A stretch of 64,000 nt of DNA, taken from Tessaracoccus rhinocerotis. Its GTDB lineage: Bacteria; Actinomycetota; Actinomycetes; Propionibacteriales; Propionibacteriaceae. The stretch lies in the NCBI RefSeq assembly GCF_007197885.1, contig NZ_VKKG01000007.1, forward strand, positions 62,001 to 126,000, written 5' to 3'. A model generated the notes under the pieces. It ran no database searches, was not told the DNA's origin, and saw only the letters and a program-made list of their open reading frames with translations. How positions within the stretch are numbered: position 1 is the first letter of the stretch; the number at the start of each line of letters is the position of its first letter. The position numbers were made by a program, and so were the translations under genes. Positions 1 through 64,000 of the stretch are shown in pieces.

Positions 1-173
1 ACCCCGTGGTGGCGGAGATGCACACCGCCATCGTCGAGGCCATCGTCGAGGGCGACTACGACCTAGCCGTCCACGAACTGGACACACATTTCTACGGGGT
101 GCGTCGTCGGGTCTCCCGGCGCAGCACCACCGCACCAAGCGCAGCGCCCGCGCATCGCAGCACCGTGCGCTGA
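1..173 (+). CDS. GntR-family regulator, FCD domain C-terminus (partial)
   Basis: The window opens inside a gene whose frame is set by codons beginning at base 3 and which stops with TGA at 171-173. The visible ~56 residues contain a helix reading HTAIVEAIVEGDYDLAVHEL followed by a Gly-Val-Arg-Arg-Arg stretch. This is how the last helices of the FCD effector-binding domain of FadR-subfamily GntR regulators look. Such proteins bind small acids and control catabolic operons. It lies 34 bp upstream of the sugar-acid operon on the same strand, so it is the natural candidate for that operon's regulator. The DNA-binding half lies outside the window, so the assignment rests on a short piece. Confidence 0.55.
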   Translation, partial: PVVAEMHTAIVEAIVEGDYDLAVHELDTHFYGVRRRVSRRSTTAPSAAPAHRSTVR

Positions 174-207
174 CCCATCACCAACCCATCAAGAGGAGTA
201 GACCATC

Positions 208-1488
208 ATGAAGCGACGCTCATTCCTGGCCGGAGCCCTCGGCGGCACCGCCGGCCTTGCACTGACAGCCTGCGGCAACGGCGAGGCCGTCGACGGCGAC
301 GGCGACGGACCGGGCGACTCGGCCGGCGGCCCGGTCGAGATCACCTACTGGCTGTGGCAGGACGACGCCACCGACTCCACCTGGACCGACCTCGCGGAGA
401 GCTTCAACTCGGCGCAGTCCGACGTGAAGGTGACGCTCGAGACCATCCCGCTGGACCAGTACCAGAACAAGATCACCACGGCCGCGATGAACAACACCGG
501 CCCCGACGCTGCCCGCTGCAAGGACTGGTGGATCGGCCAGTTCGCACCCGCCGGTGCCACCGCCGACCTGACGCCGTTCGTCGACGGCTGGGAGGCCAGG
601 GACGACGTCGTCGAGGGCCTGTGGAAGACCGGCCGGCTCCCCGGTGAGGAGAGCATCTACATGCTCCCGCACCAGTACACGACCCTTTACATGTACTACC
701 GCAAGGACTACTTCGCGGAGGTGGGGCTCGAGGCGCCGAAGACGCAGGACGAGTTCCTCGCCGCCGCGGAAGCCCTCACCGGCACGGACCGCTACGGCTT
801 CGACGTCCGCGGTGGCGGCGGTGGACAGGACCAGTGGCTGGCCTGGATGTACGCGGGCGGCGCCAACCTCGTCGACGACGCCGGCGAGATCGTCCTCAAC
901 GACGCCACCGGCGTCGAGGTCAACGAGAAGTACCTGAGCATCGTCACCGACCTGGAGGCCGCCCCGCCCGGCTCCATCACCGCCGCGTTCGCCGACGTCA
1001 AGACCAACTTCGCCAGTGGCCTGACCGCCATGATGATCCACCACCCGGGCTCGCTGGCCGAGATGACCGAGGTCTACGGCGACGACCTGGGCGTCATCCC
1101 CATCCCCGGCACCGGCTCGGGACCCTCGCGCACCCTGGGCGCCATGAGCGGCAACATCATCATGGCCCAGTCCGAGAAGCAGGAGGCCGCGTGGAAGTGG
1201 ATCTCCTGGCTCTCGGAGACCGAGCAGATGGCCACCATGTCCACCTCTCCCCAGGGGCAGCTCCCGGTCCTGAGCTCCGTCATGGAGATGGACGAGTTCA
1301 CCTCCGACCCGAACCTCAAGGTGGCCGTCGACGCCATCCCCGACGCCGTCACCTGGCCCGGACTGCCCGGCGTCGCGACCCTCGCGGGCAAGGAGTGGAA
1401 CCCCACCATCCAGCAGGGCTTCCAGGGTGAACTCACCAGCCAGGAGGTCGTGGACAAGATGGCCGCCGTGCTGGCGAGCGACGCCTGA
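208..1488 (+). CDS. ABC transporter sugar-type solute-binding lipoprotein
   Basis: A 426-residue family 1 extracellular solute-binding protein, expected to be anchored to the outer face of the membrane and to deliver a sugar or sugar acid to the two permeases that follow. The N-terminus has a twin Arg and a hydrophobic stretch ending in a lipobox (LTAC, Cys about residue 22), then an acidic Gly/Asp linker. The body shows the usual features of the class: an ITYWLWQ opening strand, a YKKDYF-like segment (YRKDYFAEVGL) and a late WKWISWL helix. A GAGGAG ribosome site lies 10 bp before the ATG. The stop overlaps the next start by one base (TGATG), so it is translationally coupled. The substrate cannot be read from the sequence. 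Confidence 0.9.
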   Translation: MKRRSFLAGALGGTAGLALTACGNGEAVDGDGDGPGDSAGGPVEITYWLWQDDATDSTWTDLAESFNSAQSDVKVTLETIPLDQYQNKITTAAMNNTGPDAARCKDWWIGQFAPAGATADLTPFVDGWEARDDVVEGLWKTGRLPGEESIYMLPHQYTTLYMYYRKDYFAEVGLEAPKTQDEFLAAAEALTGTDRYGFDVRGGGGGQDQWLAWMYAGGANLVDDAGEIVLNDATGVEVNEKYLSIVTDLEAAPPGSITAAFADVKTNFASGLTAMMIHHPGSLAEMTEVYGDDLGVIPIPGTGSGPSRTLGAMSGNIIMAQSEKQEAAWKWISWLSETEQMATMSTSPQGQLPVLSSVMEMDEFTSDPNLKVAVDAIPDAVTWPGLPGVATLAGKEWNPTIQQGFQGELTSQEVVDKMAAVLASDA

Positions 1489-2402
1489 TGCTGGCCGGGA
1501 AGCAGCCGACGCGCGCCCGCAAGAAGATGGGCAGGCGCGGCTACGAACCCTACGTGCTGCTGGCCCCGGCGATCATCCTGATCCTGGTCTTCGCCGGGTA
1601 CCCGCTGGTCAGGTCCATCTGGATGGCGTTCAACAAGGTGTCCGCCTTCACCGGCGAGATGGCCTTCGTCGGGTTCGACAACTTCGTCGCGATCACGCAG
1701 GCGCCTGACTTCTGGGGCAACCTCGGCCGAACCGGGATGTGGGTCGGAGGGGCAGTGTCCCTCCAACTGCTCGGTGGGTTGGTCCTGGCGCTGCTGATCA
1801 ACACGAAGTTCCCGCTGCGCGGCGTGTACCGCGGCCTCGTGATGGTGCCGTGGGCCACGCCGAGCGTGCTCGTCGCGCTGATGTGGAAGTGGCTGCTGGA
1901 CCCCAACAACGGGATCATCAGCAAGGCCCTGCGCGGCGTCGGCCTGGCCGACCGCCCCGTCGAGTTCCTGTCGGATCCGGCCATGGCGCTGCCCACCCTG
2001 ATCGTCATCGACGCGTGGCAGGGCATCCCCCTGTTCACAGTCATGATCCTGGCCGCCCTGCAGGGCGTCTCGGAGGACCACAAGGAAGCGGCCGCCACCG
2101 ACGGCTGCGGCCCGGTGGGCGTGTTCCGGCACGTGGTGCTGCCCGCCATCATCCCGACCATCCTGATCACCGTCCTGCTGCGGATCATCTGGACCGCCAA
2201 CTACGTGGACCTGATCTTCATCCTGACCGGCGGCGGCCCCGGCGTCTCCTCCACGACGTTGGCGCTGCAGTCCTACCTCACCGCCTACAAGGCCACGAAC
2301 TTCGGTCAGGGCGCCGCGTACTCGGTGCTGCAGGCGGCCATCCTGGTCATCTTCGTGGTCATGTACCTCCGACTCACCGCACGGAATGAGGCACAGCGAT
2401 GA
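1488..2402 (+). CDS. ABC sugar permease, MalF/UgpA type
   Basis: A 304-residue integral membrane permease, first of the pair forming the channel of the importer. It has a basic N-terminus, about six hydrophobic helices, and the cytoplasmic EAA loop (KEAAATDGCGPVGVF, near residues 200-215) that docks on the ATPase. The segment LTGGGPG near residue 245 is typical of MalF-like sugar permeases. It overlaps the binding protein by one base and the next permease by four (ATGA), indicating one operon. No ATPase gene follows, so the complex probably borrows a shared MsiK-type ATPase. Confidence 0.9.
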   Translation: MLAGKQPTRARKKMGRRGYEPYVLLAPAIILILVFAGYPLVRSIWMAFNKVSAFTGEMAFVGFDNFVAITQAPDFWGNLGRTGMWVGGAVSLQLLGGLVLALLINTKFPLRGVYRGLVMVPWATPSVLVALMWKWLLDPNNGIISKALRGVGLADRPVEFLSDPAMALPTLIVIDAWQGIPLFTVMILAALQGVSEDHKEAAATDGCGPVGVFRHVVLPAIIPTILITVLLRIIWTANYVDLIFILTGGGPGVSSTTLALQSYLTAYKATNFGQGAAYSVLQAAILVIFVVMYLRLTARNEAQR

Positions 2403-3247
2403 GGAAGCGCAAGCTCACCCCCAAGCAGGTCCTGGGTCACGTCACCCGCTACGCGGCACTGCTGCTGATCCTGGTCGCCATCCTCGGCCCCTACATCGTG
2501 ATGGCCGTCACGTCGCTCACACCCAAGGCGGAACTGGCGGCGGCGGGCGCCAGCCTGATCCCCAGCGCGCTGACGCTGGATGCGTACTTCGAACTGGTGA
2601 CCACCACGCCGTTCCTGAACTACCTGGGCAACAGCCTCCACGTGGCGCTGATGGCGGTGCCGCTCACCCTCGTGTGCGCCACCGGTGCGGCCATCGCCTT
2701 GTCGCGCTTCGAGTTCCTCGGCCGGCGCCAGATCATGACGGCGCTGATCCTGGCCCAGATGCTGCCGGCGGTCCTGCTCGTGCTGTCCCTGCAGGGTCAG
2801 CTGAACGTGATGGGGCTGCTGGACAACAAGTTCGGCCTCGCGCTCGTGCACGCCGCCTTCGCCACCCCGTTCGCCACTTGGCTGCTGAAGGGCTTCCTCG
2901 ACGGCATCCCGCGCGAGCTGGAGGAGTCCGGCTCGATCGACGGCGCGTCCACCTGGCAGATCATCCGCCTGCTGCTCATGCCGTTGCTGCTGCCCGGCAT
3001 GGTGGCGGCCGGCACCTACGCCTTCATCCTGACGTGGAACGAGTTCCTCTACGCCCTCACCTTCACCGCGTCGCCGGCCACGCGGACGCTGCCCGTCGGA
3101 CTCCAGCTCTTCATCGGCGAGTACCAGATCCGATGGGACCTGCTCACCGCCGGAGGCGTGCTCTCCGTGCTGCCGGTCGTGGCCGGATTCCTCCTCGTGC
3201 AGCGGCGACTCGTCGCCGGCCTGGCCGCCGGTGCGGTCAAGGGCTGA
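2399..3247 (+). CDS. ABC sugar permease, MalG/UgpE type
   Basis: A 282-residue permease, second subunit of the importer channel. It has about six transmembrane segments, the EAA loop reading EESGSIDGASTWQIIRLLLM near residues 180-200, and a TWNEFLYALTF segment characteristic of MalG-like proteins. It begins on the ATGA overlap with the preceding permease. After its stop at 3245-3247, 46 bases separate it from the dehydratase gene, the only sizeable gap within the operon. Confidence 0.9.
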   Translation: MRKRKLTPKQVLGHVTRYAALLLILVAILGPYIVMAVTSLTPKAELAAAGASLIPSALTLDAYFELVTTTPFLNYLGNSLHVALMAVPLTLVCATGAAIALSRFEFLGRRQIMTALILAQMLPAVLLVLSLQGQLNVMGLLDNKFGLALVHAAFATPFATWLLKGFLDGIPRELEESGSIDGASTWQIIRLLLMPLLLPGMVAAGTYAFILTWNEFLYALTFTASPATRTLPVGLQLFIGEYQIRWDLLTAGGVLSVLPVVAGFLLVQRRLVAGLAAGAVKG

Positions 3248-3293
3248 CCCCCAACACAGAACCCAGAAACCCTCTCCAGAAACAGGAACCCCA

Positions 3294-4382
3294 ATGAAGA
3301 TTCAAGACGTGCAGTTCCAGCTGTCCCGGATCCCCCTGCCGGGCGGCACCTGGGGTGACCAGATCCACACGGTCACCCACATCGAGATCATCACGGCCGA
3401 CATCACGGCAGACGACGGAACCAAGGGCGTCGGGTTCACCCACACCTCCGGCGTCGGTGGCCGCACCATCCTGGCGATGCTCGAGGAACTGCGTCCGCAG
3501 CTGATCGGCAGGTCCGCCCACCCGCGCTCGGTGTGGCACGACGCCTGGCACTACCTGCGCGACAGCGGCCCCGGTGGCGTCACCACCCTCGCGCTCGCGG
3601 CCATCGACATTGCGCTGTGGGACCTGCTCGGGAACCACCACAAGCTGCCGCTGGCCGACCTGCTCGGCCGCGTCCGCGACCGCGTCCACCTCTACGGCAG
3701 CGGCATCAACCTTCACCTGAGCGCCGACGAGGTGGCCGATCAGGTGGAGAACTGGAAGAACTCCGGGTACGGCGCCGCCAAGGTGAAGGTCGGCAAGCCG
3801 GACGTGGAGGAGGACGTCGAGCGCCTCACCAAGATCCGCGAGCGGGTCGGTCAGTTCCCCCTCGCCGTCGACGCCAACCAGGGCTGGACCCAGCCCCAGG
3901 CCATCATCGCGGCCAACCGCTTCGAGCACCTCAACCTGCTGTGGCTGGAGGAGCCCATCCGCACCGACGACGTCGAGGGCCACCGCCGTCTCCGCGAGCG
4001 CTCCCGCATCCCGCTGGGCCTCGGCGAGAACCTGTACACGCTGCAGCAGTTCAACCAGTACTTCATCACCGACACCTGCGACTTCGTGCAGACCGACGTC
4101 GGCCGCGTCGGTGGCATCACCCCGTACATGGCCGTCGCCGACACCGCCCGCGCCTTCAACCTGCCCATGACGCCGCACTTCATCATGGAACTCAGCGCCC
4201 ACGTGCTGTGCGCCGTCCCCAACGTCTCCTGGGCGGAGATGACCGAGGGTGGCACGCTCACCGAACTCGGCGTGATCGAGCCGCAGCCCATCGTCGACGG
4301 GTGGTTCGTCCCGCGCGACGTCCCGGGCCACGGCCTGAACTTCGACCGCGACTTCCTGACCAAGCACGAGGTGACCCGATGA
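3294..4382 (+). CDS. Enolase-superfamily (mandelate racemase/muconate lactonizing) sugar acid dehydratase
   Basis: A 362-residue member of the mandelate racemase group of the enolase superfamily. These proteins remove the alpha proton of a carboxylate sugar and usually dehydrate it to a 2-keto-3-deoxy acid. The second beta-strand carries the K-x-K base motif (AKVKVGK, near residue 165). Metal ligands are visible as Asp in DANQGW, Glu in WLEEPI and Glu in LGENLY. The Asp/His dyad of the group fits QTDVGRVGG and MTPHF. I chose the ATG at 3294, not an upstream in-frame codon, because it follows the permease stop and gives the family's normal N-terminus. It overlaps the SDR gene by ATGA. Substrate is unknown; a galactarate- or gluconate-type acid is plausible. 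Confidence 0.85.
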   Translation: MKIQDVQFQLSRIPLPGGTWGDQIHTVTHIEIITADITADDGTKGVGFTHTSGVGGRTILAMLEELRPQLIGRSAHPRSVWHDAWHYLRDSGPGGVTTLALAAIDIALWDLLGNHHKLPLADLLGRVRDRVHLYGSGINLHLSADEVADQVENWKNSGYGAAKVKVGKPDVEEDVERLTKIRERVGQFPLAVDANQGWTQPQAIIAANRFEHLNLLWLEEPIRTDDVEGHRRLRERSRIPLGLGENLYTLQQFNQYFITDTCDFVQTDVGRVGGITPYMAVADTARAFNLPMTPHFIMELSAHVLCAVPNVSWAEMTEGGTLTELGVIEPQPIVDGWFVPRDVPGHGLNFDRDFLTKHEVTR

Positions 4383-5194
4383 CCGACCCGCTCTTCGACG
4401 TCTCGGGACAGCGCGTCCTGATCACCGGAGGACTCGGCCAGATCGGCACCGAGTTCGTCCGTGCCTTCCAGTCCCGTGGGGCAACCGTCTACGTCGCCTC
4501 CCGCAGCGTGACGCAGGACAAGCTCGACGCACACTTCGGCGACTCGTCCGGTCTCGTCCCGGTGCGGTTCGACGTGACGGATGCCGACGGCGTCCGCGCG
4601 GCGCTGCGCGACATCGCCGACGACGGGGGGCCCGTCACCACCGTGGTCAACAACGCCGGCCTCGACACCCAGCCGAGCGCCCCGCCCGAGGTCTCAGGGC
4701 CGTTCGAGGACTTCCCCGTGGACGTCTTCCGCGAGGTGGTGGACGTGAACCTGACCGGGACGTTCATCGTCACGCAGGCGGCTGGCTCCGAGATGCGCCG
4801 CGCCGACGTCGCGGGATCGATCATCAACGTCGGCTCCATCTACGGCATGCTCTCACCGGTGCAGGACATCTACGCCTACCGCGCCGAGCAGGGGCAGCCG
4901 TTCACCAAGCCGGTGGCCTACTCCGCGGCCAAGTCCGGCCTGTACAACCTGACCCGCTACTGCGCCACGTACTGGGGGCGCCACGGCATCCGGGTGAACA
5001 CGCTGACACCGTCGGGCGTCGCACGTGACACCCAGGACGCCACCTTCCAGGCCAACTACACCGCTCGCATGCCGATCGGGCGGATGGCCGAGGCCGACGA
5101 GTTCAACGGCGCCGCCATCTTCCTGGCCTCCGACGCCTCCAGGTACATGACCGGAGCCAACCTCGTCGTGGACGGTGGCTGGACGGCATGGTGA
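4379..5194 (+). CDS. SDR-family oxidoreductase
   Basis: A 271-residue classical short-chain dehydrogenase/reductase. The nucleotide-binding glycine motif is TGGLGQIG near residue 17, NNAG follows near residue 90, and the catalytic pair is in YSAAKSG (Tyr and Lys four apart). The C-terminal VDGGWTAW ending is typical of sugar-alcohol and sugar-acid dehydrogenases. It likely oxidises or reduces a keto intermediate in the operon's pathway. It is joined to both neighbours by overlaps (ATGA at the start, seven bases at the end). Confidence 0.9.
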   Translation: MTDPLFDVSGQRVLITGGLGQIGTEFVRAFQSRGATVYVASRSVTQDKLDAHFGDSSGLVPVRFDVTDADGVRAALRDIADDGGPVTTVVNNAGLDTQPSAPPEVSGPFEDFPVDVFREVVDVNLTGTFIVTQAAGSEMRRADVAGSIINVGSIYGMLSPVQDIYAYRAEQGQPFTKPVAYSAAKSGLYNLTRYCATYWGRHGIRVNTLTPSGVARDTQDATFQANYTARMPIGRMAEADEFNGAAIFLASDASRYMTGANLVVDGGWTAW

Positions 5195-6102
5195 CCCCCG
5201 ATCTCGGGCTCCTGTTCAGCGCCATCGCCACGCCGGTGACCCCCGCCGGCGAACTCGACGAGGTGGCCGCGCGGGACCTGGCCGACAGGCACGTGGACGT
5301 CGGCGTCGAGGGACTCTACTGCGGTGGCTCCTCCGGCGAGGGTCTGCTGCTCGGCGTCGACGAGCGGCAACGGCTGCTCGCCGCGGTGGCGGAGGGCGCG
5401 GCGGGCAGGATCCCCGTGGTGGCCCACGTCGGAACGCTGTCCACGCGAGACTCGATCGCCCTTGCGCGGCACGCCGAGGATGTCGGCGCCGTCGCGGTGT
5501 CCATGATCCCCCCGATCTACTACAAGTTCTCGCCAGCGGAGGTCGCGGCCCACTACCGGGCCGTGATGGACGCCGTCGGGATCCCGATGATCATCTACAA
5601 CATCCCCCAGTTCACCGGGCAGGACCTCGACGCCGGCAACGAGCTGCTGGCCGACGAGCGCGTCGTGGGGGTCAAGTACACCGCGCACAGCATGTACCAG
5701 TTGGAGCGGATCGCGCGGCACCACCCGCGGCTGCAACTGGTCAACGGCTTCGACGAGGCCTTCCTCCCGAGTCTCGCCGCCGGTGCCACCGGGTCGATCG
5801 GCACCACGATCAGCATGCAGGTCGACGCCTTCAAGGCTGTCCGCGCCCACTTCCGGGCGGGCCGCCCCGACGAGGCGCGCCGGTTCCAGGAGCGGATCAA
5901 CGACGCCATCGAGACCCTCGTCGAAGTCGGCGTCTTCCCGGCTGCGAAGTGGGTGGAGGCGGAGCTCAGCGGGCTCCCGCTCGGCCCCTGCCGCGCTCCG
6001 TTCCAGCCCGTGCCGGAGGAGGCGACGGGGCGCTTGCGGGAGCTGGTCGCCACCGTGACCGCCACCAACGCCGAGGCGCGCGAGAGCCTTCGGGATCGCT
6101 GA
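5188..6102 (+). CDS. Dihydrodipicolinate synthase/N-acetylneuraminate lyase family aldolase
   Basis: A 304-residue class I aldolase of the DapA/NanA family, expected to cleave a 2-keto-3-deoxy acid to pyruvate and an aldehyde. The substrate-carboxylate loop is GGSSGEG near residue 48. The catalytic Tyr lies in IIYNIPQ near residue 137 and the Schiff-base Lys in VGVKYTA near residue 165. YNIP matches the N-acetylneuraminate lyase side of the family. As the last gene of an operon that begins with an importer and a dehydratase, a catabolic retro-aldol role fits better than lysine synthesis. N-acetylneuraminate itself is possible, but kinase and epimerase partners are absent. Confidence 0.85.
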   Translation: MVTPDLGLLFSAIATPVTPAGELDEVAARDLADRHVDVGVEGLYCGGSSGEGLLLGVDERQRLLAAVAEGAAGRIPVVAHVGTLSTRDSIALARHAEDVGAVAVSMIPPIYYKFSPAEVAAHYRAVMDAVGIPMIIYNIPQFTGQDLDAGNELLADERVVGVKYTAHSMYQLERIARHHPRLQLVNGFDEAFLPSLAAGATGSIGTTISMQVDAFKAVRAHFRAGRPDEARRFQERINDAIETLVEVGVFPAAKWVEAELSGLPLGPCRAPFQPVPEEATGRLRELVATVTATNAEARESLRDR

Positions 6103-6190
6103 GCGCTGCCGTCGTCGGTTGGGTCTCAGGCGGCCAGCGCGACCGGGCCGGTGAACGTCGCTCGGGGCAGGCCGCGGGCCGGTGGCCCAG

Positions 6191-6318
6191 CGCAACAATG
6201 TTGCGACAGGCCCCGAACTCGACGCCTTCCGCAACAGTGTTGCGCAGGTGTCGGTCCGGACCCGGGTAAGCATGTTGCGCTGGGTGCCGCTGTCGGCGCC
6301 TTCCGCAACAGTGTTGCG
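6191..6318. repeat. Cluster of four 15-bp palindromes CGCAACA-N-TGTTGCG
   Basis: Copies lie at 6191-6205 (centre A), 6230-6244 (centre G), 6265-6279 (left arm degraded, right arm intact) and 6304-6318 (centre G). Their starts are 39, 35 and 39 bases apart. The second and fourth copies sit inside a longer shared block beginning CGCCTTC, exactly 74 bases apart, so the array is two tandem units of a two-palindrome element. A further copy occurs at 34715-34731. The odd single-base centre is a poor hairpin loop and fits a dimer-binding site or a dispersed repeat better than a terminator. Confidence 0.75.
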
Positions 6319-6389
6319 CAGTGTCCAGCGTCCCGGGGCGCCGACGCCGGCCGTCCGCAGTGGTCCGCCCATCGTCGAGTATCGTCAGC

Positions 6390-6403
6390 CTGAAACCTTT
6401 CAG
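6390..6403. promoter_or_regulatory. Inverted repeat CTGAAA-CC-TTTCAG, candidate operator
   Basis: Two 6-bp arms flank a two-base centre about 190 bp upstream of the rhamnogalacturonan lyase. The layout resembles LacI- or GntR-type operators, but the centre is not the CG usual for LacI proteins. It could also be part of an upstream promoter. No direct evidence separates these. Confidence 0.35.
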
Positions 6404-6467
6404 CTTTTTCGTGGAACCCCTTCCATCCGGTCCGGTGCCGGTGGTAGCGTCGCCAGCAGTGCACTCA

Positions 6468-6481
6468 GGAAAGCGCTCTCC
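6468..6481. promoter_or_regulatory. GGAAAGCGCTCTCC, candidate LacI-type operator
   Basis: A near-palindrome centred on CG, 112 bp before the lyase start. It shares the core AAAGCGCT with the three strong operators of the LacI regulon at 38332, 43225 and 44401, but differs in the outer bases. It may be a site for a paralogous LacI repressor or a weaker site for the same protein. Confidence 0.4.
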
Positions 6482-6592
6482 AAAGTTGGAGGGCGCACCA
6501 CCCGGGTCGGCGGGACGCCCAAAGGAGCGATCGTCCCGGCGTCCGCCAGGCCCGGACTCCCCGTAACCCCAGAGAAGGAAGTGGGAAAACAG

Positions 6593-8935
6593 ATGAATGC
6601 CAAGAGAACCATCCGCGCGGCTATCGCCGTCGCGGGCGTGGCCGCCCTCGCGGTGACCGCCCTGCCGGCCAGCGCGGACCGGCACGGGCCGCACCCCGGC
6701 CCCGGCACCAGCACCCCCCAGCTCGAGAGCCTCGACCGCGGCCTCGTGGCCGTCAACACCGACGAGGGCGTCTTCCTCAGCTGGCGACTCCTGGCCGACG
6801 AGGCCACCGGCGCATCCGCCACCGGCCTCACCGGAACCAACTTCGACGTACTGCGCGACGGCAGCAGGATCGCCACGGTCACCGACAGCACCAACTACCT
6901 CGACGCCGCCGGCACCGCCGACTCGAGCTACTCCGTCGTTCCCGCCGGCCAGCGCGGCCACAAGGGCAAGGGCCGCACCGAGGCCGTCACCCCGCTCAAC
7001 CAGGACTACCTCTCCATCCCGCTGCAGCGCCCGGCCGACGGCGTCACCCCCGACGGGGAGGCCTACACCTACTCGGCCAACGACGCCTCGGTGGCCGACG
7101 TCGACGGCGACGGAGCCTACGAGCTGGTCCTCAAGTGGGACCCCTCCAACTCCAAGGACGTCTCCCAGATCGGCTACACCGGCAACGTCTACATCGACAC
7201 CTACGAGCTGGACGGCACCCTCCTCAACCGGATCGACCTCGGAGTCAACATCCGCGCGGGCGCGCACTACACGCAGTTCCTCGCCTACGACTTCGACGGC
7301 GACGGCAAGTCCGAGCTGATGATGAAGACGGCGCCCGGCACGAAGTCCACCACCTACCGCAACGGCAAGGCCGGCAAGGACCGCTACATCACCATGCTGA
7401 AGGAGGACCGCAAGGCCGGCTACAGCCACTCCGACGACTACCGCCTCAGCCCCGAGGGCTTCCGCGAGCACCTGGCCGAGATGTTCCGCGGCTGGGACAC
7501 CCGCGAGGAGGTCACCTCCGGGCAGTGGCCCGCCACCGTCGAGGAGGCCCTCGGCGCGACCGACCTCTCCTACGAGTACCCGCTCAGCGAGGCCGACTCC
7601 CTCGAGCTCGCTGACTACTTCATCACCGTCTACGGCCCGTCCCGCAGCGGCCGCAACACCGACAACCTGCTCAACTTCCGTGGCTTCATCGTCGACGGTC
7701 CCGAGTACCTCACGGTGTTCGACGGCGCCACCGGCCGCGAGCTCGAGACCGTCCACTACGACCCGCCCCGCGGCGACGACGGTCTCCTGTGGGGCGACTA
7801 CGCCATGAGCCGCATCGAGCCGGGCAACCGCGTGGACCGGTTCCTCGCCGGCGTCGGCTACCTGGACGGCGAGCACCCGTCGGCCATCTTCGCCCGCGGC
7901 TACTACACCCGCACCACTATCGCGGCCTACGACTGGGACGGCAGGCACCTCACCCAGCGCTGGTTCGTCGACTCGGGCCATGCGCCCATGAGCAACCCGT
8001 TCAACGACGGGCCGCACGGCGTCGACGGCACCGACCCCGTCTTCGGCGGCATCACCACCCAGGGCTTCCACTCCCTGAGCGTCGCCGACGTCGACGCCGA
8101 CGGCCGCCACGAGCTGGTCTACGGTTCCGCGACCATCGACGACGACGGCTCCCTCCTGTACAGCTCCTACGACGAGATGCCCGCCCAGAGCGCCGACCCG
8201 GGTGCCATCGCGCGCCTCGGCCACGGCGACGCGATGCACGTCACCGACATCGACCCGGCGCGTCCCGGACTGGAGATCTTCACCGTCCACGAGGGTGCCG
8301 CCTGGGCCCCGTACGGCTACGCCCTGCGCGACGCCGCCACCGGCGAGGTCCTCTACGGCGAGTACACGGGCCGTGACACCGGCCGCGGCATGATCGGCGA
8401 CGTCGACCCCAGCGTCCCCGGACTCGAGACCTGGGCCACGAAGCTGCGTGCCGCCGACGGCGAGACCCTCGCGGGACCGCTGCCGGGGACCAACCAGTCC
8501 ATCCGGTTCGCGGCCGACCTCACCACCCAGATCGTGGGCGGCAGCGGCAACCAGGACGTGACCCTCTGGGACCGCACCGACGGGGTCGTCCTGACCGCCG
8601 AGGGCACCCGCTCCAACAACGGCACCAAGGGCAATGCCAGCCTGGTCGCCGACATCCTCGGCGACTGGCGCGAGGAGCTCGTCGTGCGATCCGCCGACTC
8701 CAGCGAGCTGCGCGTCTACATCAGCACCGAGGTGACGAGCCACAAGCTCTACACCCTGATGCACGACCCGCAGTACCGGGCCGAGGTGGCGCGCCAGCAG
8801 ACCACCTACAACCAGCCCAGCTACACCGGCTTCTACCTGGCCTCGGACATGGACTTCGACGACGTGCCGCTCGTCGAGGTGTCCGACCACCCGGGCAAGG
8901 GCGAGCCGGGACGGCCGGGCAAGCCCCGCAGGTGA
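6593..8935 (+). CDS. Secreted rhamnogalacturonan lyase, PL11 (YesW/YesX type)
   Basis: A 780-residue exported polysaccharide lyase, predicted to cut the rhamnose-galacturonate backbone of rhamnogalacturonan I by beta-elimination. The start at 6593 follows a GAAGGAAG site and gives a clear signal peptide (Lys/Arg start, Ala/Val core, cleavage after ASA near residue 26). The mature N-terminus has the short beta-domain seen in the family (LESLDRGLVAVNTDEG, FLSWRLL). The main domain is a propeller with repeated calcium-binding Asp motifs, for example ADVDGDGAYELV, DFDGDGKSELM and ADVDADGRHEL. The basic, Gly/Pro-rich C-terminus has no sorting signal. The gene is alone, with candidate operators upstream. 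Together with the GH78 rhamnosidase at 51041 it indicates pectin use. Confidence 0.9.
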   Translation: MNAKRTIRAAIAVAGVAALAVTALPASADRHGPHPGPGTSTPQLESLDRGLVAVNTDEGVFLSWRLLADEATGASATGLTGTNFDVLRDGSRIATVTDSTNYLDAAGTADSSYSVVPAGQRGHKGKGRTEAVTPLNQDYLSIPLQRPADGVTPDGEAYTYSANDASVADVDGDGAYELVLKWDPSNSKDVSQIGYTGNVYIDTYELDGTLLNRIDLGVNIRAGAHYTQFLAYDFDGDGKSELMMKTAPGTKSTTYRNGKAGKDRYITMLKEDRKAGYSHSDDYRLSPEGFREHLAEMFRGWDTREEVTSGQWPATVEEALGATDLSYEYPLSEADSLELADYFITVYGPSRSGRNTDNLLNFRGFIVDGPEYLTVFDGATGRELETVHYDPPRGDDGLLWGDYAMSRIEPGNRVDRFLAGVGYLDGEHPSAIFARGYYTRTTIAAYDWDGRHLTQRWFVDSGHAPMSNPFNDGPHGVDGTDPVFGGITTQGFHSLSVADVDADGRHELVYGSATIDDDGSLLYSSYDEMPAQSADPGAIARLGHGDAMHVTDIDPARPGLEIFTVHEGAAWAPYGYALRDAATGEVLYGEYTGRDTGRGMIGDVDPSVPGLETWATKLRAADGETLAGPLPGTNQSIRFAADLTTQIVGGSGNQDVTLWDRTDGVVLTAEGTRSNNGTKGNASLVADILGDWREELVVRSADSSELRVYISTEVTSHKLYTLMHDPQYRAEVARQQTTYNQPSYTGFYLASDMDFDDVPLVEVSDHPGKGEPGRPGKPRR

Positions 8936-9012
8936 CCGACTGACGCCGGACCGGTGCGCCCAGCCGGAGGTATTCTTCGAGATCGGGGGTTTTGCCCGAC
9001 AGGAGGACTTCC

Positions 9013-11073
9013 ATGGCTGAGCGCACCGGTCTCGCACCGTCGCGCCCGGAACGTACCCGGCCCCGCGGCGGCCACCGGCTCGACGTGCAGGGCATGCGCG
9101 CCGTCGCCGTGCTCGCGGTCCTGGTCTTCCATGCCGGCGTCGCGATGCCCGGCGGCTTCGTCGGCGTCGACGTCTTCTTCGTCATCTCCGGCTTCGTCAT
9201 CACGGCCATGCTCATGCGCGAGTTCGAGCAGCACGGCCGGATCCGGCTGAAGCGGTTCTACCTCCGGCGCTTCAAGCGGCTGTTCCCGGCGCTCGCACTC
9301 ACCGTCGCGGTGACGCTGGTGGCCACGGTCTGGATCCTCAGCCCGGGCCAGTACCAGGAGATCGCCGCGATGACCGGCCTGGGCGCCATCCTGCTCTCGG
9401 CCAACTTCGTGATCATGAGCACCAGCGGCGGCTACTTCGACGCCAAGGCGGAACTGAACCCGCTGCTGCACGTGTGGTCGCTCTCGGTGGAGGAGCAGTT
9501 CTACCTGGTGTTCCCCGCCATCCTGATCGGCGCCGTGGCCTGGGGAGCGCGACGCCGCGGCGCCACCCGGCCGACGTCGCCGGCCCGCCACGCGCTCAGG
9601 GCCGTCGTGGTCATCTCGCTGATCTCGCTGGTGCCGACGGTCGTGAACACGGTGGCCACCGGATGGGCCCCGCTCACCGGCTTCTACAGCCCGTTGCCCC
9701 GCGTGTGGGAATTCGGCGCCGGAGCGTTGCTCGCGCTGGTGCCGCACGCCGGACTCCTGCGCACCCGCGCCCAGACCTTGGCGCTCGCGCTGGCCGGGGC
9801 GGCACTGCTGGCGGTCTCGTTCGTGGTCATCGACGAGACCATGGCCTGGCCCGGTCCCGCGACCCTGCTCCCGGTGCTGGGGACGATGGCTCTGATCGCC
9901 GCCGGCTCCTCGGCGCAGCCCAACCCCGTCAACCGGCTGCTCGCCACCAGGCCCATGACCCTCGTGGGGGACTGGTCCTACTCGCTGTACCTGTGGCACT
10001 GGGCGCCCGTGGTGTTCGCGCAGATGCTGTGGCCGAACAACGGTGGGGCGAAGCTGCTGGCCGTGGCCCTCAGCGTGGTCCCCGCCGTCGCCTCGTACTA
10101 CCTGTTGGAGGACCCGATCCGCAGGGCACCCGGGCTCACGGGGATCCGGTTCGTGCGCCTGGCTGCGGCGACCGCGCTGGTGCCCGTCGTGGTCGCGGCG
10201 GCACTGTTCGCCGGCGCCGCCCGGCACTGGGACTCACCGGCCGTGGCGGCCTTCGTCACCCAGGTCGAGGAGGAGCACATCGGGAAGGAGAGCGGCTGCG
10301 ACGGCCGCACCCCGCTGGGCGGCCACGGCACCGACTGCGCCTGGAACCTCGAGGCCGATGGCGCCCCGGTCTACCTCGTCGGGGACTCCAGCATGGACCA
10401 CTTCACCGACGGCTGGATCGAGGCCGGCCGCGAGGCGGGGCGTCCCGTGTTCTCGGCCACCGCCAGCGCCTGTCCGTTCCTGCTCGACGTCACCATCCGT
10501 GACGTGCGCCACGACCAGTCGCTGGACGACGAGTGCAACACCTACGTCAGCGACTCGCTCGACTACCTTGCCGACGCGCCCTCGGGAACGGTGGTGATCG
10601 CCAACTCGCAGCACTACCCGTTCCAGCGCGAGGTGGGGCTGGGCGCGGGCCCCGAGGACGACCCCGAGGACGACTTCGAAGCCAAGATCGAGGCCATCCG
10701 CGAGGGGCTCGAGGCCGCCGTGGCCGAGATCGGCTCCCTGGGCCACGAGGTGGTCATCGTCCAGGGCACCCCGCTGTGGATCGGCAAGCACCACTGGGAG
10801 TCCCGCGAGTGCACCATGCTCACGGTGATGAAGCAGCGGTGCGGGCAGCAGATGACCCTCGCCGAGGCCGCCGAGCAGCAGGGCCGGGCCCGCGCCGTCG
10901 TCGAGCAGGTCGGGCGGGCCACCGGTGCCGTGGTGTGGGACTCGTGGACCGAGCTGTGCGCGGAGGGGGTGTGCGCCACCCACGACGGGCTGGACCCGCG
11001 CTTCCGCGACGGCCTGCACATCACCGTCGAGCAGTCCAAGCGGCTGGGCCCCTCGTTCGCCCGGCTGCTGTGA
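9013..11073 (+). CDS. Acyltransferase family 3 with C-terminal SGNH domain (OafA/YrhL type)
   Basis: A 686-residue membrane O-acyltransferase, likely acetylating a cell-surface polysaccharide or peptidoglycan. It starts 6 bp after a perfect AGGAGG. The N-terminal ~390 residues hold about ten transmembrane segments with the family signature (RLDVQGMRAVAVLAVLVFHA, then GVDVFFVISGF and LWSLSVEEQFYL-like VWSLSVEEQFYLVFP). The extracytoplasmic C-terminal ~270 residues form an SGNH domain with GDSSMDH as block I and DGLHIT near the end carrying the catalytic Asp and His. The gene stands alone and opens the envelope region. Confidence 0.9.
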   Translation: MAERTGLAPSRPERTRPRGGHRLDVQGMRAVAVLAVLVFHAGVAMPGGFVGVDVFFVISGFVITAMLMREFEQHGRIRLKRFYLRRFKRLFPALALTVAVTLVATVWILSPGQYQEIAAMTGLGAILLSANFVIMSTSGGYFDAKAELNPLLHVWSLSVEEQFYLVFPAILIGAVAWGARRRGATRPTSPARHALRAVVVISLISLVPTVVNTVATGWAPLTGFYSPLPRVWEFGAGALLALVPHAGLLRTRAQTLALALAGAALLAVSFVVIDETMAWPGPATLLPVLGTMALIAAGSSAQPNPVNRLLATRPMTLVGDWSYSLYLWHWAPVVFAQMLWPNNGGAKLLAVALSVVPAVASYYLLEDPIRRAPGLTGIRFVRLAAATALVPVVVAAALFAGAARHWDSPAVAAFVTQVEEEHIGKESGCDGRTPLGGHGTDCAWNLEADGAPVYLVGDSSMDHFTDGWIEAGREAGRPVFSATASACPFLLDVTIRDVRHDQSLDDECNTYVSDSLDYLADAPSGTVVIANSQHYPFQREVGLGAGPEDDPEDDFEAKIEAIREGLEAAVAEIGSLGHEVVIVQGTPLWIGKHHWESRECTMLTVMKQRCGQQMTLAEAAEQQGRARAVVEQVGRATGAVVWDSWTELCAEGVCATHDGLDPRFRDGLHITVEQSKRLGPSFARLL

Positions 11074-11314
11074 CCCCGCGGGCTGGGGTGGTACCGGGGC
11101 CGGCGTGACCGCAGCTCGCGACACTCAGCCGATCGCGCCCTGCAGGGCAGGGACGCGGGTGTGTCGCGAGCGCCTGTCACCGCGGCTCCGGCGGCCGCCG
11201 CATGAGACCGCGATGGGTGGCGGATTAGGAACCTCTCAGACTTCGCCGTCCGCATGGGCACAGGTGCGTCTTCGGCACTAGCTTGGTTGCAGGACTTGGG
11301 AACAGGGAGTGTGG

Positions 11315-12481
11315 ATGAGGATCGTCGTAGTGGGTACGGGGTACGTGGGGTTGTCGAACGCCGTGATCCTGGCGCAGCACAACCAGGTGACGGCTGTTGA
11401 CATCGATGCGGGGAAGGTGGCGCAGATCAACCAACGGGTCTCGCCGATCATCGACACGGAGCTGCAGGACTACCTGAGCAACAAGCCGCTGGACCTGACA
11501 GCGGTGACCGACGGCGCTGGGGCGTATGCGGGGGCCGACTTCGTGGTGGTGGCCACCCCGACCGATTACGACCCGCAGCACAATTTCTTCAACACCTCGT
11601 CTGTGGAGTCTGTGGTGGCCGACGTGTTGGCGGTGAACCCGGGTGCGGTGATCGTGATCAAGTCGACGGTGCCGGTGGGCTTCACCGCGGAGCTGCGGGA
11701 GCGGCACTCGGGGGCGTCGATCATCTTCTCGCCGGAGTTCCTGCGGGAGGGCAGGGCGCTGTATGACAACCTGCACCCGTCGCGGATCGTGGTGGGGGAG
11801 CGGTCGGAGGCCGGGAAGCGGTTCGCGGACCTGCTGGTGGAGGGTGCGCTGTCCAAGGACGTGCCGGTGCTGCTGACCGATGCGACGGAGGCGGAGGCCA
11901 TCAAGCTGTTCGCCAACACGTACCTGGCGTTGCGGGTGGCGTACTTCAACGAGTTGGACACCTACGCGGCCTCGCGTGGTCTGGACACGGCGCAGATCAT
12001 CGAGGGTGTGGGTCTGGATCCCCGGATCGGTTCGCACTACAACAACCCGTCGTTCGGCTACGGCGGCTACTGCCTGCCGAAGGACACCAAGCAGCTGTTG
12101 GCGAACTACTCCGACGTGCCGCAGAACCTGATCGCTGCGGTGGTGGATGCGAACCACACCCGCAAGGACTTCATCGCCTTCGACATCATCAAGCGTCGCC
12201 CGAAGGTGGTTGGGGTGTACCGGCTGGTGATGAAGTCGGGTTCGGACAACTTCCGGGCGTCTGCGATCCAGGGGATCATGAAGCGGATCAAGGCCAAGGG
12301 CATCCCGGTGATCGTCTACGAGCCGGAGCTGGCCGAGGACCGGTTCTACAACTCCGAGGTGGTGCGTGACCTGGAGGAGTTCAAGCAGCGCGCCGACGTG
12401 ATCATCGCCAACCGTCGCACAGAGGTGCTCGACGACGTGGCGGACAAGATCTACACCCGCGACATCTACGGGCGCGACTGA
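11315..12481 (+). CDS. ugd: UDP-glucose 6-dehydrogenase
   Basis: A 388-residue enzyme oxidising UDP-glucose to UDP-glucuronate, a precursor for acidic capsule or exopolysaccharide. The NAD-binding site is GTGYVGL at residue 8, the nucleotide-sugar segment is FSPEFLREG, and the catalytic Cys is in [11 protein letters not shown] near residue 253. Length and nearly every motif follow the enterobacterial Ugd form as I remember it, closer than the usual ~440-residue actinobacterial form. I chose the ATG at 11315 over a GTG two codons earlier because GGGAG lies five bases upstream. Third codon positions use more G and T (GTG, GCG, TTG) than flanking genes, which may mark acquisition by transfer. 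Confidence 0.93.
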
Positions 12482-12484
12482 TCC

Positions 12485-12907
12485 TCAGGACAGCTCGGCC
12501 GCGGGTGCGGGCCGGAACCGCTCCAACAGCAGCACCGACGCGACGCCGACCAGCGCGCCGAGCGAGTTGGCCACCCAGTCCAGCAGCGACGACGTGCGCG
12601 GCAGGAACGCCCCCTGCACCATCTCGATGCAGAACGAGGCGACGACCCCCAGCGGCAGCCACAGCCACCGCGGGACGTGCGGCCACATCGTCGCCAGCAG
12701 CATCACGGGCACGGCGAACAGCACCACGTTCAGCATGAAGTCGAAGCTGTAGAGGTCCAGGCCCCGCACGCCCACCGACTCGGAGGTGCGGGCCAGCCAC
12801 GCAAGCACCTGCCCGATCTGCTTACCGATGGGCAGGAAGACCACGCCGAGCCCGAGAATCGCCCAGCCGGCGAGCAGGGCGATCAGGACGGGACGGCGGA
12901 TGTGCAC
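12485..12907 (-). CDS. VanZ-family membrane protein
   Basis: A 140-residue protein with about four hydrophobic helices and the pattern of the VanZ family: a first helix, then NVVLFAVPVMLL, and a polar ASFCIEMVQ motif just before a TSSLLDWVANSLGALVG segment. VanZ confers low-level teicoplanin resistance in enterococci, but most homologues have no known role and sit near envelope genes, as here. The start is a GTG. It converges on ugd with a three-base gap, leaving no room for a terminator. Confidence 0.75.
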   Translation of the reverse strand: MHIRRPVLIALLAGWAILGLGVVFLPIGKQIGQVLAWLARTSESVGVRGLDLYSFDFMLNVVLFAVPVMLLATMWPHVPRWLWLPLGVVASFCIEMVQGAFLPRTSSLLDWVANSLGALVGVASVLLLERFRPAPAAELS

Positions 12908-12947
12908 ACGAGCAGTCTCACACGTCCGCGGTGCATCCGGAAGGCCG

Positions 12948-13964
12948 CTACCGCTGGATCTCGTAGTACGTGGCCAGGTCGTCGGAGCGCAGCGCCTCCC
13001 TGAGCAGCTCCAGCTTGTTCTCGTCCATCAGGACGATCGACTGGCCGTCGCTCGAGGTGCCGGTCCCGGTGACCGGGAACTGGAACGATCGGATGTTGGT
13101 GGCGTCGGTGCCCATTCCCATCGCGAGGTCGATGATGACGTCGTTGGTGAGGGCCTCGTCGACGGTGAAGTTGGGGCCGAGGGTGGTGACGACGTCGCGG
13201 AACTTGCCCGGGTCCGCGAGGGTGCCCGCCGAGGCGATCTTCCTGACCACGGCCATCACGACGTCGCGCTGCCGCTCGCCGCGGCTGAAGTCGCCGGCGG
13301 GCAGGTTCTTGCGCTCCCGGACGTACTGCAGGGCGCTCTCGCCGCTCAGCTCGATCTCGCCCTCGGGGAAGTCGAAGCCGCCCGAGTTGGAGGGATACCG
13401 GTTGTTGACGGTGACGCCGCCGAGGGCATCGATGACCCGCACGAAGCCCTCGAAGTCAATGATCACCGTGTGGTCCATGGGAACGTCGAGCAGGGCCTCC
13501 ATCGTCTCGATGGTCAGCCCGGCGCCGCCGAAGGAGTAGGCGGCGTTGATCTTCGCCTGGCCGCGGCCGGGGACCTCCACCCAGGTGTCCCTGGGGATGC
13601 TCATCAGGTACGCCCCGGAGCGGTCGCCGGGAACGTGCAGCAGCTGCAGCACGTCGGAGCGCCCGCGCTCGTCGCCCCGGGTGTCCGAGCCCATCAGCAC
13701 GAAGTTGAGCGGGGCCGCGGTCTCGCCCTCCTTGGTGGGAACGGGCGCCGGGCGGGTGGCGCCCTCGGTCGGCGTCATCGATGGCTCGCGCTTGATGGAG
13801 TCGAGCGCGTCGAGCGCAGACTTGCCGTAGTAGCCGGCCAGCGCGATCGCGCCGATGAGGGCCACCGCCAGCAGGCCGACCACGGTGAACAGCACCCAGC
13901 GGCGCTTCCTCGGGCGGCCGCGCCCGCCGTCGCCGTTGTCCAGCAAGTCGTCCACGCTGCTCAT
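12948..13964 (-). CDS. LytR-CpsA-Psr family wall-polymer ligase
   Basis: A 338-residue membrane-anchored protein of the LCP family, which transfers undecaprenyl-linked glycopolymers (teichoic acid, capsule, arabinogalactan) to peptidoglycan on the outer face of the membrane. A basic cytoplasmic N-terminus with RPRKRRW precedes a single helix near residues 24-46, then a Pro/Thr linker. The LCP domain shows NFVLMGSDTR, SDVLQLLHV, SIPRDTWVEVPG, KINAAYSFGG and later YVRERKNLPAGDFSRGERQ, carrying the Arg and Asp residues that bind the pyrophosphate lipid. Its start overlaps the stop of the upstream fusion gene, so they are co-transcribed. Confidence 0.92.
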   Translation of the reverse strand: MSSVDDLLDNGDGGRGRPRKRRWVLFTVVGLLAVALIGAIALAGYYGKSALDALDSIKREPSMTPTEGATRPAPVPTKEGETAAPLNFVLMGSDTRGDERGRSDVLQLLHVPGDRSGAYLMSIPRDTWVEVPGRGQAKINAAYSFGGAGLTIETMEALLDVPMDHTVIIDFEGFVRVIDALGGVTVNNRYPSNSGGFDFPEGEIELSGESALQYVRERKNLPAGDFSRGERQRDVVMAVVRKIASAGTLADPGKFRDVVTTLGPNFTVDEALTNDVIIDLAMGMGTDATNIRSFQFPVTGTGTSSDGQSIVLMDENKLELLREALRSDDLATYYEIQR

Positions 13965-15913
13965 CAGGCGCTCCGCTCCTTGTCCGCGAGGGCCCTCAGC
14001 CCTTCGGTGATGGACCCAAGGTACCCATCAATGCTGTTCGCCGCCCCCAGCGCGGCCGCGTCCCCGCGGCGGTACGGGTCCGCCACCTCGTCGGCCGGGG
14101 TCGCGGACCGGTGCTGCCACAGGTGCTCCACGAGCCCCGCCAGCGTCACGTCCTCAGGTAGTTGGGCGAGCTCCCGGGCGACGTGGCCGATGATGAAGGC
14201 CTTACGGCCGAGGGTGGGCCACTCGTCGAGGATGTAGCGACGATGGTCCGAGCCCATCGTGAGGATCAGGTCTGCCTCGGACACCAGGTCCCTCGTGAGC
14301 TGGCGGGCGCGGTGCGCCGTCGGGTCGCCGGCCCGGACGTTGGCGGCCATGGGAGGGTCGATGGCCTGGTCCACCAGGGCGCGGGTTCCGGCGGAGCTGA
14401 ACTCCACCCCCGGCACCCCGGCGGAGCGGGCGACGACGTCGGCGTAGGCGGAGCGGCAGATGTTTGCCGTGCACACGAACAGCACCTTGTAGGGTGCGGG
14501 GCCCCGCGCGGGTTCGGCGGGCGGCGGGGCGTCGGTGACGGCGACGGGGCGCGGGTGCTCGGCGGGGCGGGGGAGGTGGTCGCCGATCTCCAGCCATGAG
14601 TTGCCCGGCCGGAAGCCGGAGGCCTTGACGTGGTCGAGGGCGAGCACGGCACCCTCTGGCGTCCCGGCGGGGGCGGGCACCTCCCGCACCAGGTTCGGGT
14701 CGGCGCCGCTGAGCTGGAACACGCGGCGGGCGACGTCGTTCCAGCCCACCACCCTGCCGTCCCCGGTCAGGTTGTAGGTACCGGGCCGGGCGCCGGAGTC
14801 GAGCAGGTGGGTGATGCCGGCGGCGAGCTGGTCGGCGAAGGTGAGCCTGCCGAACCGGTCGCTCACGACGTCGAGCCGTTCGCGACGCCTGGCGGCGGTG
14901 GCCGCCTGTTCGACGAAGCTGCCCTCGCGGCCCATCACCCAGCCGGTGCGCACCACCAGGTGGCGGGGGACGCCGGCGGCCACCAGTTCGCCGGCTGCGA
15001 GCGCCTGGCCGTGCGGGTGCGCGAGGCTGAGGGGCTCGTCCTCGGCGTGGGCGGGGGCGGATCGGTCGAACACGCAGTCGGCCGAGACGTGGACGTAACG
15101 CAGGTGGTGGCGACGTGCGACGTCGGCGAGTCGGAGGGCGCGCTCGGCGGCGCCGGTCCAGCTCTCCTCGGACGAGATCGAGTCGGGGAGGCCGGTCGCA
15201 GTCTCGCCGTGGGCGTTGACCAGCACGTCGTAGGCGGACAGGTCCACCGGGGTGACGGCCCGCGGGGCCAGGTCTGCAGTGGTGACGCCGTCGGCGCCCG
15301 GCAACTCGGCCAGCAGCGCACGCCCGAGCCGGGTCTCGGTGCCCGCCACGAGGGTGCGGCGCGGCCCCATCGGGACGGTGTTGGCCAGCAGCGGGTTGAG
15401 GGTGTCGCGGTGGGCGACGATCGCCCGTTCGCGCCCGATCGGCCAGTCGATGCCGAGGGTCGGGTCGAACAGGTCGACGGTGACAGCGCGGCTGCGGCCC
15501 TTCGGGGTCCAGTGCTGCTCCATCAGGTAGCTGAAGGTGGTGTCGTCCTCCAGCACCTGGTGCGCGTTCGCGACGCCGCGCGGCACGAACACGGCGAGAC
15601 CCGGGTCCAGGTCATGGGTGAGGGTGCGGCCGAATCCCGTCCCCGGGCGCAGGTCCACCCAGGCGCCCATTGCCCGGCCCTGCACCACCCCGACGATCCT
15701 GTCCCACGGCTCTGCGAGGAAGCCGCGGGTGATGCCGCGGGAGACGACGTGGGTCACGTTGTGCTGCACCGGGTCGAAGTCCGGCAGGCCGAGCGCCGTC
15801 ATCTTCTCGCGGTGCCAGCCCTCCTTGAACCAGCCGTCGTCGTTGTGCTGGAGCGCGAGTTCGAGCACCAGCAGGCCGGGGATCTCCGTGGTCCGGACCC
15901 TGAGCTCGTTCAT
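13964..15913 (-). CDS. RmlC-RmlD-low-molecular-weight tyrosine phosphatase fusion; RmlC/RmlD sites degenerate
   Basis: A 649-residue three-part protein. Residues 1-185 resemble dTDP-4-dehydrorhamnose 3,5-epimerase (RmlC), 186-450 dTDP-4-dehydrorhamnose reductase (RmlD), and 475-649 low-molecular-weight protein tyrosine phosphatase. RmlCD fusions are known in actinobacteria. Compared with those as I remember them, the RmlC active-site His in RGxH is Leu66 (TRGFLAEP). In RmlD the GxxGxxG turn reads GTETRLG, the STD motif reads SAD, and the YxxxK pair is replaced by His301 and Leu305 (HGQALAAGE). The phosphatase has an intact C-X5-R loop (CTANICR, Cys481-Arg487) and an Asp-Pro-Tyr acid loop (Asp612). 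The start at 15913 follows GAGGAGGAG. Most likely the first two domains now bind rather than convert sugar nucleotides. No rmlA or rmlB is nearby. Confidence 0.85.
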   Translation of the reverse strand: MNELRVRTTEIPGLLVLELALQHNDDGWFKEGWHREKMTALGLPDFDPVQHNVTHVVSRGITRGFLAEPWDRIVGVVQGRAMGAWVDLRPGTGFGRTLTHDLDPGLAVFVPRGVANAHQVLEDDTTFSYLMEQHWTPKGRSRAVTVDLFDPTLGIDWPIGRERAIVAHRDTLNPLLANTVPMGPRRTLVAGTETRLGRALLAELPGADGVTTADLAPRAVTPVDLSAYDVLVNAHGETATGLPDSISSEESWTGAAERALRLADVARRHHLRYVHVSADCVFDRSAPAHAEDEPLSLAHPHGQALAAGELVAAGVPRHLVVRTGWVMGREGSFVEQAATAARRRERLDVVSDRFGRLTFADQLAAGITHLLDSGARPGTYNLTGDGRVVGWNDVARRVFQLSGADPNLVREVPAPAGTPEGAVLALDHVKASGFRPGNSWLEIGDHLPRPAEHPRPVAVTDAPPPAEPARGPAPYKVLFVCTANICRSAYADVVARSAGVPGVEFSSAGTRALVDQAIDPPMAANVRAGDPTAHRARQLTRDLVSEADLILTMGSDHRRYILDEWPTLGRKAFIIGHVARELAQLPEDVTLAGLVEHLWQHRSATPADEVADPYRRGDAAALGAANSIDGYLGSITEGLRALADKERSA

Positions 15914-15941
15914 CGGCTCCTCCTCACGGCGGCGCGGCTGG

Positions 15942-16724
15942 TCAGGACAACTCCGCCACCACTGCGGCGGCGATCTCGGCCTGGGCCTCGGCCGAGAGCG
16001 AGTCACCGTCGCCGATGCCTGGCTGGCCGGCATCCACCATCGTGCCACCGACGGCCTCCACGGCCGCGCCGATCGTCTGGGCGTGCATCGTCAGCCAGTA
16101 CTCGGCGGTGTCCTCGGTGGTGACGGGTGCGATCGCCACCAGTTGCGCGTCGGGGAGCGCCTCCCGCAGCGCCGCGAAGTAGGCCTCCGCCGGCTCAGCC
16201 AGACCGTAGTCGCCGTCGGCGGTACCGCCGAAGGTGACCACCACGTCGGGTCCCGCCTCCACGATCGCGGGGACGGAGCCCGGGAACGGGGCGCAGGGAT
16301 CGAAATCGCAGGATCGTGGCGTGGCCACGTAGCCGCGGCCGGGGGAGGCGAGGTTGACCACCTCGCCCCAGCCGAGTTCCGCAGCGGCGGTGCCCACCCA
16401 GGTGGAGGCAGGATCCCCGACGGAGTGGGAGTCACCGATCACGACGACCACGCCGGCCCCACCCGCAGGCGTGCTGGTCTCCTGGACGGGCTCGGTGGTG
16501 CCGGGCTCAGTGGTGGCCGGCGCGCTGGGATCCGCCGGTTCGCCCGACGTCTGGGGTGCCGTCTGCGTGGTGTCCGAGGGGGTGGTGGCGGCGGGTTCGG
16601 CGGTGACGGAGCGGCTGGCCAGCACCGCCGCGGCGCTCAGGGCGACGGCGACGACGGCCAGGGCCGCGAGTGCGATCACGCTCAGTCTGCTACTGTCCCT
16701 GGATGCCCTCATAGCCTCGCTCAC
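15942..16724 (-). CDS. SGNH/GDSL-like membrane-anchored protein, catalytic His not found
   Basis: A 260-residue protein with an N-terminal hydrophobic anchor (residues 14-36), a Thr/Pro/Glu-rich linker to about residue 90, then an SGNH-fold domain beginning VVVVIGDSHSVG (block I, nucleophile Ser). The usual GxND block reads FGGTADG. The C-terminal D-x-x-H position appears as DGDSLSAEA, with no His, so the triad looks incomplete. It may be an inactive sugar-binding relative or use another residue. It lies 28 bp upstream of the fusion gene on the same strand and is probably in the same transcript. In this context it could act on a surface polysaccharide. Confidence 0.65.
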   Translation of the reverse strand: MSEAMRASRDSSRLSVIALAALAVVAVALSAAAVLASRSVTAEPAATTPSDTTQTAPQTSGEPADPSAPATTEPGTTEPVQETSTPAGGAGVVVVIGDSHSVGDPASTWVGTAAAELGWGEVVNLASPGRGYVATPRSCDFDPCAPFPGSVPAIVEAGPDVVVTFGGTADGDYGLAEPAEAYFAALREALPDAQLVAIAPVTTEDTAEYWLTMHAQTIGAAVEAVGGTMVDAGQPGIGDGDSLSAEAQAEIAAAVVAELS

Positions 16725-16793
16725 TCATGCCGGATGGATGCCGCCGTTTGCCTGACATTAGTCTAGGGGCGGCGAGGCGACTCCGGGGTGACC

Positions 16794-16799
16794 TAGAAT
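16794..16799 (+). promoter_or_regulatory. Candidate -10 element TAGAAT for the tyrosine kinase gene
   Basis: The hexamer differs from TATAAT at one position and lies 67 bp before the kinase start, in the 141-bp gap shared with the divergent SGNH gene. No good -35 is visible at the usual spacing, so this is a tentative promoter call. Confidence 0.3.
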
Positions 16800-16865
16800 C
16801 TCTCGCAGTCCAATACCTAGATTTCTGGGGGTTTTCCGGGGATCGTGTTCTGACAAGGAAATTTG

Positions 16866-18287
16866 ATGGAGCTGCAGCAGTACCTACGGATCTTCCGGCG
16901 TTACTGGCGAAGCGCGGTCGCCACTTTCCTCCTCGGGATCGTCCTGGCAGCCGGCTTCACCCTGCTGCAGAGCCCCACCTACACCTCCGCGGCCTCCATC
17001 TTCCTGACCGTCGAGAGCGGCGGCACCGCCGGTGAACTGTCCCAGGGAGCCACCTACACCGAGCGTCAGGTCGCCTCCTACGTGAACGTGGCCAGCACCG
17101 AGCTGGTCCTCGGCCCCGTCATCGAGGAACTGGGCCTGGACATGACGCAGCGCCAGCTCGCCAACAGCCTGTCCGTGACCTCCCCTGCCGCCACCTCCAT
17201 CATCGACGTCGCGGCACAGCACGGCGACCCGCAGCAGGCCGCGGCAATCGCCAACGCCGTGGCCCAGAGCCTGCTCTCGGCGGTCGACGTGCTCTCCCCG
17301 CCCGGACCGGACGGCACCCGCCTCGTCAGCGCGCAGGTGATCGACTCCGCTCTCGTCCCCACCTCGCCGACGGCGCCCCGCCCAGTCATGAACCTCGCCC
17401 TCGGCGGCCTGCTGGGCATCCTGCTGGGTCTTGGCCAGGCGGTGCTGCGTAGCGTCCTGGACACCCGCCTGCGCACCATGGAGGACGTCGAGTCGCTCAC
17501 TGAGGCCCCGGTGCTGGCCTCCATCGGGCGCATCGACACCTCCGCGGACCGTGCTTCGGAGCGAACCGGCCAGCAGTGGGCCAACGCGGAGGCCTACCGG
17601 CGCCTGCGCACCAACGTGGGCTTCGTCGGCCTCGGCGGCGAGCGCCGCTCCTCCATGGTGGTCACCTCGTCGCTGGCGGGGGAGGGCAAGACCGAGACGG
17701 TCACCAACCTCGCGCGCGTGCTGGCCCACGCCGGTGAGTCGGTGCTGCTGGTGGACGCGGACCTGCGACGCCCCCAGCTCGCCAACCGCATGCGTCTGGA
17801 CAGCGAACTCGGCCTCTCCGACGTGCTCACCGGACGCGGCACCCTGCAGGACCTCGTCATCGACGTCGCCCCCGGCTACCTGGCCGTGCTGCCTGCCGGC
17901 ACCGTGCCGCCCAACCCGTCGGAGCTGCTCGGCTCCGAGGCCATGGCACACCTGCTGGCCACCGTGGAGCGCCAGTACGATTACGTGCTCTTCGACGCCC
18001 CCCCGCTGTTGCCGGTGACCGACGCCGTGGTGCTCTCGGCACAGACAGGCGGCGCCATCGTCGTCGCCCGCTCCGGCAAGGTGCGCCGCCCCCAGCTGGA
18101 TGCGGCACTCGAGCTGCTCGAGGCCGGCGACGTCACCGTCCTGGGCATGGTGCTCAACGACGTGCCCGTAACGAAGGACAACGCCTACGGCGACTACTAC
18201 TCCAGCCACACCCCGGAGTCCGCCGCCGCCCAGCAGGACGGGGCGCGCGCGGGGCGGCGGGCCAAGACACCGGCGGCCGGGCGCTGA
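16866..18287 (+). CDS. Wzz/BY-kinase: polysaccharide chain-length regulator with tyrosine autokinase
   Basis: A 473-residue bacterial tyrosine kinase fused to its Wzz-type membrane activator, controlling length and export of exopolysaccharide. One transmembrane segment lies near residues 17-36 and the second near 175-197, bracketing an extracytoplasmic domain. The cytoplasmic kinase carries Walker A SLAGEGKT (269-276), Walker A' VLLVDADLRRP and Walker B YVLFDAPP. The C-terminal tail has a small tyrosine cluster (AYGDYYSS), suitable for autophosphorylation though shorter than in Wzc. The ATG at 16866 follows AAGGAAA. The phosphatase domain of the divergent fusion gene at 13964 is the likely opposing enzyme. 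It converges on the CapD gene with a 13-base gap. Confidence 0.92.
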   Translation: MELQQYLRIFRRYWRSAVATFLLGIVLAAGFTLLQSPTYTSAASIFLTVESGGTAGELSQGATYTERQVASYVNVASTELVLGPVIEELGLDMTQRQLANSLSVTSPAATSIIDVAAQHGDPQQAAAIANAVAQSLLSAVDVLSPPGPDGTRLVSAQVIDSALVPTSPTAPRPVMNLALGGLLGILLGLGQAVLRSVLDTRLRTMEDVESLTEAPVLASIGRIDTSADRASERTGQQWANAEAYRRLRTNVGFVGLGGERRSSMVVTSSLAGEGKTETVTNLARVLAHAGESVLLVDADLRRPQLANRMRLDSELGLSDVLTGRGTLQDLVIDVAPGYLAVLPAGTVPPNPSELLGSEAMAHLLATVERQYDYVLFDAPPLLPVTDAVVLSAQTGGAIVVARSGKVRRPQLDAALELLEAGDVTVLGMVLNDVPVTKDNAYGDYYSSHTPESAAAQQDGARAGRRAKTPAAGR

Positions 18288-18300
18288 GGGCCGGGGAGCG

Positions 18301-20205
18301 TCAGCGCAGGGTCTCCAGCGTGGTGCCCGGGTAGATGGTGGGTTCGGTGTCCAGCAGTTCCAGCACGACGTCGCGGCTGTCGGGGTGCTCGGGAACCAGG
18401 TCCGGGTCCAGCGCCGGCACGTAGACCTCGCTGATCAGCGGGTGGCTCGTGGTGGAGCCCTCCTCGAGGTTGCTGAACAGCACCTCGTGCATCTTCTCAC
18501 CCGGCCGCAGCCCGGTGAAGTGGATCTCGATGTCCTGGCCGGACTCCTCGACGAGCCGCTCGGCCACGTCCACGATCTTGACCGGCTCGCCCATGTCCAG
18601 GACGAGGACGTCCCCCGGAGTGCCGATGGCGCCGGCCTGCAGTACCAGCTCGCAGGCCTCCGGGATGGTCATGAAGTAGCGGGTCACGTCCGGGTGCGTG
18701 ACGGTGATGGGGCCGCCCTTGTCGATCTGTGCACGGAAGGCGACCAGCACTGAGCCGCGCGAGCCCAGGACGTTGCCGAACCGGACCGACAGGTAAGGCA
18801 GGTCGTAGTTGTTGGCGAACCAGGCCGTGAGTCGTTCCGCCAGGCGCTTGGTGCGCCCCAGCACGCTCGTGGCGGCCGCGGCCTTGTCCGTCGAGATGTT
18901 GACGAAGCGCTGCACGCCGACGGCGTGGGCGGCACGCAGGACGTTCAACGAGCCGAGCACGTTGGTCTTCCAGCCCTCGAGCGGAAAGCGCTCGAGCATG
19001 GGGAGGTGCTTGAGCGCGGCCGCGTGGAACACGACGTCGGGGCGGTGCCGCTCGAACACGGCCAGCAGGGCCTCGTAGTCCCGGATGTCGCCGAGGACCA
19101 TGTCGTCGGTGTCCAGCAGGCCGTTGCCGTACAGCTCCAGTTGCACGCCGTGCAGCGCGGACTCATCGCGGTCCAGCAGCAACAGCTTGGCGGGGCCCAG
19201 CTTGTGCACCTGGCTGGCGAGCTCTGCGCCGATGGAGCCGCCGGCGCCGGTGACCAGCACCACCTTGCCGGTGATGTAGTCGGAGATCTCGCTGAGGTCG
19301 GTCCGGATGGGGCGCCGGCCGAGCAGGTCGGCGACGTTGAACTGGCGCAGCGCACCCAGGGTCACCTGACCGCCGATCATCTCCCGCACCGGCGGCAGCA
19401 CCACAAGCTCCAGGCCGTGGTCGCGGCACCGGTCCGAGATGTTCTGGATGAGCTTCGCCGAAGCGTTCGTGATGGCGAGGATCACCGTCCGGGCGCCGCG
19501 TTCGCGGGCGACGGTGACCAACTCCGCGCCGGTGCCGCGCACCCGGTGCCCCTCGATGCGCAGGTTGCGCTTGTCCGGGTTGTCGTCGATGAATCCGACG
19601 ATCCGGTACGGCGGGTCCTCCGCCTTGGCGACAAGCTGGGCAACCTGGTAGCCGGCGTCCCCCGCGCCATAGACCAGCGCAGGGGTGGCGTCCTCGCCCA
19701 CGGGGCGGGGGCGAGAGGCCATCAGGCTCCGGAACAGCCAGCGGGCGGTGGCCATGAACATCAGCGCCATCGGGGGCAGCATGATGGCCACGCCGCGCGG
19801 GAAGTTCGTAGTGAGCGCGCTGAACACGAGACCGAGTGGGAACGCGATCACCACCACGACGAACCCGACCCACGAGGCCTCCGCGAAACTGCCGATCCGG
19901 TTGCGTCCCAGATACACCTGGGTGACCAGACCCAACGCCACCTGCAGCAGGAAGGCGCAGGCCGTGTAGGCGATCACCCAGGACCACTGCGGGCTGGAGA
20001 GGTCGAAGTCGTAGCGGACCAGGAGGAACGCAAGCATCGCGAAGACCCAGGACAGCCCGTCCCAGCAGATCAGCGTCGTCCTGCGCCAGAACGCGGGCAG
20101 CCTGTAGATGGCGGAACTCAGTGCTCCGTGTGAGATTCTCGACCTGCCGGGGGGCGCAGACTGTTTCTCGACCATGCGCGACACAATATCCCCGACGACT
20201 GACAT
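18301..20205 (-). CDS. CapD/FlaA1-type nucleoside-diphosphate sugar 4,6-dehydratase, membrane form
   Basis: A 634-residue membrane-bound polysaccharide biosynthesis protein. The N-terminal ~150 residues contain four hydrophobic helices. A CoA-binding-like Rossmann domain follows (LVYGAGDAGYQVAQ), then the SDR domain with TGAGGSIGAEL, ALKHLP and an NISTDKA segment, the FlaA1/CapD pattern. Such enzymes convert UDP-GlcNAc to 4-keto-6-deoxy sugars for capsule or glycan synthesis. The start is uncertain: ATG at 20205 and ATG at 20175 are both possible and neither has a strong ribosome site. Confidence 0.88.
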   Translation of the reverse strand: MSVVGDIVSRMVEKQSAPPGRSRISHGALSSAIYRLPAFWRRTTLICWDGLSWVFAMLAFLLVRYDFDLSSPQWSWVIAYTACAFLLQVALGLVTQVYLGRNRIGSFAEASWVGFVVVVIAFPLGLVFSALTTNFPRGVAIMLPPMALMFMATARWLFRSLMASRPRPVGEDATPALVYGAGDAGYQVAQLVAKAEDPPYRIVGFIDDNPDKRNLRIEGHRVRGTGAELVTVARERGARTVILAITNASAKLIQNISDRCRDHGLELVVLPPVREMIGGQVTLGALRQFNVADLLGRRPIRTDLSEISDYITGKVVLVTGAGGSIGAELASQVHKLGPAKLLLLDRDESALHGVQLELYGNGLLDTDDMVLGDIRDYEALLAVFERHRPDVVFHAAALKHLPMLERFPLEGWKTNVLGSLNVLRAAHAVGVQRFVNISTDKAAAATSVLGRTKRLAERLTAWFANNYDLPYLSVRFGNVLGSRGSVLVAFRAQIDKGGPITVTHPDVTRYFMTIPEACELVLQAGAIGTPGDVLVLDMGEPVKIVDVAERLVEESGQDIEIHFTGLRPGEKMHEVLFSNLEEGSTTSHPLISEVYVPALDPDLVPEHPDSRDVVLELLDTEPTIYPGTTLETLR

Positions 20206-20332
20206 CACGTACTGGAGTTCACACGATTTCCGCTCGACAAGGACTGACGGGAGTTCCGTTCTTTGGATGGACCCAGTAAAAACCATTGTCAGAAACGATT
20301 AGGCGGTGTGTTCGCCATCGGGAGAAACAATC

Positions 20333-20360
20333 GCGGCGCATCCCTCCGGGGATGCGCCGC
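20333..20360 (-). terminator. Rho-independent terminator of the L,D-transpeptidase gene
   Basis: A perfect 12-bp stem (GCGGCGCATCCC with its complement) closed by a TCCG loop lies 29 bases past the transpeptidase stop. On the minus strand it is followed by GATTGTTTCT, a modest T-rich tail. It separates this gene from the CapD gene downstream. Confidence 0.8.
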
Positions 20361-20388
20361 AACCGTTGTCGTCGTGTCGGAGAACAGG

Positions 20389-21846
20389 TCAGTTGTAGAC
20401 GATGACCTTGTCGCCGGTCCTGACCTGGCTGTCGAAGAGCCACTTGATTCCCTCGTAGTCACGCACGTTCACGCAGCCGCCGGAGTTGCCGTTGTAGCCC
20501 GTGCGACGGAAGTTGTCCGAGTAGTGCACGGCCTGGCCGCCGTCGAAGAACATCGCAAACGGCATGGCCGTGTGGTAGATGCTCGAGACGTGGTTGCGGG
20601 ACTTCCACAGCACCTTGTGGGTGCCGTTGCGGGTCTCGGTGGAGGCGCCCTCGACGCCGAAGCGGACGTCGTAGACGCTGATGATCTGGCCGTTGATCAT
20701 CCAGGCCATCTTGCGCTGGTTCTTCGAGATGCACAGTGCGCGACCGGTCATGCAGCGTGAGTCGGCGCGGAAGGTGACGCTCGCAGGCGGGGCGAACTCG
20801 TGCTCCACCGGGACGCCGGACAGCGCCGGGGCCGCGGCGGGGATCGTCTTCTGGTGCCCGATCGTCGAGGTGGAGAACATCACGATGTTGTTCAGCACCC
20901 ACTTGTTGGAGGCGGTGAACGCACCCCCGGCGGAGTCGACCACGCGGGCCAGCACGTAGGATCTGCAGGCGTTGCCACCGGTGGTGGGGGTGTTGCACTC
21001 GGTCTTCCACTGCCGGCCGTCGTCAGCGGTCCAGGAGCCGGCGTTGGCCAGCGGGTTGTCGCCCCAGACCCGGGCAGGGGCGGGCAGGTACGTCAGGTTG
21101 TTGAAGGTCCAGCCGTTGTGGGTGAAGTACTTGCCCTCGTGGGTGACGACCTTGGTGGCCCAGATGTCGGTGCTGCAGCGCACGATCTCCGACGAGTACA
21201 TCTGGCAGTCGGTGTGCCAGTAGCGGTTGTTGACGAGGTGGTCGCCGGGCTGGGTGTACAGGGTCGGCGCCGGGGGCGGCACGAACTCCTGCTCCACCGG
21301 AGCGCCGGCCGGGGTCTGGGCCGCAGGCAGGATCTCCGTGACGGGCTCCACCGACGACGTGGCGAACTGCACGATGGAGTTCAGCACCTCGGTGCGCACC
21401 GTCTTGTAGACCCCGCCCTCCTTGGTCAGGATGCTGGCGTGGACGAAGTTGCGGCAGGCGTTGGCGCCGGTGGTGGCCGTCTTGCACTCGGTGCGCCACT
21501 GGCGGCCGGCGTCGTCGGTCCAGGTCCCGGTGGTGGCGAGCTTGTTGCCGGCCCACTTGGACTCGGCCGAGGGCAGGTAGGTCAGGTTGTTGAAGACCCA
21601 GCCCTCGTGGTCGTAGTACCTGCCGTCGTGGCTCTCAACCTTGGCGCCCCAGATGCTCGTCGAGCAGCGGACGATGTCGGCGGAGTACATGTTGCACTCC
21701 GTCTTCCAGTACCGCCCGTTCACCAGGTGTACGCCCGGCTGGTTGTATACCGTCGGCTCGACGGCGTTGGCGCTCTGCGTGGGCGCCAAGCCCAGGATGG
21801 CGCCGACGACGACCACCAGCAGGATGTTCAGTGTGCGTTTTACCAT
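20389..21846 (-). CDS. Secreted L,D-transpeptidase with two N-terminal cysteine-containing repeat modules
   Basis: A 485-residue exported wall enzyme. The start at 21846 follows GGAAGG and gives a signal peptide (MVKRTLNILL..., cleavage near residue 28 after ANA). Two copies of a ~150-residue module follow (about 30-170 and 200-345), each reading QPG-HLVN-RYW, two Cys around an MYS segment, GW-FNNLTYLP, a GRQW-TEC and an ACR. A YkuD catalytic domain ends the protein, with His in AVHYSDN and the nucleophile Cys458 in NSGGCVNVRDY, where the usual SHGC is SGGC. It should form 3-3 cross-links or attach proteins to peptidoglycan. The neighbour at 22034 shares the module. Confidence 0.88.
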   Translation of the reverse strand: MVKRTLNILLVVVVGAILGLAPTQSANAVEPTVYNQPGVHLVNGRYWKTECNMYSADIVRCSTSIWGAKVESHDGRYYDHEGWVFNNLTYLPSAESKWAGNKLATTGTWTDDAGRQWRTECKTATTGANACRNFVHASILTKEGGVYKTVRTEVLNSIVQFATSSVEPVTEILPAAQTPAGAPVEQEFVPPPAPTLYTQPGDHLVNNRYWHTDCQMYSSEIVRCSTDIWATKVVTHEGKYFTHNGWTFNNLTYLPAPARVWGDNPLANAGSWTADDGRQWKTECNTPTTGGNACRSYVLARVVDSAGGAFTASNKWVLNNIVMFSTSTIGHQKTIPAAAPALSGVPVEHEFAPPASVTFRADSRCMTGRALCISKNQRKMAWMINGQIISVYDVRFGVEGASTETRNGTHKVLWKSRNHVSSIYHTAMPFAMFFDGGQAVHYSDNFRRTGYNGNSGGCVNVRDYEGIKWLFDSQVRTGDKVIVYN

Positions 21847-21979
21847 GCGTGGACCTTCCGAGTGCATGAGGGTTGCTCCGGTGACGATAACATCGGGCCG
21901 ATCCACTCCCAAAGCAATGGGAGAGTCGCGGTCCGGGCGGGATCGGTCCCGCCGACCCGGTTCTCACTGACACACAACA

Positions 21980-22011
21980 CGTGGTGGCAGCCCTTCCGGG
22001 TTGCCACCACG
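21980..22011 (-). terminator. Hairpin downstream of the RlpA-like gene
   Basis: A 10-bp stem CGTGGTGGCA with its complement, one mismatch, then a CCC/GGG extension and a TTCC loop. It begins 23 bases past the stop at 22034. The minus-strand sequence after it is GTGTTGTGTGTC, only partly T-rich. Confidence 0.7.
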
Positions 22012-22033
22012 CGTCGACGTGTCCAGTTTGCGG

Positions 22034-22888
22034 TCAGCTGACGACCTGCCACTGGGCGGTGATCACGCCCGAGCTGATGCCTCCGACGGCCTGCATCGCG
22101 CCGAGGGAGAGGTCCAGACAGCGGCTGCCGGAGTACGGGCCACGGTCGTTGATTGTGACCAAGACGCTCTTCCCGGTGGCCGGGTTGGTGACGTTCACCC
22201 GGGTGCCGAACGGCAGGGTGCGGTGGGCGGCGGTCATCGCGTACTGGTTGAAGCGCTCGCCGCTGGCGGTGCGGTTCCCGTGGAAGCCGGGGCCGTAGTA
22301 GGAGGCCGGGCAGGAGTTCACGGGGTTCGGATTGGCCGGGGGCACGAAGGCGGTGTCGACGGGCATGCCGTCGATGTCTGGGCGCACCTCGGGAATCGTG
22401 GTCTGCGGCGCGATCGTGCTGGTGGAGAAGTTCACCATGTTGTTGAACACCCACTTGGTGGCGGGGCCCGAGGTGGTCAGCACGCTGGCGCTGACGTAGG
22501 AGCGGCACGCGTTGCCGCCGGTGTTGTCCGTGTTGCACTCCGTGCGCCAGGCGCGGCCGTCGTCGGCCGTCCAGGAACCGGACCTGGCGAGCGGGTTGCT
22601 CTGCCAGACACTCGAGGGGGCGGGGAGGTAGGTCATGTTGTTGAAGGTCCACGCGTCGTGGTTGTAGTACTTGCCGCCGTGCTCGACCACGGTGGTGGCC
22701 CAGATCACGGTCTCGCACCGCACCACGTTCGAGGAGTACATCTCGCAGTCGGTGTTCCAGTAGCGGCCGTTCTCGACGTGGTCACCGGGTTCGGTGTAGA
22801 CGTCGGCGTTGGCGAGGGACGGCGAGACGATCCCGAGCGTGGCTCCGACGATCACGAGGAGCAAGATGTGCAGCGAACGCTTGAGCAT
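22034..22888 (-). CDS. Secreted RlpA-like (double-psi beta-barrel) protein with one cysteine-containing repeat module
   Basis: A 284-residue exported protein. The signal peptide (MLKRSLHILLLVIVG...) is clearly related to that of the next gene, and cleavage is expected near SLANA. Residues ~27-165 are one copy of the ~150-residue module with RYW, CEMYSS, W-FNNMTYLP, TEC and ACRSY. The C-terminal ~95 residues are a double-psi beta-barrel of the RlpA type (ASYYGPGFHGNRTASGERFN, LPFGTRVNVTN, VTINDRGPY, LDLSLGA). It may be a lytic transglycosylase or a non-catalytic wall binder. GGGG lies five bases before the ATG; a GTG two codons upstream is also possible. Separated from the transpeptidase by a terminator, so each is its own unit. 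Confidence 0.85.
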   Translation of the reverse strand: MLKRSLHILLLVIVGATLGIVSPSLANADVYTEPGDHVENGRYWNTDCEMYSSNVVRCETVIWATTVVEHGGKYYNHDAWTFNNMTYLPAPSSVWQSNPLARSGSWTADDGRAWRTECNTDNTGGNACRSYVSASVLTTSGPATKWVFNNMVNFSTSTIAPQTTIPEVRPDIDGMPVDTAFVPPANPNPVNSCPASYYGPGFHGNRTASGERFNQYAMTAAHRTLPFGTRVNVTNPATGKSVLVTINDRGPYSGSRCLDLSLGAMQAVGGISSGVITAQWQVVS

Positions 22889-22943
22889 CGCCACCCCTTT
22901 CTTCCTGGGGGTTCAAGTGCGGACCGAAGCAACCTAACACTTT

Positions 22944-22969
22944 CTGAGAAGGAAGCAAAGAATTCTCAG
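22944..22969. repeat. Inverted repeat CTGAGAA ... TTCTCAG
   Basis: Seven-base arms 12 bases apart, between the acyltransferase stop and the RlpA-like start on the minus strand. It could weakly terminate the first transcript or be an operator for the second. Too short for a firm call. Confidence 0.35.
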
Positions 22970-22985
22970 GAATGAGTTGAGGTGT

Positions 22986-24017
22986 TCAGCGGCTGGCGAC
23001 GGGCTCGGGGACGTCCTCGGAGGTGGTCGCGCGGTCCGACGCAGGGCGGCGCCGCCCTGCCGGGAAGGAGAACAGCACGTCGATCCCGCGGACCCGGGTC
23101 AGCAGGAGGGGCACGACGAAGGACACCACGACTGCCAAGCCCACCGCGACCTCCGTGGGGACGCCGAGCGGCTGGAGGACGTTGTACAGCGCGGCGATCA
23201 CGGGCAGGTGGACGACGTAGTAGATGATCGACCTGCGGCCGATCGCCTCCAGCCCCCGCACCAGCGCGACGCGGGGGATGCGTGGCGCCAGCCACACCAT
23301 GGCGCCGCAGCCGGCGACCGCGAGGGCGAACGTGAGCAGGCTCTGGCCCTGCGTGATCTTGGCGACGTGCAGCCAGGACCCGATGGCGGTGGCGCCCGCC
23401 AGGACGGCGAACACGCTCCAGTGGGCCTCCTGGAGGCGCTTCACGTACGGGACCAGGGCGGCGCCGGCGAAGAAGAACGCGCCGAACCAGAAGAAGTTCA
23501 CCTGGTCGGGGAGCCACACGAACAGCACCAGCAGCGACGCGGCGGGCAGCACCCACATCGGGAACCATTTGGAGCCGGCGCCCAGCTTGTGGGCCACGAG
23601 GCCGACGGCGTAGCAGAACAGCAGCGTCAGCAGGTACCACAGGTGGGAGGTGCCGAGGTAGGCCTGGGGGTCCCAGGCGCGCTCCGGGACGTGGGTGAGA
23701 ACGGTGACGGGCGCCCACAGGAACAGCGGCCAGGCGAGGTTGCGCAGCTTGCCGGAGACGTAGGTGCCGACGGGTTTGGCGAGCGCGCGGGGCAGGAAGA
23801 GCCCCGAGATCAGCAGCAGCATCGGCAGCCTGAACGGCTCGAAGGGCCGCGTCACGTCGAGCATCCACTCGGGCATGGGCCAGCCGTCGATGTGGGCCAT
23901 GTTCACGGTGTGGTTGAGCATCACGAGGAGGACCGCGGTGCCCCGCAGCAGGTCCATCCACGTGAGTCGGCGGGAGGTTCTGTGCGCCTCCTGCGGTCCA
24001 ACCGCGTTGACATGCAT
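22986..24017 (-). CDS. Acyltransferase family 3 membrane protein
   Basis: A 343-residue multi-pass protein of the acyltransferase 3 family without the SGNH extension. It opens with the family's first-helix pattern (RRLTWMDLLRGTAVLLVMLNHT, His as the presumed catalytic residue) and has about ten helices, including LPMLLLISGLFLPR and SHLWYLLTLLFCY. It ends in a basic cytoplasmic tail. It likely O-acylates a surface glycan or lipid. The start (ATG 24017, or GTG one codon earlier) lacks a clear ribosome site. Confidence 0.85.
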   Translation of the reverse strand: MHVNAVGPQEAHRTSRRLTWMDLLRGTAVLLVMLNHTVNMAHIDGWPMPEWMLDVTRPFEPFRLPMLLLISGLFLPRALAKPVGTYVSGKLRNLAWPLFLWAPVTVLTHVPERAWDPQAYLGTSHLWYLLTLLFCYAVGLVAHKLGAGSKWFPMWVLPAASLLVLFVWLPDQVNFFWFGAFFFAGAALVPYVKRLQEAHWSVFAVLAGATAIGSWLHVAKITQGQSLLTFALAVAGCGAMVWLAPRIPRVALVRGLEAIGRRSIIYYVVHLPVIAALYNVLQPLGVPTEVAVGLAVVVSFVVPLLLTRVRGIDVLFSFPAGRRRPASDRATTSEDVPEPVASR

Positions 24018-24087
24018 CACTCACATTCTAAGTCAATCCTTGGTTTTCTCAGATTCGGGTGCAGCCCCGGGATGCAGTAAGCTCTGT

Positions 24088-24179
24088 GGAGGCTCCTCGC
24101 GCGGCGGTATCTCGCCCAACTCCCCCAGGGTCGGAAGGCAGCAAGGGTAAGTGAGCTCTTCCGGGTGCGCGAGGGGCTC
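24088..24179 (+). ncRNA. ffs: Bacterial small SRP RNA (4.5S)
   Basis: The RNA of the signal recognition particle, partner of Ffh in co-translational targeting. The conserved symmetric loop and tetraloop core is present at about 24126-24149 (AGGGTCGGAAGGCAGCAAGG). The outer stem forms between GCTCCTCGCGC near 24092 and GCGCGAGGGGCTC near 24167. The order CCCAACTCCCCCAGGG before the core matches actinobacterial SRP RNAs. A short run of T (CTCTTTT) follows and may terminate it. Ends are set from the helix and are accurate to a few bases. Confidence 0.92.
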
Positions 24180-24212
24180 TTTTCATGCCCTCCCACGGGT
24201 CGGGGGGCGCTG

Positions 24213-25874
24213 TCAGGTCTGTTCCGGCAGCGGCAGCGAGACCCGGAACGTCGAGCCCACAGCCGCCTCGGAGGTCACCGAGATCTGGCCACCGTGCCCG
24301 TGGACGATGTCGCGGGTGATCGCCAACCCGAGCCCGACACCGGGGATGTTGTGCGTGCGGGCGCCGTCGGCCCGGTAGAACTGCGCGTACAGCAGCGACT
24401 GCTCCTCGGGTGTCATGCCGATGCCGGTGTCGGCCACCACGACGTCCATCGTCGAGTCCACCACCTCGGTCATCACCGTCACTGTCCCACCCGACGGCGT
24501 GAACTTGACGGCGTTCGAGAGCAGGTTGTCCACCACCTGGGTGAGCCGGGCGGAGTCGATGGGGGCCACCGGCGTCGGGTCCAGCTTGCGCACGATGGCC
24601 ACGTCCTTGGCCTGCGCCTGCGTCTCGATCGAGTCGCAGGCCAGTCCCACCAGGTCGCTCAGCCTGCCCGGGAGCAGCCGGAACGAGAGGCGTTCGTTGG
24701 CCAGGCGCTGGTTGCGCAGCAGGTCCTCGACGATCACCAGCAACTGCTCCGCGTTGCGCTGCACCACGGCCAGGTGGGAGCGCGCGGCCGGGGGGAGTTC
24801 CTCGTCAAGGGCCAGGTCGAGGAACCCGATGATCGAGGTCAGTGGGGTGCGCAACTCATGGGAGACCATCGAGACGAATCGGGACTGCGAGTGCACGGAC
24901 CTCATGTGGAACGTCACGTCGGAGAATGTGATGACGGCGCCGTCGCGTTCGCCGTCGGCGTCGGTGATCTGGCGGGCGGACGTGGACAGCACCAGCTGGT
25001 CGTTGCCCAGGGAACCGGCGGCCAGCAGGTGGTTGCTGAAGGTCTCGGCGTTGGCGGCGCGGCGCAGGGGGCGGCGCTCCGGTGGCACCGGGATCTCGGT
25101 GTTGGGGAGGTAGATCACCAACTCCTCCTCCGGGGCGTCCGACTTGTCGGGTGGGAGGAACCGGCTGCGGAAGTCAACCTGGCTGGCGTTGCGCAGCACT
25201 TCGTTGCCGTCGCGGTCGATGACCACCAGCCCGACATCGATGGTGTCGATGATGTTCTGCAGGAGACGCTCCTGCCGCGCGGTGCGTTCGTGGAGGGCGT
25301 CCTTCGCCTCGGACTCCTGCTGGGCCCGCAGGGTGGCCTGCTCGAGCCACAGCTGCAGGCCGGAGGTGAACCACGAGACCTGGAAGACCGCCAGTGGCAG
25401 CATCAGGGCCCGCAGGGCCAACACAGGGGTGAACTGCTCCGCCTCCCGGGCTATCACTGGCAGCGCCACGCAGACCAGGGCCAGGCCGGTGGCGAGGAAC
25501 ATCCCGGGCGTGCGGTAGAGCGTCACCACCCACAGGGCCGGCAGGAAGCACAACAGGGAGACGCCTATCAGGTCCGCGCTCACCGCGGAGCGGAGCAGGC
25601 CGACGGCCACGAAGTCGACGACGGGGATCAGGCCGGACCAGGCGAGCGGGAGCCGCGTCCAGGGCAGTCCGAACGCGGCAACGGTGGCCACCCCCGCAAG
25701 CACCAGGCACGCGTAGAAGAGGGCGGGGCGGGCCAAGGTGCCGTCCGCGCTGACCAGCACGGACGCGACGATGACGAGGAGACCCAGGAACAGGGCCTGC
25801 TTGTTGACGATCTTCCGCTTCGGGTCGTCGCTCACGGTGATCCTGAACCAGAGCGTCTGGATCGACTCGATCAT
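24213..25874 (-). CDS. Membrane sensor histidine kinase with PAS-like domain
   Basis: A 553-residue sensor kinase. Five or six transmembrane helices fill residues ~25-175. A coiled linker, a PAS-like sensor region (IIDTIDVGLVVIDRDGN), and a HisKA domain with the phospho-acceptor in FVSMVSHELRTPLTSIIGF follow. The ATPase domain has N (DNLLSNAVKF), G1 (VADTGIGM) and G2 (GVGLGLAI) boxes. The start at 25874 follows a G-rich site; a GTG 12 codons upstream is weaker. There is no response regulator next to it, so it is an orphan within this window. Confidence 0.93.
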   Translation of the reverse strand: MIESIQTLWFRITVSDDPKRKIVNKQALFLGLLVIVASVLVSADGTLARPALFYACLVLAGVATVAAFGLPWTRLPLAWSGLIPVVDFVAVGLLRSAVSADLIGVSLLCFLPALWVVTLYRTPGMFLATGLALVCVALPVIAREAEQFTPVLALRALMLPLAVFQVSWFTSGLQLWLEQATLRAQQESEAKDALHERTARQERLLQNIIDTIDVGLVVIDRDGNEVLRNASQVDFRSRFLPPDKSDAPEEELVIYLPNTEIPVPPERRPLRRAANAETFSNHLLAAGSLGNDQLVLSTSARQITDADGERDGAVITFSDVTFHMRSVHSQSRFVSMVSHELRTPLTSIIGFLDLALDEELPPAARSHLAVVQRNAEQLLVIVEDLLRNQRLANERLSFRLLPGRLSDLVGLACDSIETQAQAKDVAIVRKLDPTPVAPIDSARLTQVVDNLLSNAVKFTPSGGTVTVMTEVVDSTMDVVVADTGIGMTPEEQSLLYAQFYRADGARTHNIPGVGLGLAITRDIVHGHGGQISVTSEAAVGSTFRVSLPLPEQT

Positions 25875-26055
25875 GTGTCCCCCCGGGATCTCCGCACCAG
25901 GGGCCTGCACGCCCTGCTGCGCTGGACCGCAATCAGGCGCTTCCCCGAACCCGGGTGTGGGACCCTCTTGCCATCCGCTGAGACTATCGGAAAGGTAGCC
26001 CAGGGCAGGTGCCTTCCGAGCCTTGGATGTCGGTGGCCTGGAATAGGGTGTGGGT

Positions 26056-28395
26056 GTGGACGAGGACTACGAGTACGACGACGCGGGCGAGGGTTTCGAC
26101 TTCGGGCCCCAGGACGGGCCGGGGCTGTTCGACGAACCCGTCGAGGAACCGGTCGTGCAGGACGGGCCGGACCTGTTCGGGGGCGTGGACGACGACGATC
26201 GCCCCGCGCCACCGGCGACCCCCGCGGCGGAGGTGGGCACGGACACGGTTGCCGAGGCGCCCGTGCAGGAGCTCGCGCCGCCGCCGTCGAGGCAGGAGCC
26301 CGGCCCGCGCCGCCCGGAGTCCCCGGCCGCCCCGCTGGCGCTGTACCGCCGCTACCGTCCGGACACGTTCTCCGAGGTGATCGGCCAGGAGCACGTCACG
26401 GTGCCGCTGCAGCGCGCGCTGGACAACAACAAGGTGAATCACGCCTACCTGTTCTCCGGTCCCCGCGGCTGTGGCAAGACCACCTCGGCGCGCATCCTGG
26501 CGCGCTGCCTGAACTGCGAGACCGGCCCCACGTCGAACCCCTGCGGCACGTGCCGCTCGTGCGTCGACCTCGCCCGGGGCGGGCCCGGCAGCATCGACGT
26601 CATCGAGATCGACGCGGCCTCGCACGGTGGTGTCGACGACGCCCGTGACCTGCGTGAACGGGCCTTCTTCGCCCCCGTCCACAGCCGCTACAAGATCTAC
26701 ATCGTCGACGAGGCGCACATGGTCACCACGGCCGGCTTCAACGCGCTTCTGAAGCTGGTGGAGGAGCCGCCGCCGCACGCCAAGTTCGTGTTCGCCACCA
26801 CGGAGCCGGAGAAGGTCATCGGAACCATCCGCTCCCGCACCCACCACTACCCGTTCCGGCTCGTGCCGCCGAAGGTGCTGGGGGACTACCTCGAGCAGAT
26901 CTGCACCACCGAGGGCGTGCCGGTGGACCACAAGGCGCTGCCGCTGGTGGTGCGTGCGGGCGGTGGGTCGGTCCGCGACTCGTTGTCCGTGCTGGACCAA
27001 CTGCTCGGCGGGGCGGGGGAGGACGGCGTCGCCTACGAGCAGGCGGCCGCCCTGCTCGGCTTCACGCCGGACGCGCTGCTCGACGAGATCATGGACGCGT
27101 TCGCCGCAGGGGACTCCGCCGGGGTGTTCCGCACCATCGACAAGATCGTCGAGATCGGACAGGACCCGCGCCGGTTCGCCGAGGACCTGCTGCGCCGCCT
27201 TCGGGACCTCGTCATCCTCGCCGCGGTCCCGGAGGCCGCCACCAACGGCATGCTCGACGTCGCCGACGACCAGGCCCAGCGCCTCGCCACCCAGGTGGCG
27301 GGGATGGGCTCGGGTGAGCTGACCCGTGCGGCCGAGGTGATCGCCACCGGACTCACCGAGATGCGTGGCACCACCGCCCCGCGCCTCCACCTCGAACTGA
27401 TGTGTGCGCGCGTCCTGCTCCCGGGCGCCGACGCCGACGAGCGTGGCCTGCACGCGCGCATGGACCGGCTCGAGCGACGGGTCGGGATGCTCGGCAGCGC
27501 CCAGGACGCCCCGCCCGCCAACTGGGCCGACGTTCCCTCGGCCGAAGCCACCGCGCAGGCCGCACCTCAGCACGCCGCCTCCGCGACACGTGCGCCGGCC
27601 CCCGAGCCTGCCCCGCCCGCACCGCAGGCCTCCGCGCCCACCGCGCCGCGCCAGGAGCAGCGCCCCGCAGGGACTCGGCCCACAGTGCCGGAGCCCGCGC
27701 CCGCCGAGAGTCGCCCGGCCCAGCAGGACGTTGGCGCGCAGGAGCCGCCCGCCGCGCAGGAGCCACCCCGGGCAGACCCCGCTGCGACGGGCCATCCGCT
27801 GCGGCAGCGGCCCGCCGGGCAGCCCCCGGCCGGTTCCGCCTCGGCCGCCGACGCCCCGGTGGCGGCGGCACCCAGGCCCCAGGCCACCCGACCCAACGAC
27901 GGCCTCACCGCGGCGGAGGTACGCCGCCTGTGGCCGGACGTGCTGGCCGAGGTCAAGGGACGGCGGCGCTTCACGTACATGATGCTGAGCCAGCACGCCC
28001 AGGTGGTCGACGCCGCCGAGGGGACGCTTGTGCTCGGCTTCTCCAACAACGGTGCGAAGGAGAACTTCGGCACTTCGGGCAGCATCGACGTCCTGGCCGA
28101 CAGCCTCATCGAGGTGATCGGCGTCGAGTTCCGGATCACCACCGTGCTCGCGGGCGGTGAAGCGCAGCAGGAGGACCAGCGTCCTGCCCAGCGGCCCGCG
28201 GGGCAGATGCCGGCGTCGCCGGAACCGCAGGCGGCCGAGCGTGCGTCGTCGGCGCCCTCGGCCCCGGAGCCGGAACCGTACCCGGACGCGGAGCCCGACG
28301 ACGTCAGCCTCGCCGACGCCGACGAGACGGCCGCCGGGCTGCTGACGCAGGCCTTCGGCGCGCAGGTGATCGAGGTCAGTGAGTCCGAGCGCTGA
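26056..28395 (+). CDS. dnaX: DNA polymerase III subunit gamma/tau
   Basis: About 779 residues; the clamp-loader ATPase of the replicative polymerase. A ~95-residue acidic, Pro-rich extension precedes the AAA+ domain, which begins LYRRYRPDTFSEVIGQ. Walker A is GPRGCGKTT, a four-Cys zinc module follows (LNCETG through CRSC), and Walker B is YIVDEAHM with a later SRTHHYPFR sensor region. The middle is Ala/Pro/Gln-rich and the end holds a small folded domain (RRLWPDVLAEVKGRRRFTYM). The start is a GTG, at 26056 or two codons earlier at 26050. I see no clear slippery site for making a short gamma form. ybaB and recR follow, the usual order. Confidence 0.95.
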   Translation: MDEDYEYDDAGEGFDFGPQDGPGLFDEPVEEPVVQDGPDLFGGVDDDDRPAPPATPAAEVGTDTVAEAPVQELAPPPSRQEPGPRRPESPAAPLALYRRYRPDTFSEVIGQEHVTVPLQRALDNNKVNHAYLFSGPRGCGKTTSARILARCLNCETGPTSNPCGTCRSCVDLARGGPGSIDVIEIDAASHGGVDDARDLRERAFFAPVHSRYKIYIVDEAHMVTTAGFNALLKLVEEPPPHAKFVFATTEPEKVIGTIRSRTHHYPFRLVPPKVLGDYLEQICTTEGVPVDHKALPLVVRAGGGSVRDSLSVLDQLLGGAGEDGVAYEQAAALLGFTPDALLDEIMDAFAAGDSAGVFRTIDKIVEIGQDPRRFAEDLLRRLRDLVILAAVPEAATNGMLDVADDQAQRLATQVAGMGSGELTRAAEVIATGLTEMRGTTAPRLHLELMCARVLLPGADADERGLHARMDRLERRVGMLGSAQDAPPANWADVPSAEATAQAAPQHAASATRAPAPEPAPPAPQASAPTAPRQEQRPAGTRPTVPEPAPAESRPAQQDVGAQEPPAAQEPPRADPAATGHPLRQRPAGQPPAGSASAADAPVAAAPRPQATRPNDGLTAAEVRRLWPDVLAEVKGRRRFTYMMLSQHAQVVDAAEGTLVLGFSNNGAKENFGTSGSIDVLADSLIEVIGVEFRITTVLAGGEAQQEDQRPAQRPAGQMPASPEPQAAERASSAPSAPEPEPYPDAEPDDVSLADADETAAGLLTQAFGAQVIEVSESER

Positions 28396-28475
28396 CCCCG
28401 GCGCTCGTCGGGCGGTCCCGGTGGATCGCACATACGCATAAGCTTGGCCCGCAGGGGTCACCTAAAGGAGTGGAA

Positions 28476-28811
28476 ATGTTTGAAGGACTCGACATGAACG
28501 CGCTCATGGAGCAGGCACAGAAGCTCCAGGCGGACATGCTCAAGGCTCAGCAGGAGCAGGCTGCCAAGACCTTCGAGGGGGACGCCGGCGGCGGCCTCGT
28601 GAAGGTCACGGTCTCGGGTTCCGGCGAGTTGACGGACGTGCAGATCAAGCCGGAGGCGTGCGACCCGGATGACACCGAGACCCTCGCCGCCCTCATTATC
28701 GCCGCGTTCCGGACCGCCAAGGAGCAGGCCGACGACGCGATGAAGGCCGGGATGCCCGACATGCCGCAGATGCCAGGAATGCCCGGCGCGCCCGGGGGCA
28801 TCGGGTTCTGA
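28476..28811 (+). CDS. ybaB: YbaB/EbfC family nucleoid-associated protein
   Basis: A 111-residue DNA-binding protein, dimeric in known relatives. It has the family pattern: an early coiled helix ([20 protein letters not shown]), a Gly-rich turn ([18 protein letters not shown]), then a [12 protein letters not shown] segment and a long final helix. The C-terminus is Met/Pro/Gly-rich. AAAGGAG lies five bases before the ATG at 28476. It sits between dnaX and recR and probably serves recombination or replication. Confidence 0.95.
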
Positions 28812-28812
28812 G

Positions 28813-29448
28813 GTGTACGAAGGCCCAATCCAGGACCTCATCGACGCGCTGAGCCGGCTGCCCGGGGTGGGACCCCGCAGCGCCCAGCGGATCGCGTTCC
28901 ACCTGCTGGACGCTCCGGAGGAGGAGGTGTTCGCGCTCGCCGACACCCTCCGGCGCGTCAAGGAGTCCGCGAAGTTCTGCGAGGTCTGCTTCAACGTCAC
29001 GCAGGAGGACCGCTGCCGCGTCTGCCGCGACCCGCGCCGCGACCGCTCGATGATCTGCGTGGTGGAGGAGTCCAAGGACGTCATCGCCATCGAGCGCACC
29101 TCGGAGTTCCGGGGGCTCTACCACGTGCTCGGCGGCTCGATCTCGCCCATCGACGGCCGCGGCCCCGGTGACCTGCACACCCGCGAACTGTTCACCCGGC
29201 TGGCCGACGGCCAGGTGACCGAGGTGATCCTCGCCACCGACCCCGACACCCAGGGCGAGGCGACCGCCGCGTACCTGAGCCGGATGCTGAAGGACTTCGG
29301 CGTCATGGTCACCCGTCCCGCCAGCGGCCTGCCCGTCGGTGGCGACCTCGAGTACGCGGACCAGGTCACCCTCGGACGCGCCTTCGAGGGCAGGCGCTCC
29401 ATGTTCGCGCCCGAACCGGCCGCCTCGGCCGTCACCCCGGCAGAGTAG
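28813..29448 (+). CDS. recR: Recombination mediator RecR
   Basis: A 211-residue DNA repair protein that works with RecO and RecF to load RecA. The helix-hairpin-helix is [20 protein letters not shown], the zinc finger is CEVCFN...CRVC, and the Toprim domain carries [12 protein letters not shown] and [12 protein letters not shown]. The start is GTG at 28813, one base after the ybaB stop. Confidence 0.96.
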
Positions 29449-29460
29449 CGAGAGGCCTGG

Positions 29461-30654
29461 ATGGCCATCACCACCCCTTCGCGGGAGGTTCGGCTCGCCC
29501 GCTGGGGCGTCGCGCTGCTGTTCTGGCTCAACGGCGCCACCTACGCGTCGCTGATCCCGCGCTACCCCGAGCTCAAGCAGGCACTGGACCTCTCAGACAC
29601 CTTCTGGGGGCTGTCCATCGCCGTCGGCCCCCTCGGGGGACTCGCGGCCGGGCTGGCCACGGCCGTCCTGATGCGACGGTTCAACTCCGCCAACGTGGCA
29701 GTGCTCTCGCAGGTCGGTGCGATCGTGATGATCAACGTCGTCGGGAACGCCCCGGCCGCCTGGGTGTTCGCCGGCGGCCTGTTCCTGATGTCCGCCTTCG
29801 ACGCCGTCACCGACATCTCGATGAACGCCCACGGCCTGCGCGTCCAGCGCGGCTACGGCCGATCCATCCTGAACTCGTTCCACGCCTGGTGGTCCATCGG
29901 CGCGGTCTGCGGAGGGTTCCTGGGTTCCACCGCGGCCCAGCTCGGCATCCCGATCTGGGCGCAGGCCCTCGTCCTCTCGGTCCTCTTCCTGGCCCTCGAC
30001 GTCGCGTGCCGCCGGATGCTGCTCGACGGCCCGGACCGGGAGGCCCCGGCCCACCGGCACGAAGAGCCGCCCGCCTCGCGGCTGATCCCCGGGCCGGTGC
30101 TGGTGAGGCTGGCTGCCCTCGGGGTGCTGGCCGCAGCTGCGGGCCTCATCGAGGACACGGCCGCCAGCTGGGGCGCCATCTACATGGACCGGGCGTTCGT
30201 CGTCGTCCCCTTCGTGGCGGGCATGGCGTTCGTGGCGTTGCAGGGCACCCAGATGCTGGGCCGGTTCATGGGCGACGGGCTGGTGGACCGGTTCGGCCCC
30301 CGCGGGGCGCTGGTGCAGGGCACGGTCATCGCCGCCGTCGGCATGGGGTTGGCGCTAACGTTCCCCAGCGCCGCCGGCACGATCATCGGCTTCGCCTGCG
30401 CCGGCTGGGGAGTGGCGACCGTCATCCCGTCGGCCATGCACGCCGCCGACGAGCTTCCCGGGATGCGGCCCGGCACCGGCCTGACCATCGTCACGTGGCT
30501 GCTGCGGCTGGGGTTCCTGGCCGGTCCCCCGCTGATCGGGGCCATCGGCGACGCCACCTCGCTGCGTTGGGCGCTGTTCGCCGTCCCCGCGTGCGCGGTG
30601 GTCATGCTGGCACTGAACTGGTCGCTGCGGCCGCTGCGGCTGCCGCGCGCGTAG
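29461..30654 (+). CDS. Major facilitator superfamily transporter
   Basis: A 397-residue transporter with twelve predicted helices and a short central loop around residue 195-210. The N-terminal half contains NGATYASLIPRYPELKQAL and LMRRFNSANV, the latter at the position of the loop 2-3 motif of MFS proteins. The closest match in my memory is the FucP/sugar-efflux-like actinobacterial MFS group, but the substrate is not evident. It starts 12 bases after recR. Confidence 0.85.
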   Translation: MAITTPSREVRLARWGVALLFWLNGATYASLIPRYPELKQALDLSDTFWGLSIAVGPLGGLAAGLATAVLMRRFNSANVAVLSQVGAIVMINVVGNAPAAWVFAGGLFLMSAFDAVTDISMNAHGLRVQRGYGRSILNSFHAWWSIGAVCGGFLGSTAAQLGIPIWAQALVLSVLFLALDVACRRMLLDGPDREAPAHRHEEPPASRLIPGPVLVRLAALGVLAAAAGLIEDTAASWGAIYMDRAFVVVPFVAGMAFVALQGTQMLGRFMGDGLVDRFGPRGALVQGTVIAAVGMGLALTFPSAAGTIIGFACAGWGVATVIPSAMHAADELPGMRPGTGLTIVTWLLRLGFLAGPPLIGAIGDATSLRWALFAVPACAVVMLALNWSLRPLRLPRA

Positions 30655-30675
30655 CCGGACTGGTTGAATGGGCGC

Positions 30676-31563
30676 GTGACCCTACCCATGATCACGGCCC
30701 CGCGACGGCGCATCGGCCGCCGAGACTTCGACTTCGACAACCGGGTGGCCGTCATGGCCATCGTCAACCGCACCAAGGACTCCTTCTACGACGCCGGGCG
30801 CACCTTCGAGCTGCAACCGGCCGTCGACGCGGCACTCGCGGCCGCGGCGGCCGGCGCGGACATCGTCGACATCGGCGGCGTCCCCTTCAGCCCCGACGCG
30901 CGCGAGGTCTCCGAGGCCGAGGAGATCGAACTCATCGGACCCTTCATCGAGGAGGTGACCCGCCTCAGCGACGTCGCCGTCTCGGTGGACACGTTCCGCT
31001 CCGGCGTCGCGCGGGCCGCCATCGCCGCAGGCGCCGCTATCATCAACGACACCTCCGGCCTGCACGACCCGGGCATCGCACCGCTGGCGGCCGAGACCGG
31101 AGCCACGCTGATCCTGACGCACTCCCGGGCCGAGCCTCGCAAGCACCTGCGCCGGCCGCACTACAGCGACGTCGTGGGCGAGATCGTGGCGTTCCTCGTC
31201 GAGCGCGTGGAGCGGGCCACCGCGGCAGGCGTCGGCATGGAGCAGTTGGTCGTGGACCCGGGCCCGGACCTGAACAAGAACACCCTCCACACGCTCGAGA
31301 TCTGCCGTCGGTTCGCAGAGTTCACGCGTCTGGGACCGCCGACCCTGGCCGCGCTGTCCAACAAGGACTTCATCGGCGAGACGCTGGACCGGCCGAAGGG
31401 CGAGCGGCTCGCAGGCACGCTCGCCACCACCACGTGGTGCATCGAGCGCGGCGCCCGGGTCGTGCGCGCCCACGACGTCGCGCGCGCCGTCGAGGCAGTC
31501 CGGATGACCGAGGCGCTCCTGGGCCTGCGGGAGCCGGCCTACCTGCGCCACAACCTGGACTGA
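30676..31563 (+). CDS. folP: Dihydropteroate synthase family protein, FolP2-like
   Basis: A 295-residue TIM-barrel protein of the pterin-binding family. The N-terminal loop reads VMAIVNRTKDSFYDAG where true synthases have NVTPDSFSDGG, followed by GADIVDIGG and SVDTFRSGVA. This MAIVNRT form is that of mycobacterial FolP2 (Rv1207), reported to lack dihydropteroate synthase activity. So folate synthesis should not be assumed. I chose GTG at 30676 as the start; TTG 30664 and ATG 30688 are alternatives. No other folate gene lies nearby. Confidence 0.85.
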   Translation: MTLPMITAPRRRIGRRDFDFDNRVAVMAIVNRTKDSFYDAGRTFELQPAVDAALAAAAAGADIVDIGGVPFSPDAREVSEAEEIELIGPFIEEVTRLSDVAVSVDTFRSGVARAAIAAGAAIINDTSGLHDPGIAPLAAETGATLILTHSRAEPRKHLRRPHYSDVVGEIVAFLVERVERATAAGVGMEQLVVDPGPDLNKNTLHTLEICRRFAEFTRLGPPTLAALSNKDFIGETLDRPKGERLAGTLATTTWCIERGARVVRAHDVARAVEAVRMTEALLGLREPAYLRHNLD

Positions 31564-31592
31564 CGAGGCGCTGGAAGTTTTTTCCGGGGAGG

Positions 31593-31618
31593 TGTCGATC
31601 CCGGACCTTCCCGATCGA
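31593..31618 (+). promoter_or_regulatory. Candidate ECF42-type promoter (TGTCGA - 17 bp - CGA)
   Basis: TGTCGA at 31593-31598 and CGA at 31616-31618 are 17 bases apart, about 50-70 bp upstream of the DGPF gene. I recall the ECF42 sigma consensus as TGTCGA at -35 and CGA(T)C at -10. The match suggests that the operon is switched on by its own sigma factor. Confidence 0.6.
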
Positions 31619-31666
31619 CGTCATGGGTGAGAGGGTCGAGACACGACCCACGAGAAGGAGTCAGAA

Positions 31667-32092
31667 ATGTCCAAGTTCATGCTCATCATGCGGGCCACCG
31701 ACGAGGCCGTGGCCGCCTACAAGCAGGTCCCGTTCGAGGAGGTCATCGAGCGGATGGGTCGCTACAACGAGGCCCTGATGAAGGCCGGCGTCATGGTCGG
31801 CGGTGACGGTCTCGCCGAGGAGCCCGGTCTGGTGGTGGACTTCTCGCAGGAGCAGCCGCTGGTGACCGAGGGCCCGTACGGCGAGACCAAGGAGTTGTTC
31901 TCCGGCTTCTGGGTGCTGGAGGTGCCCACCATCGAGGAGGCCGCCGAATGGGGCAAGCGCTGCCCGCTGGGCCCCGGCGCCAAGCTCGAGATCCGCCGCA
32001 TCACCGACGAGACCGACTTCCCGGCCGGCAACGAGTGGATCGAGAAGGAAGAGGGCTGGCGCCAGGAGCAGGCGGACCGCGCCGCCCGATGA
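31667..32092 (+). CDS. YCII/DGPF-domain protein, partner of ECF42 sigma factor
   Basis: A 141-residue ferredoxin-like protein (SKFMLIMRATDEAVAAY, then TEGPYGETKELFSGFWVLE). DGPF proteins are the usual targets and neighbours of ECF42 sigma factors, but their biochemical role is unknown. The ATG follows GAAGGAG. It overlaps the sigma gene by ATGA, so the two are translationally coupled. Confidence 0.92.
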   Translation: MSKFMLIMRATDEAVAAYKQVPFEEVIERMGRYNEALMKAGVMVGGDGLAEEPGLVVDFSQEQPLVTEGPYGETKELFSGFWVLEVPTIEEAAEWGKRCPLGPGAKLEIRRITDETDFPAGNEWIEKEEGWRQEQADRAAR

Positions 32093-33405
32093 CTCCGGGC
32101 AGCGACACCGACGAGGTGGCCGCGCGCGGGGCGGAGGAGTCCGCCCGGCGCGCGGTCGCGGCGGTCTGGCGCATCGAGGCGGCACGGATCACGGCCACGC
32201 TCACCCGCGTCGTCGGCGACTTCGCCCTGGCGGAGGACCTGGCCCAGGACGCCCTCGGCGAGGCCCTCGCCACGTGGCCCACGAAGGGTGTGCCCCGCAA
32301 CCCGGCCGCCTGGCTGACTGCCGTGGCGAAGCGGCGGGCCATCGACCAGTGGCGCCGCGACGTGCGCCACCGTGACCGGCTCTCCGAGCTCGCCTTCGGC
32401 ATCGACCAGGGCTCGCCCACCGACGCGCCCTGGGACCCGGACACCATCGACGACGACGTGCTGCGGCTCGTGTTCATCGCGTGCCACCCCGTGCTCGGTG
32501 CGGAGGCCCAGGTGGCGTTGACGCTGCGCGTGGTGGCGGGCCTCACCACCGAGGAGATCGCGGCCGCCTTCCTCGCCCCGGTGGCCACCGTCCAGCAGCG
32601 CATCGTGCGGGCCAAGAAGCGCATCGCCGACGCCGGGGTCGCCTTCGAGACCCCGCCCCGCGAAGAGCTCCCGGAGCGGATGCGCGGGGTCCTCGCCACC
32701 ATCTACCTGCTGTTCACCGAGGGGCACTCGGCGAGCCACGGCAGCACGTGGATGCGCACCGACCTGGCCGCCGAGGCCGTCCGCCTCGGCCGCGTCCTGG
32801 TGGCCCTGGCGCCGGACCATGCTGAGGCCCACGCGCTGCTGGCGCTCATGGAACTGACCGCGGCACGGTTCCCCGCCCGCACCGACGCTGGTGGCGAGCC
32901 GGTGCTGCTTGAGGACCAGGACCGCCGACGCTGGGACCGAGACGCCATCCGGCGGGGCCGCGCCGCCCTCGCCCGCGCCGTCGAACTCGGTGGGGGACTG
33001 GGCAACTACGGGCTGCAGGCGGCGATCGCGGAGTGCCACGCCGTAGCGGCCAGCGTCGCCACCACCGACTGGGCCAGGATCACGGCCCTCTACGACGGCC
33101 TCGTGGAGCTGACCGGCTCGCCCGTGGTGGAGTTGAACCGGGTGGTGGCGCTGGCCCACGGCGAGGGGCCCGGGGCGGGTCTGGAGGCGCTCGACGCGCT
33201 GCTGGGCCGGGGCGCGCTGGCGGGTCACCACCTGCCGCACGCCGTGCGCGGGGAGCTGCTGACACGGCTCGGCCACAGCGACGAGGCGCGCGCCGAGTTC
33301 GAGCTGGCCGCCGCGGGCACCAACAACGACGACGAGCGCCGCGTGCTGGCGCGCAAGCTCGCGGCGCTGCCTCCCCGCCAGCGGGGACCCGGTACCAAGA
33401 ACTAG
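32089..33405 (+). CDS. ECF42-group RNA polymerase sigma factor with C-terminal TPR-like extension
   Basis: A 438-residue sigma factor. Region 2 lies near residues 30-100 (LTRVVGDFALAEDLAQDALG, WLTAVAKRRAIDQWRR) and region 4 near 135-185 (LRVVAGLTTEEIAAAFL, VQQRIVRAKKRI). A ~230-residue helical extension follows, with repeat-like pieces (ALLALMELTAARFPAR, AIAECHA, LLTRLGHSDEARAEFELA). That extension and the coupled DGPF gene define the ECF42 group. No anti-sigma factor is present, as expected. It ends 10 bases before deoA. Confidence 0.93.
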   Translation: MTPGSDTDEVAARGAEESARRAVAAVWRIEAARITATLTRVVGDFALAEDLAQDALGEALATWPTKGVPRNPAAWLTAVAKRRAIDQWRRDVRHRDRLSELAFGIDQGSPTDAPWDPDTIDDDVLRLVFIACHPVLGAEAQVALTLRVVAGLTTEEIAAAFLAPVATVQQRIVRAKKRIADAGVAFETPPREELPERMRGVLATIYLLFTEGHSASHGSTWMRTDLAAEAVRLGRVLVALAPDHAEAHALLALMELTAARFPARTDAGGEPVLLEDQDRRRWDRDAIRRGRAALARAVELGGGLGNYGLQAAIAECHAVAASVATTDWARITALYDGLVELTGSPVVELNRVVALAHGEGPGAGLEALDALLGRGALAGHHLPHAVRGELLTRLGHSDEARAEFELAAAGTNNDDERRVLARKLAALPPRQRGPGTKN

Positions 33406-33415
33406 GATCACAGGC

Positions 33416-34693
33416 ATGAACATGGACGTCATTGATGTGATCCACGCCAAGCGCGACGGGGCTGCCCTCACCGGGGAGCAGATCGACTGGGTGATCGACG
33501 CCTACACCAAGGGCGTCGTCGCCGACGAGCAGATGGCGGCGCTCGCGATGGCGATCTTCCTCAACGGCATGAACCGCGAGGAGGTGGCGCGCTGGACGAT
33601 GGCCATGGTCAACTCCGGGGATCGCCTGGACTTCTCATCCCTCGGCCGCCCCGTGGTGCACAAGCACTCCTCCGGTGGCGTGGGGGACAAGATCTCCCTG
33701 CCGCTGGCGCCCGTGCTGGGCGTCTACGACGTCGTCGTGCCCAAGCTGTCGGGCCGCGGGCTGGGCCACACCGGCGGAACGCTGGACAAGCTCGACTCCA
33801 TCCCCGGCTGGCGCGGCGACCTCAGCAACGAGGAACTGTTCGCCCAGCTCGACGAGATCGGCGTGGCCATCGCCGCCGCCGGTTCGGGACTGGCCCCTGC
33901 GGACAAGAAGCTCTACGCGCTGCGCGACACCACCGGCACCGTCGCCGCGGTCCCGCTGATCGCGAGCTCGATCATGAGCAAGAAGATCGCGGAGGGCCCT
34001 GGCGCGCTGGTGCTGGACGTGAAGGTCGGCAACGGCGCGTTCATGACGTCGGTCGAGGCCGCCGCCGAGCTCGGCCGCGTGATGGTGGACCTCGGCACCG
34101 ACGCGGGCATCAACACCGTGGCCCTCCTGACCAACATGGACACCCCGCTGGGACTCACCGCGGGCAACGCGCTCGAGGTCCGGGAGGCCCTCGAGGTGCT
34201 CGCTGGAGGGGGACCCTCGGACGTCGTGGAGCTCACCGTGACGATCGCGCGTGAACTGCTGGGCGCGGTCGGCAAGGGCGACGTGGACCCGGCGGAGGCG
34301 TTGGCCGACGGGCGCGCCATGGACCTGTGGCGCAAGATGATCACGATGCAGGGCGGCGACGTCGACGCACCCCTGGCCATCGCCGCGCACACCGAGGTGA
34401 TCCGGGCCGAGCGGGACGGTTGGATCGACCGGCTCGAGGCGTTGCCGGTGGGCGTGGCCGCCTGGCGGCTGGGAGCCGGACGTGCCCGCAAGGAGGACAA
34501 GATCGACCCGGGTGCCGGCGTCGAGATGCACGCCAAGCCGGGTGACCGCGTGAGCGCCGGCCAGCCCCTGTTCACCCTTCACACCGACCGGCCCGACAGG
34601 TTCCAGCACGCCGCCGATGCGCTCGCCGGCGCGGTCGGGTACGCCGAGTCGGAGCCGGAGGCGACGCCGCTGGTGCTCGGACGCGTCGACTGA
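33416..34693 (+). CDS. deoA: Thymidine phosphorylase
   Basis: A 425-residue nucleoside phosphorylase that splits thymidine with phosphate to thymine and deoxyribose 1-phosphate. The phosphate-binding motif KHSSGGVGDK lies near residue 82, and the family signature is LSGRGLGHTGGTLDKLDSI near 105. The C-terminal beta-domain ends near residue 425, the usual length. The start is ATG 33416 or ATG 33422. No other deo genes are nearby. Confidence 0.94.
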   Translation: MNMDVIDVIHAKRDGAALTGEQIDWVIDAYTKGVVADEQMAALAMAIFLNGMNREEVARWTMAMVNSGDRLDFSSLGRPVVHKHSSGGVGDKISLPLAPVLGVYDVVVPKLSGRGLGHTGGTLDKLDSIPGWRGDLSNEELFAQLDEIGVAIAAAGSGLAPADKKLYALRDTTGTVAAVPLIASSIMSKKIAEGPGALVLDVKVGNGAFMTSVEAAAELGRVMVDLGTDAGINTVALLTNMDTPLGLTAGNALEVREALEVLAGGGPSDVVELTVTIARELLGAVGKGDVDPAEALADGRAMDLWRKMITMQGGDVDAPLAIAAHTEVIRAERDGWIDRLEALPVGVAAWRLGAGRARKEDKIDPGAGVEMHAKPGDRVSAGQPLFTLHTDRPDRFQHAADALAGAVGYAESEPEATPLVLGRVD

Positions 34694-34714
34694 CCCCGCC
34701 GACGGGTGTCCCGT

Positions 34715-34731
34715 GCGCAACAGTGTTGCGC
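34715..34731. repeat. Single copy of the 15-17-bp palindrome GCGCAACA-G-TGTTGCGC
   Basis: A perfect palindrome around a central G, 21 bases past the deoA stop and 38 bases before the lipoprotein gene. Its core is identical to copies at 6230 and 6304, 28 kb away, showing a dispersed family. Confidence 0.8.
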
Positions 34732-34769
34732 TGGCGCGCGGGCTTGGGTGGAAGTGAAAGACTCTGGGC

Positions 34770-35408
34770 ATGAGAATCAAGCGGACTGTTCCGGCCCTGG
34801 CGCTCGGCCTACTGCTGGTGGCCGGCTGCGGCCAGGCCACCGACTCTGACACCGCCCCGCCCACGCCGACGGGGGGCGAGGCCACCGTGGCACCCACCCT
34901 GGCGAGCCCTGAGGAGCAGGCCAGCCAGCCGCAGGAGTCCCCGTCGGCCGCCGAGTCCACCCCGGAGGGCACCGAGCCGCCCGCGCCGGCGGGTGAGTCG
35001 CCGTCGGCTCCGGTCACGGAGGATCCCAGCACGATGGATCCGGTCGAGGGCGAGTGGACGCCCCTCGATGTGGAGGTGAAGTCCGCCGACGACCTCGACG
35101 CCATCGCCGACCTCCCCGAGGACTTCCGCGCATTCGTGGCCTCCGTGGCCGGTGTCACCGACTCCTACGGCTGCACGATCGAACTCACGATCACCGGCTT
35201 CCACCCTGCGGGGTTCGCCTCGGGTGCCGAGTTCGCGCCCGGCTGCGGTGGCTCGATGGCGGTCTGGAGCAAGGCGGGTGGATCGTGGGCGACGGTGCTG
35301 GAGATGCAGGCCGTGCTGGACTGCGCCGAGTTCGAGAACAACTTCGTTCCCAAGGGCAGCCCGGACCTGACGTGCCTGGATGCCTCCGGCGAGGTGGTGG
35401 CCTGGTAG
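34770..35408 (+). CDS. Uncharacterised lipoprotein
   Basis: A 212-residue protein not recognised from any family. The lipobox LLLVAGC ends at about residue 20. A ~65-residue Pro/Thr/Ser/Glu linker leads to a C-terminal domain (residues 88-212) with four cysteines (CTIELTITGF, APGCGG, VLDCAEFE, LTCLDASG) that could form two disulfides. Anchored to the outer face of the membrane. A strong terminator follows. Confidence 0.75.
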   Translation: MRIKRTVPALALGLLLVAGCGQATDSDTAPPTPTGGEATVAPTLASPEEQASQPQESPSAAESTPEGTEPPAPAGESPSAPVTEDPSTMDPVEGEWTPLDVEVKSADDLDAIADLPEDFRAFVASVAGVTDSYGCTIELTITGFHPAGFASGAEFAPGCGGSMAVWSKAGGSWATVLEMQAVLDCAEFENNFVPKGSPDLTCLDASGEVVAW

Positions 35409-35423
35409 GCCCTGGGACGTGAA

Positions 35424-35465
35424 AAACCGGCCCCGGCGAGCGTTTCCGCTTGCCGGGGCCGGTTT
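35424..35465 (+). terminator. Strong hairpin terminator
   Basis: A 19-bp stem (AAACCGGCCCCGGCGAGCG with its near complement, one G-T pair) and a TTTC loop, ending in GGTTTCTGCTT. The A-rich start and T-rich end let it work in both directions. It lies between the lipoprotein gene and the tRNA, which point toward each other, so it may end both transcripts. Confidence 0.85.
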
Positions 35466-35473
35466 CTGCTTGG

Positions 35474-35547
35474 TCGGGGTGACAGGATTTGAACCTGCGG
35501 CCTCGTCGTCCCGAACGACGCGCGCTACCAAGCTGCGCCACACCCCG
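35474..35547 (-). tRNA. tRNA-Pro (anticodon CGG)
   Basis: Read on the minus strand, the sequence gives a 7-bp acceptor stem (CGGGGTG with CACCCCG), a D arm with AGCTTGGTAGCGC, an anticodon stem CGTCG/CGACG with loop TTCGGGA (anticodon CGG) and a TTCAAAT T loop. The discriminator base is A. No CCA is encoded. Confidence 0.95.
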
Positions 35548-35613
35548 ATTGGCCCCTTGGGCCATCGAACATGTTAGCGGATCAGCTGCCACCGCGCGAA
35601 ATGGAGCCCCCGT

Positions 35614-35647
35614 CGGCTACGGGTGGTCACCCATCACCCCGTAGCCG
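35614..35647. terminator. Inverted repeat CGGCTACGGG ... CCCGTAGCCG past the GH5-like gene
   Basis: Ten-base perfect arms with a 14-base loop, 20 bases past the stop of the minus-strand glycosidase. It lacks a good T run, so it may be a weak or Rho-assisted terminator. Confidence 0.45.
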
Positions 35648-35666
35648 GACTGCGGGTCTGGACGGG

Positions 35667-38297
35667 TCAGGACTCGATGCGGAAGATCGCGCTGCGCCAC
35701 TTGTCGAGCTGCACCCGAAGGCCCCCCGAGAGCAACTGCGCCGAGGTGCCCGAGAAGACCTGGTCGCCGTTCTCGGCAACGAGGCGGAAGCTGCCCTCTC
35801 GGCTGATGCGCGGGTGCACCTTGTCGCGGCCCGGGTTCTGCATCGAGCGACGGTAGACCACGAGGTGCTCCGGTCCGACGACCAACTGGTGGTCGGGCGA
35901 GGTGCGGCGGTCAACCGGGACTCCCGCGCCGGCCAGGAAGTCGGCGAGCTGGCCCTTGTTGAGCTGTTCGAGGTCATCCACCCAGAGGATCGGGAGCCCG
36001 AAGCTGTCCGAGGCAAGCACCGCGCGGACCCGCTCGTCGAGGTTGCGGCGGTCAGCGACGACGGCGTCGTAGTCGAACTCCGCGGTGAGGCCGTCGACCT
36101 GCTCCAGCCCGGTCGGCACCATCGTCAGCAACCGGTCGATGATCTCGTCGTCGGTCAGCAGGTGGAACGGGCCGAGGTTCAGGTCGAGCGCCAGCTTGAC
36201 GAAGGGCACCACCGAGAAGTTGTGGCCGTTGGCGATCGGGGCCGCCGCCGGGTTCTGCACCAGGGCAACCGTGGCTGCGGACCAGTCCACCGGGCCTGCC
36301 GCGTAGACGGGGGAGTAGCGCCGGAAGTGCCGGTCGAAGGACTCGCGGAAGGGTACGAAGTCGTTCGCGTTGTGCCACAGCGCCCAATGCATCTTCCCGA
36401 CCGCGCCCGCAGCGTAGTACTGCACGAGTGCCGCCTCGATCATCAGGTCACCCGCGGTGGCCTGGTCCATGTCCGGCAGGAAGGAGTCCCAGCCGTAGCT
36501 GCCGCCCTCGCCGTTGTAGACCGGAACCGGCGACGTCGAGTAGGGGGCGAACAGCGATGCGATCGCGTGGGAGAAGACATCGTCGATGTCACGGGCCAGC
36601 CACGGAGAGTGGCGGTCCTGGGCGTCGGGGCGCAGTTCGAGCGGTGCGTTGGGCATGTAGTGGTGCGGGGCGTTGCCGTCCACGAGGTTGGGCAGCTGCC
36701 AGGTGGCCACAGAGGTGGACACGTCATGGCCGTATGCGCCGACCATCGCGAACACCAGGCGGTCGGGGTCCGCCTGCTTGATGGTGAGCGCGCACTTCTC
36801 GGTGATCCGCCTCCAGTTCGACTGCACGGACATGAACGCGTCGTGCGGCTCGTTGTGGGGGATCTCGATGCCCATCACGCTGGGATTGCCCTTGTAGTGC
36901 GTCGCCATCCAGCGGTGCGAGTCGAGGAGCGTCGCGAGGTGCTCGGGGTCGGAGAGGTCGAGGGCCCCGCGCTCGGTGGGCGACGGTGCCAGGTAGCTGA
37001 ATGCGGTCCCTGGCTTTCCGGTGCCGGCGTCGTGGTTGTTGCCGCCGGACCAGTAGTCGTACGGGTCGACGGGGAAGCGGTGCCAGTCCAGCACGAGGCG
37101 GATGCCGTGCTTGCCGGCCTGCGTGACGAAATGGTCCAGCATCGCCAGCCACGCGGAGTTCATCCCCCGGGTGGTGAGCTCGCCGGCCCAGGCCTCGTCG
37201 TCGGGGAAGACCCCACGGGCGGGCTGCACCATGCCCAGGTTGATCGGGACGCGGACCGCTCGAAGCCCCCAGTGGGCCATCAGCGCGATGTCCGCGTCGA
37301 GGCCGCTCCAGTCAGCGGTGCGGGGGAACCGGAGCATCATGAGGTCGTAGTTGAAGCCCGTGAAGCCGAAGCGCTTGTCGCCCTCCAGCAGCTTGCCGCC
37401 CTCCACGCGCAGCGGCAGGAGTTCCTGTGGAGCGCGCACCTCGACGGGGAACTCGTGCGTGGCACCGAGGTGGTCGACTGTGATCGACGTCGCGCCCGGG
37501 GCCACGGGTGTCAGGTAACCGAACTCGTTGATCCGGAGCACCGACTCGTCGCCCGAGGACAGGGTTGAGTGTTGTGTGACGTCCTTGAGGGCGCCGTCAG
37601 AGTACCGGGCCCGGACCACCAGCGGGACGAGGTCGGGCTCGCCGACCAGCACGAGCGGTAGGCCGGTCGTCTCGAGTCCGGATGGGACGACGGGGTCGAC
37701 GGTGTGCTCGACCCTGACGTCGTCGAACCACGCGATCGCGGAACCTGCACCCAGGACCATGTGGTCCTTCCACACCTGCAGCTCCAGACGGATGACGTCC
37801 TGCATCCCGGCGATGTTGTTCCAGTGGGTCACCTCCACGCTCTGCCATCCGGGAGCGCCGGGAGTGACGTTGACCTGTGCGTTGCGCTGGCCCTGGGTGG
37901 CGCTGACCAGCCGGACCTGGACGCGCGAGACGCCCTCGGTGCGGACCTTGAACGTGACCTTGGTCACCGCCAGGCGGTCCAGCGTCTTGCGGAGCGCGAC
38001 GTATCGGCCGGCGGCGGAGAAGTCGCCCATGAGGCGGCCCGACTGGGTCCCCTCGGCCGCACGCGTGGCGTCCCGGGTGAACTCACCGACGGCGGCGCCG
38101 TACTCGTTGCCGAGGTGGACGGACCACGGCTCGTGCTTGGACTCGAAGTGCCCGACGACGTCCACCCAGGTCATCGGCGTCGCCGCAGCCTCGCTCGGGA
38201 ACATCCCGCCCGCGAGGACGGAGGTGGCCACCGACGTCGCCACCACGGCACCCGTGCCCATCAGAAGGCTGCGCCTTGTGATCGGTTGTGTTTCCAC
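35667..38297 (-). CDS. Secreted multidomain glycoside hydrolase, GH5/GH-A-like
   Basis: An 876-residue exported protein starting at a GTG seven bases after GGGAG. The N-terminus has a twin-arginine signal (TRRSLLMGTG). Residues ~45-210 look like a beta-sandwich carbohydrate-binding domain, and ~215-290 like a bacterial Ig-like domain (SSGDESVLRINEFGYLTPVA). The catalytic TIM barrel spans ~300-690: GFTGFNYDLM, a helix with LDWHRFPVDP, the acid/base Glu in EIPHNEPHDA, and a probable nucleophile Glu in VYNGEGGSYGW. The last ~180 residues form a separate beta-rich domain. This fits a GH5-type endoglycosidase such as a mannanase, which would suit the beta-mannosidase nearby. A LacI-type operator lies 35 bp upstream. 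Confidence 0.8.
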   Translation of the reverse strand: METQPITRRSLLMGTGAVVATSVATSVLAGGMFPSEAAATPMTWVDVVGHFESKHEPWSVHLGNEYGAAVGEFTRDATRAAEGTQSGRLMGDFSAAGRYVALRKTLDRLAVTKVTFKVRTEGVSRVQVRLVSATQGQRNAQVNVTPGAPGWQSVEVTHWNNIAGMQDVIRLELQVWKDHMVLGAGSAIAWFDDVRVEHTVDPVVPSGLETTGLPLVLVGEPDLVPLVVRARYSDGALKDVTQHSTLSSGDESVLRINEFGYLTPVAPGATSITVDHLGATHEFPVEVRAPQELLPLRVEGGKLLEGDKRFGFTGFNYDLMMLRFPRTADWSGLDADIALMAHWGLRAVRVPINLGMVQPARGVFPDDEAWAGELTTRGMNSAWLAMLDHFVTQAGKHGIRLVLDWHRFPVDPYDYWSGGNNHDAGTGKPGTAFSYLAPSPTERGALDLSDPEHLATLLDSHRWMATHYKGNPSVMGIEIPHNEPHDAFMSVQSNWRRITEKCALTIKQADPDRLVFAMVGAYGHDVSTSVATWQLPNLVDGNAPHHYMPNAPLELRPDAQDRHSPWLARDIDDVFSHAIASLFAPYSTSPVPVYNGEGGSYGWDSFLPDMDQATAGDLMIEAALVQYYAAGAVGKMHWALWHNANDFVPFRESFDRHFRRYSPVYAAGPVDWSAATVALVQNPAAAPIANGHNFSVVPFVKLALDLNLGPFHLLTDDEIIDRLLTMVPTGLEQVDGLTAEFDYDAVVADRRNLDERVRAVLASDSFGLPILWVDDLEQLNKGQLADFLAGAGVPVDRRTSPDHQLVVGPEHLVVYRRSMQNPGRDKVHPRISREGSFRLVAENGDQVFSGTSAQLLSGGLRVQLDKWRSAIFRIES

Positions 38298-38331
38298 TGT
38301 GAAACTCCCTCTGTAATGCGCTGCCTCATTG

Positions 38332-38345
38332 CTAAAGCGCTTTAG
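38332..38345. promoter_or_regulatory. Operator CTAAAGCGCTTTAG (LacI-type)
   Basis: A perfect 14-bp palindrome centred on CG, 35 bp upstream of the GH5-like gene. It is almost identical to sites at 43225 and 44401 beside the LacI gene, so the repressor encoded at 43275 probably binds it. Confidence 0.8.
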
Positions 38346-38448
38346 TGCAACCTTAGGCAGAGGATCCGATCATCGTCAACGGGTCAGCGCGGCGAATTTC
38401 GAACGTTTCATCACACACCTCCGGACCGGCACTGGCATGCTGGCTGCC

Positions 38449-38877
38449 ATGCGCCTGTGGAGTCTTCATCCAGCCCTCCTGGACAGGGCCGCGCTCGTCG
38501 CCTGCTGGCGCGAAGGGCTCCTGGCGCAGGCGGTCCTCGCCGGGCGCACGCGCGGTTACCGGAACCATCCCCAGCTGGAGCGCTTCCGGGCGAGCCCCGA
38601 CCCCTTGGTGGCCGTGGCGACGTACCTGTCAGGCGTGGCCGAGGAGGCCGATGCCCGCGGCTATCGCTTCGACCGCACCCGGCTCGACGCGGATCCCGAC
38701 GCAATCCTCCGGCTAGCCGTCACCCGCGGACAACTGGAGCTCGAGCTGGAGCACCTCAGGGCGAAGGTGCTCGCCCGAGATCCGCAGTGGCTGGTGCGGC
38801 TGGGATCCGCCGACCCGCACCCGGTTTTCGACGTTGTACCCGGTCCGCCGGAGAGTTGGGAGCGCCACCGTCCCTAG
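38449..38877 (+). CDS. Pyrimidine dimer DNA glycosylase family protein
   Basis: A 142-residue small protein beginning MRLWSLHPALLD, followed by LVACWREGLLAQAVLAGRTRG and YRNHPQLERFRA. This pattern belongs to the Pyr_excise/endonuclease V family related to T4 UV endonuclease. Proteins of this subgroup are rarely tested, so repair activity is inferred. It converges on the SGNH esterase, sharing the CTAG stop. It has no obvious link to the glycan genes around it. Confidence 0.75.
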   Translation: MRLWSLHPALLDRAALVACWREGLLAQAVLAGRTRGYRNHPQLERFRASPDPLVAVATYLSGVAEEADARGYRFDRTRLDADPDAILRLAVTRGQLELELEHLRAKVLARDPQWLVRLGSADPHPVFDVVPGPPESWERHRP

Positions 38878-40016
38878 GCGCGCAGGAGTGCGGGATCAAC
38901 GCGCTCGGCGGCGACGCGGTGCCCGGTCTGGTTCGGGTGGAGTCCGTCGCGGGTGAATCCGGGCCGCCACAGGGACGGCGATGCCGGCGCGCCGAGGGCT
39001 GCTGCGACGTCGATGACCCCTGCCAGGGGTGACGGGACGGAGCGCAGCCAGTCGTTGACCTGTGCGCGTACCCGTGCGCCGGCCGTCGGGGTCTGGCCGG
39101 CCAGGGTGCGCCAGCCGTCGCCCGAGGTGGTGACCGGTGGGATGGTGCAGGCCAGGACTCTGCTGCCCAGGGCAGCCAGGTCGCGCCAGTGCTCGATCAG
39201 CAGGTCCTGCATCTCGACCAGCCCCGGACCGCCCTGCTGGAGGTCGTTCGTGCCGAGCGCGGCGATGGCCACGCGGGGCCGCGCCCACTGCAACAACACC
39301 CGGCGACGGCGACGTGACGGTCCCGACAGCGCGCCGCGCGCGGTCGCGCCACTGACCGCCAGGTTCAGCGTGGGGAACTCCGGCTGGAGGGCTCGCTGGA
39401 CCCAGCCCAGGTGGTACGCGGAGCCGCGCACGTCTCCGAATCCGACGGCGTTCGAGTCACCGGTGACGAGAACCGTCGGCGCGGTCCCTGCGGCAGAGCC
39501 GATGTCGCCGAGCACCTGCCACGGGCCGTAGCCGTGGGCTGTGCCCGGGCGCACGACGGCACTGGCTCCGGGGGCCACGCCCTCGCCGTCGTCGGCGTTC
39601 GTCTGCGATCCCAGGGGGACTGTGCCGCCCGGGTCGGGTTCCACGGTGGTGTCGGTGAGGAACGCAAGGCCCGCCCTGCCCGAGATGTCCACGGGATCCG
39701 AGATCCCGGCCTCCCCGGGCTCCAGCCTCAAGTGCCTGGAGCCCGAGAACACAACGTCGTGCTCGGCGTCGGTGACGACCTTGGCGGAGACCGTGATCGG
39801 GTCGGGCCCGGGGACGTCGCGGCCATCGACGTTGGACCAGTTCGCGTAGACGAGGCGGATGCCGGATGCGCCACGCTGGAGGACGTGGCGCATCCGGGTG
39901 ATGAGCGAACCGGCGTCGCTCACGTTGTCGGGTGGGGAGACCCGCACCGGCAGGTGGACGTTGGTCGCGACGGGGGCAAGGCGGCCGACGCCCACCGCCT
40001 CAGCCCTTGAGGCCAC
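38874..40016 (-). CDS. SGNH/GDSL hydrolase, likely carbohydrate esterase
   Basis: A 380-residue hydrolase. The N-terminal ~170 residues are beta-rich, and the catalytic domain starts at TVLVTGDSNAVGFGD (Ser nucleophile). It continues with LNLAVSGATA (Gly block), ALGTNDLQQG (Asn block) and DGLHPNQTGH (Asp and His), so the triad is complete. There is no signal peptide, suggesting a cytoplasmic acetyl-esterase acting on imported oligosaccharides. The GTG start overlaps the end of the upstream permease by 17 bases, so it belongs to the ABC operon. Confidence 0.85.
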   Translation of the reverse strand: MASRAEAVGVGRLAPVATNVHLPVRVSPPDNVSDAGSLITRMRHVLQRGASGIRLVYANWSNVDGRDVPGPDPITVSAKVVTDAEHDVVFSGSRHLRLEPGEAGISDPVDISGRAGLAFLTDTTVEPDPGGTVPLGSQTNADDGEGVAPGASAVVRPGTAHGYGPWQVLGDIGSAAGTAPTVLVTGDSNAVGFGDVRGSAYHLGWVQRALQPEFPTLNLAVSGATARGALSGPSRRRRRVLLQWARPRVAIAALGTNDLQQGGPGLVEMQDLLIEHWRDLAALGSRVLACTIPPVTTSGDGWRTLAGQTPTAGARVRAQVNDWLRSVPSPLAGVIDVAAALGAPASPSLWRPGFTRDGLHPNQTGHRVAAERVDPALLRA

Positions 40017-40890
40017 CGGCGAAGCCCTGGATGACGTGCTTCTGCAGGAAGAAGTACACGACGAGCACCGGCAGGGCGGCGATCATCATGCCTGCGAAGA
40101 TCAGTCCCCACTCACTGGCGAACTCGCCCTGGAACGAGAACACAGCGACAGGCAGCGTCCGGTTGGGCGTGCCGGCCAGATAGAGCAGCGGGGTGAGGAA
40201 GTCGTTCCAGGTGTTGATGGTGTTGATGATGATCACGGTGCCGGTGACTGGCCGCAGGAGAGGGAAGACGACGTGGAAGAACGCCTTCCACCAGCCTGCG
40301 CCGTCGATCTTGGCGGCCTCCTCGAACGTGGGGGACTGCGTCTTGAGGAACCCCGTGTAGAGGAACACCGTCATGGGCATCAGGCTGCCCACGTAGTAGA
40401 TGATCAACGATGCGTGGGTCTGCAGCAGGCCGGCGTCCCGCATCAGCATGTACAGCGGAACCATGCCGAGCTGGCCGGGGATCATCATCCCCAACAGGAA
40501 TGCCATCAGCTTGACCGTGCTGGTGCGACGATTGCCGCGCACGATGGCGTAGGCGGCCATGGCGCCGATCAGCACGGCGATCGTGATGCTCACGGCCGTG
40601 ACCAGCAGGCTGTTGAGCATCGCCCGGCCGAGGTCAGCGGAGACCCAGGCGGTCTCGTAGTTGCCGAGGTACAGCGACTGGGGTGGGGCCACCGTGGAGG
40701 CAGCGATCTCGCCGCCCGTCTTGAAGGACATCGAGACCATGATGTAGAGCGGGAACAGGTACGCGATCGTGATGGGGATCATCGCGACCTCGAGGACGGG
40801 ACGACCGAAGCCGTGCCGCACCCGGCGGCGGCGACCTGCTGACCTTGTGGCGGTCCCCTGCGCAGGCCTGCTTGCAGTGGTGGCGCTCAC
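40000..40890 (-). CDS. ABC sugar permease, MalG/UgpE type
   Basis: A 296-residue permease, second channel subunit of the glycan importer. About six helices, with a basic N-terminus (GRRRRVRHGFG) and an EAA loop reading EEAAKIDGAGWWKAFF; NTWNDFLTPLLYL matches the MalG segment. The GTG start overlaps the previous stop by four bases (GTGA). It lies after the binding protein and MalF-like gene in the usual order. Confidence 0.92.
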   Translation of the reverse strand: MSATTASRPAQGTATRSAGRRRRVRHGFGRPVLEVAMIPITIAYLFPLYIMVSMSFKTGGEIAASTVAPPQSLYLGNYETAWVSADLGRAMLNSLLVTAVSITIAVLIGAMAAYAIVRGNRRTSTVKLMAFLLGMMIPGQLGMVPLYMLMRDAGLLQTHASLIIYYVGSLMPMTVFLYTGFLKTQSPTFEEAAKIDGAGWWKAFFHVVFPLLRPVTGTVIIINTINTWNDFLTPLLYLAGTPNRTLPVAVFSFQGEFASEWGLIFAGMMIAALPVLVVYFFLQKHVIQGFAGGLKG

Positions 40891-41834
40891 GCTTCGACCT
40901 CCCCTCTGCGGGTGATGGACATCTGGACGAAGACGATGAACGCGACGATCATCGTGAGGACCAGCGCGATCGCTGAGCCGTAGCCGTACTCGCCGTAGAC
41001 GAAGGCCTCGCGGTACATGATCAGGGAGAGAGTCTGGGTGGACACGCCCGGACCACCGCCGGTCATGATGAACACCTGGTCGAAGAGCTTCAGGGACGAG
41101 GTCATCGTCAGGGCGGTGGCGATGGTGATCGCCTGCCCCAGCAGCGGCCAGGTGATCGAGAAGAATTTCCGGAGCGGACTCGCGCCGTCGATCGACGCGG
41201 CCTCGTAGAGCTCGTCCGGGATGCCCTGTAGGCCCGCCAGGAAGATCACCATGGACATTCCGACGTGGTGCCAGATCACGCTGGCGATCACGGACCACAG
41301 TGCCACGGACGAGCTGCCCAGCCAGCTCTGGACGACGGTGCCGAGGCCCAGTGCCTCGAGTGCGGTGTCCAGCGGTCCGTCGGGCGTGTAGATGTACTGC
41401 CAGAGCAGGCCGACGATGACCGGCGGCATCATCATCGGGGCGAAGAAGAGGGTGCGAAGGACGTTGCGGGCGCGGATGGCGGAGTTGAGGGCCAGCGCCA
41501 GCAGCAGGCCGAGGCCTGACTGCACCACCGTGAGGGAGACCGCGATCAGCAAGGTGTTGCGCAGGGAGGCGACGGCCGCCTGGTCCGCCAACAGCTTCCG
41601 GAAGTTCTCCAACCCCGTGAACGTCACCTCGTTTCCGCCGCGCCAGTCCGTGAAGGCGTACAGACCGCCGGCGATCGATGGGTAGACCACCACGATGGTG
41701 TAGAGGACGAGTGCAGGAACGAGGAACCACTGGGGGACCAGCCTGCGACGACTGTGACGTCCCTTCGGGCGGCTCGCCCCGGAGGGGGCCAGCGGGCTGG
41801 CCGCGGGCCCCCTCGTGGCGAGTGCGGTACTCAC
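40887..41834 (-). CDS. ABC sugar permease, MalF/UgpA type
   Basis: A 315-residue permease, first channel subunit. Basic N-terminus, six helices, EAA loop YEAASIDGASPLRKFFSI, and an IMTGGGPG segment. The GTG start overlaps the stop of the binding-protein gene (GTGA). As in the first importer of the window, no ATPase gene is adjacent. Confidence 0.92.
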   Translation of the reverse strand: MSTALATRGPAASPLAPSGASRPKGRHSRRRLVPQWFLVPALVLYTIVVVYPSIAGGLYAFTDWRGGNEVTFTGLENFRKLLADQAAVASLRNTLLIAVSLTVVQSGLGLLLALALNSAIRARNVLRTLFFAPMMMPPVIVGLLWQYIYTPDGPLDTALEALGLGTVVQSWLGSSSVALWSVIASVIWHHVGMSMVIFLAGLQGIPDELYEAASIDGASPLRKFFSITWPLLGQAITIATALTMTSSLKLFDQVFIMTGGGPGVSTQTLSLIMYREAFVYGEYGYGSAIALVLTMIVAFIVFVQMSITRRGEVEA

Positions 41835-43147
41835 TGCATGGCCTCCTGGTAGGCCGCGTCCATTGCTGCCAGGAGGTCGTCAATCGACTTGGAGCCCTCG
41901 ACCACCTGCTGGCCGACCTCCATGAGCGCCCCGGCGACCTGACCGCCCGGCCAGCCGTGGTTCGAGAACGGCGCGACCTGGCCACTGGACAGGAACGGCT
42001 GCATCGTCCGGTTCACGTCGTTGTCGATTGGCTCGGCATTCGTGAGTGCCGGGATCGCGCCGACCTCGGCCGCCCACTGGGAGGCCCTCTCCGGGGTGGA
42101 GATGTACTCGAGGAAGGCAAGGGCGGCATCGCCGTTCTTGGCGTCGGCATTGACGACGAGGTAGTCAGGCGTGAACGGCACGATGGTCTCCGAGGCATCA
42201 TCGGTCGCCGGGATCGCGAACGACCCCATGCGATCTTCGCCGCCGGTCATCAGGCCTGCCAGGACGGGGGAGGCCGCCGACGGCATCACGACGATGGCGG
42301 CATCGCCGCTGGCGACGGACTGCATGGCCGGGTCACCGGGCATTCCAAGTGGGTCCGGGGTGGTGTAGCCGTCCTCGACCAGCCCGACGAAGAGTTCGAA
42401 CGTCTTGCGCCAGCCCTCGGACTCCACGAAGGAGGTCTCTCCGGCGTCGAGCTTCTCGTAGAAGTCCGGTTCCAGTCCGTCGACGAGCGTCCCCGCCAGC
42501 GCGAAGGGCAGGAACTGCATGATGTAGTTGTCTGCCAGACCGAGTGCGATCGGGACCTTCCCGGCCGCCTTCAGCTCGTCCATGATCTCGATGAACTCCG
42601 ACCAGGTCGTCGGGGGCTCGACGCCGACCTCCTCGAACACGTCCTTGTTGTAGAACGCCAGCATCGCCTGGCCGTACGTGGGGAACGCGTAGGTCTCACC
42701 GTCGACCGACTGCAGGCGGGAGAACGACTCGGGGACGTACTGGGCCCACGGCTGGTCGGACAGGTCGCGCAGGGCACCCTCGTTGGCGAGGTTGAGCACC
42801 GACGAGGGTGCGGCGAAGCCGGGGGCGGAACGGAACAGGTCGGGCGCGGTGCCAGAGGTGACCTGAATGCGGATCTGCTCACCGAGGGCGCCGGCCTCGG
42901 CGTACGTCCCCTGGACCTCGACGCCGGTCTCCGCCGTGAAGTCGTCGATGAACAGCTTGGGCCCCAGGTCGCTGCTGGTGGCCAGCGTGAGGGTGCCGCT
43001 GAGTTCTGCGGTGGTTTCCTGCGAACCGGTGCTGGGATCGGTTTCGGGTTCTTGCGCGCCGGTGGTGGAGCAACCGGCCATCAGTGCGACGGCCAGCCCG
43101 GCGCTGGCCAGGGCTGCGGTGCGGCGGCGGAGTGATGCGAGCATCAT
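41831..43147 (-). CDS. ABC sugar-type solute-binding lipoprotein
   Basis: A 438-residue family 1 solute-binding protein. The signal peptide ends in a lipobox ALMAGC at about residue 26, then an acidic Ser/Thr linker. The mature part shows LTLATSSDLGPKL, YNKDVFEEVGVEPPTTWSEF, and late LLAAMDAAYQEAM. It starts at ATG 43147 with AGAGG upstream. The LacI operator at 43225-43238 lies 78 bp upstream, and the gene heads the importer operon ending with the esterase. The likely ligand is a manno- or similar oligosaccharide, by context. Confidence 0.92.
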   Translation of the reverse strand: MMLASLRRRTAALASAGLAVALMAGCSTTGAQEPETDPSTGSQETTAELSGTLTLATSSDLGPKLFIDDFTAETGVEVQGTYAEAGALGEQIRIQVTSGTAPDLFRSAPGFAAPSSVLNLANEGALRDLSDQPWAQYVPESFSRLQSVDGETYAFPTYGQAMLAFYNKDVFEEVGVEPPTTWSEFIEIMDELKAAGKVPIALGLADNYIMQFLPFALAGTLVDGLEPDFYEKLDAGETSFVESEGWRKTFELFVGLVEDGYTTPDPLGMPGDPAMQSVASGDAAIVVMPSAASPVLAGLMTGGEDRMGSFAIPATDDASETIVPFTPDYLVVNADAKNGDAALAFLEYISTPERASQWAAEVGAIPALTNAEPIDNDVNRTMQPFLSSGQVAPFSNHGWPGGQVAGALMEVGQQVVEGSKSIDDLLAAMDAAYQEAMQ

Positions 43148-43224
43148 GGGTCCTCTCGATTTCTCGACATTGAGTGTTGGAACGGGTGGTTTCCCGAGAC
43201 CTGGCCGGTCCTCGAAGTACACAA

Positions 43225-43238
43225 CTAAAGGGCTTTAG
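43225..43238. promoter_or_regulatory. Operator CTAAAGGGCTTTAG (LacI-type)
   Basis: Palindrome with arms extending to AACTAAAG/CTTTAGTT and a GG centre in place of CG. It lies between the LacI gene and the importer operon, in the promoter region of the latter. Confidence 0.75.
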
Positions 43239-43274
43239 TTGTCAAGCCGATGAACGGTGGTCGTGACCTGATCG

Positions 43275-44336
43275 TTATGATCCGCCGAGGATGGCCCGGC
43301 TCGGGGCGGGGCCGGTGCTCTGGCGGACCACCAGCTCCGTCCTCGTGCCGGCGATGCTGCGTCGCTCACCCGTCGCGATGACGTGCAGGAGTTCACTGGC
43401 GGCCAGCCTGCCGTAGCGAGTGAGGTCCCGGCTCAGCACCGTGAGGGCCGGCGTGAGGAGGGTCGCACTCGTGCCGTCGTCCCACGCAAGCACCGAGACG
43501 TCGCCCGGCACCGTGATCCCGGCACCCGCCAGCGCTCCGGTGAGGTGGACCGCGAACTCGAGGTCTTCGACGATGACCGCGGTCAGGGGGTTGGATCCAC
43601 CGGCCAGGGAGCGGATCTTGTCCGCGGTGTCCGCACCCTCGTAGAGCGTCTCGGCGTGCATCTGCACATGCGCGGCCTCTGCCGCGGCCATGAACGCCCG
43701 CTCGCGGATGGCGAAGTGCAGCATTTTGGGATCGCCGCTGACGCGTGCCACGTGTCGGTGGCCGAGGTCTGCAAGGTGTTGCACCGCGAGTCGGGCCGCT
43801 TCCTCGTCGTCGGTCCAGGCGCAGCTGAGCGACGACAGGCCGCGCGTGTCCCCGACGACGACTGCGGGAAGGTCAAGGCGCTCCAGTTCCGCCAGGCGCG
43901 GGTCATCGGCATGGGCGTTGATGACGAGCACGCCGTCAACCCTGCGCTCGCCCAGCCACTGCTCGTAGAGTTCCGCCTCCTCCTCGAGGCTCTCGACGGT
44001 GTGCAGGATGAGGAGCACGCCGTGCTCGGCGATCTCCGACTGGACCCCGGCCAGGAAGTGGCCGCCGAAGTTGGCGGACCACAGTGGTTTCCCCGGCTGC
44101 CGGATCGTGACGACGCCGATGACGCCCGCACGCGAGGTCGACAGGGCCTGTGCCGCGTAGTTGGGGCGCCAGTTGGCCGCTCGGACGACGTCGAGAATCC
44201 GCTCCCTGGTCTCGGGGGAGACGCCGGGGCGGCCGTTGAGGGCGAAGGAGACCGCGGAAGGCGAGACCTTGGCGCGGGCAGCGATCTCGGCGATGGTGAG
44301 TCGGCGGGGTGGCTGGTCGCCGGCAGGTCTCGACAT
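43275..44336 (-). CDS. LacI-family transcriptional repressor
   Basis: A 353-residue regulator. The helix-turn-helix is LTIAEIAARAKVSPSAVSFA with the hinge RPNYAAQALSTSR, and the C-terminal periplasmic-binding-like domain holds the sugar (VIGVVTIRQPGKP, VDGVLVINAH). Three near-identical palindromes lie upstream of the importer, the GH5-like gene and the divergent beta-mannosidase, consistent with a local regulon. The operator at 44401 lies in its own upstream gap, so it may also be autoregulated. Confidence 0.95.
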   Translation of the reverse strand: MSRPAGDQPPRRLTIAEIAARAKVSPSAVSFALNGRPGVSPETRERILDVVRAANWRPNYAAQALSTSRAGVIGVVTIRQPGKPLWSANFGGHFLAGVQSEIAEHGVLLILHTVESLEEEAELYEQWLGERRVDGVLVINAHADDPRLAELERLDLPAVVVGDTRGLSSLSCAWTDDEEAARLAVQHLADLGHRHVARVSGDPKMLHFAIRERAFMAAAEAAHVQMHAETLYEGADTADKIRSLAGGSNPLTAVIVEDLEFAVHLTGALAGAGITVPGDVSVLAWDDGTSATLLTPALTVLSRDLTRYGRLAASELLHVIATGERRSIAGTRTELVVRQSTGPAPSRAILGGS

Positions 44337-44400
44337 GGGCCAAACAGTACCTGTCCGCGCGCGTCGGAGGGGGAACGGCCGGGTCGGACACGGTCAGGAA

Positions 44401-44414
44401 CTAAAGCGCTTTAC
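44401..44414. promoter_or_regulatory. Operator CTAAAGCGCTTTAC (LacI-type)
   Basis: Thirteen of 14 bases match the perfect palindrome at 38332. It sits in the divergent gap between the LacI gene and the beta-mannosidase, 95 bp before the latter, and may control both. Confidence 0.8.
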
Positions 44415-44508
44415 AAGACGGTGGTTCCGGGCTACTGTGATGCCCGTGGCGGTTCGCCTGAGCCCTGGCCGGCCCATCGAACCCACGAAAGACAACGGAG
44501 TTATCCAA

Positions 44509-47097
44509 GTGAACACCACACCCCGCGGTGTCCCTGCGCCCCCCGCAGTTCGCCTCGACCTCGGCGGCCGCTGGAGCTGCCGGGCAGTCGCTGGTCCGGT
44601 ACCCGATGAGCTGGCACGAGCCCTCGCCGACGGCTTCCCCGGGACTGTCCCGGGCGTCGTCCACCTGGACCTCCTGGCTGCGGGCCTGATAGACGATCCC
44701 TACGACGGCCGCAACGAACACGACCTGACCTGGATCGGACGCACCGACTGGGAGTACAGTCGCGAGTTCGAGTGGCACGACGACGAGCACTCCACGCTCG
44801 AGTTGGTGGCCGAGGGACTGGACACCATTGCCTGCGTTCGCCTCAACGGAGTGGAAGCAGGAAGGTCGGCCAACCACCACCGTTCGTACCGCTTCGACGT
44901 CGCCGACCTCCTGCGGCGGGGCACGAACGAGATCCGCATCCTCTTCACAGGTGCCCTGGAGCACGCCGAGGCGCGCGAGGCGGTACTGGGTGCGCGCCCG
45001 CACTCCAACGACCACCCCTTCAACTGCATCCGCAAGCCCGCCTACTCGTTCGGCTGGGACTGGGGCCCGGAGATCGTCACCGCCGGCATCTGGCGGCCGA
45101 TCAGCCTCGAGGCCCGCGCGACGGCCCGCCTCACCGGCGTTCGGCCGCTCACCAGCTGGAGCCAGGCCTCCGGCGCGGCACTCGATCTCCGCCTCGACGT
45201 CGTCGGTCAGGGCGCCGGGCACACTGTCCGCGTCGACGTCGCGGGCCTGGCCTCGGCCTCGGCCCCTGTGGGACCGGGCACCCGCATGGAACTCGAGGTG
45301 CCCGGTGCCGAGCCGTGGTGGCCACGCAGTCACGGCGCCCAGCCGCGCTACGAGACCACTGTCTCGCTCCTCGACGCCACCGGACAGTTGGTGGACACCT
45401 GGACCGGCCGCATCGGGTTCCGCAGCGTTTCGGTGGACACCACGCCCGACGAGACCGGGACCCGATTCCAGGTCGCAGTCAACGGCGCACCGGTGCACGT
45501 CCGCGGCGCGAACTGGATCCCGGCCGACACCTATCTCCCCAGGGTGGATCGGGCGTCGCTGCTGCGTGCCCTCACCGACGCCGCCGAGGCGAACATGAAC
45601 CTCGTCAGGGTCTGGGGTGGCGGCATCTACGAGACCGACGAGTTCTACGACGTGTGCGACGAGCTCGGCCTGCTCGTCTGGCAGGACTTCACGCTGGCCT
45701 GCGCCGCCTACTCGGAGGCGCCGGAACTGTGGGACGAAATCGAGGCGGAGGCGCGCGAGGCCATCACACGCCTCTCGGCCCACCCCTCGCTGGCCATCTG
45801 GAACGGCGGCAACGAGAACATCTGGGGCTGGGCGGACTGGGGATGGCGTGCGGCCCTCGAGGGCGCGACCTGGGGCGAGGGCTACTACACGCGGCTGTTC
45901 CCGGGGCTGGTGGACGAACTCGCACCGGGCACCCCCTACCTGGAGGGCAGCCCGTTCTCCTTCGACCGATACCTGCACCCGAACAGCGACCTTGACGGCT
46001 CGATGCACATCTGGGACGTCTGGAACACCCACGACTACACCACCTACCGCGACTACCGCCCACGGTTCGTCTCGGAGTTCGGATTCCAGGGACCCCCCGC
46101 CATGACGACGCTCGAATCCGTCGTCCGGGACGAGCCCCGCTCACCGTACGGACCGCAGATGCTCTCGCACCAGAAGGCCACCGACGGCAACCTCAAGCTC
46201 GAACGGGGCCTGGGGGATCACCTGCCCGTGCAGGAGGACTACGTGGACTGGCACTGGGCAACCCAGCTCAACCAGGCGCGCGCCATCCGGTTCGGGATCG
46301 AGCACTTCCGCTCCCTGAGTCCCTTCAACACCGGCTCGGTGGTGTGGCAGCTGAACGACTGCTGGCCGGTGATCTCCTGGTCCGCCGTCGACGGTCTCGG
46401 CCTGCGCAAGCCGTTGTGGTTCGCCCTGCGCGCGGCGTTCGCCGACCGGCTCGCCACCCTCCAACCCCGCGACGGTGATCCCGCGCTCGTGCTGCACAAC
46501 GAGACCCACCTGCAGTGGCACAGCACGGCCACGCTGCGGCGCATGACGCTGCAGGGTCAGGAACTCGCCACCGCAGTCCTCGACGTCGAAGTGCGGGCGC
46601 GTGGCGCCGTGACGCTGGCGCTTCCCGAAGCGTTGGTGCACCCGGAGGACCCGACGCGGGAGTTCGTCGTCGCGGAGCTCGGGACGGGCGAGCGGGCGCT
46701 GTGGTACTTCGTGGAGGACACGGCCCTGGCCCTGGGCGGTGACGACGCGTTCGAAGCCACCGCGGAGGCCCGCGACGACGGCTACCTGGTGACGGTCAGG
46801 GCCCGCGAGTTGGTCAAGGACCTCACCCTGCTCGCCGACCAGGCGCACCGCGACGCAAGCGTGGACGAGGCTCTCGTGACGCTGCTGCCCGGCGAGACCG
46901 TCGAACTGCGGGTCCGATGCGCCGAGCAGATCACGGCCGAGGCGCTCGTCGCGCGTCCCGTACTGCGAACCGCCAACGACCTGGTGGCACGGGACCGCAG
47001 CGCGTCGCTCGGGACCGTCGGCACCTGGATCGGGCGCTCGCCGGTGGGTGTCGAACCGGCCCGGCAGGAGATGCTGACCGGGAGACTGGAGTCATGA
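44509..47097 (+). CDS. GH2-family beta-mannosidase
   Basis: An 862-residue cytoplasmic exo-beta-mannosidase. The N-terminal galactose-binding-like domain has LDLGGRWSCRAV and GTVPGVVHLDLLAAGLIDDP, the typical opening of this group. The catalytic barrel has NWIPADTYLPR, the acid/base Glu in WNGGNENIWGW, and the nucleophile Glu in FVSEFGFQGPP. I chose GTG 44509 (CGGAG eight bases upstream); a longer version from an ATG near 44440 is less likely. No signal peptide, so it trims imported oligosaccharides. Its stop overlaps the next gene by ATGA. Confidence 0.9.
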   Translation: MNTTPRGVPAPPAVRLDLGGRWSCRAVAGPVPDELARALADGFPGTVPGVVHLDLLAAGLIDDPYDGRNEHDLTWIGRTDWEYSREFEWHDDEHSTLELVAEGLDTIACVRLNGVEAGRSANHHRSYRFDVADLLRRGTNEIRILFTGALEHAEAREAVLGARPHSNDHPFNCIRKPAYSFGWDWGPEIVTAGIWRPISLEARATARLTGVRPLTSWSQASGAALDLRLDVVGQGAGHTVRVDVAGLASASAPVGPGTRMELEVPGAEPWWPRSHGAQPRYETTVSLLDATGQLVDTWTGRIGFRSVSVDTTPDETGTRFQVAVNGAPVHVRGANWIPADTYLPRVDRASLLRALTDAAEANMNLVRVWGGGIYETDEFYDVCDELGLLVWQDFTLACAAYSEAPELWDEIEAEAREAITRLSAHPSLAIWNGGNENIWGWADWGWRAALEGATWGEGYYTRLFPGLVDELAPGTPYLEGSPFSFDRYLHPNSDLDGSMHIWDVWNTHDYTTYRDYRPRFVSEFGFQGPPAMTTLESVVRDEPRSPYGPQMLSHQKATDGNLKLERGLGDHLPVQEDYVDWHWATQLNQARAIRFGIEHFRSLSPFNTGSVVWQLNDCWPVISWSAVDGLGLRKPLWFALRAAFADRLATLQPRDGDPALVLHNETHLQWHSTATLRRMTLQGQELATAVLDVEVRARGAVTLALPEALVHPEDPTREFVVAELGTGERALWYFVEDTALALGGDDAFEATAEARDDGYLVTVRARELVKDLTLLADQAHRDASVDEALVTLLPGETVELRVRCAEQITAEALVARPVLRTANDLVARDRSASLGTVGTWIGRSPVGVEPARQEMLTGRLES

Positions 47098-49541
47098 CCC
47101 GATCCCTGCGCCGTGCCAACCTCGAGACGTCGCTCAAACCCTTCGAGTCGTTCACGGACGCGGCGGTCGCGGCCACCGTGGGCCGTGTCTTCGACCAGTG
47201 GAGGACACTGCTGGAGGCAGCCGAGGAGTGCTCACTGCTCCTGTGGGCGTCCGACGGCAGCGAGATCCTGGACTGGTCCGGGGACCTCGACCAGGAGTTC
47301 GAGTGGGCCCGCTTCATCGGGTTCAACAACGTCGAGCACGGGCCCTACGGCGAGGAGAAGGAGCCTGAGCGCGTCGCTCTCCCGTACCGCCGAGACGCAC
47401 CGCGGGTGACGTATCGGGACCTCGCGAAGGTGGTCGCGGCGTTCCGGGCCGAGGGGACCGCGCGCGGCATCCCCACCCAAGTCGGAGCCACCTTCGACCC
47501 CGGACCGGAGTTCGCACCCTCCAGCTTCAAGTTCGAACGCCATCCCGAGGTGGTGGCCCGGGGCGAGGACGTGGGCATCGGCCCGATCATCGCGATGGTG
47601 CGGCACTTCTCGGAGCTACGGGCCGACGATCGACGGTACGCCGGCTTCCCCGACGGCATCCCGGACGGCACCAGTTTCGGTGAGTTCCTCGGTCGCCAGT
47701 CGCGGGACTTCCTGGACCGACTCGGATTCGACTACCTGTGGCTCTCGAACGGGTTCGGGTTCAGTTCGTATGCATGGTCGGAGCTGGGGGAGTCCTTCGA
47801 CGGCGTCAGGTTCCGTGCCGAGCGCAGCGGGGAGTTGCGTCGGCGCGCACTCGACTTCTGGCGAGACCTCTCCGCGCACCTCGACCACCCCGTCCAGGTG
47901 CGCGGCACCAACCACACGGCTGGGATCGACATCGGCGCCGACTCGGTACCGGCGCTCGAGATCTACGAGGGCGGCCACATCTCGTCGCCGCCCCCGAACT
48001 CGCCATGGGGTCCTCTGAACGAGGACTTCGGGATCGAGCTGTCTGGCTTCATGTCGCGGATCGCGCTGCTGCCTGCCGGTTGCGACGGCTACCGGATGCG
48101 CTTCTACGCCAACGACCCGTGGTTCTGGCAGCAGCCCTGGTGGGACTTCTACCACCGCGAACCGTTCGACATCCACCTGCCCTTCGCCGTCTCGCGTGTC
48201 CGGGCCGACGGCACGGTGCAGCCGCCGACGGAGGTCAACATCCTGGCGATCGACACCGCGCACGGCGTGCTCGACGAGCGCTGCGCCCGCGAGGTGGGCA
48301 CGCACATCATGGTCTCCCTCGAGTCAATGCCGGACGCCGCCGGGCCACTGGTGTGGGTCTACCCTTTCCGCGAGTACCACGAGGCCATGGCGAGTGACCC
48401 GGCAAGCATCGGCACGCCACACTTCGAGGATTGGTTCCTGACGTCGGCGATCAACGCCGGCCTCCCCCTGAACACCGTCGTCCCCACCGACGATGCTGCC
48501 GCAGCCGTGGCCTCCGGCGCCCTCGACGGGCGGGTGCTCGTCGTTCCGGCAGGCGGGATCGGGGCTGCCCTCGCGGGCGTCCTCGCCGATCATGCGAACC
48601 GCGGCGGCACGGTCCTGGTCTACGGGTCGATGACCCATGCGGATGACTGCTGCCGCGAACTGGTGGGACTCGGTGTGGCGGAAGTCGGTCTGGACGGCGA
48701 CCTGCAGTTCCGGACCGAACTGGCCGGCGACGTCGTCCCAGGCGCAGAGATGCCGCTGGTGCTCAGGCACACCGCACACCTTTCCGGCGGATCGGTCACG
48801 GAGGTGCTGCCGGCCGCGGGCGACGGGGTCCGGCCACTGGCAACCGTCTCGCGCGGCGGCGTCGAACGCGTCTTCGCCGCCAGCAGGGCGGTCGGGGACG
48901 GCCGGGTGCTCTGGGTGCGCGGGTCCGCGCCGTTCGAGTACTCGGAGCCGGACGGGCGGGGAGTGCGCACCCACGTCCCGCACGATCGTTCAGTGCTCGC
49001 CGACGCCGGGGCGCTCGCCCGCGACCTGATCGCCGAGGCGGGCCTGCGGGTGTCACACGAACTGCGCACGGCGGCCTCCGGCCGCGCCGTGCAGGCGATC
49101 CACCGGCACGACGGCGCGTTCTGGTTCAGTGGCTACCTGCCCGACACCACCACCCGCATCCGGCTGCGACTGCCCCAGGGGGCGCCGCTGCTGCAGCACA
49201 CCGAGTGCTGGCTGGGGGCCGACGGCGCCACGGTCCACCAACTGCCCAAGTCCTTCCACCTGGAGTGTCGGGTGCTGGTCGAGCAGGCCACCCCCGGGAT
49301 GCTCCGTTGCCGCGAGGTGGCGCCCTTCCCCGCCCACATGACCCGCGGCACGAGGGTGAGTGGTCTGGTCGATGCGACAGTGCGTCTGCTGCTGCCGGCC
49401 GAGCTCGGCGATGTGCGCATCGACGTGGACGGTGTGCCCCGTCCCGAGTCTTTCGAGGGGGCACCTGGGGACCAGCGTCCGCGAGAAGTCGTCGTTCCAG
49501 GCGTCACGGGCACGCTCACAGTCATGTGGCAGGAACACTGA
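47094..49541 (+). CDS. Uncharacterised large protein, possible glycosidase
   Basis: An 815-residue soluble protein I do not recognise as a named family. It opens RRANLETSLKPFESFTDAAV and has aromatic, acidic segments (LLLWASDGSEILDW, DYLWLSNGFGFSSYAW, NDPWFWQQPWWDFYHREPF) of the sort found in carbohydrate-active TIM barrels. Around residues 480-530 a segment reads VLVVPAGG and GGTVLVYGSMTHAD, like the class I glutaminase-like fold found in GH42-type enzymes. The C-terminal third is beta-rich. I recall similar opening sequences in hypothetical proteins of gut Firmicutes glycan loci. Coupled by ATGA to the beta-mannosidase, it is probably a glycoside hydrolase for the same substrate, inferred from context. 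Confidence 0.6.
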   Translation: MTRSLRRANLETSLKPFESFTDAAVAATVGRVFDQWRTLLEAAEECSLLLWASDGSEILDWSGDLDQEFEWARFIGFNNVEHGPYGEEKEPERVALPYRRDAPRVTYRDLAKVVAAFRAEGTARGIPTQVGATFDPGPEFAPSSFKFERHPEVVARGEDVGIGPIIAMVRHFSELRADDRRYAGFPDGIPDGTSFGEFLGRQSRDFLDRLGFDYLWLSNGFGFSSYAWSELGESFDGVRFRAERSGELRRRALDFWRDLSAHLDHPVQVRGTNHTAGIDIGADSVPALEIYEGGHISSPPPNSPWGPLNEDFGIELSGFMSRIALLPAGCDGYRMRFYANDPWFWQQPWWDFYHREPFDIHLPFAVSRVRADGTVQPPTEVNILAIDTAHGVLDERCAREVGTHIMVSLESMPDAAGPLVWVYPFREYHEAMASDPASIGTPHFEDWFLTSAINAGLPLNTVVPTDDAAAAVASGALDGRVLVVPAGGIGAALAGVLADHANRGGTVLVYGSMTHADDCCRELVGLGVAEVGLDGDLQFRTELAGDVVPGAEMPLVLRHTAHLSGGSVTEVLPAAGDGVRPLATVSRGGVERVFAASRAVGDGRVLWVRGSAPFEYSEPDGRGVRTHVPHDRSVLADAGALARDLIAEAGLRVSHELRTAASGRAVQAIHRHDGAFWFSGYLPDTTTRIRLRLPQGAPLLQHTECWLGADGATVHQLPKSFHLECRVLVEQATPGMLRCREVAPFPAHMTRGTRVSGLVDATVRLLLPAELGDVRIDVDGVPRPESFEGAPGDQRPREVVVPGVTGTLTVMWQEH

Positions 49542-49639
49542 CGCACCGGCGCGAGCGCTCACCAGGACGGCTCACCGAGCGCGCCCCCGGTGGAACATCC
49601 GCAATTTCAGAACAACCAAGAGACGCAGGAGAAGGAACA

Positions 49640-51094
49640 ATGTTGATCGAACGTCGCAAACCCCTGCCGGCCAAGGTCGGGATCGTGTCAGTGGGACATC
49701 ACGTCTACTGGGACCAGTTCGACGGTCTGCGGGACGAGATGCTCCGCAAGTCAGCGGTGTTGGCAGGCAAGGTCGCCGGCAACGGCGTCGAGGTGGTGGA
49801 CTTCGGCCTGGTGGACGAGGCGCAGGGCGCATATGCAGCGCTGCCCCGGATCCGGGCCGCAGATCTGGACCTGTTGATGGTGGACATGGTCACCTACGCC
49901 ACCTCGTCGACGTTCGGCGCACTGATCCGGTCCCTTGACGTTCCGGTGGTGATGGTGGCGCTGCAACCGCGTTCGGCGCTGGACTACGCGAATGCGACCA
50001 CGTGGATGCAACTCGCGAACGACGACTTCTGCTCGGTGCCCGAGTTCGCCGCGGTGGCCGTCCGGATGGGCAGGCCTGTGCCGGAGGTGATCTTGGGCAC
50101 GCTCGAGGGTGATGCGGCGGCGGATGCCGAGATCGCTGAGTGGTGTCGGATCGCGAAGGTCTACCACTCGCTGCGGACGGCTCGGATCGGGCTGATGGGG
50201 CACGTCCTGGAGGCGATGCTCGACATGCACACCGACCCCACGGCGCTGACAGCGGCATTCGGCAGTCACGTGGTGTTGTGCGAGCCCGAGGACATCATGC
50301 GGCACTGGGCCGACCCTGATCCCGCGGCGGTGGCGGCCAAGGAGCAACAGATCCTGGAGTTCTTCGACACCCCCGCACCTGTCTCCGACCCGATCACCAT
50401 GAAGCTCACCCAGGCCGACCTCAACACCGCCGCTCGGGCGGCGGTGGCACTCGACGGGTTCATCGCCGAGAAGAACCTCGACGGCCTGGCCTATTACTAC
50501 GAGGGCCTACCGGGCTCGGAGACCCGCACGGTGATGACCAACCTGACCGTCGGCAACTCACTGCTGCAGGCCGCCGGCTTCCCGATGTGTGGCGAGTTCG
50601 ACATCAAGACCTGTGTGGCCATGATGGTGATGGACCGGCTCGACATCGGTGGCAGCTTCGCGGAGTTCCACCCGATCGACTTCGATCGCGACGCCGTCCT
50701 CGTCGGCCACGACGGACCGCACCACATCAACATCGCCGAGGGGCGTCCGGCGATCCGTTCCCTGAAGAAGTACCACGGCAAGCCCGGCGCGGGTGCGTCG
50801 GTGGAGTTCAACATCAAGGAGGGGCCCATCACGATGCTCGGAAACACCCTCACCGCTGACGGGCGCTTCAAGTTCGTGATCGCGGAGGGCGAGTCCCTGC
50901 ACCTGCCCGTCCCGCCCACCGGGAACACCAACACCCTCGGCCGGTTCGAACCCGACGTCCGTACCTTCCTCAAGCGCTGGGTCCGGGAGGCCCCCACCCA
51001 CCACTACGCCCTGGGTATCGGGCACCACGCGGCGACCATCTCAAAGGTCGCCGACGTCCTCGGCATCGAATCCGTCGTCGTCCCGACCCACTAG
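49640..51094 (+). CDS. L-fucose/L-arabinose isomerase-like protein
   Basis: A 484-residue protein of the fucose/arabinose isomerase fold. N-terminal Rossmann-like domain begins KVGIVSVGHHVYWDQFDGL, with VDMVTYATSSTFG later. The C-terminal part carries MCGEFDIKTCVAMMVMDRL and FAEFHPIDFDRDAVLVGHDG, the latter holding Glu, Asp and His at the metal site. It likely interconverts an aldose and ketose, perhaps L-rhamnose, L-fucose or L-arabinose released by the GH enzymes nearby. GAAGGAAC precedes the ATG. Its last 54 bases overlap the convergent GH78 gene. Confidence 0.75.
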   Translation: MLIERRKPLPAKVGIVSVGHHVYWDQFDGLRDEMLRKSAVLAGKVAGNGVEVVDFGLVDEAQGAYAALPRIRAADLDLLMVDMVTYATSSTFGALIRSLDVPVVMVALQPRSALDYANATTWMQLANDDFCSVPEFAAVAVRMGRPVPEVILGTLEGDAAADAEIAEWCRIAKVYHSLRTARIGLMGHVLEAMLDMHTDPTALTAAFGSHVVLCEPEDIMRHWADPDPAAVAAKEQQILEFFDTPAPVSDPITMKLTQADLNTAARAAVALDGFIAEKNLDGLAYYYEGLPGSETRTVMTNLTVGNSLLQAAGFPMCGEFDIKTCVAMMVMDRLDIGGSFAEFHPIDFDRDAVLVGHDGPHHINIAEGRPAIRSLKKYHGKPGAGASVEFNIKEGPITMLGNTLTADGRFKFVIAEGESLHLPVPPTGNTNTLGRFEPDVRTFLKRWVREAPTHHYALGIGHHAATISKVADVLGIESVVVPTH

Positions 51095-53650
51095 GACACC
51101 ATCCGCCAGGCGGTGGTGCCCCGAGCCCAGGCGTTCCCGGTGGCCGGAGGGCAGGTTGACGCGTGCCTCGGCGCCCACTGGGACGTCGACCTCGATCTCG
51201 AACCCGTTCGGGCCCCGGGACCATCGGACCCGGACGGTGCCGTAAGTCGTCTCCACGGACGCTCGCGCCCAGGCCAGGTCCGGCACCTTCGGGGCGACCT
51301 CGAAGACCCGGTGTCCCGGTTCCAACGGGCGGATGCCAGCCACGTCCTGGAACAACCAGTCGTCGACCGTGCCCAGGAAGTAGTGGCCGCGGGATCGTGA
51401 CTCGAGGGCCCAGTGCTCCCAGGTGGTGGTGGCCCCGTTGGCGAGCCAGAATCCCCAGCTGGGGAAGGTGGTCTGCTGGGCCACCCGGAGTGCGGTCCCT
51501 GGGTGGCCGTGTCGGCTGAGCACCGGCAGCAGGTACTTCGTGCCCAGGGCGCCGGTGTTGAGGTGGTGGCCGCGGGCAGCGACGTCGGCCGCGACGGCGT
51601 CCGCAACCGCCTGCTGCACGCCGTCGGGCACGAGACCGAACGCCAGCGCGAGCACGTTGTGTGACTGGCGGAAACCCTCCTCGCCAACACCTCGCACCGT
51701 GAGGGTGTCGCTGTCCAGGAACGCGACCTGGAACGCTTCCCGAACCAGGGCTGCCAGGCTGCCCAGTTCCCGGGCCACCTCGTCGCGGCCGAGGTGCGCG
51801 GCGATTTCCGCCACAGTCGAGAGGATCGCGTGGAGGAACACAGTCGCGGGAACTCGGGGATCCTCAGGCGGGTTCCCGCCGCCGGGAGGGGTCTCGGGCG
51901 AGACCCAGTCCCCGAGTGTCGTGGTGGCGATGCCGTCGTCCGAACGGGTGAACTCCAGCCGCGCGTGCCGGACGAGCGTCTCGAAGTGGTCCTGCATGGT
52001 GCGCTCGTCGCCCGTGTAGAGGTAGAGCCACCAGGCGAGGAGCGGCATGGCGGCATTCCACGTGGGCGTCGGGCCCCAGTCGAACGACCAGCCACCGTGT
52101 GGTGCGATCACCTTCGGCAGGCCCGTCCCACGCGTGGTGGCGACGATGTCGGCCACCCACTTCGCCAGGAGCTCGTGCGCGTCGAAGTTCGTCAGCATGA
52201 GTTCGGCGGCCACCATGCCGTCCCCGGTCCAGCCGTTCTTCTCGAAGGTGGGGGTGTCGGTGGGTATCCCGTGCAGGTTGTTGAGGACCGTGTCGACAAT
52301 GATCCGGTGGATGTCCTCGAGGATCGGGCTGGAGCAGTGGAACTCACCTGTTCTCGCCACCGAGGTGTGCACGCACTCGGCCACGATGTCTGCGGCGGTG
52401 GGCGGCGTGCCCTCCGGCCACCCGGACAGCTCGACGTAGCGGAATCCGTAGTACGTGAACCTGGGAGCCCAGGACTGCCGCTCGGACGCGGGTGTGAATC
52501 TCACCTCGCACGTCTGGAACCGACCGTCGTAGTAGTCGTGGGGGTCGTCGTTGTCCGCGCTGCCGTCAGGTCGGAGCGTCTCCGCGTACGCCACCCGAAT
52601 CGTCGCGGCCGTCGAAGGCGGCGGGGAGAACCTCACCCAGCCGGCCACGACACGTGGGAACTCCACCAGGTACCGGCCCGGTGCCAGGCGAGTGACCGCG
52701 ACCGGATCCAGGACAGACGTGACCTCGATCGGTGGCTGGCGCTGGTGGACCAACCTGCCCCGGGGCCCCTCCACGGCGGCTGCATTCGAGCCTTGCGCGT
52801 CAGGGCGGCTGTGGGCCGCCGCGATGCTGAAGTCGAACGACTCACCCGCATAGAGATCGTCGAACTCGGTCCCCGAGTCCGCGACCAGCCAGTCCTCGTT
52901 CGTTCCGATGACGGTGCGGCCACCGTCGTCATGGCGCACCACCAGGAGCGCCCGGAGGCACGGCTCACCGTGCCAAGGCGCCCGCTCCCAGCCCCAGGTG
53001 TTTCGGTGGGGGATCCCGTAGAAGCCGCGTCCGAGTTCGGCCCGGATCGTGTTGCGGCCGGTGTGGAGGAGGTGTGCCACCTCGGTGGCGTCGTACTGCA
53101 CGACGGATTCGTAGTCTGTGAACCCCGGGGCGAGCACGCCACGGGCGGGGGATGTGCCGTTGATCCGGACGTCGGCCAGTCCTCCGGCGGCAACGAAGAG
53201 TTGTGCGCTCACGATCGGGCGGCCCAGATCGAACTCGGTCTGCAGCAGTGGGGCGGGAAGGTGCACGGGTGCGCCGTCGCGGTGGCGAGCGATCCATCGG
53301 GAGCCGCTCCAGTCCCTCTCGGTGAGGAGACCAGTTCGGAACGTCGACCAGGAACTGGTCGTGCCCGCGTTGGTATCGCAGACGAGGTCCCACCGGTACC
53401 GGGTGTTGGATTCGAGCGCCGGCCCTGCGTAGTCCACCCAGCGAGCATCGCGTGAGGTGATCCTCCCGCTGGCCCAGACCTCGTCGGCGACCGCTGTGAC
53501 GTCGCACACCCTCCGGACCCTGACCTGGAATGAGAGTTGTTGGACACCCGCAGCGTCCGAAGTCACGATCCACGAGAACCGCGGGCTGGCGACGTCGATG
53601 CCCACAGGCTCGTCCTTCGCCTCGACCCGCAACCTGCCGACCGCGACCAT
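51041..53650 (-). CDS. GH78-family alpha-L-rhamnosidase
   Basis: An 869-residue protein with GH78 architecture. N-terminal beta domains begin MVAVGRLRVEAKDEPVGID and PRFSWIV, a carbohydrate-binding domain follows (GFTDYESVVQYDATEV, GRGFYGIP), then the (alpha/alpha)6 barrel. Family motifs are visible: NNLHGIPTDTPTFEKNGWTGDGMV with the acidic residues of the active site, and TTTWEHWALESRSRGHYF with the second catalytic Glu. There is no signal peptide, so it acts on imported oligosaccharides. The ATG at 53650 follows a G-rich stretch. Its 3' end overlaps the isomerase gene. It is divergent from an IclR regulator, which may control it. Confidence 0.92.
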   Translation of the reverse strand: MVAVGRLRVEAKDEPVGIDVASPRFSWIVTSDAAGVQQLSFQVRVRRVCDVTAVADEVWASGRITSRDARWVDYAGPALESNTRYRWDLVCDTNAGTTSSWSTFRTGLLTERDWSGSRWIARHRDGAPVHLPAPLLQTEFDLGRPIVSAQLFVAAGGLADVRINGTSPARGVLAPGFTDYESVVQYDATEVAHLLHTGRNTIRAELGRGFYGIPHRNTWGWERAPWHGEPCLRALLVVRHDDGGRTVIGTNEDWLVADSGTEFDDLYAGESFDFSIAAAHSRPDAQGSNAAAVEGPRGRLVHQRQPPIEVTSVLDPVAVTRLAPGRYLVEFPRVVAGWVRFSPPPSTAATIRVAYAETLRPDGSADNDDPHDYYDGRFQTCEVRFTPASERQSWAPRFTYYGFRYVELSGWPEGTPPTAADIVAECVHTSVARTGEFHCSSPILEDIHRIIVDTVLNNLHGIPTDTPTFEKNGWTGDGMVAAELMLTNFDAHELLAKWVADIVATTRGTGLPKVIAPHGGWSFDWGPTPTWNAAMPLLAWWLYLYTGDERTMQDHFETLVRHARLEFTRSDDGIATTTLGDWVSPETPPGGGNPPEDPRVPATVFLHAILSTVAEIAAHLGRDEVARELGSLAALVREAFQVAFLDSDTLTVRGVGEEGFRQSHNVLALAFGLVPDGVQQAVADAVAADVAARGHHLNTGALGTKYLLPVLSRHGHPGTALRVAQQTTFPSWGFWLANGATTTWEHWALESRSRGHYFLGTVDDWLFQDVAGIRPLEPGHRVFEVAPKVPDLAWARASVETTYGTVRVRWSRGPNGFEIEVDVPVGAEARVNLPSGHRERLGSGHHRLADGVLVGRDDDGFDAEDVGDL

Positions 53651-53670
53651 GCGCCCCCCTGTGTGGGTTG

Positions 53671-53700
53671 TTGACAGCGGCTGGGCGCCGGTGCCATCGT
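53671..53700 (+). promoter_or_regulatory. Candidate promoter of the IclR gene (TTGACA box)
   Basis: A perfect TTGACA at 53671-53676 is followed at about 17 bases by CATCGT, a poor -10. It lies in the 100-bp gap between GH78 and IclR and would point toward the regulator. Confidence 0.35.
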
Positions 53701-53708
53701 GAACAATA

Positions 53709-53723
53709 CCGAACTCACTTCGG
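53709..53723. promoter_or_regulatory. Inverted repeat CCGAA-CTCAC-TTCGG, candidate IclR operator
   Basis: Five-base arms around a five-base spacer, in the gap between the divergent GH78 and IclR genes, just before the regulator start. The shape suits IclR proteins, but no second site was found to support it. Confidence 0.4.
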
Positions 53724-53750
53724 GAATGTCGAACGACCAGGAGTCCAGTG

Positions 53751-54542
53751 GTGTCCCAACCAGCAGATGCCGCCGATGTGAGGCGCAGTCCGATCCAGAG
53801 TATCGACCGAGCCACCGACCTGCTGGGCGTGATCGCCGCGGCTGGTCCGGCCGGGATCGCACTCACGCCGCTCGCGTCGGAGGTCGGCCTGCGCGGATCG
53901 ACGGCACGGACCCTTCTGAGCGCCCTCGTCATGAACGGGCTCGTCGGTCAGGTGGGGCAGGGGCGGCGCTACGTCCTCGGGCCCCGCCTGTTCGAACTCA
54001 ACCGTGTCCACCAGTTGCAGCACGACCTCGCCTCGGTGGCGGCTCCTGTGCTGCGAGGGCTGTGGGAGCGGACCGACGAGACAGTCCATCTCGCGACGCT
54101 CCAGAACGGCCGCAGGGCGGATCTCGCCGTCCTGGTCAGCCGCCAGCTCCTCGGTGTCAACCCGACCAACATGGGAGCGGTCGACGATCCGGTGGGTGCT
54201 CTCGGCAGGACCGCCGCTGGCAAGGTGCTGTTGGCGGGGCTGGACGCCGTCGAGCTGGGCCGTCTGTTCCCGGAGGAGGACGCGGGGGCGCTGGAGGCGG
54301 AGCTCTCCCTGGTCCGGGACGCGGGGCACGCGGTCAACGTGGAGGAGGAGGTGCGGGGGGTCTGCGGCGTTGCCGCGCCGGTGCTGGACCCGGGCGGGAC
54401 AGTGGTCGGGGCGGTGTGCATCGGTTACCCGTCGGCGCGGCGGAGCCCGAACCGGGAGAGAGAACTTGTGGCGGCCGTTGTTGCGGCCGCGGCCGAGGTG
54501 TCCGGCCTGATCGGCGGCGCACCGGGAGGCGACGATGCGTGA
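53751..54542 (+). CDS. IclR-family transcriptional regulator
   Basis: A 263-residue regulator. The winged helix is near residues 15-75 (RSPIQSIDRATDLLGVIAAA, LRGSTARTLLSALVMNGLV), and the C-terminal effector domain includes GRTAAGKVLLAGL and VCGVAAPVLDPGG. I chose the GTG at 53751, which has AGGAG seven bases upstream; the codon before it is also GTG. It overlaps the oxidoreductase gene by eight bases and lies divergent to GH78, so both are candidate targets. Confidence 0.92.
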   Translation: MSQPADAADVRRSPIQSIDRATDLLGVIAAAGPAGIALTPLASEVGLRGSTARTLLSALVMNGLVGQVGQGRRYVLGPRLFELNRVHQLQHDLASVAAPVLRGLWERTDETVHLATLQNGRRADLAVLVSRQLLGVNPTNMGAVDDPVGALGRTAAGKVLLAGLDAVELGRLFPEEDAGALEAELSLVRDAGHAVNVEEEVRGVCGVAAPVLDPGGTVVGAVCIGYPSARRSPNRERELVAAVVAAAAEVSGLIGGAPGGDDA

Positions 54543-55848
54543 GCAGGCTGTGGAGGACGTCGACGTCCTCGTCGTCGGAGGTGGTGCGGCGGGCACGTGT
54601 GCCGCCATCCAGTCGGCGGCCTCGGGGGCCGGCACGATGCTGGTCGAGAAGAACGGTGCGCTCGGCGGTACGACCACGGTGGCAGGTGTCGCCCTGCCCG
54701 GGCTCTTCCACGCCTGGGGCAGGCAGGTGATCGCCGGGATCGGTTGGGATCTCGTCTGCCGAGCGGTGGACCTGGCCGGAGCCCGGCTGCCGGACTTCAC
54801 CGACTGGCGCCAGCCCCACTACAGGCTCCAGGTCCCCGTCAGCGCCCCGCTGTACGCGGCAGTCCTGGACGAGGCAGTCCTGGGCGCAGGCGTCGACCTC
54901 AGGCTGCACACCATGGTCGGCGCCGTCGAGTCGGTCGCGGACGGCTGGTCGGTGACCCTGTGCGACAAGGAAGGGCTCCGCACCGTGCGTGCGCGTCGCA
55001 TCGTGGACTGCACCGGCGATGCAGACGTGGTGGCACTGGCGGGTCTGACCCGCCTCCGCAATCCCGCGCTCCAACCCGGCACGCTGATGGTGCGGCTCGG
55101 TGGTTACCGGATGGAGGACCTCGACGTCGCGGCACTCGACGAGGCACACCGCCGCGCGGTGGCGGCGGGGGACCTCCTGCCGGCGGACCTGTCCATGAGT
55201 GAGCGCCCCATGGCGCGGTTCCTCCGCAGCAGGGGGGAGAACACCATCCACGTGACCGACGTGGACGGGGGCACCAGCCGCACGCGGACCGCCGCAGAGG
55301 TGGCTGCAAGGCGGACGCTGCTGCGCATTCACCAGTTCCTGCGCCGGCAGCCTGGCCTGGAATCGGTGACGATCGACTCGTGGGCCGTCGAGTGTGGCAT
55401 CCGCGAGACCTTCACCATCGACGGTCTGGCCAGGATCACGGCCCAGGACTACGCGACGGGGAGGCACTGGGAGGACGCGGTCTGCAACAGCTTCTACCCG
55501 ATCGACGTCCACAGCCCCGACGGGGACGGCATCACGATCCGGCCACTGGAGTTCGGGACCGTGCCCACCATCCCCAGATCAGCCATGGTCCCGAAGGGGT
55601 CACGCCACATGATGGTGGCTGGGCGATCGGTGTCAGGGGACCAGGAGGCGAACTCTGCCTACCGGGTGCAGGCCTCCTGCATGGCGATGGGGCAGGCGGC
55701 CGGCGCCAATGCTGCGTTGGCGGCAGCCGCAGGCTGCGACATCACGGAGGTACCCGTTGTCGAGGTCCACCGAGAGGTGCGGGCCTTGGGTGCCATCGTC
55801 CCGGGCGGGACCGGACCCGTGGATGGTGAGGTCAGCGTCGGGCGGTGA
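54535..55848 (+). CDS. FAD-dependent oxidoreductase
   Basis: A 437-residue flavoprotein of the FAD_oxidored type. The dinucleotide-binding motif is VLVVGGGAAGTCAAIQSA at residues 11-28, with an acidic end of the strand in MLVEKNGALGG. A second FAD motif reads RIVDCTGDADVVALAG. The C-terminal part includes HMMVAGRSVSGDQEANSAYRVQ, typical of the group. Related proteins occur in polysaccharide clusters without known substrates; oxidation of a sugar is possible. It is coupled to the IclR regulator. Its last 17 bases overlap the convergent metallophosphoesterase gene. Confidence 0.85.
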   Translation: MREQAVEDVDVLVVGGGAAGTCAAIQSAASGAGTMLVEKNGALGGTTTVAGVALPGLFHAWGRQVIAGIGWDLVCRAVDLAGARLPDFTDWRQPHYRLQVPVSAPLYAAVLDEAVLGAGVDLRLHTMVGAVESVADGWSVTLCDKEGLRTVRARRIVDCTGDADVVALAGLTRLRNPALQPGTLMVRLGGYRMEDLDVAALDEAHRRAVAAGDLLPADLSMSERPMARFLRSRGENTIHVTDVDGGTSRTRTAAEVAARRTLLRIHQFLRRQPGLESVTIDSWAVECGIRETFTIDGLARITAQDYATGRHWEDAVCNSFYPIDVHSPDGDGITIRPLEFGTVPTIPRSAMVPKGSRHMMVAGRSVSGDQEANSAYRVQASCMAMGQAAGANAALAAAAGCDITEVPVVEVHREVRALGAIVPGGTGPVDGEVSVGR

Positions 55849-56731
55849 GCGTGAGCAGGGTCACCTCGGGTCGGCAGGCGAACCGGTACGGCGCGTACGG
55901 TGAGGTGCCGAGGCCTGCGGAGACATGCAGGCTGGCGGTCCGGCCGCCGGCGGTGTGGCGGCTGAGGCCCTTCACGCGGCCGGTGTCGAGGTCGCAGTTG
56001 GTCACCAGCGCACCGAGACCGGGCACGCAGACCTGTCCGCCGTGGGTGTGTCCGGCCATGATCAGGTCCATGCCGTCGGCGGTCATGGCGTCCAGCAGCC
56101 GCAGGTACGGGGCGTGGGTGACGCCGATGTTGAGGTCGGCGTCGGGATCGGCGGGCCCAGCCACCCTGGAGTAGTCGTCACGGTCGAGGTGGGCGTCGTC
56201 GGTGCCGCGGAACGCCACCCGGTAGCCCGCCACCTCGATGGTGGTGCGACGGTGCGTGAGGTCCTCCCAGCCGTGGCGCACCATCCGCTCCCGCAGGTGC
56301 TCGGTCGGGAGCCTGGTGGGTTCTGCCTGGACGTGGGAGCGGCCCTTGGCCAGGTAGAGCAAAGGGTTCTTGGGCTCGGGCGCGTAGTAGTCGTTGCTGC
56401 CGAACACGAACACCCCGGGCACGAACCGCAGCCGGTTCCAGGACGCCATCAGGGGGAAGATCGCGTCGGCCTCGGCGATGTTGTCGCCGGTGTTGACCAC
56501 GAGGTCCGGTTCCAGCGCGGACAACTTGCGGAGGAAGTCCAGCTTCAGGTGCTGCCGGGTGGTCAGGTGGATGTCGGAGACGTGCAGGATGCGCAGGTCC
56601 CGGCCCCCCGCAGGCAGGACCGGCAGGGTGGCGCGGCGGACCGTGAACATGGCGGACTCGGCCAGGCCCCAGGTGAAGCACCCTGCTGCGGCCGCGGCCA
56701 AGACTCCGACGCCCTTGGCGAGGCGCCCCAC
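55832..56731 (-). CDS. Membrane-anchored metallophosphoesterase
   Basis: A 299-residue phosphoesterase with an N-terminal hydrophobic stretch (VGVLAAAAAGCFTWGLA) then the calcineurin-like fold. Metal ligands are in HVSDIHL, VNTGDN, GSNDYY and AGHTHGGQ. The GTG at 56731 gives a normal N-terminus; longer versions would run into the PBP gene in a different frame. Its M. tuberculosis counterpart by position is Rv3683, next to ponA2. Confidence 0.9.
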   Translation of the reverse strand: MGRLAKGVGVLAAAAAGCFTWGLAESAMFTVRRATLPVLPAGGRDLRILHVSDIHLTTRQHLKLDFLRKLSALEPDLVVNTGDNIAEADAIFPLMASWNRLRFVPGVFVFGSNDYYAPEPKNPLLYLAKGRSHVQAEPTRLPTEHLRERMVRHGWEDLTHRRTTIEVAGYRVAFRGTDDAHLDRDDYSRVAGPADPDADLNIGVTHAPYLRLLDAMTADGMDLIMAGHTHGGQVCVPGLGALVTNCDLDTGRVKGLSRHTAGGRTASLHVSAGLGTSPYAPYRFACRPEVTLLTLTARR

Positions 56732-56732
56732 G

Positions 56733-59180
56733 TCAGTCGTCGCCCTCGTCGCCGGGGGGAGTGTTGCCGGGCGGGTTGCTGTTGCCCGGCGGGTTGCTGT
56801 TGCTCGGCGGCGCCTGGGGCGGTGTGGAGGCCGGCGGCGGGGCGGGCGGGTCCGGCTCGGGCTCCGGCTCCGGCTCCGGCTCCGGACCCGCGGAGACCCG
56901 CAGTGCGACGGTGGAGAACTTCGTCGCCTCGCCACGCGGCCATGTGCCCAGGAACGTGCCTTCGCGCCGGTCGCTGAAGACGCGGTGGCGCACCGTGTTG
57001 AAGCCGGCGGCCTCGACGGCGGCCTTCGCCTCGTTGTAGCCCATGCCGGAGGTGTCGGGGATCGGGACCTTCACGCCCTCGAGGATCTCCTTGGTCGGGT
57101 CGGTGAACGCCGTGGGGGCGGTGCCCGCGAGCGCGGAGCCCATGGCCGCCTTCCAGATGAGGCCGGCGTCGCCGCCGCCGCTGCCGGCCAGGCGGCCGCC
57201 GTTGGTGAGGGGGACCGACGTGATGCGCTTGTTGCTGCGGCCCTCCCAGTAGGGGGAGCCGTTGTCGGCGGCGATCATCGCCACGCCCGCCATGTCGGGG
57301 GTGTAGCCGGCGAACCAGACGGCCTCGGCGTCGTTGGTGGTTCCGGTCTTGCCGGCCTGCGGGCGGCCGTCTGACATCCGGGCGGGGCGACCGGTTCCGG
57401 AGGTCATGACCGACTCGAGGATGTAGGTGACGCCGTCGGCCACGGCAGGCTCGACGACCTGCTCGCAGTTGGCGCTCGGGACCTCGAGTTCGGTGCCGTC
57501 CTGGGTGGCGACGGACTGCAGGATGATCGGTTCGCAGTGGATGCCGCGGTTGGCGAACGTGGCGTAGGCCTCGGCCATCGACAGCGGCGTGATGTAGGCG
57601 GTACCGAGCGTGAACGACGGCGTGCCGCCGAAGTTCTCGACCAGTTCCAGGCCGCGGTCGGCCAGTTCGACGCCGACCCGGTCGGCGAGCTGCACGGTCG
57701 CGCAGACACCGACGTCGCGGATCAGCTGGACGAAGTAGGTGTTGACGGAGTCCTCGGCAGCCTTGACCATGTCGATGTTGCCGTAGCCGCGGTTGTAGTT
57801 CGCGGGACGCCAGGGCTCGCCGGAGAGCTTGACGTTGCCGTTGCACGTCTTCCAGGTCCAGTCGCCCGTGTCGATCCGCGCGGGGGCGTTGTACTCGTGG
57901 CTGGGCGTCATGCCGAGCTCCAGTGCGGCCGCCATCGTGAACGACTTGAACGTCGAGCCGGCCTGGAAGCCGTTGTAGCCGCCCATCTCCTCGCCGACCA
58001 TGTAGTTGTACCAGGTCTGACCGGGGTCGGTACCGCGATCGGGCCTGCTCTGCGCCATGGCCACGATCAGGCCGGTGCTGGGCTGCAGCAGGACGGTGCC
58101 GGCGATAAGGGGGTCCACCGCCGCCACCTGCTGGACGGCGGCCGCCTCGGCCGCGCGCTGCGAGTCGGGATCGATCAGGGTGTGGATGGTGAGGCCGCCG
58201 CGGTTGAGCATGTTCTCGCGCTGCTCGACGGACTCACCCAGGCTCGGCATCTTCCCGGACGTGACTAGCTCGTGGAACACGTAGTCACACAGGTGCGGGA
58301 ACTCGGAGCTGACGCAGCCGTTGGGGATGCGCTTGATCGTGGCCGGGTCGAACGCGACGGCCTTCGCGGCGTCGCGGTCCGCCTCGGAGATGATCCCCAG
58401 GTCCGCCATGCGGCTGAGCACGAAGTCGCGGCGCTCGATCGTGAGCTCGAGGTTGCGGGCGGGGTCGTACTGCACGGGGTTCTGCACGATGCCGGCGAGC
58501 ATCGCGGCCTCGGGCAGGGTCAGCTCTGCAGCCGTCTTGCCCCAGTAGGTGTGGGCCGCTGCCTCGACGCCGTAGGCGCCCGAACCGTAGTAGGCGATGT
58601 TCAGGTAGCCCTCGAGGATCTCGTCCTTGGTCATCCGCTCCTCGATGGCCATGGCATAGCGCATCTCGCGGATCTTGCGGTCGATGGTGGTCTCGGTCGC
58701 GGCCAGGATGGCCTCCTCGTCGCCCGCCTGGACGGCGGCCTCGACCTGCACCAGCTTCACGTACTGCTGGGTGAGGGTCGAGGCGCCCTGGGTGTCGCCG
58801 GAGGCGGTTCGGAAGAAGGCGCGGACGAGGCCCTGGAGGTCCAGGGCGCCGTGCTCGTAGAAGCGGTGGTCCTCGATGGCGATCTGCGCGTCCTGCATCA
58901 CGGGGGCGATCTTGTCCAGCGGGACGTAGATGCGGTTCTCGTCGTAGAAGGTTGCCAGCGTGGTGCCGTCGGCCATGAGGATCTTGGAGCGCTCGGACTG
59001 CGGCGGCGTCTCAAGCTCTGCCGGCAGGTACTGGAGGCTGTCGGCGGCCGCCCGGGTGGCGCCGCCCGCGAGTGCCGTGAGCGGCACCGCCAGTCCGGCG
59101 AGCAGGAGACCTGCAAGCACACTGACGGCGACGAACATGATCATCGCGTAGGCCTTCTGGCTCAACGAGGCAGACTTCAT
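56733..59180 (-). CDS. ponA: Bifunctional class A penicillin-binding protein with PASTA domain
   Basis: An 815-residue peptidoglycan synthase. Cytoplasmic N-terminus and one helix near residues 11-40, then the glycosyltransferase domain with AIEDHRFYEHGALDLQG and GASTLTQQYVK. The transpeptidase domain has the Ser motif GSTFKSF, the SVN motif and KTGTT. A single PASTA domain follows (VKVPIPDTSGMGYNEAKAAV), then an acidic Glu-Pro repeat and a Pro/Asn/Ser tail. The overall plan matches mycobacterial PonA2. The stop lies one base before the metallophosphoesterase start. The ATG at 59180 lacks a strong ribosome site. Confidence 0.94.
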   Translation of the reverse strand: MKSASLSQKAYAMIMFVAVSVLAGLLLAGLAVPLTALAGGATRAAADSLQYLPAELETPPQSERSKILMADGTTLATFYDENRIYVPLDKIAPVMQDAQIAIEDHRFYEHGALDLQGLVRAFFRTASGDTQGASTLTQQYVKLVQVEAAVQAGDEEAILAATETTIDRKIREMRYAMAIEERMTKDEILEGYLNIAYYGSGAYGVEAAAHTYWGKTAAELTLPEAAMLAGIVQNPVQYDPARNLELTIERRDFVLSRMADLGIISEADRDAAKAVAFDPATIKRIPNGCVSSEFPHLCDYVFHELVTSGKMPSLGESVEQRENMLNRGGLTIHTLIDPDSQRAAEAAAVQQVAAVDPLIAGTVLLQPSTGLIVAMAQSRPDRGTDPGQTWYNYMVGEEMGGYNGFQAGSTFKSFTMAAALELGMTPSHEYNAPARIDTGDWTWKTCNGNVKLSGEPWRPANYNRGYGNIDMVKAAEDSVNTYFVQLIRDVGVCATVQLADRVGVELADRGLELVENFGGTPSFTLGTAYITPLSMAEAYATFANRGIHCEPIILQSVATQDGTELEVPSANCEQVVEPAVADGVTYILESVMTSGTGRPARMSDGRPQAGKTGTTNDAEAVWFAGYTPDMAGVAMIAADNGSPYWEGRSNKRITSVPLTNGGRLAGSGGGDAGLIWKAAMGSALAGTAPTAFTDPTKEILEGVKVPIPDTSGMGYNEAKAAVEAAGFNTVRHRVFSDRREGTFLGTWPRGEATKFSTVALRVSAGPEPEPEPEPEPDPPAPPPASTPPQAPPSNSNPPGNSNPPGNTPPGDEGDD

Positions 59181-59296
59181 GGCGGCAATTCTACGCGACC
59201 ATCGCCGACGGGCCGCATCGTGGGCGGCGCGCCGGGGCCGTGCGTCGCCGCCAACTCTGCCCTGACCGGCGGTGAAGCTCAGGTTCAGCCCCCCTG

Positions 59297-59324
59297 TTGC
59301 ACTGGTACCGGAATGCGCTAGCGT
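59297..59324 (+). promoter_or_regulatory. Candidate promoter of the whiB-family gene
   Basis: TTGCAC at 59297-59302 and TAGCGT at 59319-59324 are 16 bases apart, about 42 bp before the whiB start. The -10 is a typical actinobacterial variant. Confidence 0.45.
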
Positions 59325-59365
59325 CATGGCATACGAAGAACCAATGCGCAAAGGAGGGCACGGGG

Positions 59366-59650
59366 ATGTCGTTGGCTGAGGTCAGTGAATGGACCCTGCA
59401 GGCTAAGTGCCGCGATATGGCGGATGCACTTTTCCCTGAGGGCAAGGACCAGAAACGAGCACGCACGGTTTGCATGGGGTGTCCCGTCAGGTCGGAGTGC
59501 CTCGCCGAGGCGTTGGACAATCGGATCGAGTGGGGGGTGTGGGGAGGGATGACCGAGCGCGAGCGCCGGCACCTGCTGCGCACCCGACCGGACATCCAGT
59601 CCTGGCGCGAGGTGCTCGTCGAGTTCGGCGAGAACGTGAAGGCGAGCTGA
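59366..59650 (+). CDS. WhiB-family iron-sulfur regulator
   Basis: A 94-residue protein with the four cluster-binding cysteines: one in QAKCRDM and three in VCMGCPVRSEC. The C-terminal GVWGGMTERERR motif follows and binds the sigma factor in known family members. AAGGAGGG precedes the ATG by seven bases. By position beside the PBP it corresponds to mycobacterial WhiB4 (Rv3681c), linked there to redox response, but the paralog assignment is from context only. Confidence 0.94.
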   Translation: MSLAEVSEWTLQAKCRDMADALFPEGKDQKRARTVCMGCPVRSECLAEALDNRIEWGVWGGMTERERRHLLRTRPDIQSWREVLVEFGENVKAS

Positions 59651-59705
59651 GTCTCACCCTTCGTTCCCGTTTGGCCGAAGGATTGGCCGGTGGCAGGCTG
59701 TAGCC

Positions 59706-59867
59706 ATGCAGAAATGGGAGTACTTCACCGCACCGATCCTGTCCCACGTGGCGCAGCAGATCCTGAACAACTTCGGCTCCGAGGGCTGGGAGCTCGTCCA
59801 GGTGGCGCCCGGACCCAACCCCGACACGCTGGTCGGGTACTTCAAGCGGCCCGTCCAGGAGGGGTGA
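59706..59867 (+). CDS. Small DUF4177-type protein
   Basis: A 53-residue protein (start ATG, MQKWEYFTAPILSHVAQQIL, then FGSEGWELVQVAPG and VGYFKRP). Its size and WEL-VQV pattern match the DUF4177 family. It lies directly upstream of the RidA gene, whose ATG follows its stop with no gap, so both are translated together. Function unknown. Similar small genes are found at this place in mycobacteria. Confidence 0.8.
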   Translation: MQKWEYFTAPILSHVAQQILNNFGSEGWELVQVAPGPNPDTLVGYFKRPVQEG

Positions 59868-60329
59868 ATGCTCTCCGCGTCCGAACAACTGGAGCGGCTC
59901 GGACTGACCCTCCCGGAGGTCGCCGCCCCGATCGCGTCGTACGTACCGGCGCGCATCGCCGCCGGTCTGGCCTACACGTCGGGGCAGCTTCCGCTGGTCG
60001 GTGGGCGCCTGCTCGCCACCGGACAGGTGGGTGACGAGGTCACCCTCGACGACGGCATCGCCGCGGCCGAAGCGGCCATGCTGAACGCACTCGCCGCCGT
60101 CGCCGACAAGCTGGGCGGCATCGACCAGGTCACGAGCATCCACCGCGTCGTGGTCTACGTCTCCAGTGCCCCCGGCTTCATAGACCAGGCCAAGGTCGCC
60201 AACGGTGCCTCGGACCTGCTCGTCGAGGTTTTCGGCCCCGGCCGCGGGTCCCACGTCCGCAGCGCCGTCGGCGTCGCCTCCCTGCCCCTCGACGCGCCCG
60301 TCGAGGTGGAACTGGTGGTCGAGCTGTAG
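59868..60329 (+). CDS. RidA-family protein
   Basis: A 153-residue trimeric enamine/imine deaminase family protein. The family's IRxR-type region is present in a variant form (SIHRVVVYVSSAPGF), with LAYTSGQLP near residue 35 and SAVGVASLPLDAPVEVE near the end. The conserved Arg of active RidA appears as VRSAVGV. It begins immediately after the small gene. Role in this operon is not known. Confidence 0.9.
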   Translation: MLSASEQLERLGLTLPEVAAPIASYVPARIAAGLAYTSGQLPLVGGRLLATGQVGDEVTLDDGIAAAEAAMLNALAAVADKLGGIDQVTSIHRVVVYVSSAPGFIDQAKVANGASDLLVEVFGPGRGSHVRSAVGVASLPLDAPVEVELVVEL

Positions 60330-61010
60330 ATGGTCGCCATGGCATCCCCGGAAGAGGTCAACGAGCGGCTCGCCGTGACCTATCCGGGGGCGCGCGCTGA
60401 ACTCGACTTCACCAACGCTTTCGAACTGCTGGTCGCGACGGTGCTGTCGGCCCAGTCCACCGACCGCCGTGTCAACGCCGTCACGGCCGTCCTCTTCCCC
60501 GCCTACCCCGACGCCGCTGCCCTGGCCGGGGCGGACCCGGTTGCCGTGGAGCAGATCATCGGCCCCGTCGGGTTCTTCCGCAACAAGACCAAGGCCATCA
60601 TCGGGTTGTCCCGCGCCATCGTGGACGAGCACGACGGCGTGGTGCCGGACACGCTCGAGGAACTGGTCAAGCTGCCCGGCGTGGGACGCAAGACCGCGAA
60701 CGTGGTGCTCGGCAACGCCTTCGACGTACCTGGAATCACCCCCGACACCCATCTGATCAGGCTCGCGAACCGGTTCGGGTGGGTGTCATCCAGGAAGCCT
60801 GACGACGTCGAGCGCGCCGTGGGCGAGCTGTTCCCGCCCGAGGAGTGGGTCATGCTGTGCCACCGCGTCATCTGGCACGGGAGACGCTGCTGCCACGCCC
60901 GCAACCCTGCCTGCGGGGCGTGCGTCGTCTCCGACCTGTGCCCGAGCTACGGCGAGGGCGAGACCGACCCGGACAAGGCCGCGATGCTGATCCGCGAGCC
61001 CCGCGCGTGA
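60330..61010 (+). CDS. nth: Endonuclease III
   Basis: A 226-residue base-excision repair glycosylase/lyase acting on oxidised pyrimidines. The helix-hairpin-helix is LVKLPGVGRKTANVVLGNAF with the catalytic Lys; the catalytic Asp lies in GITPDTHLIRL. The [4Fe-4S] ligands are C-X6-C-X2-C-X5-C in CHARNPACGACVVSDLC. Start is ATG 60330, or ATG 60339. It follows the RidA stop directly and overlaps the next gene by GTGA. Confidence 0.95.
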   Translation: MVAMASPEEVNERLAVTYPGARAELDFTNAFELLVATVLSAQSTDRRVNAVTAVLFPAYPDAAALAGADPVAVEQIIGPVGFFRNKTKAIIGLSRAIVDEHDGVVPDTLEELVKLPGVGRKTANVVLGNAFDVPGITPDTHLIRLANRFGWVSSRKPDDVERAVGELFPPEEWVMLCHRVIWHGRRCCHARNPACGACVVSDLCPSYGEGETDPDKAAMLIREPRA

Positions 61011-61606
61011 GGACTCTCCCCGGGTTCGCAGTCGGCGTCGTCGCCCCGGCCCTGCTGGTTGCCGGGTGCGCCACCACCGGGCCGCAGGAGACCGCGCCGC
61101 CGCCGTCGTCAGCGGAACTCCAGCAGCTGCGCGAGGACTTCGCAATCCCGGACTGCCCGGTCACCGCCCCGGACGCCGAGCCCGTCGACAGGGGCCTGCC
61201 GCGCACGCAGCTGCCGTGCCTCGGCTCGGACGTCACCGTGAACCTCGCGGGGCTGGAGCGCCGTCCGACGGTGGTGAACTTCTGGGCGCAGTGGTGCGGT
61301 CCGTGCCGGGAGGAGGCACCGTTCCTGCGCGACGTCTCGCAGGCCGCCGAAGAGGTCGCGTTCGTCGGGGTCAACTTCGACGACCCGGAGCCCGCCTGGG
61401 CGCTCGAGTTCGCAGGGCTGGCCGAGTGGCGCTACCCGCACGTGGCAGACCCGGAGGGGACACTGCGTTCCCAGCTGGGAGTTCCCGGGCTGCCGATGAC
61501 GCTGTTCGTCGACGAGACGGGCGCGATCGTGGAGCACCACTTCGGGGTGATCGAGTCCGAGGAGGAGCTGGAGGCCGCGATCGCCGAGCACTTCGGCATC
61601 TCCTGA
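61007..61606 (+). CDS. TlpA/ResA-like thioredoxin lipoprotein
   Basis: A 199-residue membrane-anchored thiol-disulfide oxidoreductase. The GTG start overlaps the nth stop (GTGA). A lipobox LLVAGC lies near residue 20. The thioredoxin domain begins NLAGLERRPTVVNFWAQ and carries the active-site WCGPC. The cis-Pro region is GVPGLPMTLFV. It probably maintains redox state of exported proteins. Its place after nth matches Rv3673c. Confidence 0.92.
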   Translation: MRTLPGFAVGVVAPALLVAGCATTGPQETAPPPSSAELQQLREDFAIPDCPVTAPDAEPVDRGLPRTQLPCLGSDVTVNLAGLERRPTVVNFWAQWCGPCREEAPFLRDVSQAAEEVAFVGVNFDDPEPAWALEFAGLAEWRYPHVADPEGTLRSQLGVPGLPMTLFVDETGAIVEHHFGVIESEEELEAAIAEHFGIS

Positions 61607-61656
61607 CCGACGTCGTCGCCGTCCCCGGTTCGCCGGGAGCCTCGTAGGGTGGGGCC

Positions 61657-62286
61657 GTGACCTACGACTTCTCCGAGCTCGCCGCCTCCCTGCGCGCAGG
61701 CGTCGACGCACCCGCGAACTGGGCGGAGCGCGCACCCCAGGGCGTCCGGGCGGCCGCGGTGCTGCTGCTGTTCACCGACGCGCCGGACCCGCGCCTGACG
61801 TTCATCGAGCGGGCCTCGACGTTGCGCCGCCACGCCGGGCAGGTCGCGTTCCCCGGCGGGGGCCGCGAGGAGGCCGACGAGTCGTTGATGCACGCGGCGC
61901 TGCGGGAGGCCCAGGAGGAGGTGGCGCTGGACCCCTCCCTGGTGGAGGTGCTGGGGCAACTGCCCGTGGCTTGGGTGCCGCGGAGTCGCTACGACGTGAC
62001 CCCGTTCGTCGGCAGGTGGGACGGATCCGAGCCGCTGCGTGCCGCCGACCCGGCGGAGGTGGAGTGGGTCTTCGACGTGCCCGTCTCTGAGCTCGTGGAT
62101 CCCGCCAACCGGGTCAGCGGCAGCCATCCGCTCGGGTACCGGGGACCGGCCTGGGTACTCGGGGAGATGTTCATCTGGGGGTTCACCGGCCACCTGCTCG
62201 ACCTCACCCTGCGGCTCGCGGGCTGGGAGCAGGAATGGGACCAGGAGCGCACCGTCGACATCCCGGAGCGCTTCATGCGGGACTGA
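61657..62286 (+). CDS. NUDIX hydrolase, coenzyme A pyrophosphatase type
   Basis: A 209-residue NUDIX protein. The NUDIX box spans GGGREEADESLMHAALREAQ plus EEVAL, and the preceding TLRRHAGQVAFPGGG matches the NudL/CoAse upstream motif. Start is GTG 61657. Position after the thioredoxin protein corresponds to Rv3672c. In place of the serine protease gene found next in mycobacteria, a divergent holin-like gene follows. Confidence 0.9.
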   Translation: MTYDFSELAASLRAGVDAPANWAERAPQGVRAAAVLLLFTDAPDPRLTFIERASTLRRHAGQVAFPGGGREEADESLMHAALREAQEEVALDPSLVEVLGQLPVAWVPRSRYDVTPFVGRWDGSEPLRAADPAEVEWVFDVPVSELVDPANRVSGSHPLGYRGPAWVLGEMFIWGFTGHLLDLTLRLAGWEQEWDQERTVDIPERFMRD

Positions 62287-62304
62287 CTGTCCCGGGCTCC
62301 CGGA

Positions 62305-62775
62305 TCAGGCGGAGCGGCGCGGCAGCTCGTCCACGGGTCGGATCTCCACCTGCTTGTCCTTGCGCTTGCCGGTGACCGCGTCGGCCAGTGCGCCCATGGT
62401 TGCCCCGGCCTCGGCGATGGTGGCCTCCGGTGCCTTGACCTTCCGGAACTGTGCCGAGCCGATCTTGAACAGGATGAACGCGACCAGCAGGGAGAACACC
62501 ACGCAGGCGAAGAACCCGATGGTGAAGGCACCCCAGGTGCTGAGGGCTGTGAAGCTGTCGAGGAGCCACCCGATGGTCAGCGCCAGGGCGATGACGAACA
62601 TCCACACCGCATGGATCGCGAACATCCCGGCACCGCCGAAGAACGCGCCCCCGATGCCCGCGTGCTTGGCCGCCGGGACCAGCTCGGCCTTGGCGAGCTC
62701 CTTCTCTCGTTCGACGAACTCGGCGAAGTTCGCGCGGAACTCCTGGAAGGCGTCGCCGTCTTCGGGAATAGCCAT
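62305..62775 (-). CDS. Phage-holin-family (DUF1469-like) membrane protein
   Basis: A 156-residue protein with an N-terminal amphipathic helix (FRANFAEFVEREKELAKAEL), two transmembrane segments near residues 40-70 and 82-108, and a basic C-terminal tail. This is the pattern of the small actinobacterial holin-superfamily proteins, which are not phage-derived. AAGGAAA precedes the ATG at 62775. Its function is not known. Confidence 0.75.
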   Translation of the reverse strand: MAIPEDGDAFQEFRANFAEFVEREKELAKAELVPAAKHAGIGGAFFGGAGMFAIHAVWMFVIALALTIGWLLDSFTALSTWGAFTIGFFACVVFSLLVAFILFKIGSAQFRKVKAPEATIAEAGATMGALADAVTGKRKDKQVEIRPVDELPRRSA

Positions 62776-62825
62776 CTTTTTCCTTTCGTCGAAACCCAGC
62801 CTAGGGCCAAGGCGGCCCCCTCGCG

Positions 62826-63572
62826 TCAGATCGGGATCCGAACACCGTCCTCGGTGAGGCGCACAGGCGCCGTCATCTCCTCGTGGCTGACCCACGCCCG
62901 CAGACACAGCAACTGGAACGGGAGCCGGAGCATCTCGCCCGGCCGGACCGAGGAGGAGAACAACTCCGCCACCTCGGAGTGCAACCGATCGAGCTGCTGC
63001 TCGGTCAGGTTCCTCGCCAGCGGCTGGCGAGCCACCAGGTCCTGCAGGTCGGCGAGGGAGACGGGCTGCCAGACGCGGAAGGCGCGCTTCTCGACCTCGG
63101 GGAAGTACTTGGAGCCCTCGAGCACGTCCAGGCTCTGGTGCCCGTAGGCCCCCTTCATGGCCATCGGGTCGTAGTGCCGCAGCAGGGCGGCCAGTCGCCG
63201 GACCCACGGGACCGAGTCGTCGCGGATGACGTAGGAGGCCGACAGGCAGCCGCCGGGCCGCAGCACCCGGGCGAGTTCGCCCAAGGCGTGCTCGTGGTCC
63301 AGCTCATGGAACTTCTGGTGGGTCACCACGACGTCGAACTGGAACGGGTCGGTGGGGATCGCCTCCGGGCGCGCCCAGACGGGGGTGATCGACTCATCAG
63401 CGGCCAGCCGTCGGACGACGGTCTCCTCCCAGGCGAGTGCGAACACGGTGTGCCCCTCGTCGCGCAGGCGGCGGGCCATCGCCGCACCGCCGTCGATGGT
63501 GAGGCTGCGTGCGCCCGACCACACCGTCAACCAGTTGACGGCGTCGGGGAGGAGAACGTTCTGCTTCGACAT
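62826..63572 (-). CDS. Class I SAM-dependent methyltransferase-like protein
   Basis: A 248-residue Rossmann-fold protein. Residues ~20-45 form the cofactor-binding strand region in a modified form (SGARSLTIDGGAAMARRL), and VVVTHQKFHEL and ARVLRPGGCLSASYV match later methyltransferase motifs. The GxGxG loop is not typical, so activity is uncertain. AGGAAGCC precedes the ATG at 63572. It lies divergent from the Ssd gene. Confidence 0.7.
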   Translation of the reverse strand: MSKQNVLLPDAVNWLTVWSGARSLTIDGGAAMARRLRDEGHTVFALAWEETVVRRLAADESITPVWARPEAIPTDPFQFDVVVTHQKFHELDHEHALGELARVLRPGGCLSASYVIRDDSVPWVRRLAALLRHYDPMAMKGAYGHQSLDVLEGSKYFPEVEKRAFRVWQPVSLADLQDLVARQPLARNLTEQQLDRLHSEVAELFSSSVRPGEMLRLPFQLLCLRAWVSHEEMTAPVRLTEDGVRIPI

Positions 63573-63606
63573 GGCTTCCTGGTCCGGGGACGTGTTCCCC
63601 CACAGG

Positions 63607-63615
63607 TTATCCACA
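63607..63615. promoter_or_regulatory. Consensus DnaA box TTATCCACA
   Basis: A perfect nine-base DnaA box in the 94-bp gap between the methyltransferase-like gene and the divergent Ssd gene. It stands alone, so DnaA could act as a regulator, or it may be chance. Confidence 0.5.
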
Positions 63616-63666
63616 ACGCAACGGTCCCTGTGACGTTTGGGTGCGCGGGACGACCAGAGTGTGGGT

Positions 63667-64000
63667 GTGAACCACACCGACACGCGCCCTTCGCGTCCCC
63701 TGCTCGCCACCCGTGACCCCGCACTGGTCGAGGCCGTCCTCGCGACGGCGCTCGCGCTCGGTGTGGACGTCGAGGTGGTTCGTGACCGAGACGAACTGCG
63801 CAGGAGTTGGGGCACCGCCCCGTTGCGGCTCCTCGGCGCGGACATGGCGGCCAGGGCAGCGGTCCTGGAGCGGTCGGAGAGCACCTATGTGATCGGGTCG
63901 GGGGAGATGGACCTGCTGCGCGCCTCAGCACAGCTGCGAGCCCCGGTGCTGGCGCTGCCGCAGGCGACGACGGAACTGGCGGACGTCCTGGCCGGGCACC
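63667..64000 (+). CDS. Septum-site-determining protein Ssd / CpaE-like (partial)
   Basis: A gene starting at GTG 63667 and open to the window's end (111 codons). It begins MNHTDTRPSRPLLATRDP and continues as an alternating hydrophobic fold ending in AQLRAPVLALPQA. The N-terminal ~110 residues of actinobacterial Ssd/CpaE-type proteins, which lie upstream of tad pilus genes, look like this. The P-loop part is beyond the window, so the call rests on the N-terminal receiver-like domain and position. Confidence 0.65.
   Translation, partial: MNHTDTRPSRPLLATRDPALVEAVLATALALGVDVEVVRDRDELRRSWGTAPLRLLGADMAARAAVLERSESTYVIGSGEMDLLRASAQLRAPVLALPQATTELADVLAGH

Follow-up and report, generated by a model that had tools for sequence, protein, structure and literature searches.

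An LMW-PTP phosphatase fused to a dead-looking RmlC-RmlD module beside a BY-kinase gene in Tessaracoccus rhinocerotis

A gene of Tessaracoccus rhinocerotis joins what look like degenerate copies of two sugar-nucleotide enzymes, RmlC and RmlD, to a tyrosine phosphatase with intact motifs and lies beside a BY-kinase gene, and the question is what such a phosphatase does with an enzyme pair that appears to be dead. To our knowledge, the way in which a BY-kinase cycle monitors the state of polysaccharide synthesis is itself an open question. The RmlCD fusion and the LMW-PTP are both known kinds of protein; among the matches listed from the open-licence PMC literature we found no description of such a fusion.

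Reading frame and neighbouring genes

The window is the whole stretch of DNA that was analysed, 64,000 nucleotides of contig NZ_VKKG01000007.1, and the genes and domains concerned are as follows.

11309..12481, plus strand: UDP-glucose/GDP-mannose dehydrogenase (PF03721, PF00984, PF03720)
12485..12907, minus strand: VanZ-like protein (PF04892), last gene of the run, 40 bases past the LCP gene
12948..13964, minus strand: LCP glycopolymer transferase (PF03816), its ATG overlapping the fusion TGA by one base
13964..15913, minus strand: pseudo-RmlC / pseudo-RmlD / LMW-PTP fusion gene, ATG start, 649 aa
15368..15913, minus strand: RmlC-like domain, residues 1-182
14579..15361, minus strand: RmlD-like domain, residues 185-445
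14495..14578, minus strand: linker, residues 446-473, low-confidence in the model (pLDDT)
13967..14494, minus strand: LMW-PTP domain, residues 474-649
15942..16724, minus strand: SGNH/GDSL-like protein immediately upstream, with an N-terminal hydrophobic stretch by our reading (sub-threshold PF13472, 25.3 vs 32.9 bits)
16863..18287, plus strand: divergent BY-kinase (Wzz + kinase; TIGR01007, 161.3 bits against a cut-off of 108.05)
18301..20286, minus strand: Polysacc_synt_2 nucleotide-sugar dehydratase-like protein (PF02719)

An earlier note on this DNA had described a three-domain fusion at 13964..15913, and it is indeed a single 649-aa frame with three Pfam domains above cut-off, RmlC PF00908 (residues 9-177, 92.5 bits), RmlD PF04321 (residues 187-440, 94.6 bits) and LMWPc PF01451 (residues 477-562, 55.9 bits), preceded 6-12 bases ahead of the ATG by a good ribosome-binding site (GAGGAGG). 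The upstream SGNH gene and the fusion are 28 bases apart and, because of this short gap, the TGA/ATG overlap and the common strand, the SGNH, fusion and LCP genes look like one operon. The tyrosine kinase and the LCP ligase that had been placed beside the fusion are both there; the kinase carries a Tyr-rich tail, AYGDYY (YGDYY), and is the sole match above the family cut-off in its own genome. A misreading of adjacent genes as a single one is ruled out by an uninterrupted ORF in 14 DNA-read sequences (12 of them distinct, the window included; plus-strand frames only, with seven minus-strand G loci left out) and, on both strands, in 11/11 carriers of the genus. That sequencing errors or chance lie behind the motif losses is very unlikely, as all 46 other full-length homologues likewise lack the middle Gly, the Tyr/Lys pair and the Tyr that follows SxD.

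Catalytic and pocket residues

A search for other proteins with the same domain order gave 47 full-length triple fusions among the protein-search matches listed (P0001-P0047, the window's own included), and their residues were counted against those of 53 plain RmlCD proteins, two of which come from the same genome as the fusion. A second alignment, in which 20 positions were checked, returned the same counts for the triples and took in 25 two-domain forms. The positions of most interest are given below.

15716..15718, minus strand: L66, RmlC base His position; H in 53/53 plain RmlCD and 15/47 triples
15332..15334, minus strand: T194, lost middle Gly of GxxGxxG; G in 53/53 plain RmlCD and 0/47 triples
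15080..15082, minus strand: A278, RmlD catalytic Thr/Ser position; A in 21, T in 11 and S in 10 of 47 triples
15011..15013, minus strand: H301, RmlD catalytic Tyr position; Y in 53/53 plain RmlCD vs 0/47 triples
14999..15001, minus strand: L305, RmlD catalytic Lys position; K in 53/53 plain RmlCD vs 0/47 triples
14450..14473, minus strand: P-loop CTANICRS, C481 to S488; C, N, R and S in 47/47 triples and 18/18 two-domain forms
14078..14080, minus strand: D612 of DPY, general acid position; 47/47 triples and 18/18 two-domain forms

Every residue named in the earlier note (L66, A278, H301, L305, C481-X5-R487 and D612) is as it was stated and the Rossmann turn does lack one Gly, GxxGxxG reading GTETRLG with Thr for G194. 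The losses of the RmlC His and of the RmlD Thr/Ser hold for the window protein but not for the family as a whole, since His66, absent in 32/47 triples (Leu in 23, Tyr in 6, and Thr, Gln and Met in one each), persists in the remainder and Thr or Ser stands at position 278 in 21/47. Universal losses extend to RmlD Tyr280, the Tyr after SxD (lost in 47/47), and to two RmlC residues that the earlier note did not mention, R26 (Arg in 53/53 plain RmlCD vs 0/47 triples) and K72 (0/47; Arg in 45, Gln in 2). A quick RmlC-domain tree has one change in the presence of Arg26, two in that of Lys72 and about seven in that of His66, which suggests an early loss of the TDP-contact Arg and the Lys and later, repeated losses of the base.

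In extracts of PMC7949155 and PMC9095892 the RmlC mechanism is set out with a His as base, a Tyr as acid and a Lys as enolate stabiliser, and R25, F28, E30, Q48, R61 and H64 of TDP-sugar epimerases are listed as contacting TDP (PMC9095892). Judging by the RGxFxE pattern, R25, F28 and E30 probably correspond to positions 26, 29 and 31 of the fusion. The window protein has neither the His base nor the Lys (L66, R72) and it retains Y129 and D170, aligned with S. suis RmlC Y140 and D180, which we take to be the Tyr acid and the Asp of the dyad. Across the 47 triples RmlC Arg63, Gln50, Asp87 and Trp70 are kept in all, F29, E31, N52 and Asp170 in 45 and Tyr129 in 40, and RmlD Gly191, Ala234 and Arg322 in all. 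The catalytic residues of RmlD are given as T104, Y128 and K132 in part of PMC4832382, and both the GxxGxxG motif and the Thr/Tyr/Lys triad are broken in the window protein (G194T, A278, H301, L305), which also scores below the equivalog cut-offs for RmlC (TIGR01221, 67.2 vs 155.75 bits) and RmlD (TIGR01214, 78.2 vs 224.05 bits). On sequence grounds, the RmlC-RmlD part of the fusion should catalyse neither the epimerase nor the reductase reaction.

The phosphatase domain, described earlier as intact, keeps Cys481, Asn484, Ile485, Arg487, Ser488 and Asp612 in 47/47 triples and 18/18 two-domain forms; it has the PF01451 profile, the fold, the C-X5-R-S P-loop and the DPx Asp of an LMW-PTP, and scores below the cut-off for a Wzb orthologue (NF007520, 48.2 vs 243 bits). 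Extracts of PMC2777267 give C13, R19 and D119 of Wzb as catalytic, with G15, N16, I17 and C18 surrounding the phosphate. The fusion resembles Wzb and Etp, LMW-PTPs of capsule BY-kinase systems, in the C-X5-R-S loop, the Asp, the fold and the adjacent BY-kinase gene (PMC2777267; PMC3366997, both in extract) and differs from Wzb in its CTANICRS loop, with Ala in place of Gly15, and in its N-terminal pseudo-RmlCD. Ile485 is the same as in Wzb; among the matches listed the best fold match of the domain was an arginine phosphatase. The joining of a pseudo-RmlCD to an active-looking phosphatase, as the earlier note had proposed, is well supported at the sequence level.

Relatives, origin and association with BY-kinases

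Named triples come from Tessaracoccus, Parenemella and assemblies labelled Propionibacterium, Propionibacteriaceae or Actinomycetota. Actinobacterial bifunctional RmlC-RmlD (RmlCD) matches the N-terminal domain pair of the fusion, also in its order, is 44-50% identical to the fusion across about two thirds of the protein among the matches listed and is present as two intact-motif copies in the genome that carries the fusion. Compared with RmlCD, the triples have lost the RmlD Gly, Tyr and Lys and the RmlC Lys and Arg (47/47) together with, in 32/47, the RmlC His, and have gained a C-terminal phosphatase. Two-domain relatives, RmlC plus PTP without RmlD, made up 26 of the 120 matches listed in a second search (those named being from Flaviflexus and Tessaracoccus). 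They fall on the same side of the RmlC tree as the triples, have the same PTP type, share the losses of R26 (25/25) and K72 (24/25) and, at loci L033 and L039, have BY-kinase and SGNH neighbours as the triples do; they differ in having no RmlD part and in keeping the RmlC His in 18/25. In P0132, P0133 and P0137 the RmlC match falls below cut-off (18.6, 21.4 and 11.1 vs 27 bits); P0139 resembles P0137.

In the RmlC-domain tree a branch with 100/100 support, in a bootstrap that had not settled, splits 57 plain RmlCD from 65 PTP-fused rows (47 triple, 18 two-domain). Two RmlC trees differ on the presence of RmlD, one implying a single change and the other two. In a PTP tree with long branches (21/47 triples, 26 two-domain, 8 other and 63 stand-alone rows), the fused PTPs cluster with moderate support (83/90) and most stand-alone PTPs lie elsewhere, the exceptions being two-domain P0129 outside the fused group and stand-alone L034, L038 and L040 inside it. 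L034 is a bare PTP placed well within the triples, so that RmlCD was probably lost there. Ornithinimicrobium L016 and L027, triple fusions by tblastn impression, are ruled out as such, as an intact-motif rmlCD and a ptp stand as separate adjacent genes behind what we read as an RmlB-like ORF (shortened to 222 aa in L016). Such an arrangement could give rise to a fusion of this kind; the Ornithinimicrobium PTPs are not near the fused PTPs in the PTP tree. The alga Prymnesium parvum is likewise reported to have an RmlC/D fusion (extract of PMC6556577).

Ten triple loci (L006-L015) have SGNH directly upstream in 10/10, a BY-kinase in 9/10 and a detected LCP gene in 5/10. The fusion is found in 11/39 genomes of the genus and a BY-kinase lies within 1.8 kb of it in eight of these carriers and at an adjoining contig end in a ninth (G024). 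The G011 kinase lies at a distance of 88 kb; G022 has no BY-kinase above cut-off, and its fusion, without the usual neighbours, sits between a protein that we read from its first residues as RadA-like and a MerR/HEAT protein. BY-kinases occur in 10/11 carriers vs 11/28 other genomes (Fisher p=0.005), while neither RmlB (8/11 vs 16/28, p=0.48) nor RmlA (7/11 vs 13/28, p=0.48) shows a clear association; these p values are only a guide, given that the genomes, all from one genus, are not independent. Altogether, 23/34 BY-kinases above cut-off lie within 5 kb of one of the PTP matches used for the comparison. A direct tie to the dTDP-rhamnose pathway is not supported by the co-occurrence of RmlA, RmlB and RmlC across the genus genomes. 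The T. rhinocerotis genome has two rmlA-rmlB-rmlCD sets, and in four of the 11 carriers (G011, G022, G024, G037) no RmlC domain was found besides the fusion's own and no RmlA above cut-off, with no RmlB above cut-off in G011, G024 and G037. G024, only 85% complete and with 40 residues of an RmlA at the end of a contig, may have the pathway.

Possible roles of the RmlC-RmlD module

The best explanation, which we hold to be somewhat better than even, is an LMW-PTP acting on the BY-kinase tail together with an RmlCD module retained for dimerisation, partner binding or regulation. The neighbouring BY-kinase is a probable substrate, and from the gene context the phosphatase would most likely dephosphorylate its Tyr-rich tail and so turn a polysaccharide assembly cycle. 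The N-terminal two thirds would derive from a bifunctional RmlC-RmlD enzyme akin to the intact RmlCD copies of the genome and be retained as a folded, non-catalytic part. RmlC typically forms a domain-swapped dimer and the RmlC half probably still does so, thereby pairing two phosphatases, and through a surface or a changed pocket both halves may position the phosphatase or regulate it. Recurrence in dozens of relatives, usually beside a BY-kinase, suggests that a dead enzyme has been reused to control or position a phosphatase. Against this stand the absence of a BY-kinase above cut-off in G022, the distant kinase of G011, the detection of LCP in only half of the ten loci and the one two-domain and three stand-alone rows that depart from the fused grouping in the PTP tree, and the RmlD half is dispensable in the sister two-domain forms because it is absent there. 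An imperfect precedent for an RmlD-like partner module is MAT2B, a partner subunit of human methionine adenosyltransferase (PMC3793261, in extract) by which Mat2A is stabilised but not regulated according to the title of PMC8638259, so that regulation is disputed; unlike the fusion, it keeps the Gly motif and the SDR triad/YxxxK and is a separate subunit, the partner of a synthase (extracts of PMC3793261).

In a sensor reading that follows the earlier note, the dead RmlCD would bind a dTDP-sugar, another NDP-sugar or NAD(P)H and switch the phosphatase, so that kinase cycling would follow the supply of precursors. Most mappable pocket residues are kept (Q50, R63 and D87 in 47/47, F29, E31 and N52 in 45/47), the best VIA-align match is RmlC with dTDP-glucose bound (1.2 A), the genome has its two rmlA-rmlB-rmlCD sets, and NAD(P) sensing is described for the SDR regulators NmrA and HSCARG and suggested for MAT2B (extracts of PMC3793261). 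Yet the TDP-contact Arg (R25 of StrM/CBU1838, mapped by us to 26) is found in 0/47 triples and 0/25 two-domain forms, the NADPH Gly motif, kept with YxxxK in MAT2B, is broken in 47/47, and four carriers lack another RmlC domain and RmlA above cut-off, three of them also RmlB. With the Arg and the NADPH motif gone and those carriers without other RmlC, sensing is conceivable but not favoured and we consider it unlikely; as to dTDP-sugars in particular, the claim is not upheld, His and Lys being lost too and the fusion tracking the BY-kinase and not clearly RmlB. A ligand outside the dTDP-rhamnose precursors is possible. In a similarly unlikely reading, the dead RmlCD would be the phosphatase's built-in receptor, an NDP-sugar or partner at the RmlC dimer gating BY-kinase dephosphorylation and coupling precursor supply to polymerisation; the NDP-sugar of such a receptor is not necessarily a dTDP-rhamnose precursor. 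Dimerisation or partner binding is favoured over dTDP-sugar sensing.

An accidental fusion whose functionless RmlCD part erodes while the phosphatase is selected would account for the two-domain forms, the sub-threshold RmlC parts of P0132, P0133 and P0137, the bare PTP of L034, the repeated changes at His66, the RmlD/RmlC distance ratio, which is somewhat above that of plain RmlCD (1.43 vs 1.27), and the spread of RmlD lengths (246-303 in fusions vs 264-272 in plain RmlCD). However, 43 RmlC and 21 RmlD columns are at least 95% kept in both families, with new conserved residues specific to the fusions, and dN/dS (NG86, rough on high-GC codons) is mostly well below the linker value (0.55-1.18, residues 441-473) in both domains. 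The predicted fold also argues against decay; the RmlC part was poorly folded in a first model, built from 23 sequences, and a second from 123, which leans on the 51 plain RmlCD it includes, has RmlC and RmlD folds at high confidence with pLDDT <50 at residues 452-454 and 456-469. We regard decay as improbable. For a subset of the family, C3 (mono)epimerase activity of the RmlC part, or action on a different sugar in which Arg72 takes over from Lys, is very improbable, even though His66, Tyr129 and Asp170 persist in 15, 40 and 45 of 47 triples and the G022 fusion, with its His, is the genome's sole RmlC domain. According to extracts of PMC7949155, DdahB/MlghB, relatives of RmlC, retained about 30% of their C3 activity on the heptose substrate after the H67A change, but the change ended their activity on the mannose substrate and that of RmlC, and mutation of Lys74 abolished DdahB activity. 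The Lys is lost in 47/47 triples (a Lys-to-Arg change is not among the mutants in those extracts) and the window protein is without both His and Lys.

Dozens of related proteins combine a phosphatase with a sugar-nucleotide enzyme copy that looks catalytically dead, and the reduced forms also found in nature (two-domain, eroded and bare PTP) are ready-made deletion variants with which to distinguish ligand sensing, phosphatase dimerisation and tethering by the dead module.

Gene neighbourhood and reduced forms of the fusion

The gene for an SGNH/GDSL-like protein (window 15942-16724) lies directly upstream of the triple fusion in all ten triple-fusion loci and is a more constant neighbour than the LCP glycopolymer transferase gene, which was detected in five of the ten. 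In five Nocardioides loci (L019, L021, L024, L025 and L026) a stand-alone relative of the fusion's tyrosine phosphatase (PTP) is found approximately 4-5 kb from a putative rmlCD-type gene, and the linkage of PTP and rmlCD may therefore predate or parallel the fusion.

At the Arachnia locus L034 the PTP (7950-8567) is bare and is accompanied by a BY-kinase, an LCP gene and Polysacc_synt_2; as it is placed among the triple fusions in the PTP tree, the RmlCD part has probably been lost at this locus. Four further phosphatases of 326-365 aa (P0132, P0133, P0137 and P0139) carry an N-terminal RmlC-like part, and in scans of all but P0139 this part scored under the Pfam cut-off for RmlC. Genome G022 of the same genus retains the fusion as an orphan, and neither RmlA nor a BY-kinase was found over the cut-off in this genome.

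L104 8243-10159 (G022), fusion gene, alone between a RadA-like gene (our own reading) and a MerR/HEAT gene

Intact rmlCD genes and a second phosphatase on the fusion's contig

The fusion's own contig also carries the following genes, the two rmlCD genes lying outside the window.

L004 6719-8116, rmlCD gene with intact motifs
L005 13354-14745, rmlCD gene with intact motifs
L088, C47:22449-22952, second LMW-PTP (CTANICRSPAAE)

The rmlCD genes are approximately 49 kb apart and each is adjoined by rmlA and rmlB, both over the cut-off in profile matches. The only BY-kinase over the cut-off is the fusion's neighbour, approximately 57 kb from the second LMW-PTP.

A further gene set in the window

Positions 208-8935 likely represent a plant-polysaccharide uptake set.

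208-3247, transporter-like genes, as read from their first residues
3231-4382, MR/MLE enolase
5188-6102, DHDPS-family aldolase
6182-8935, rhamnogalacturonan lyase family 11 protein
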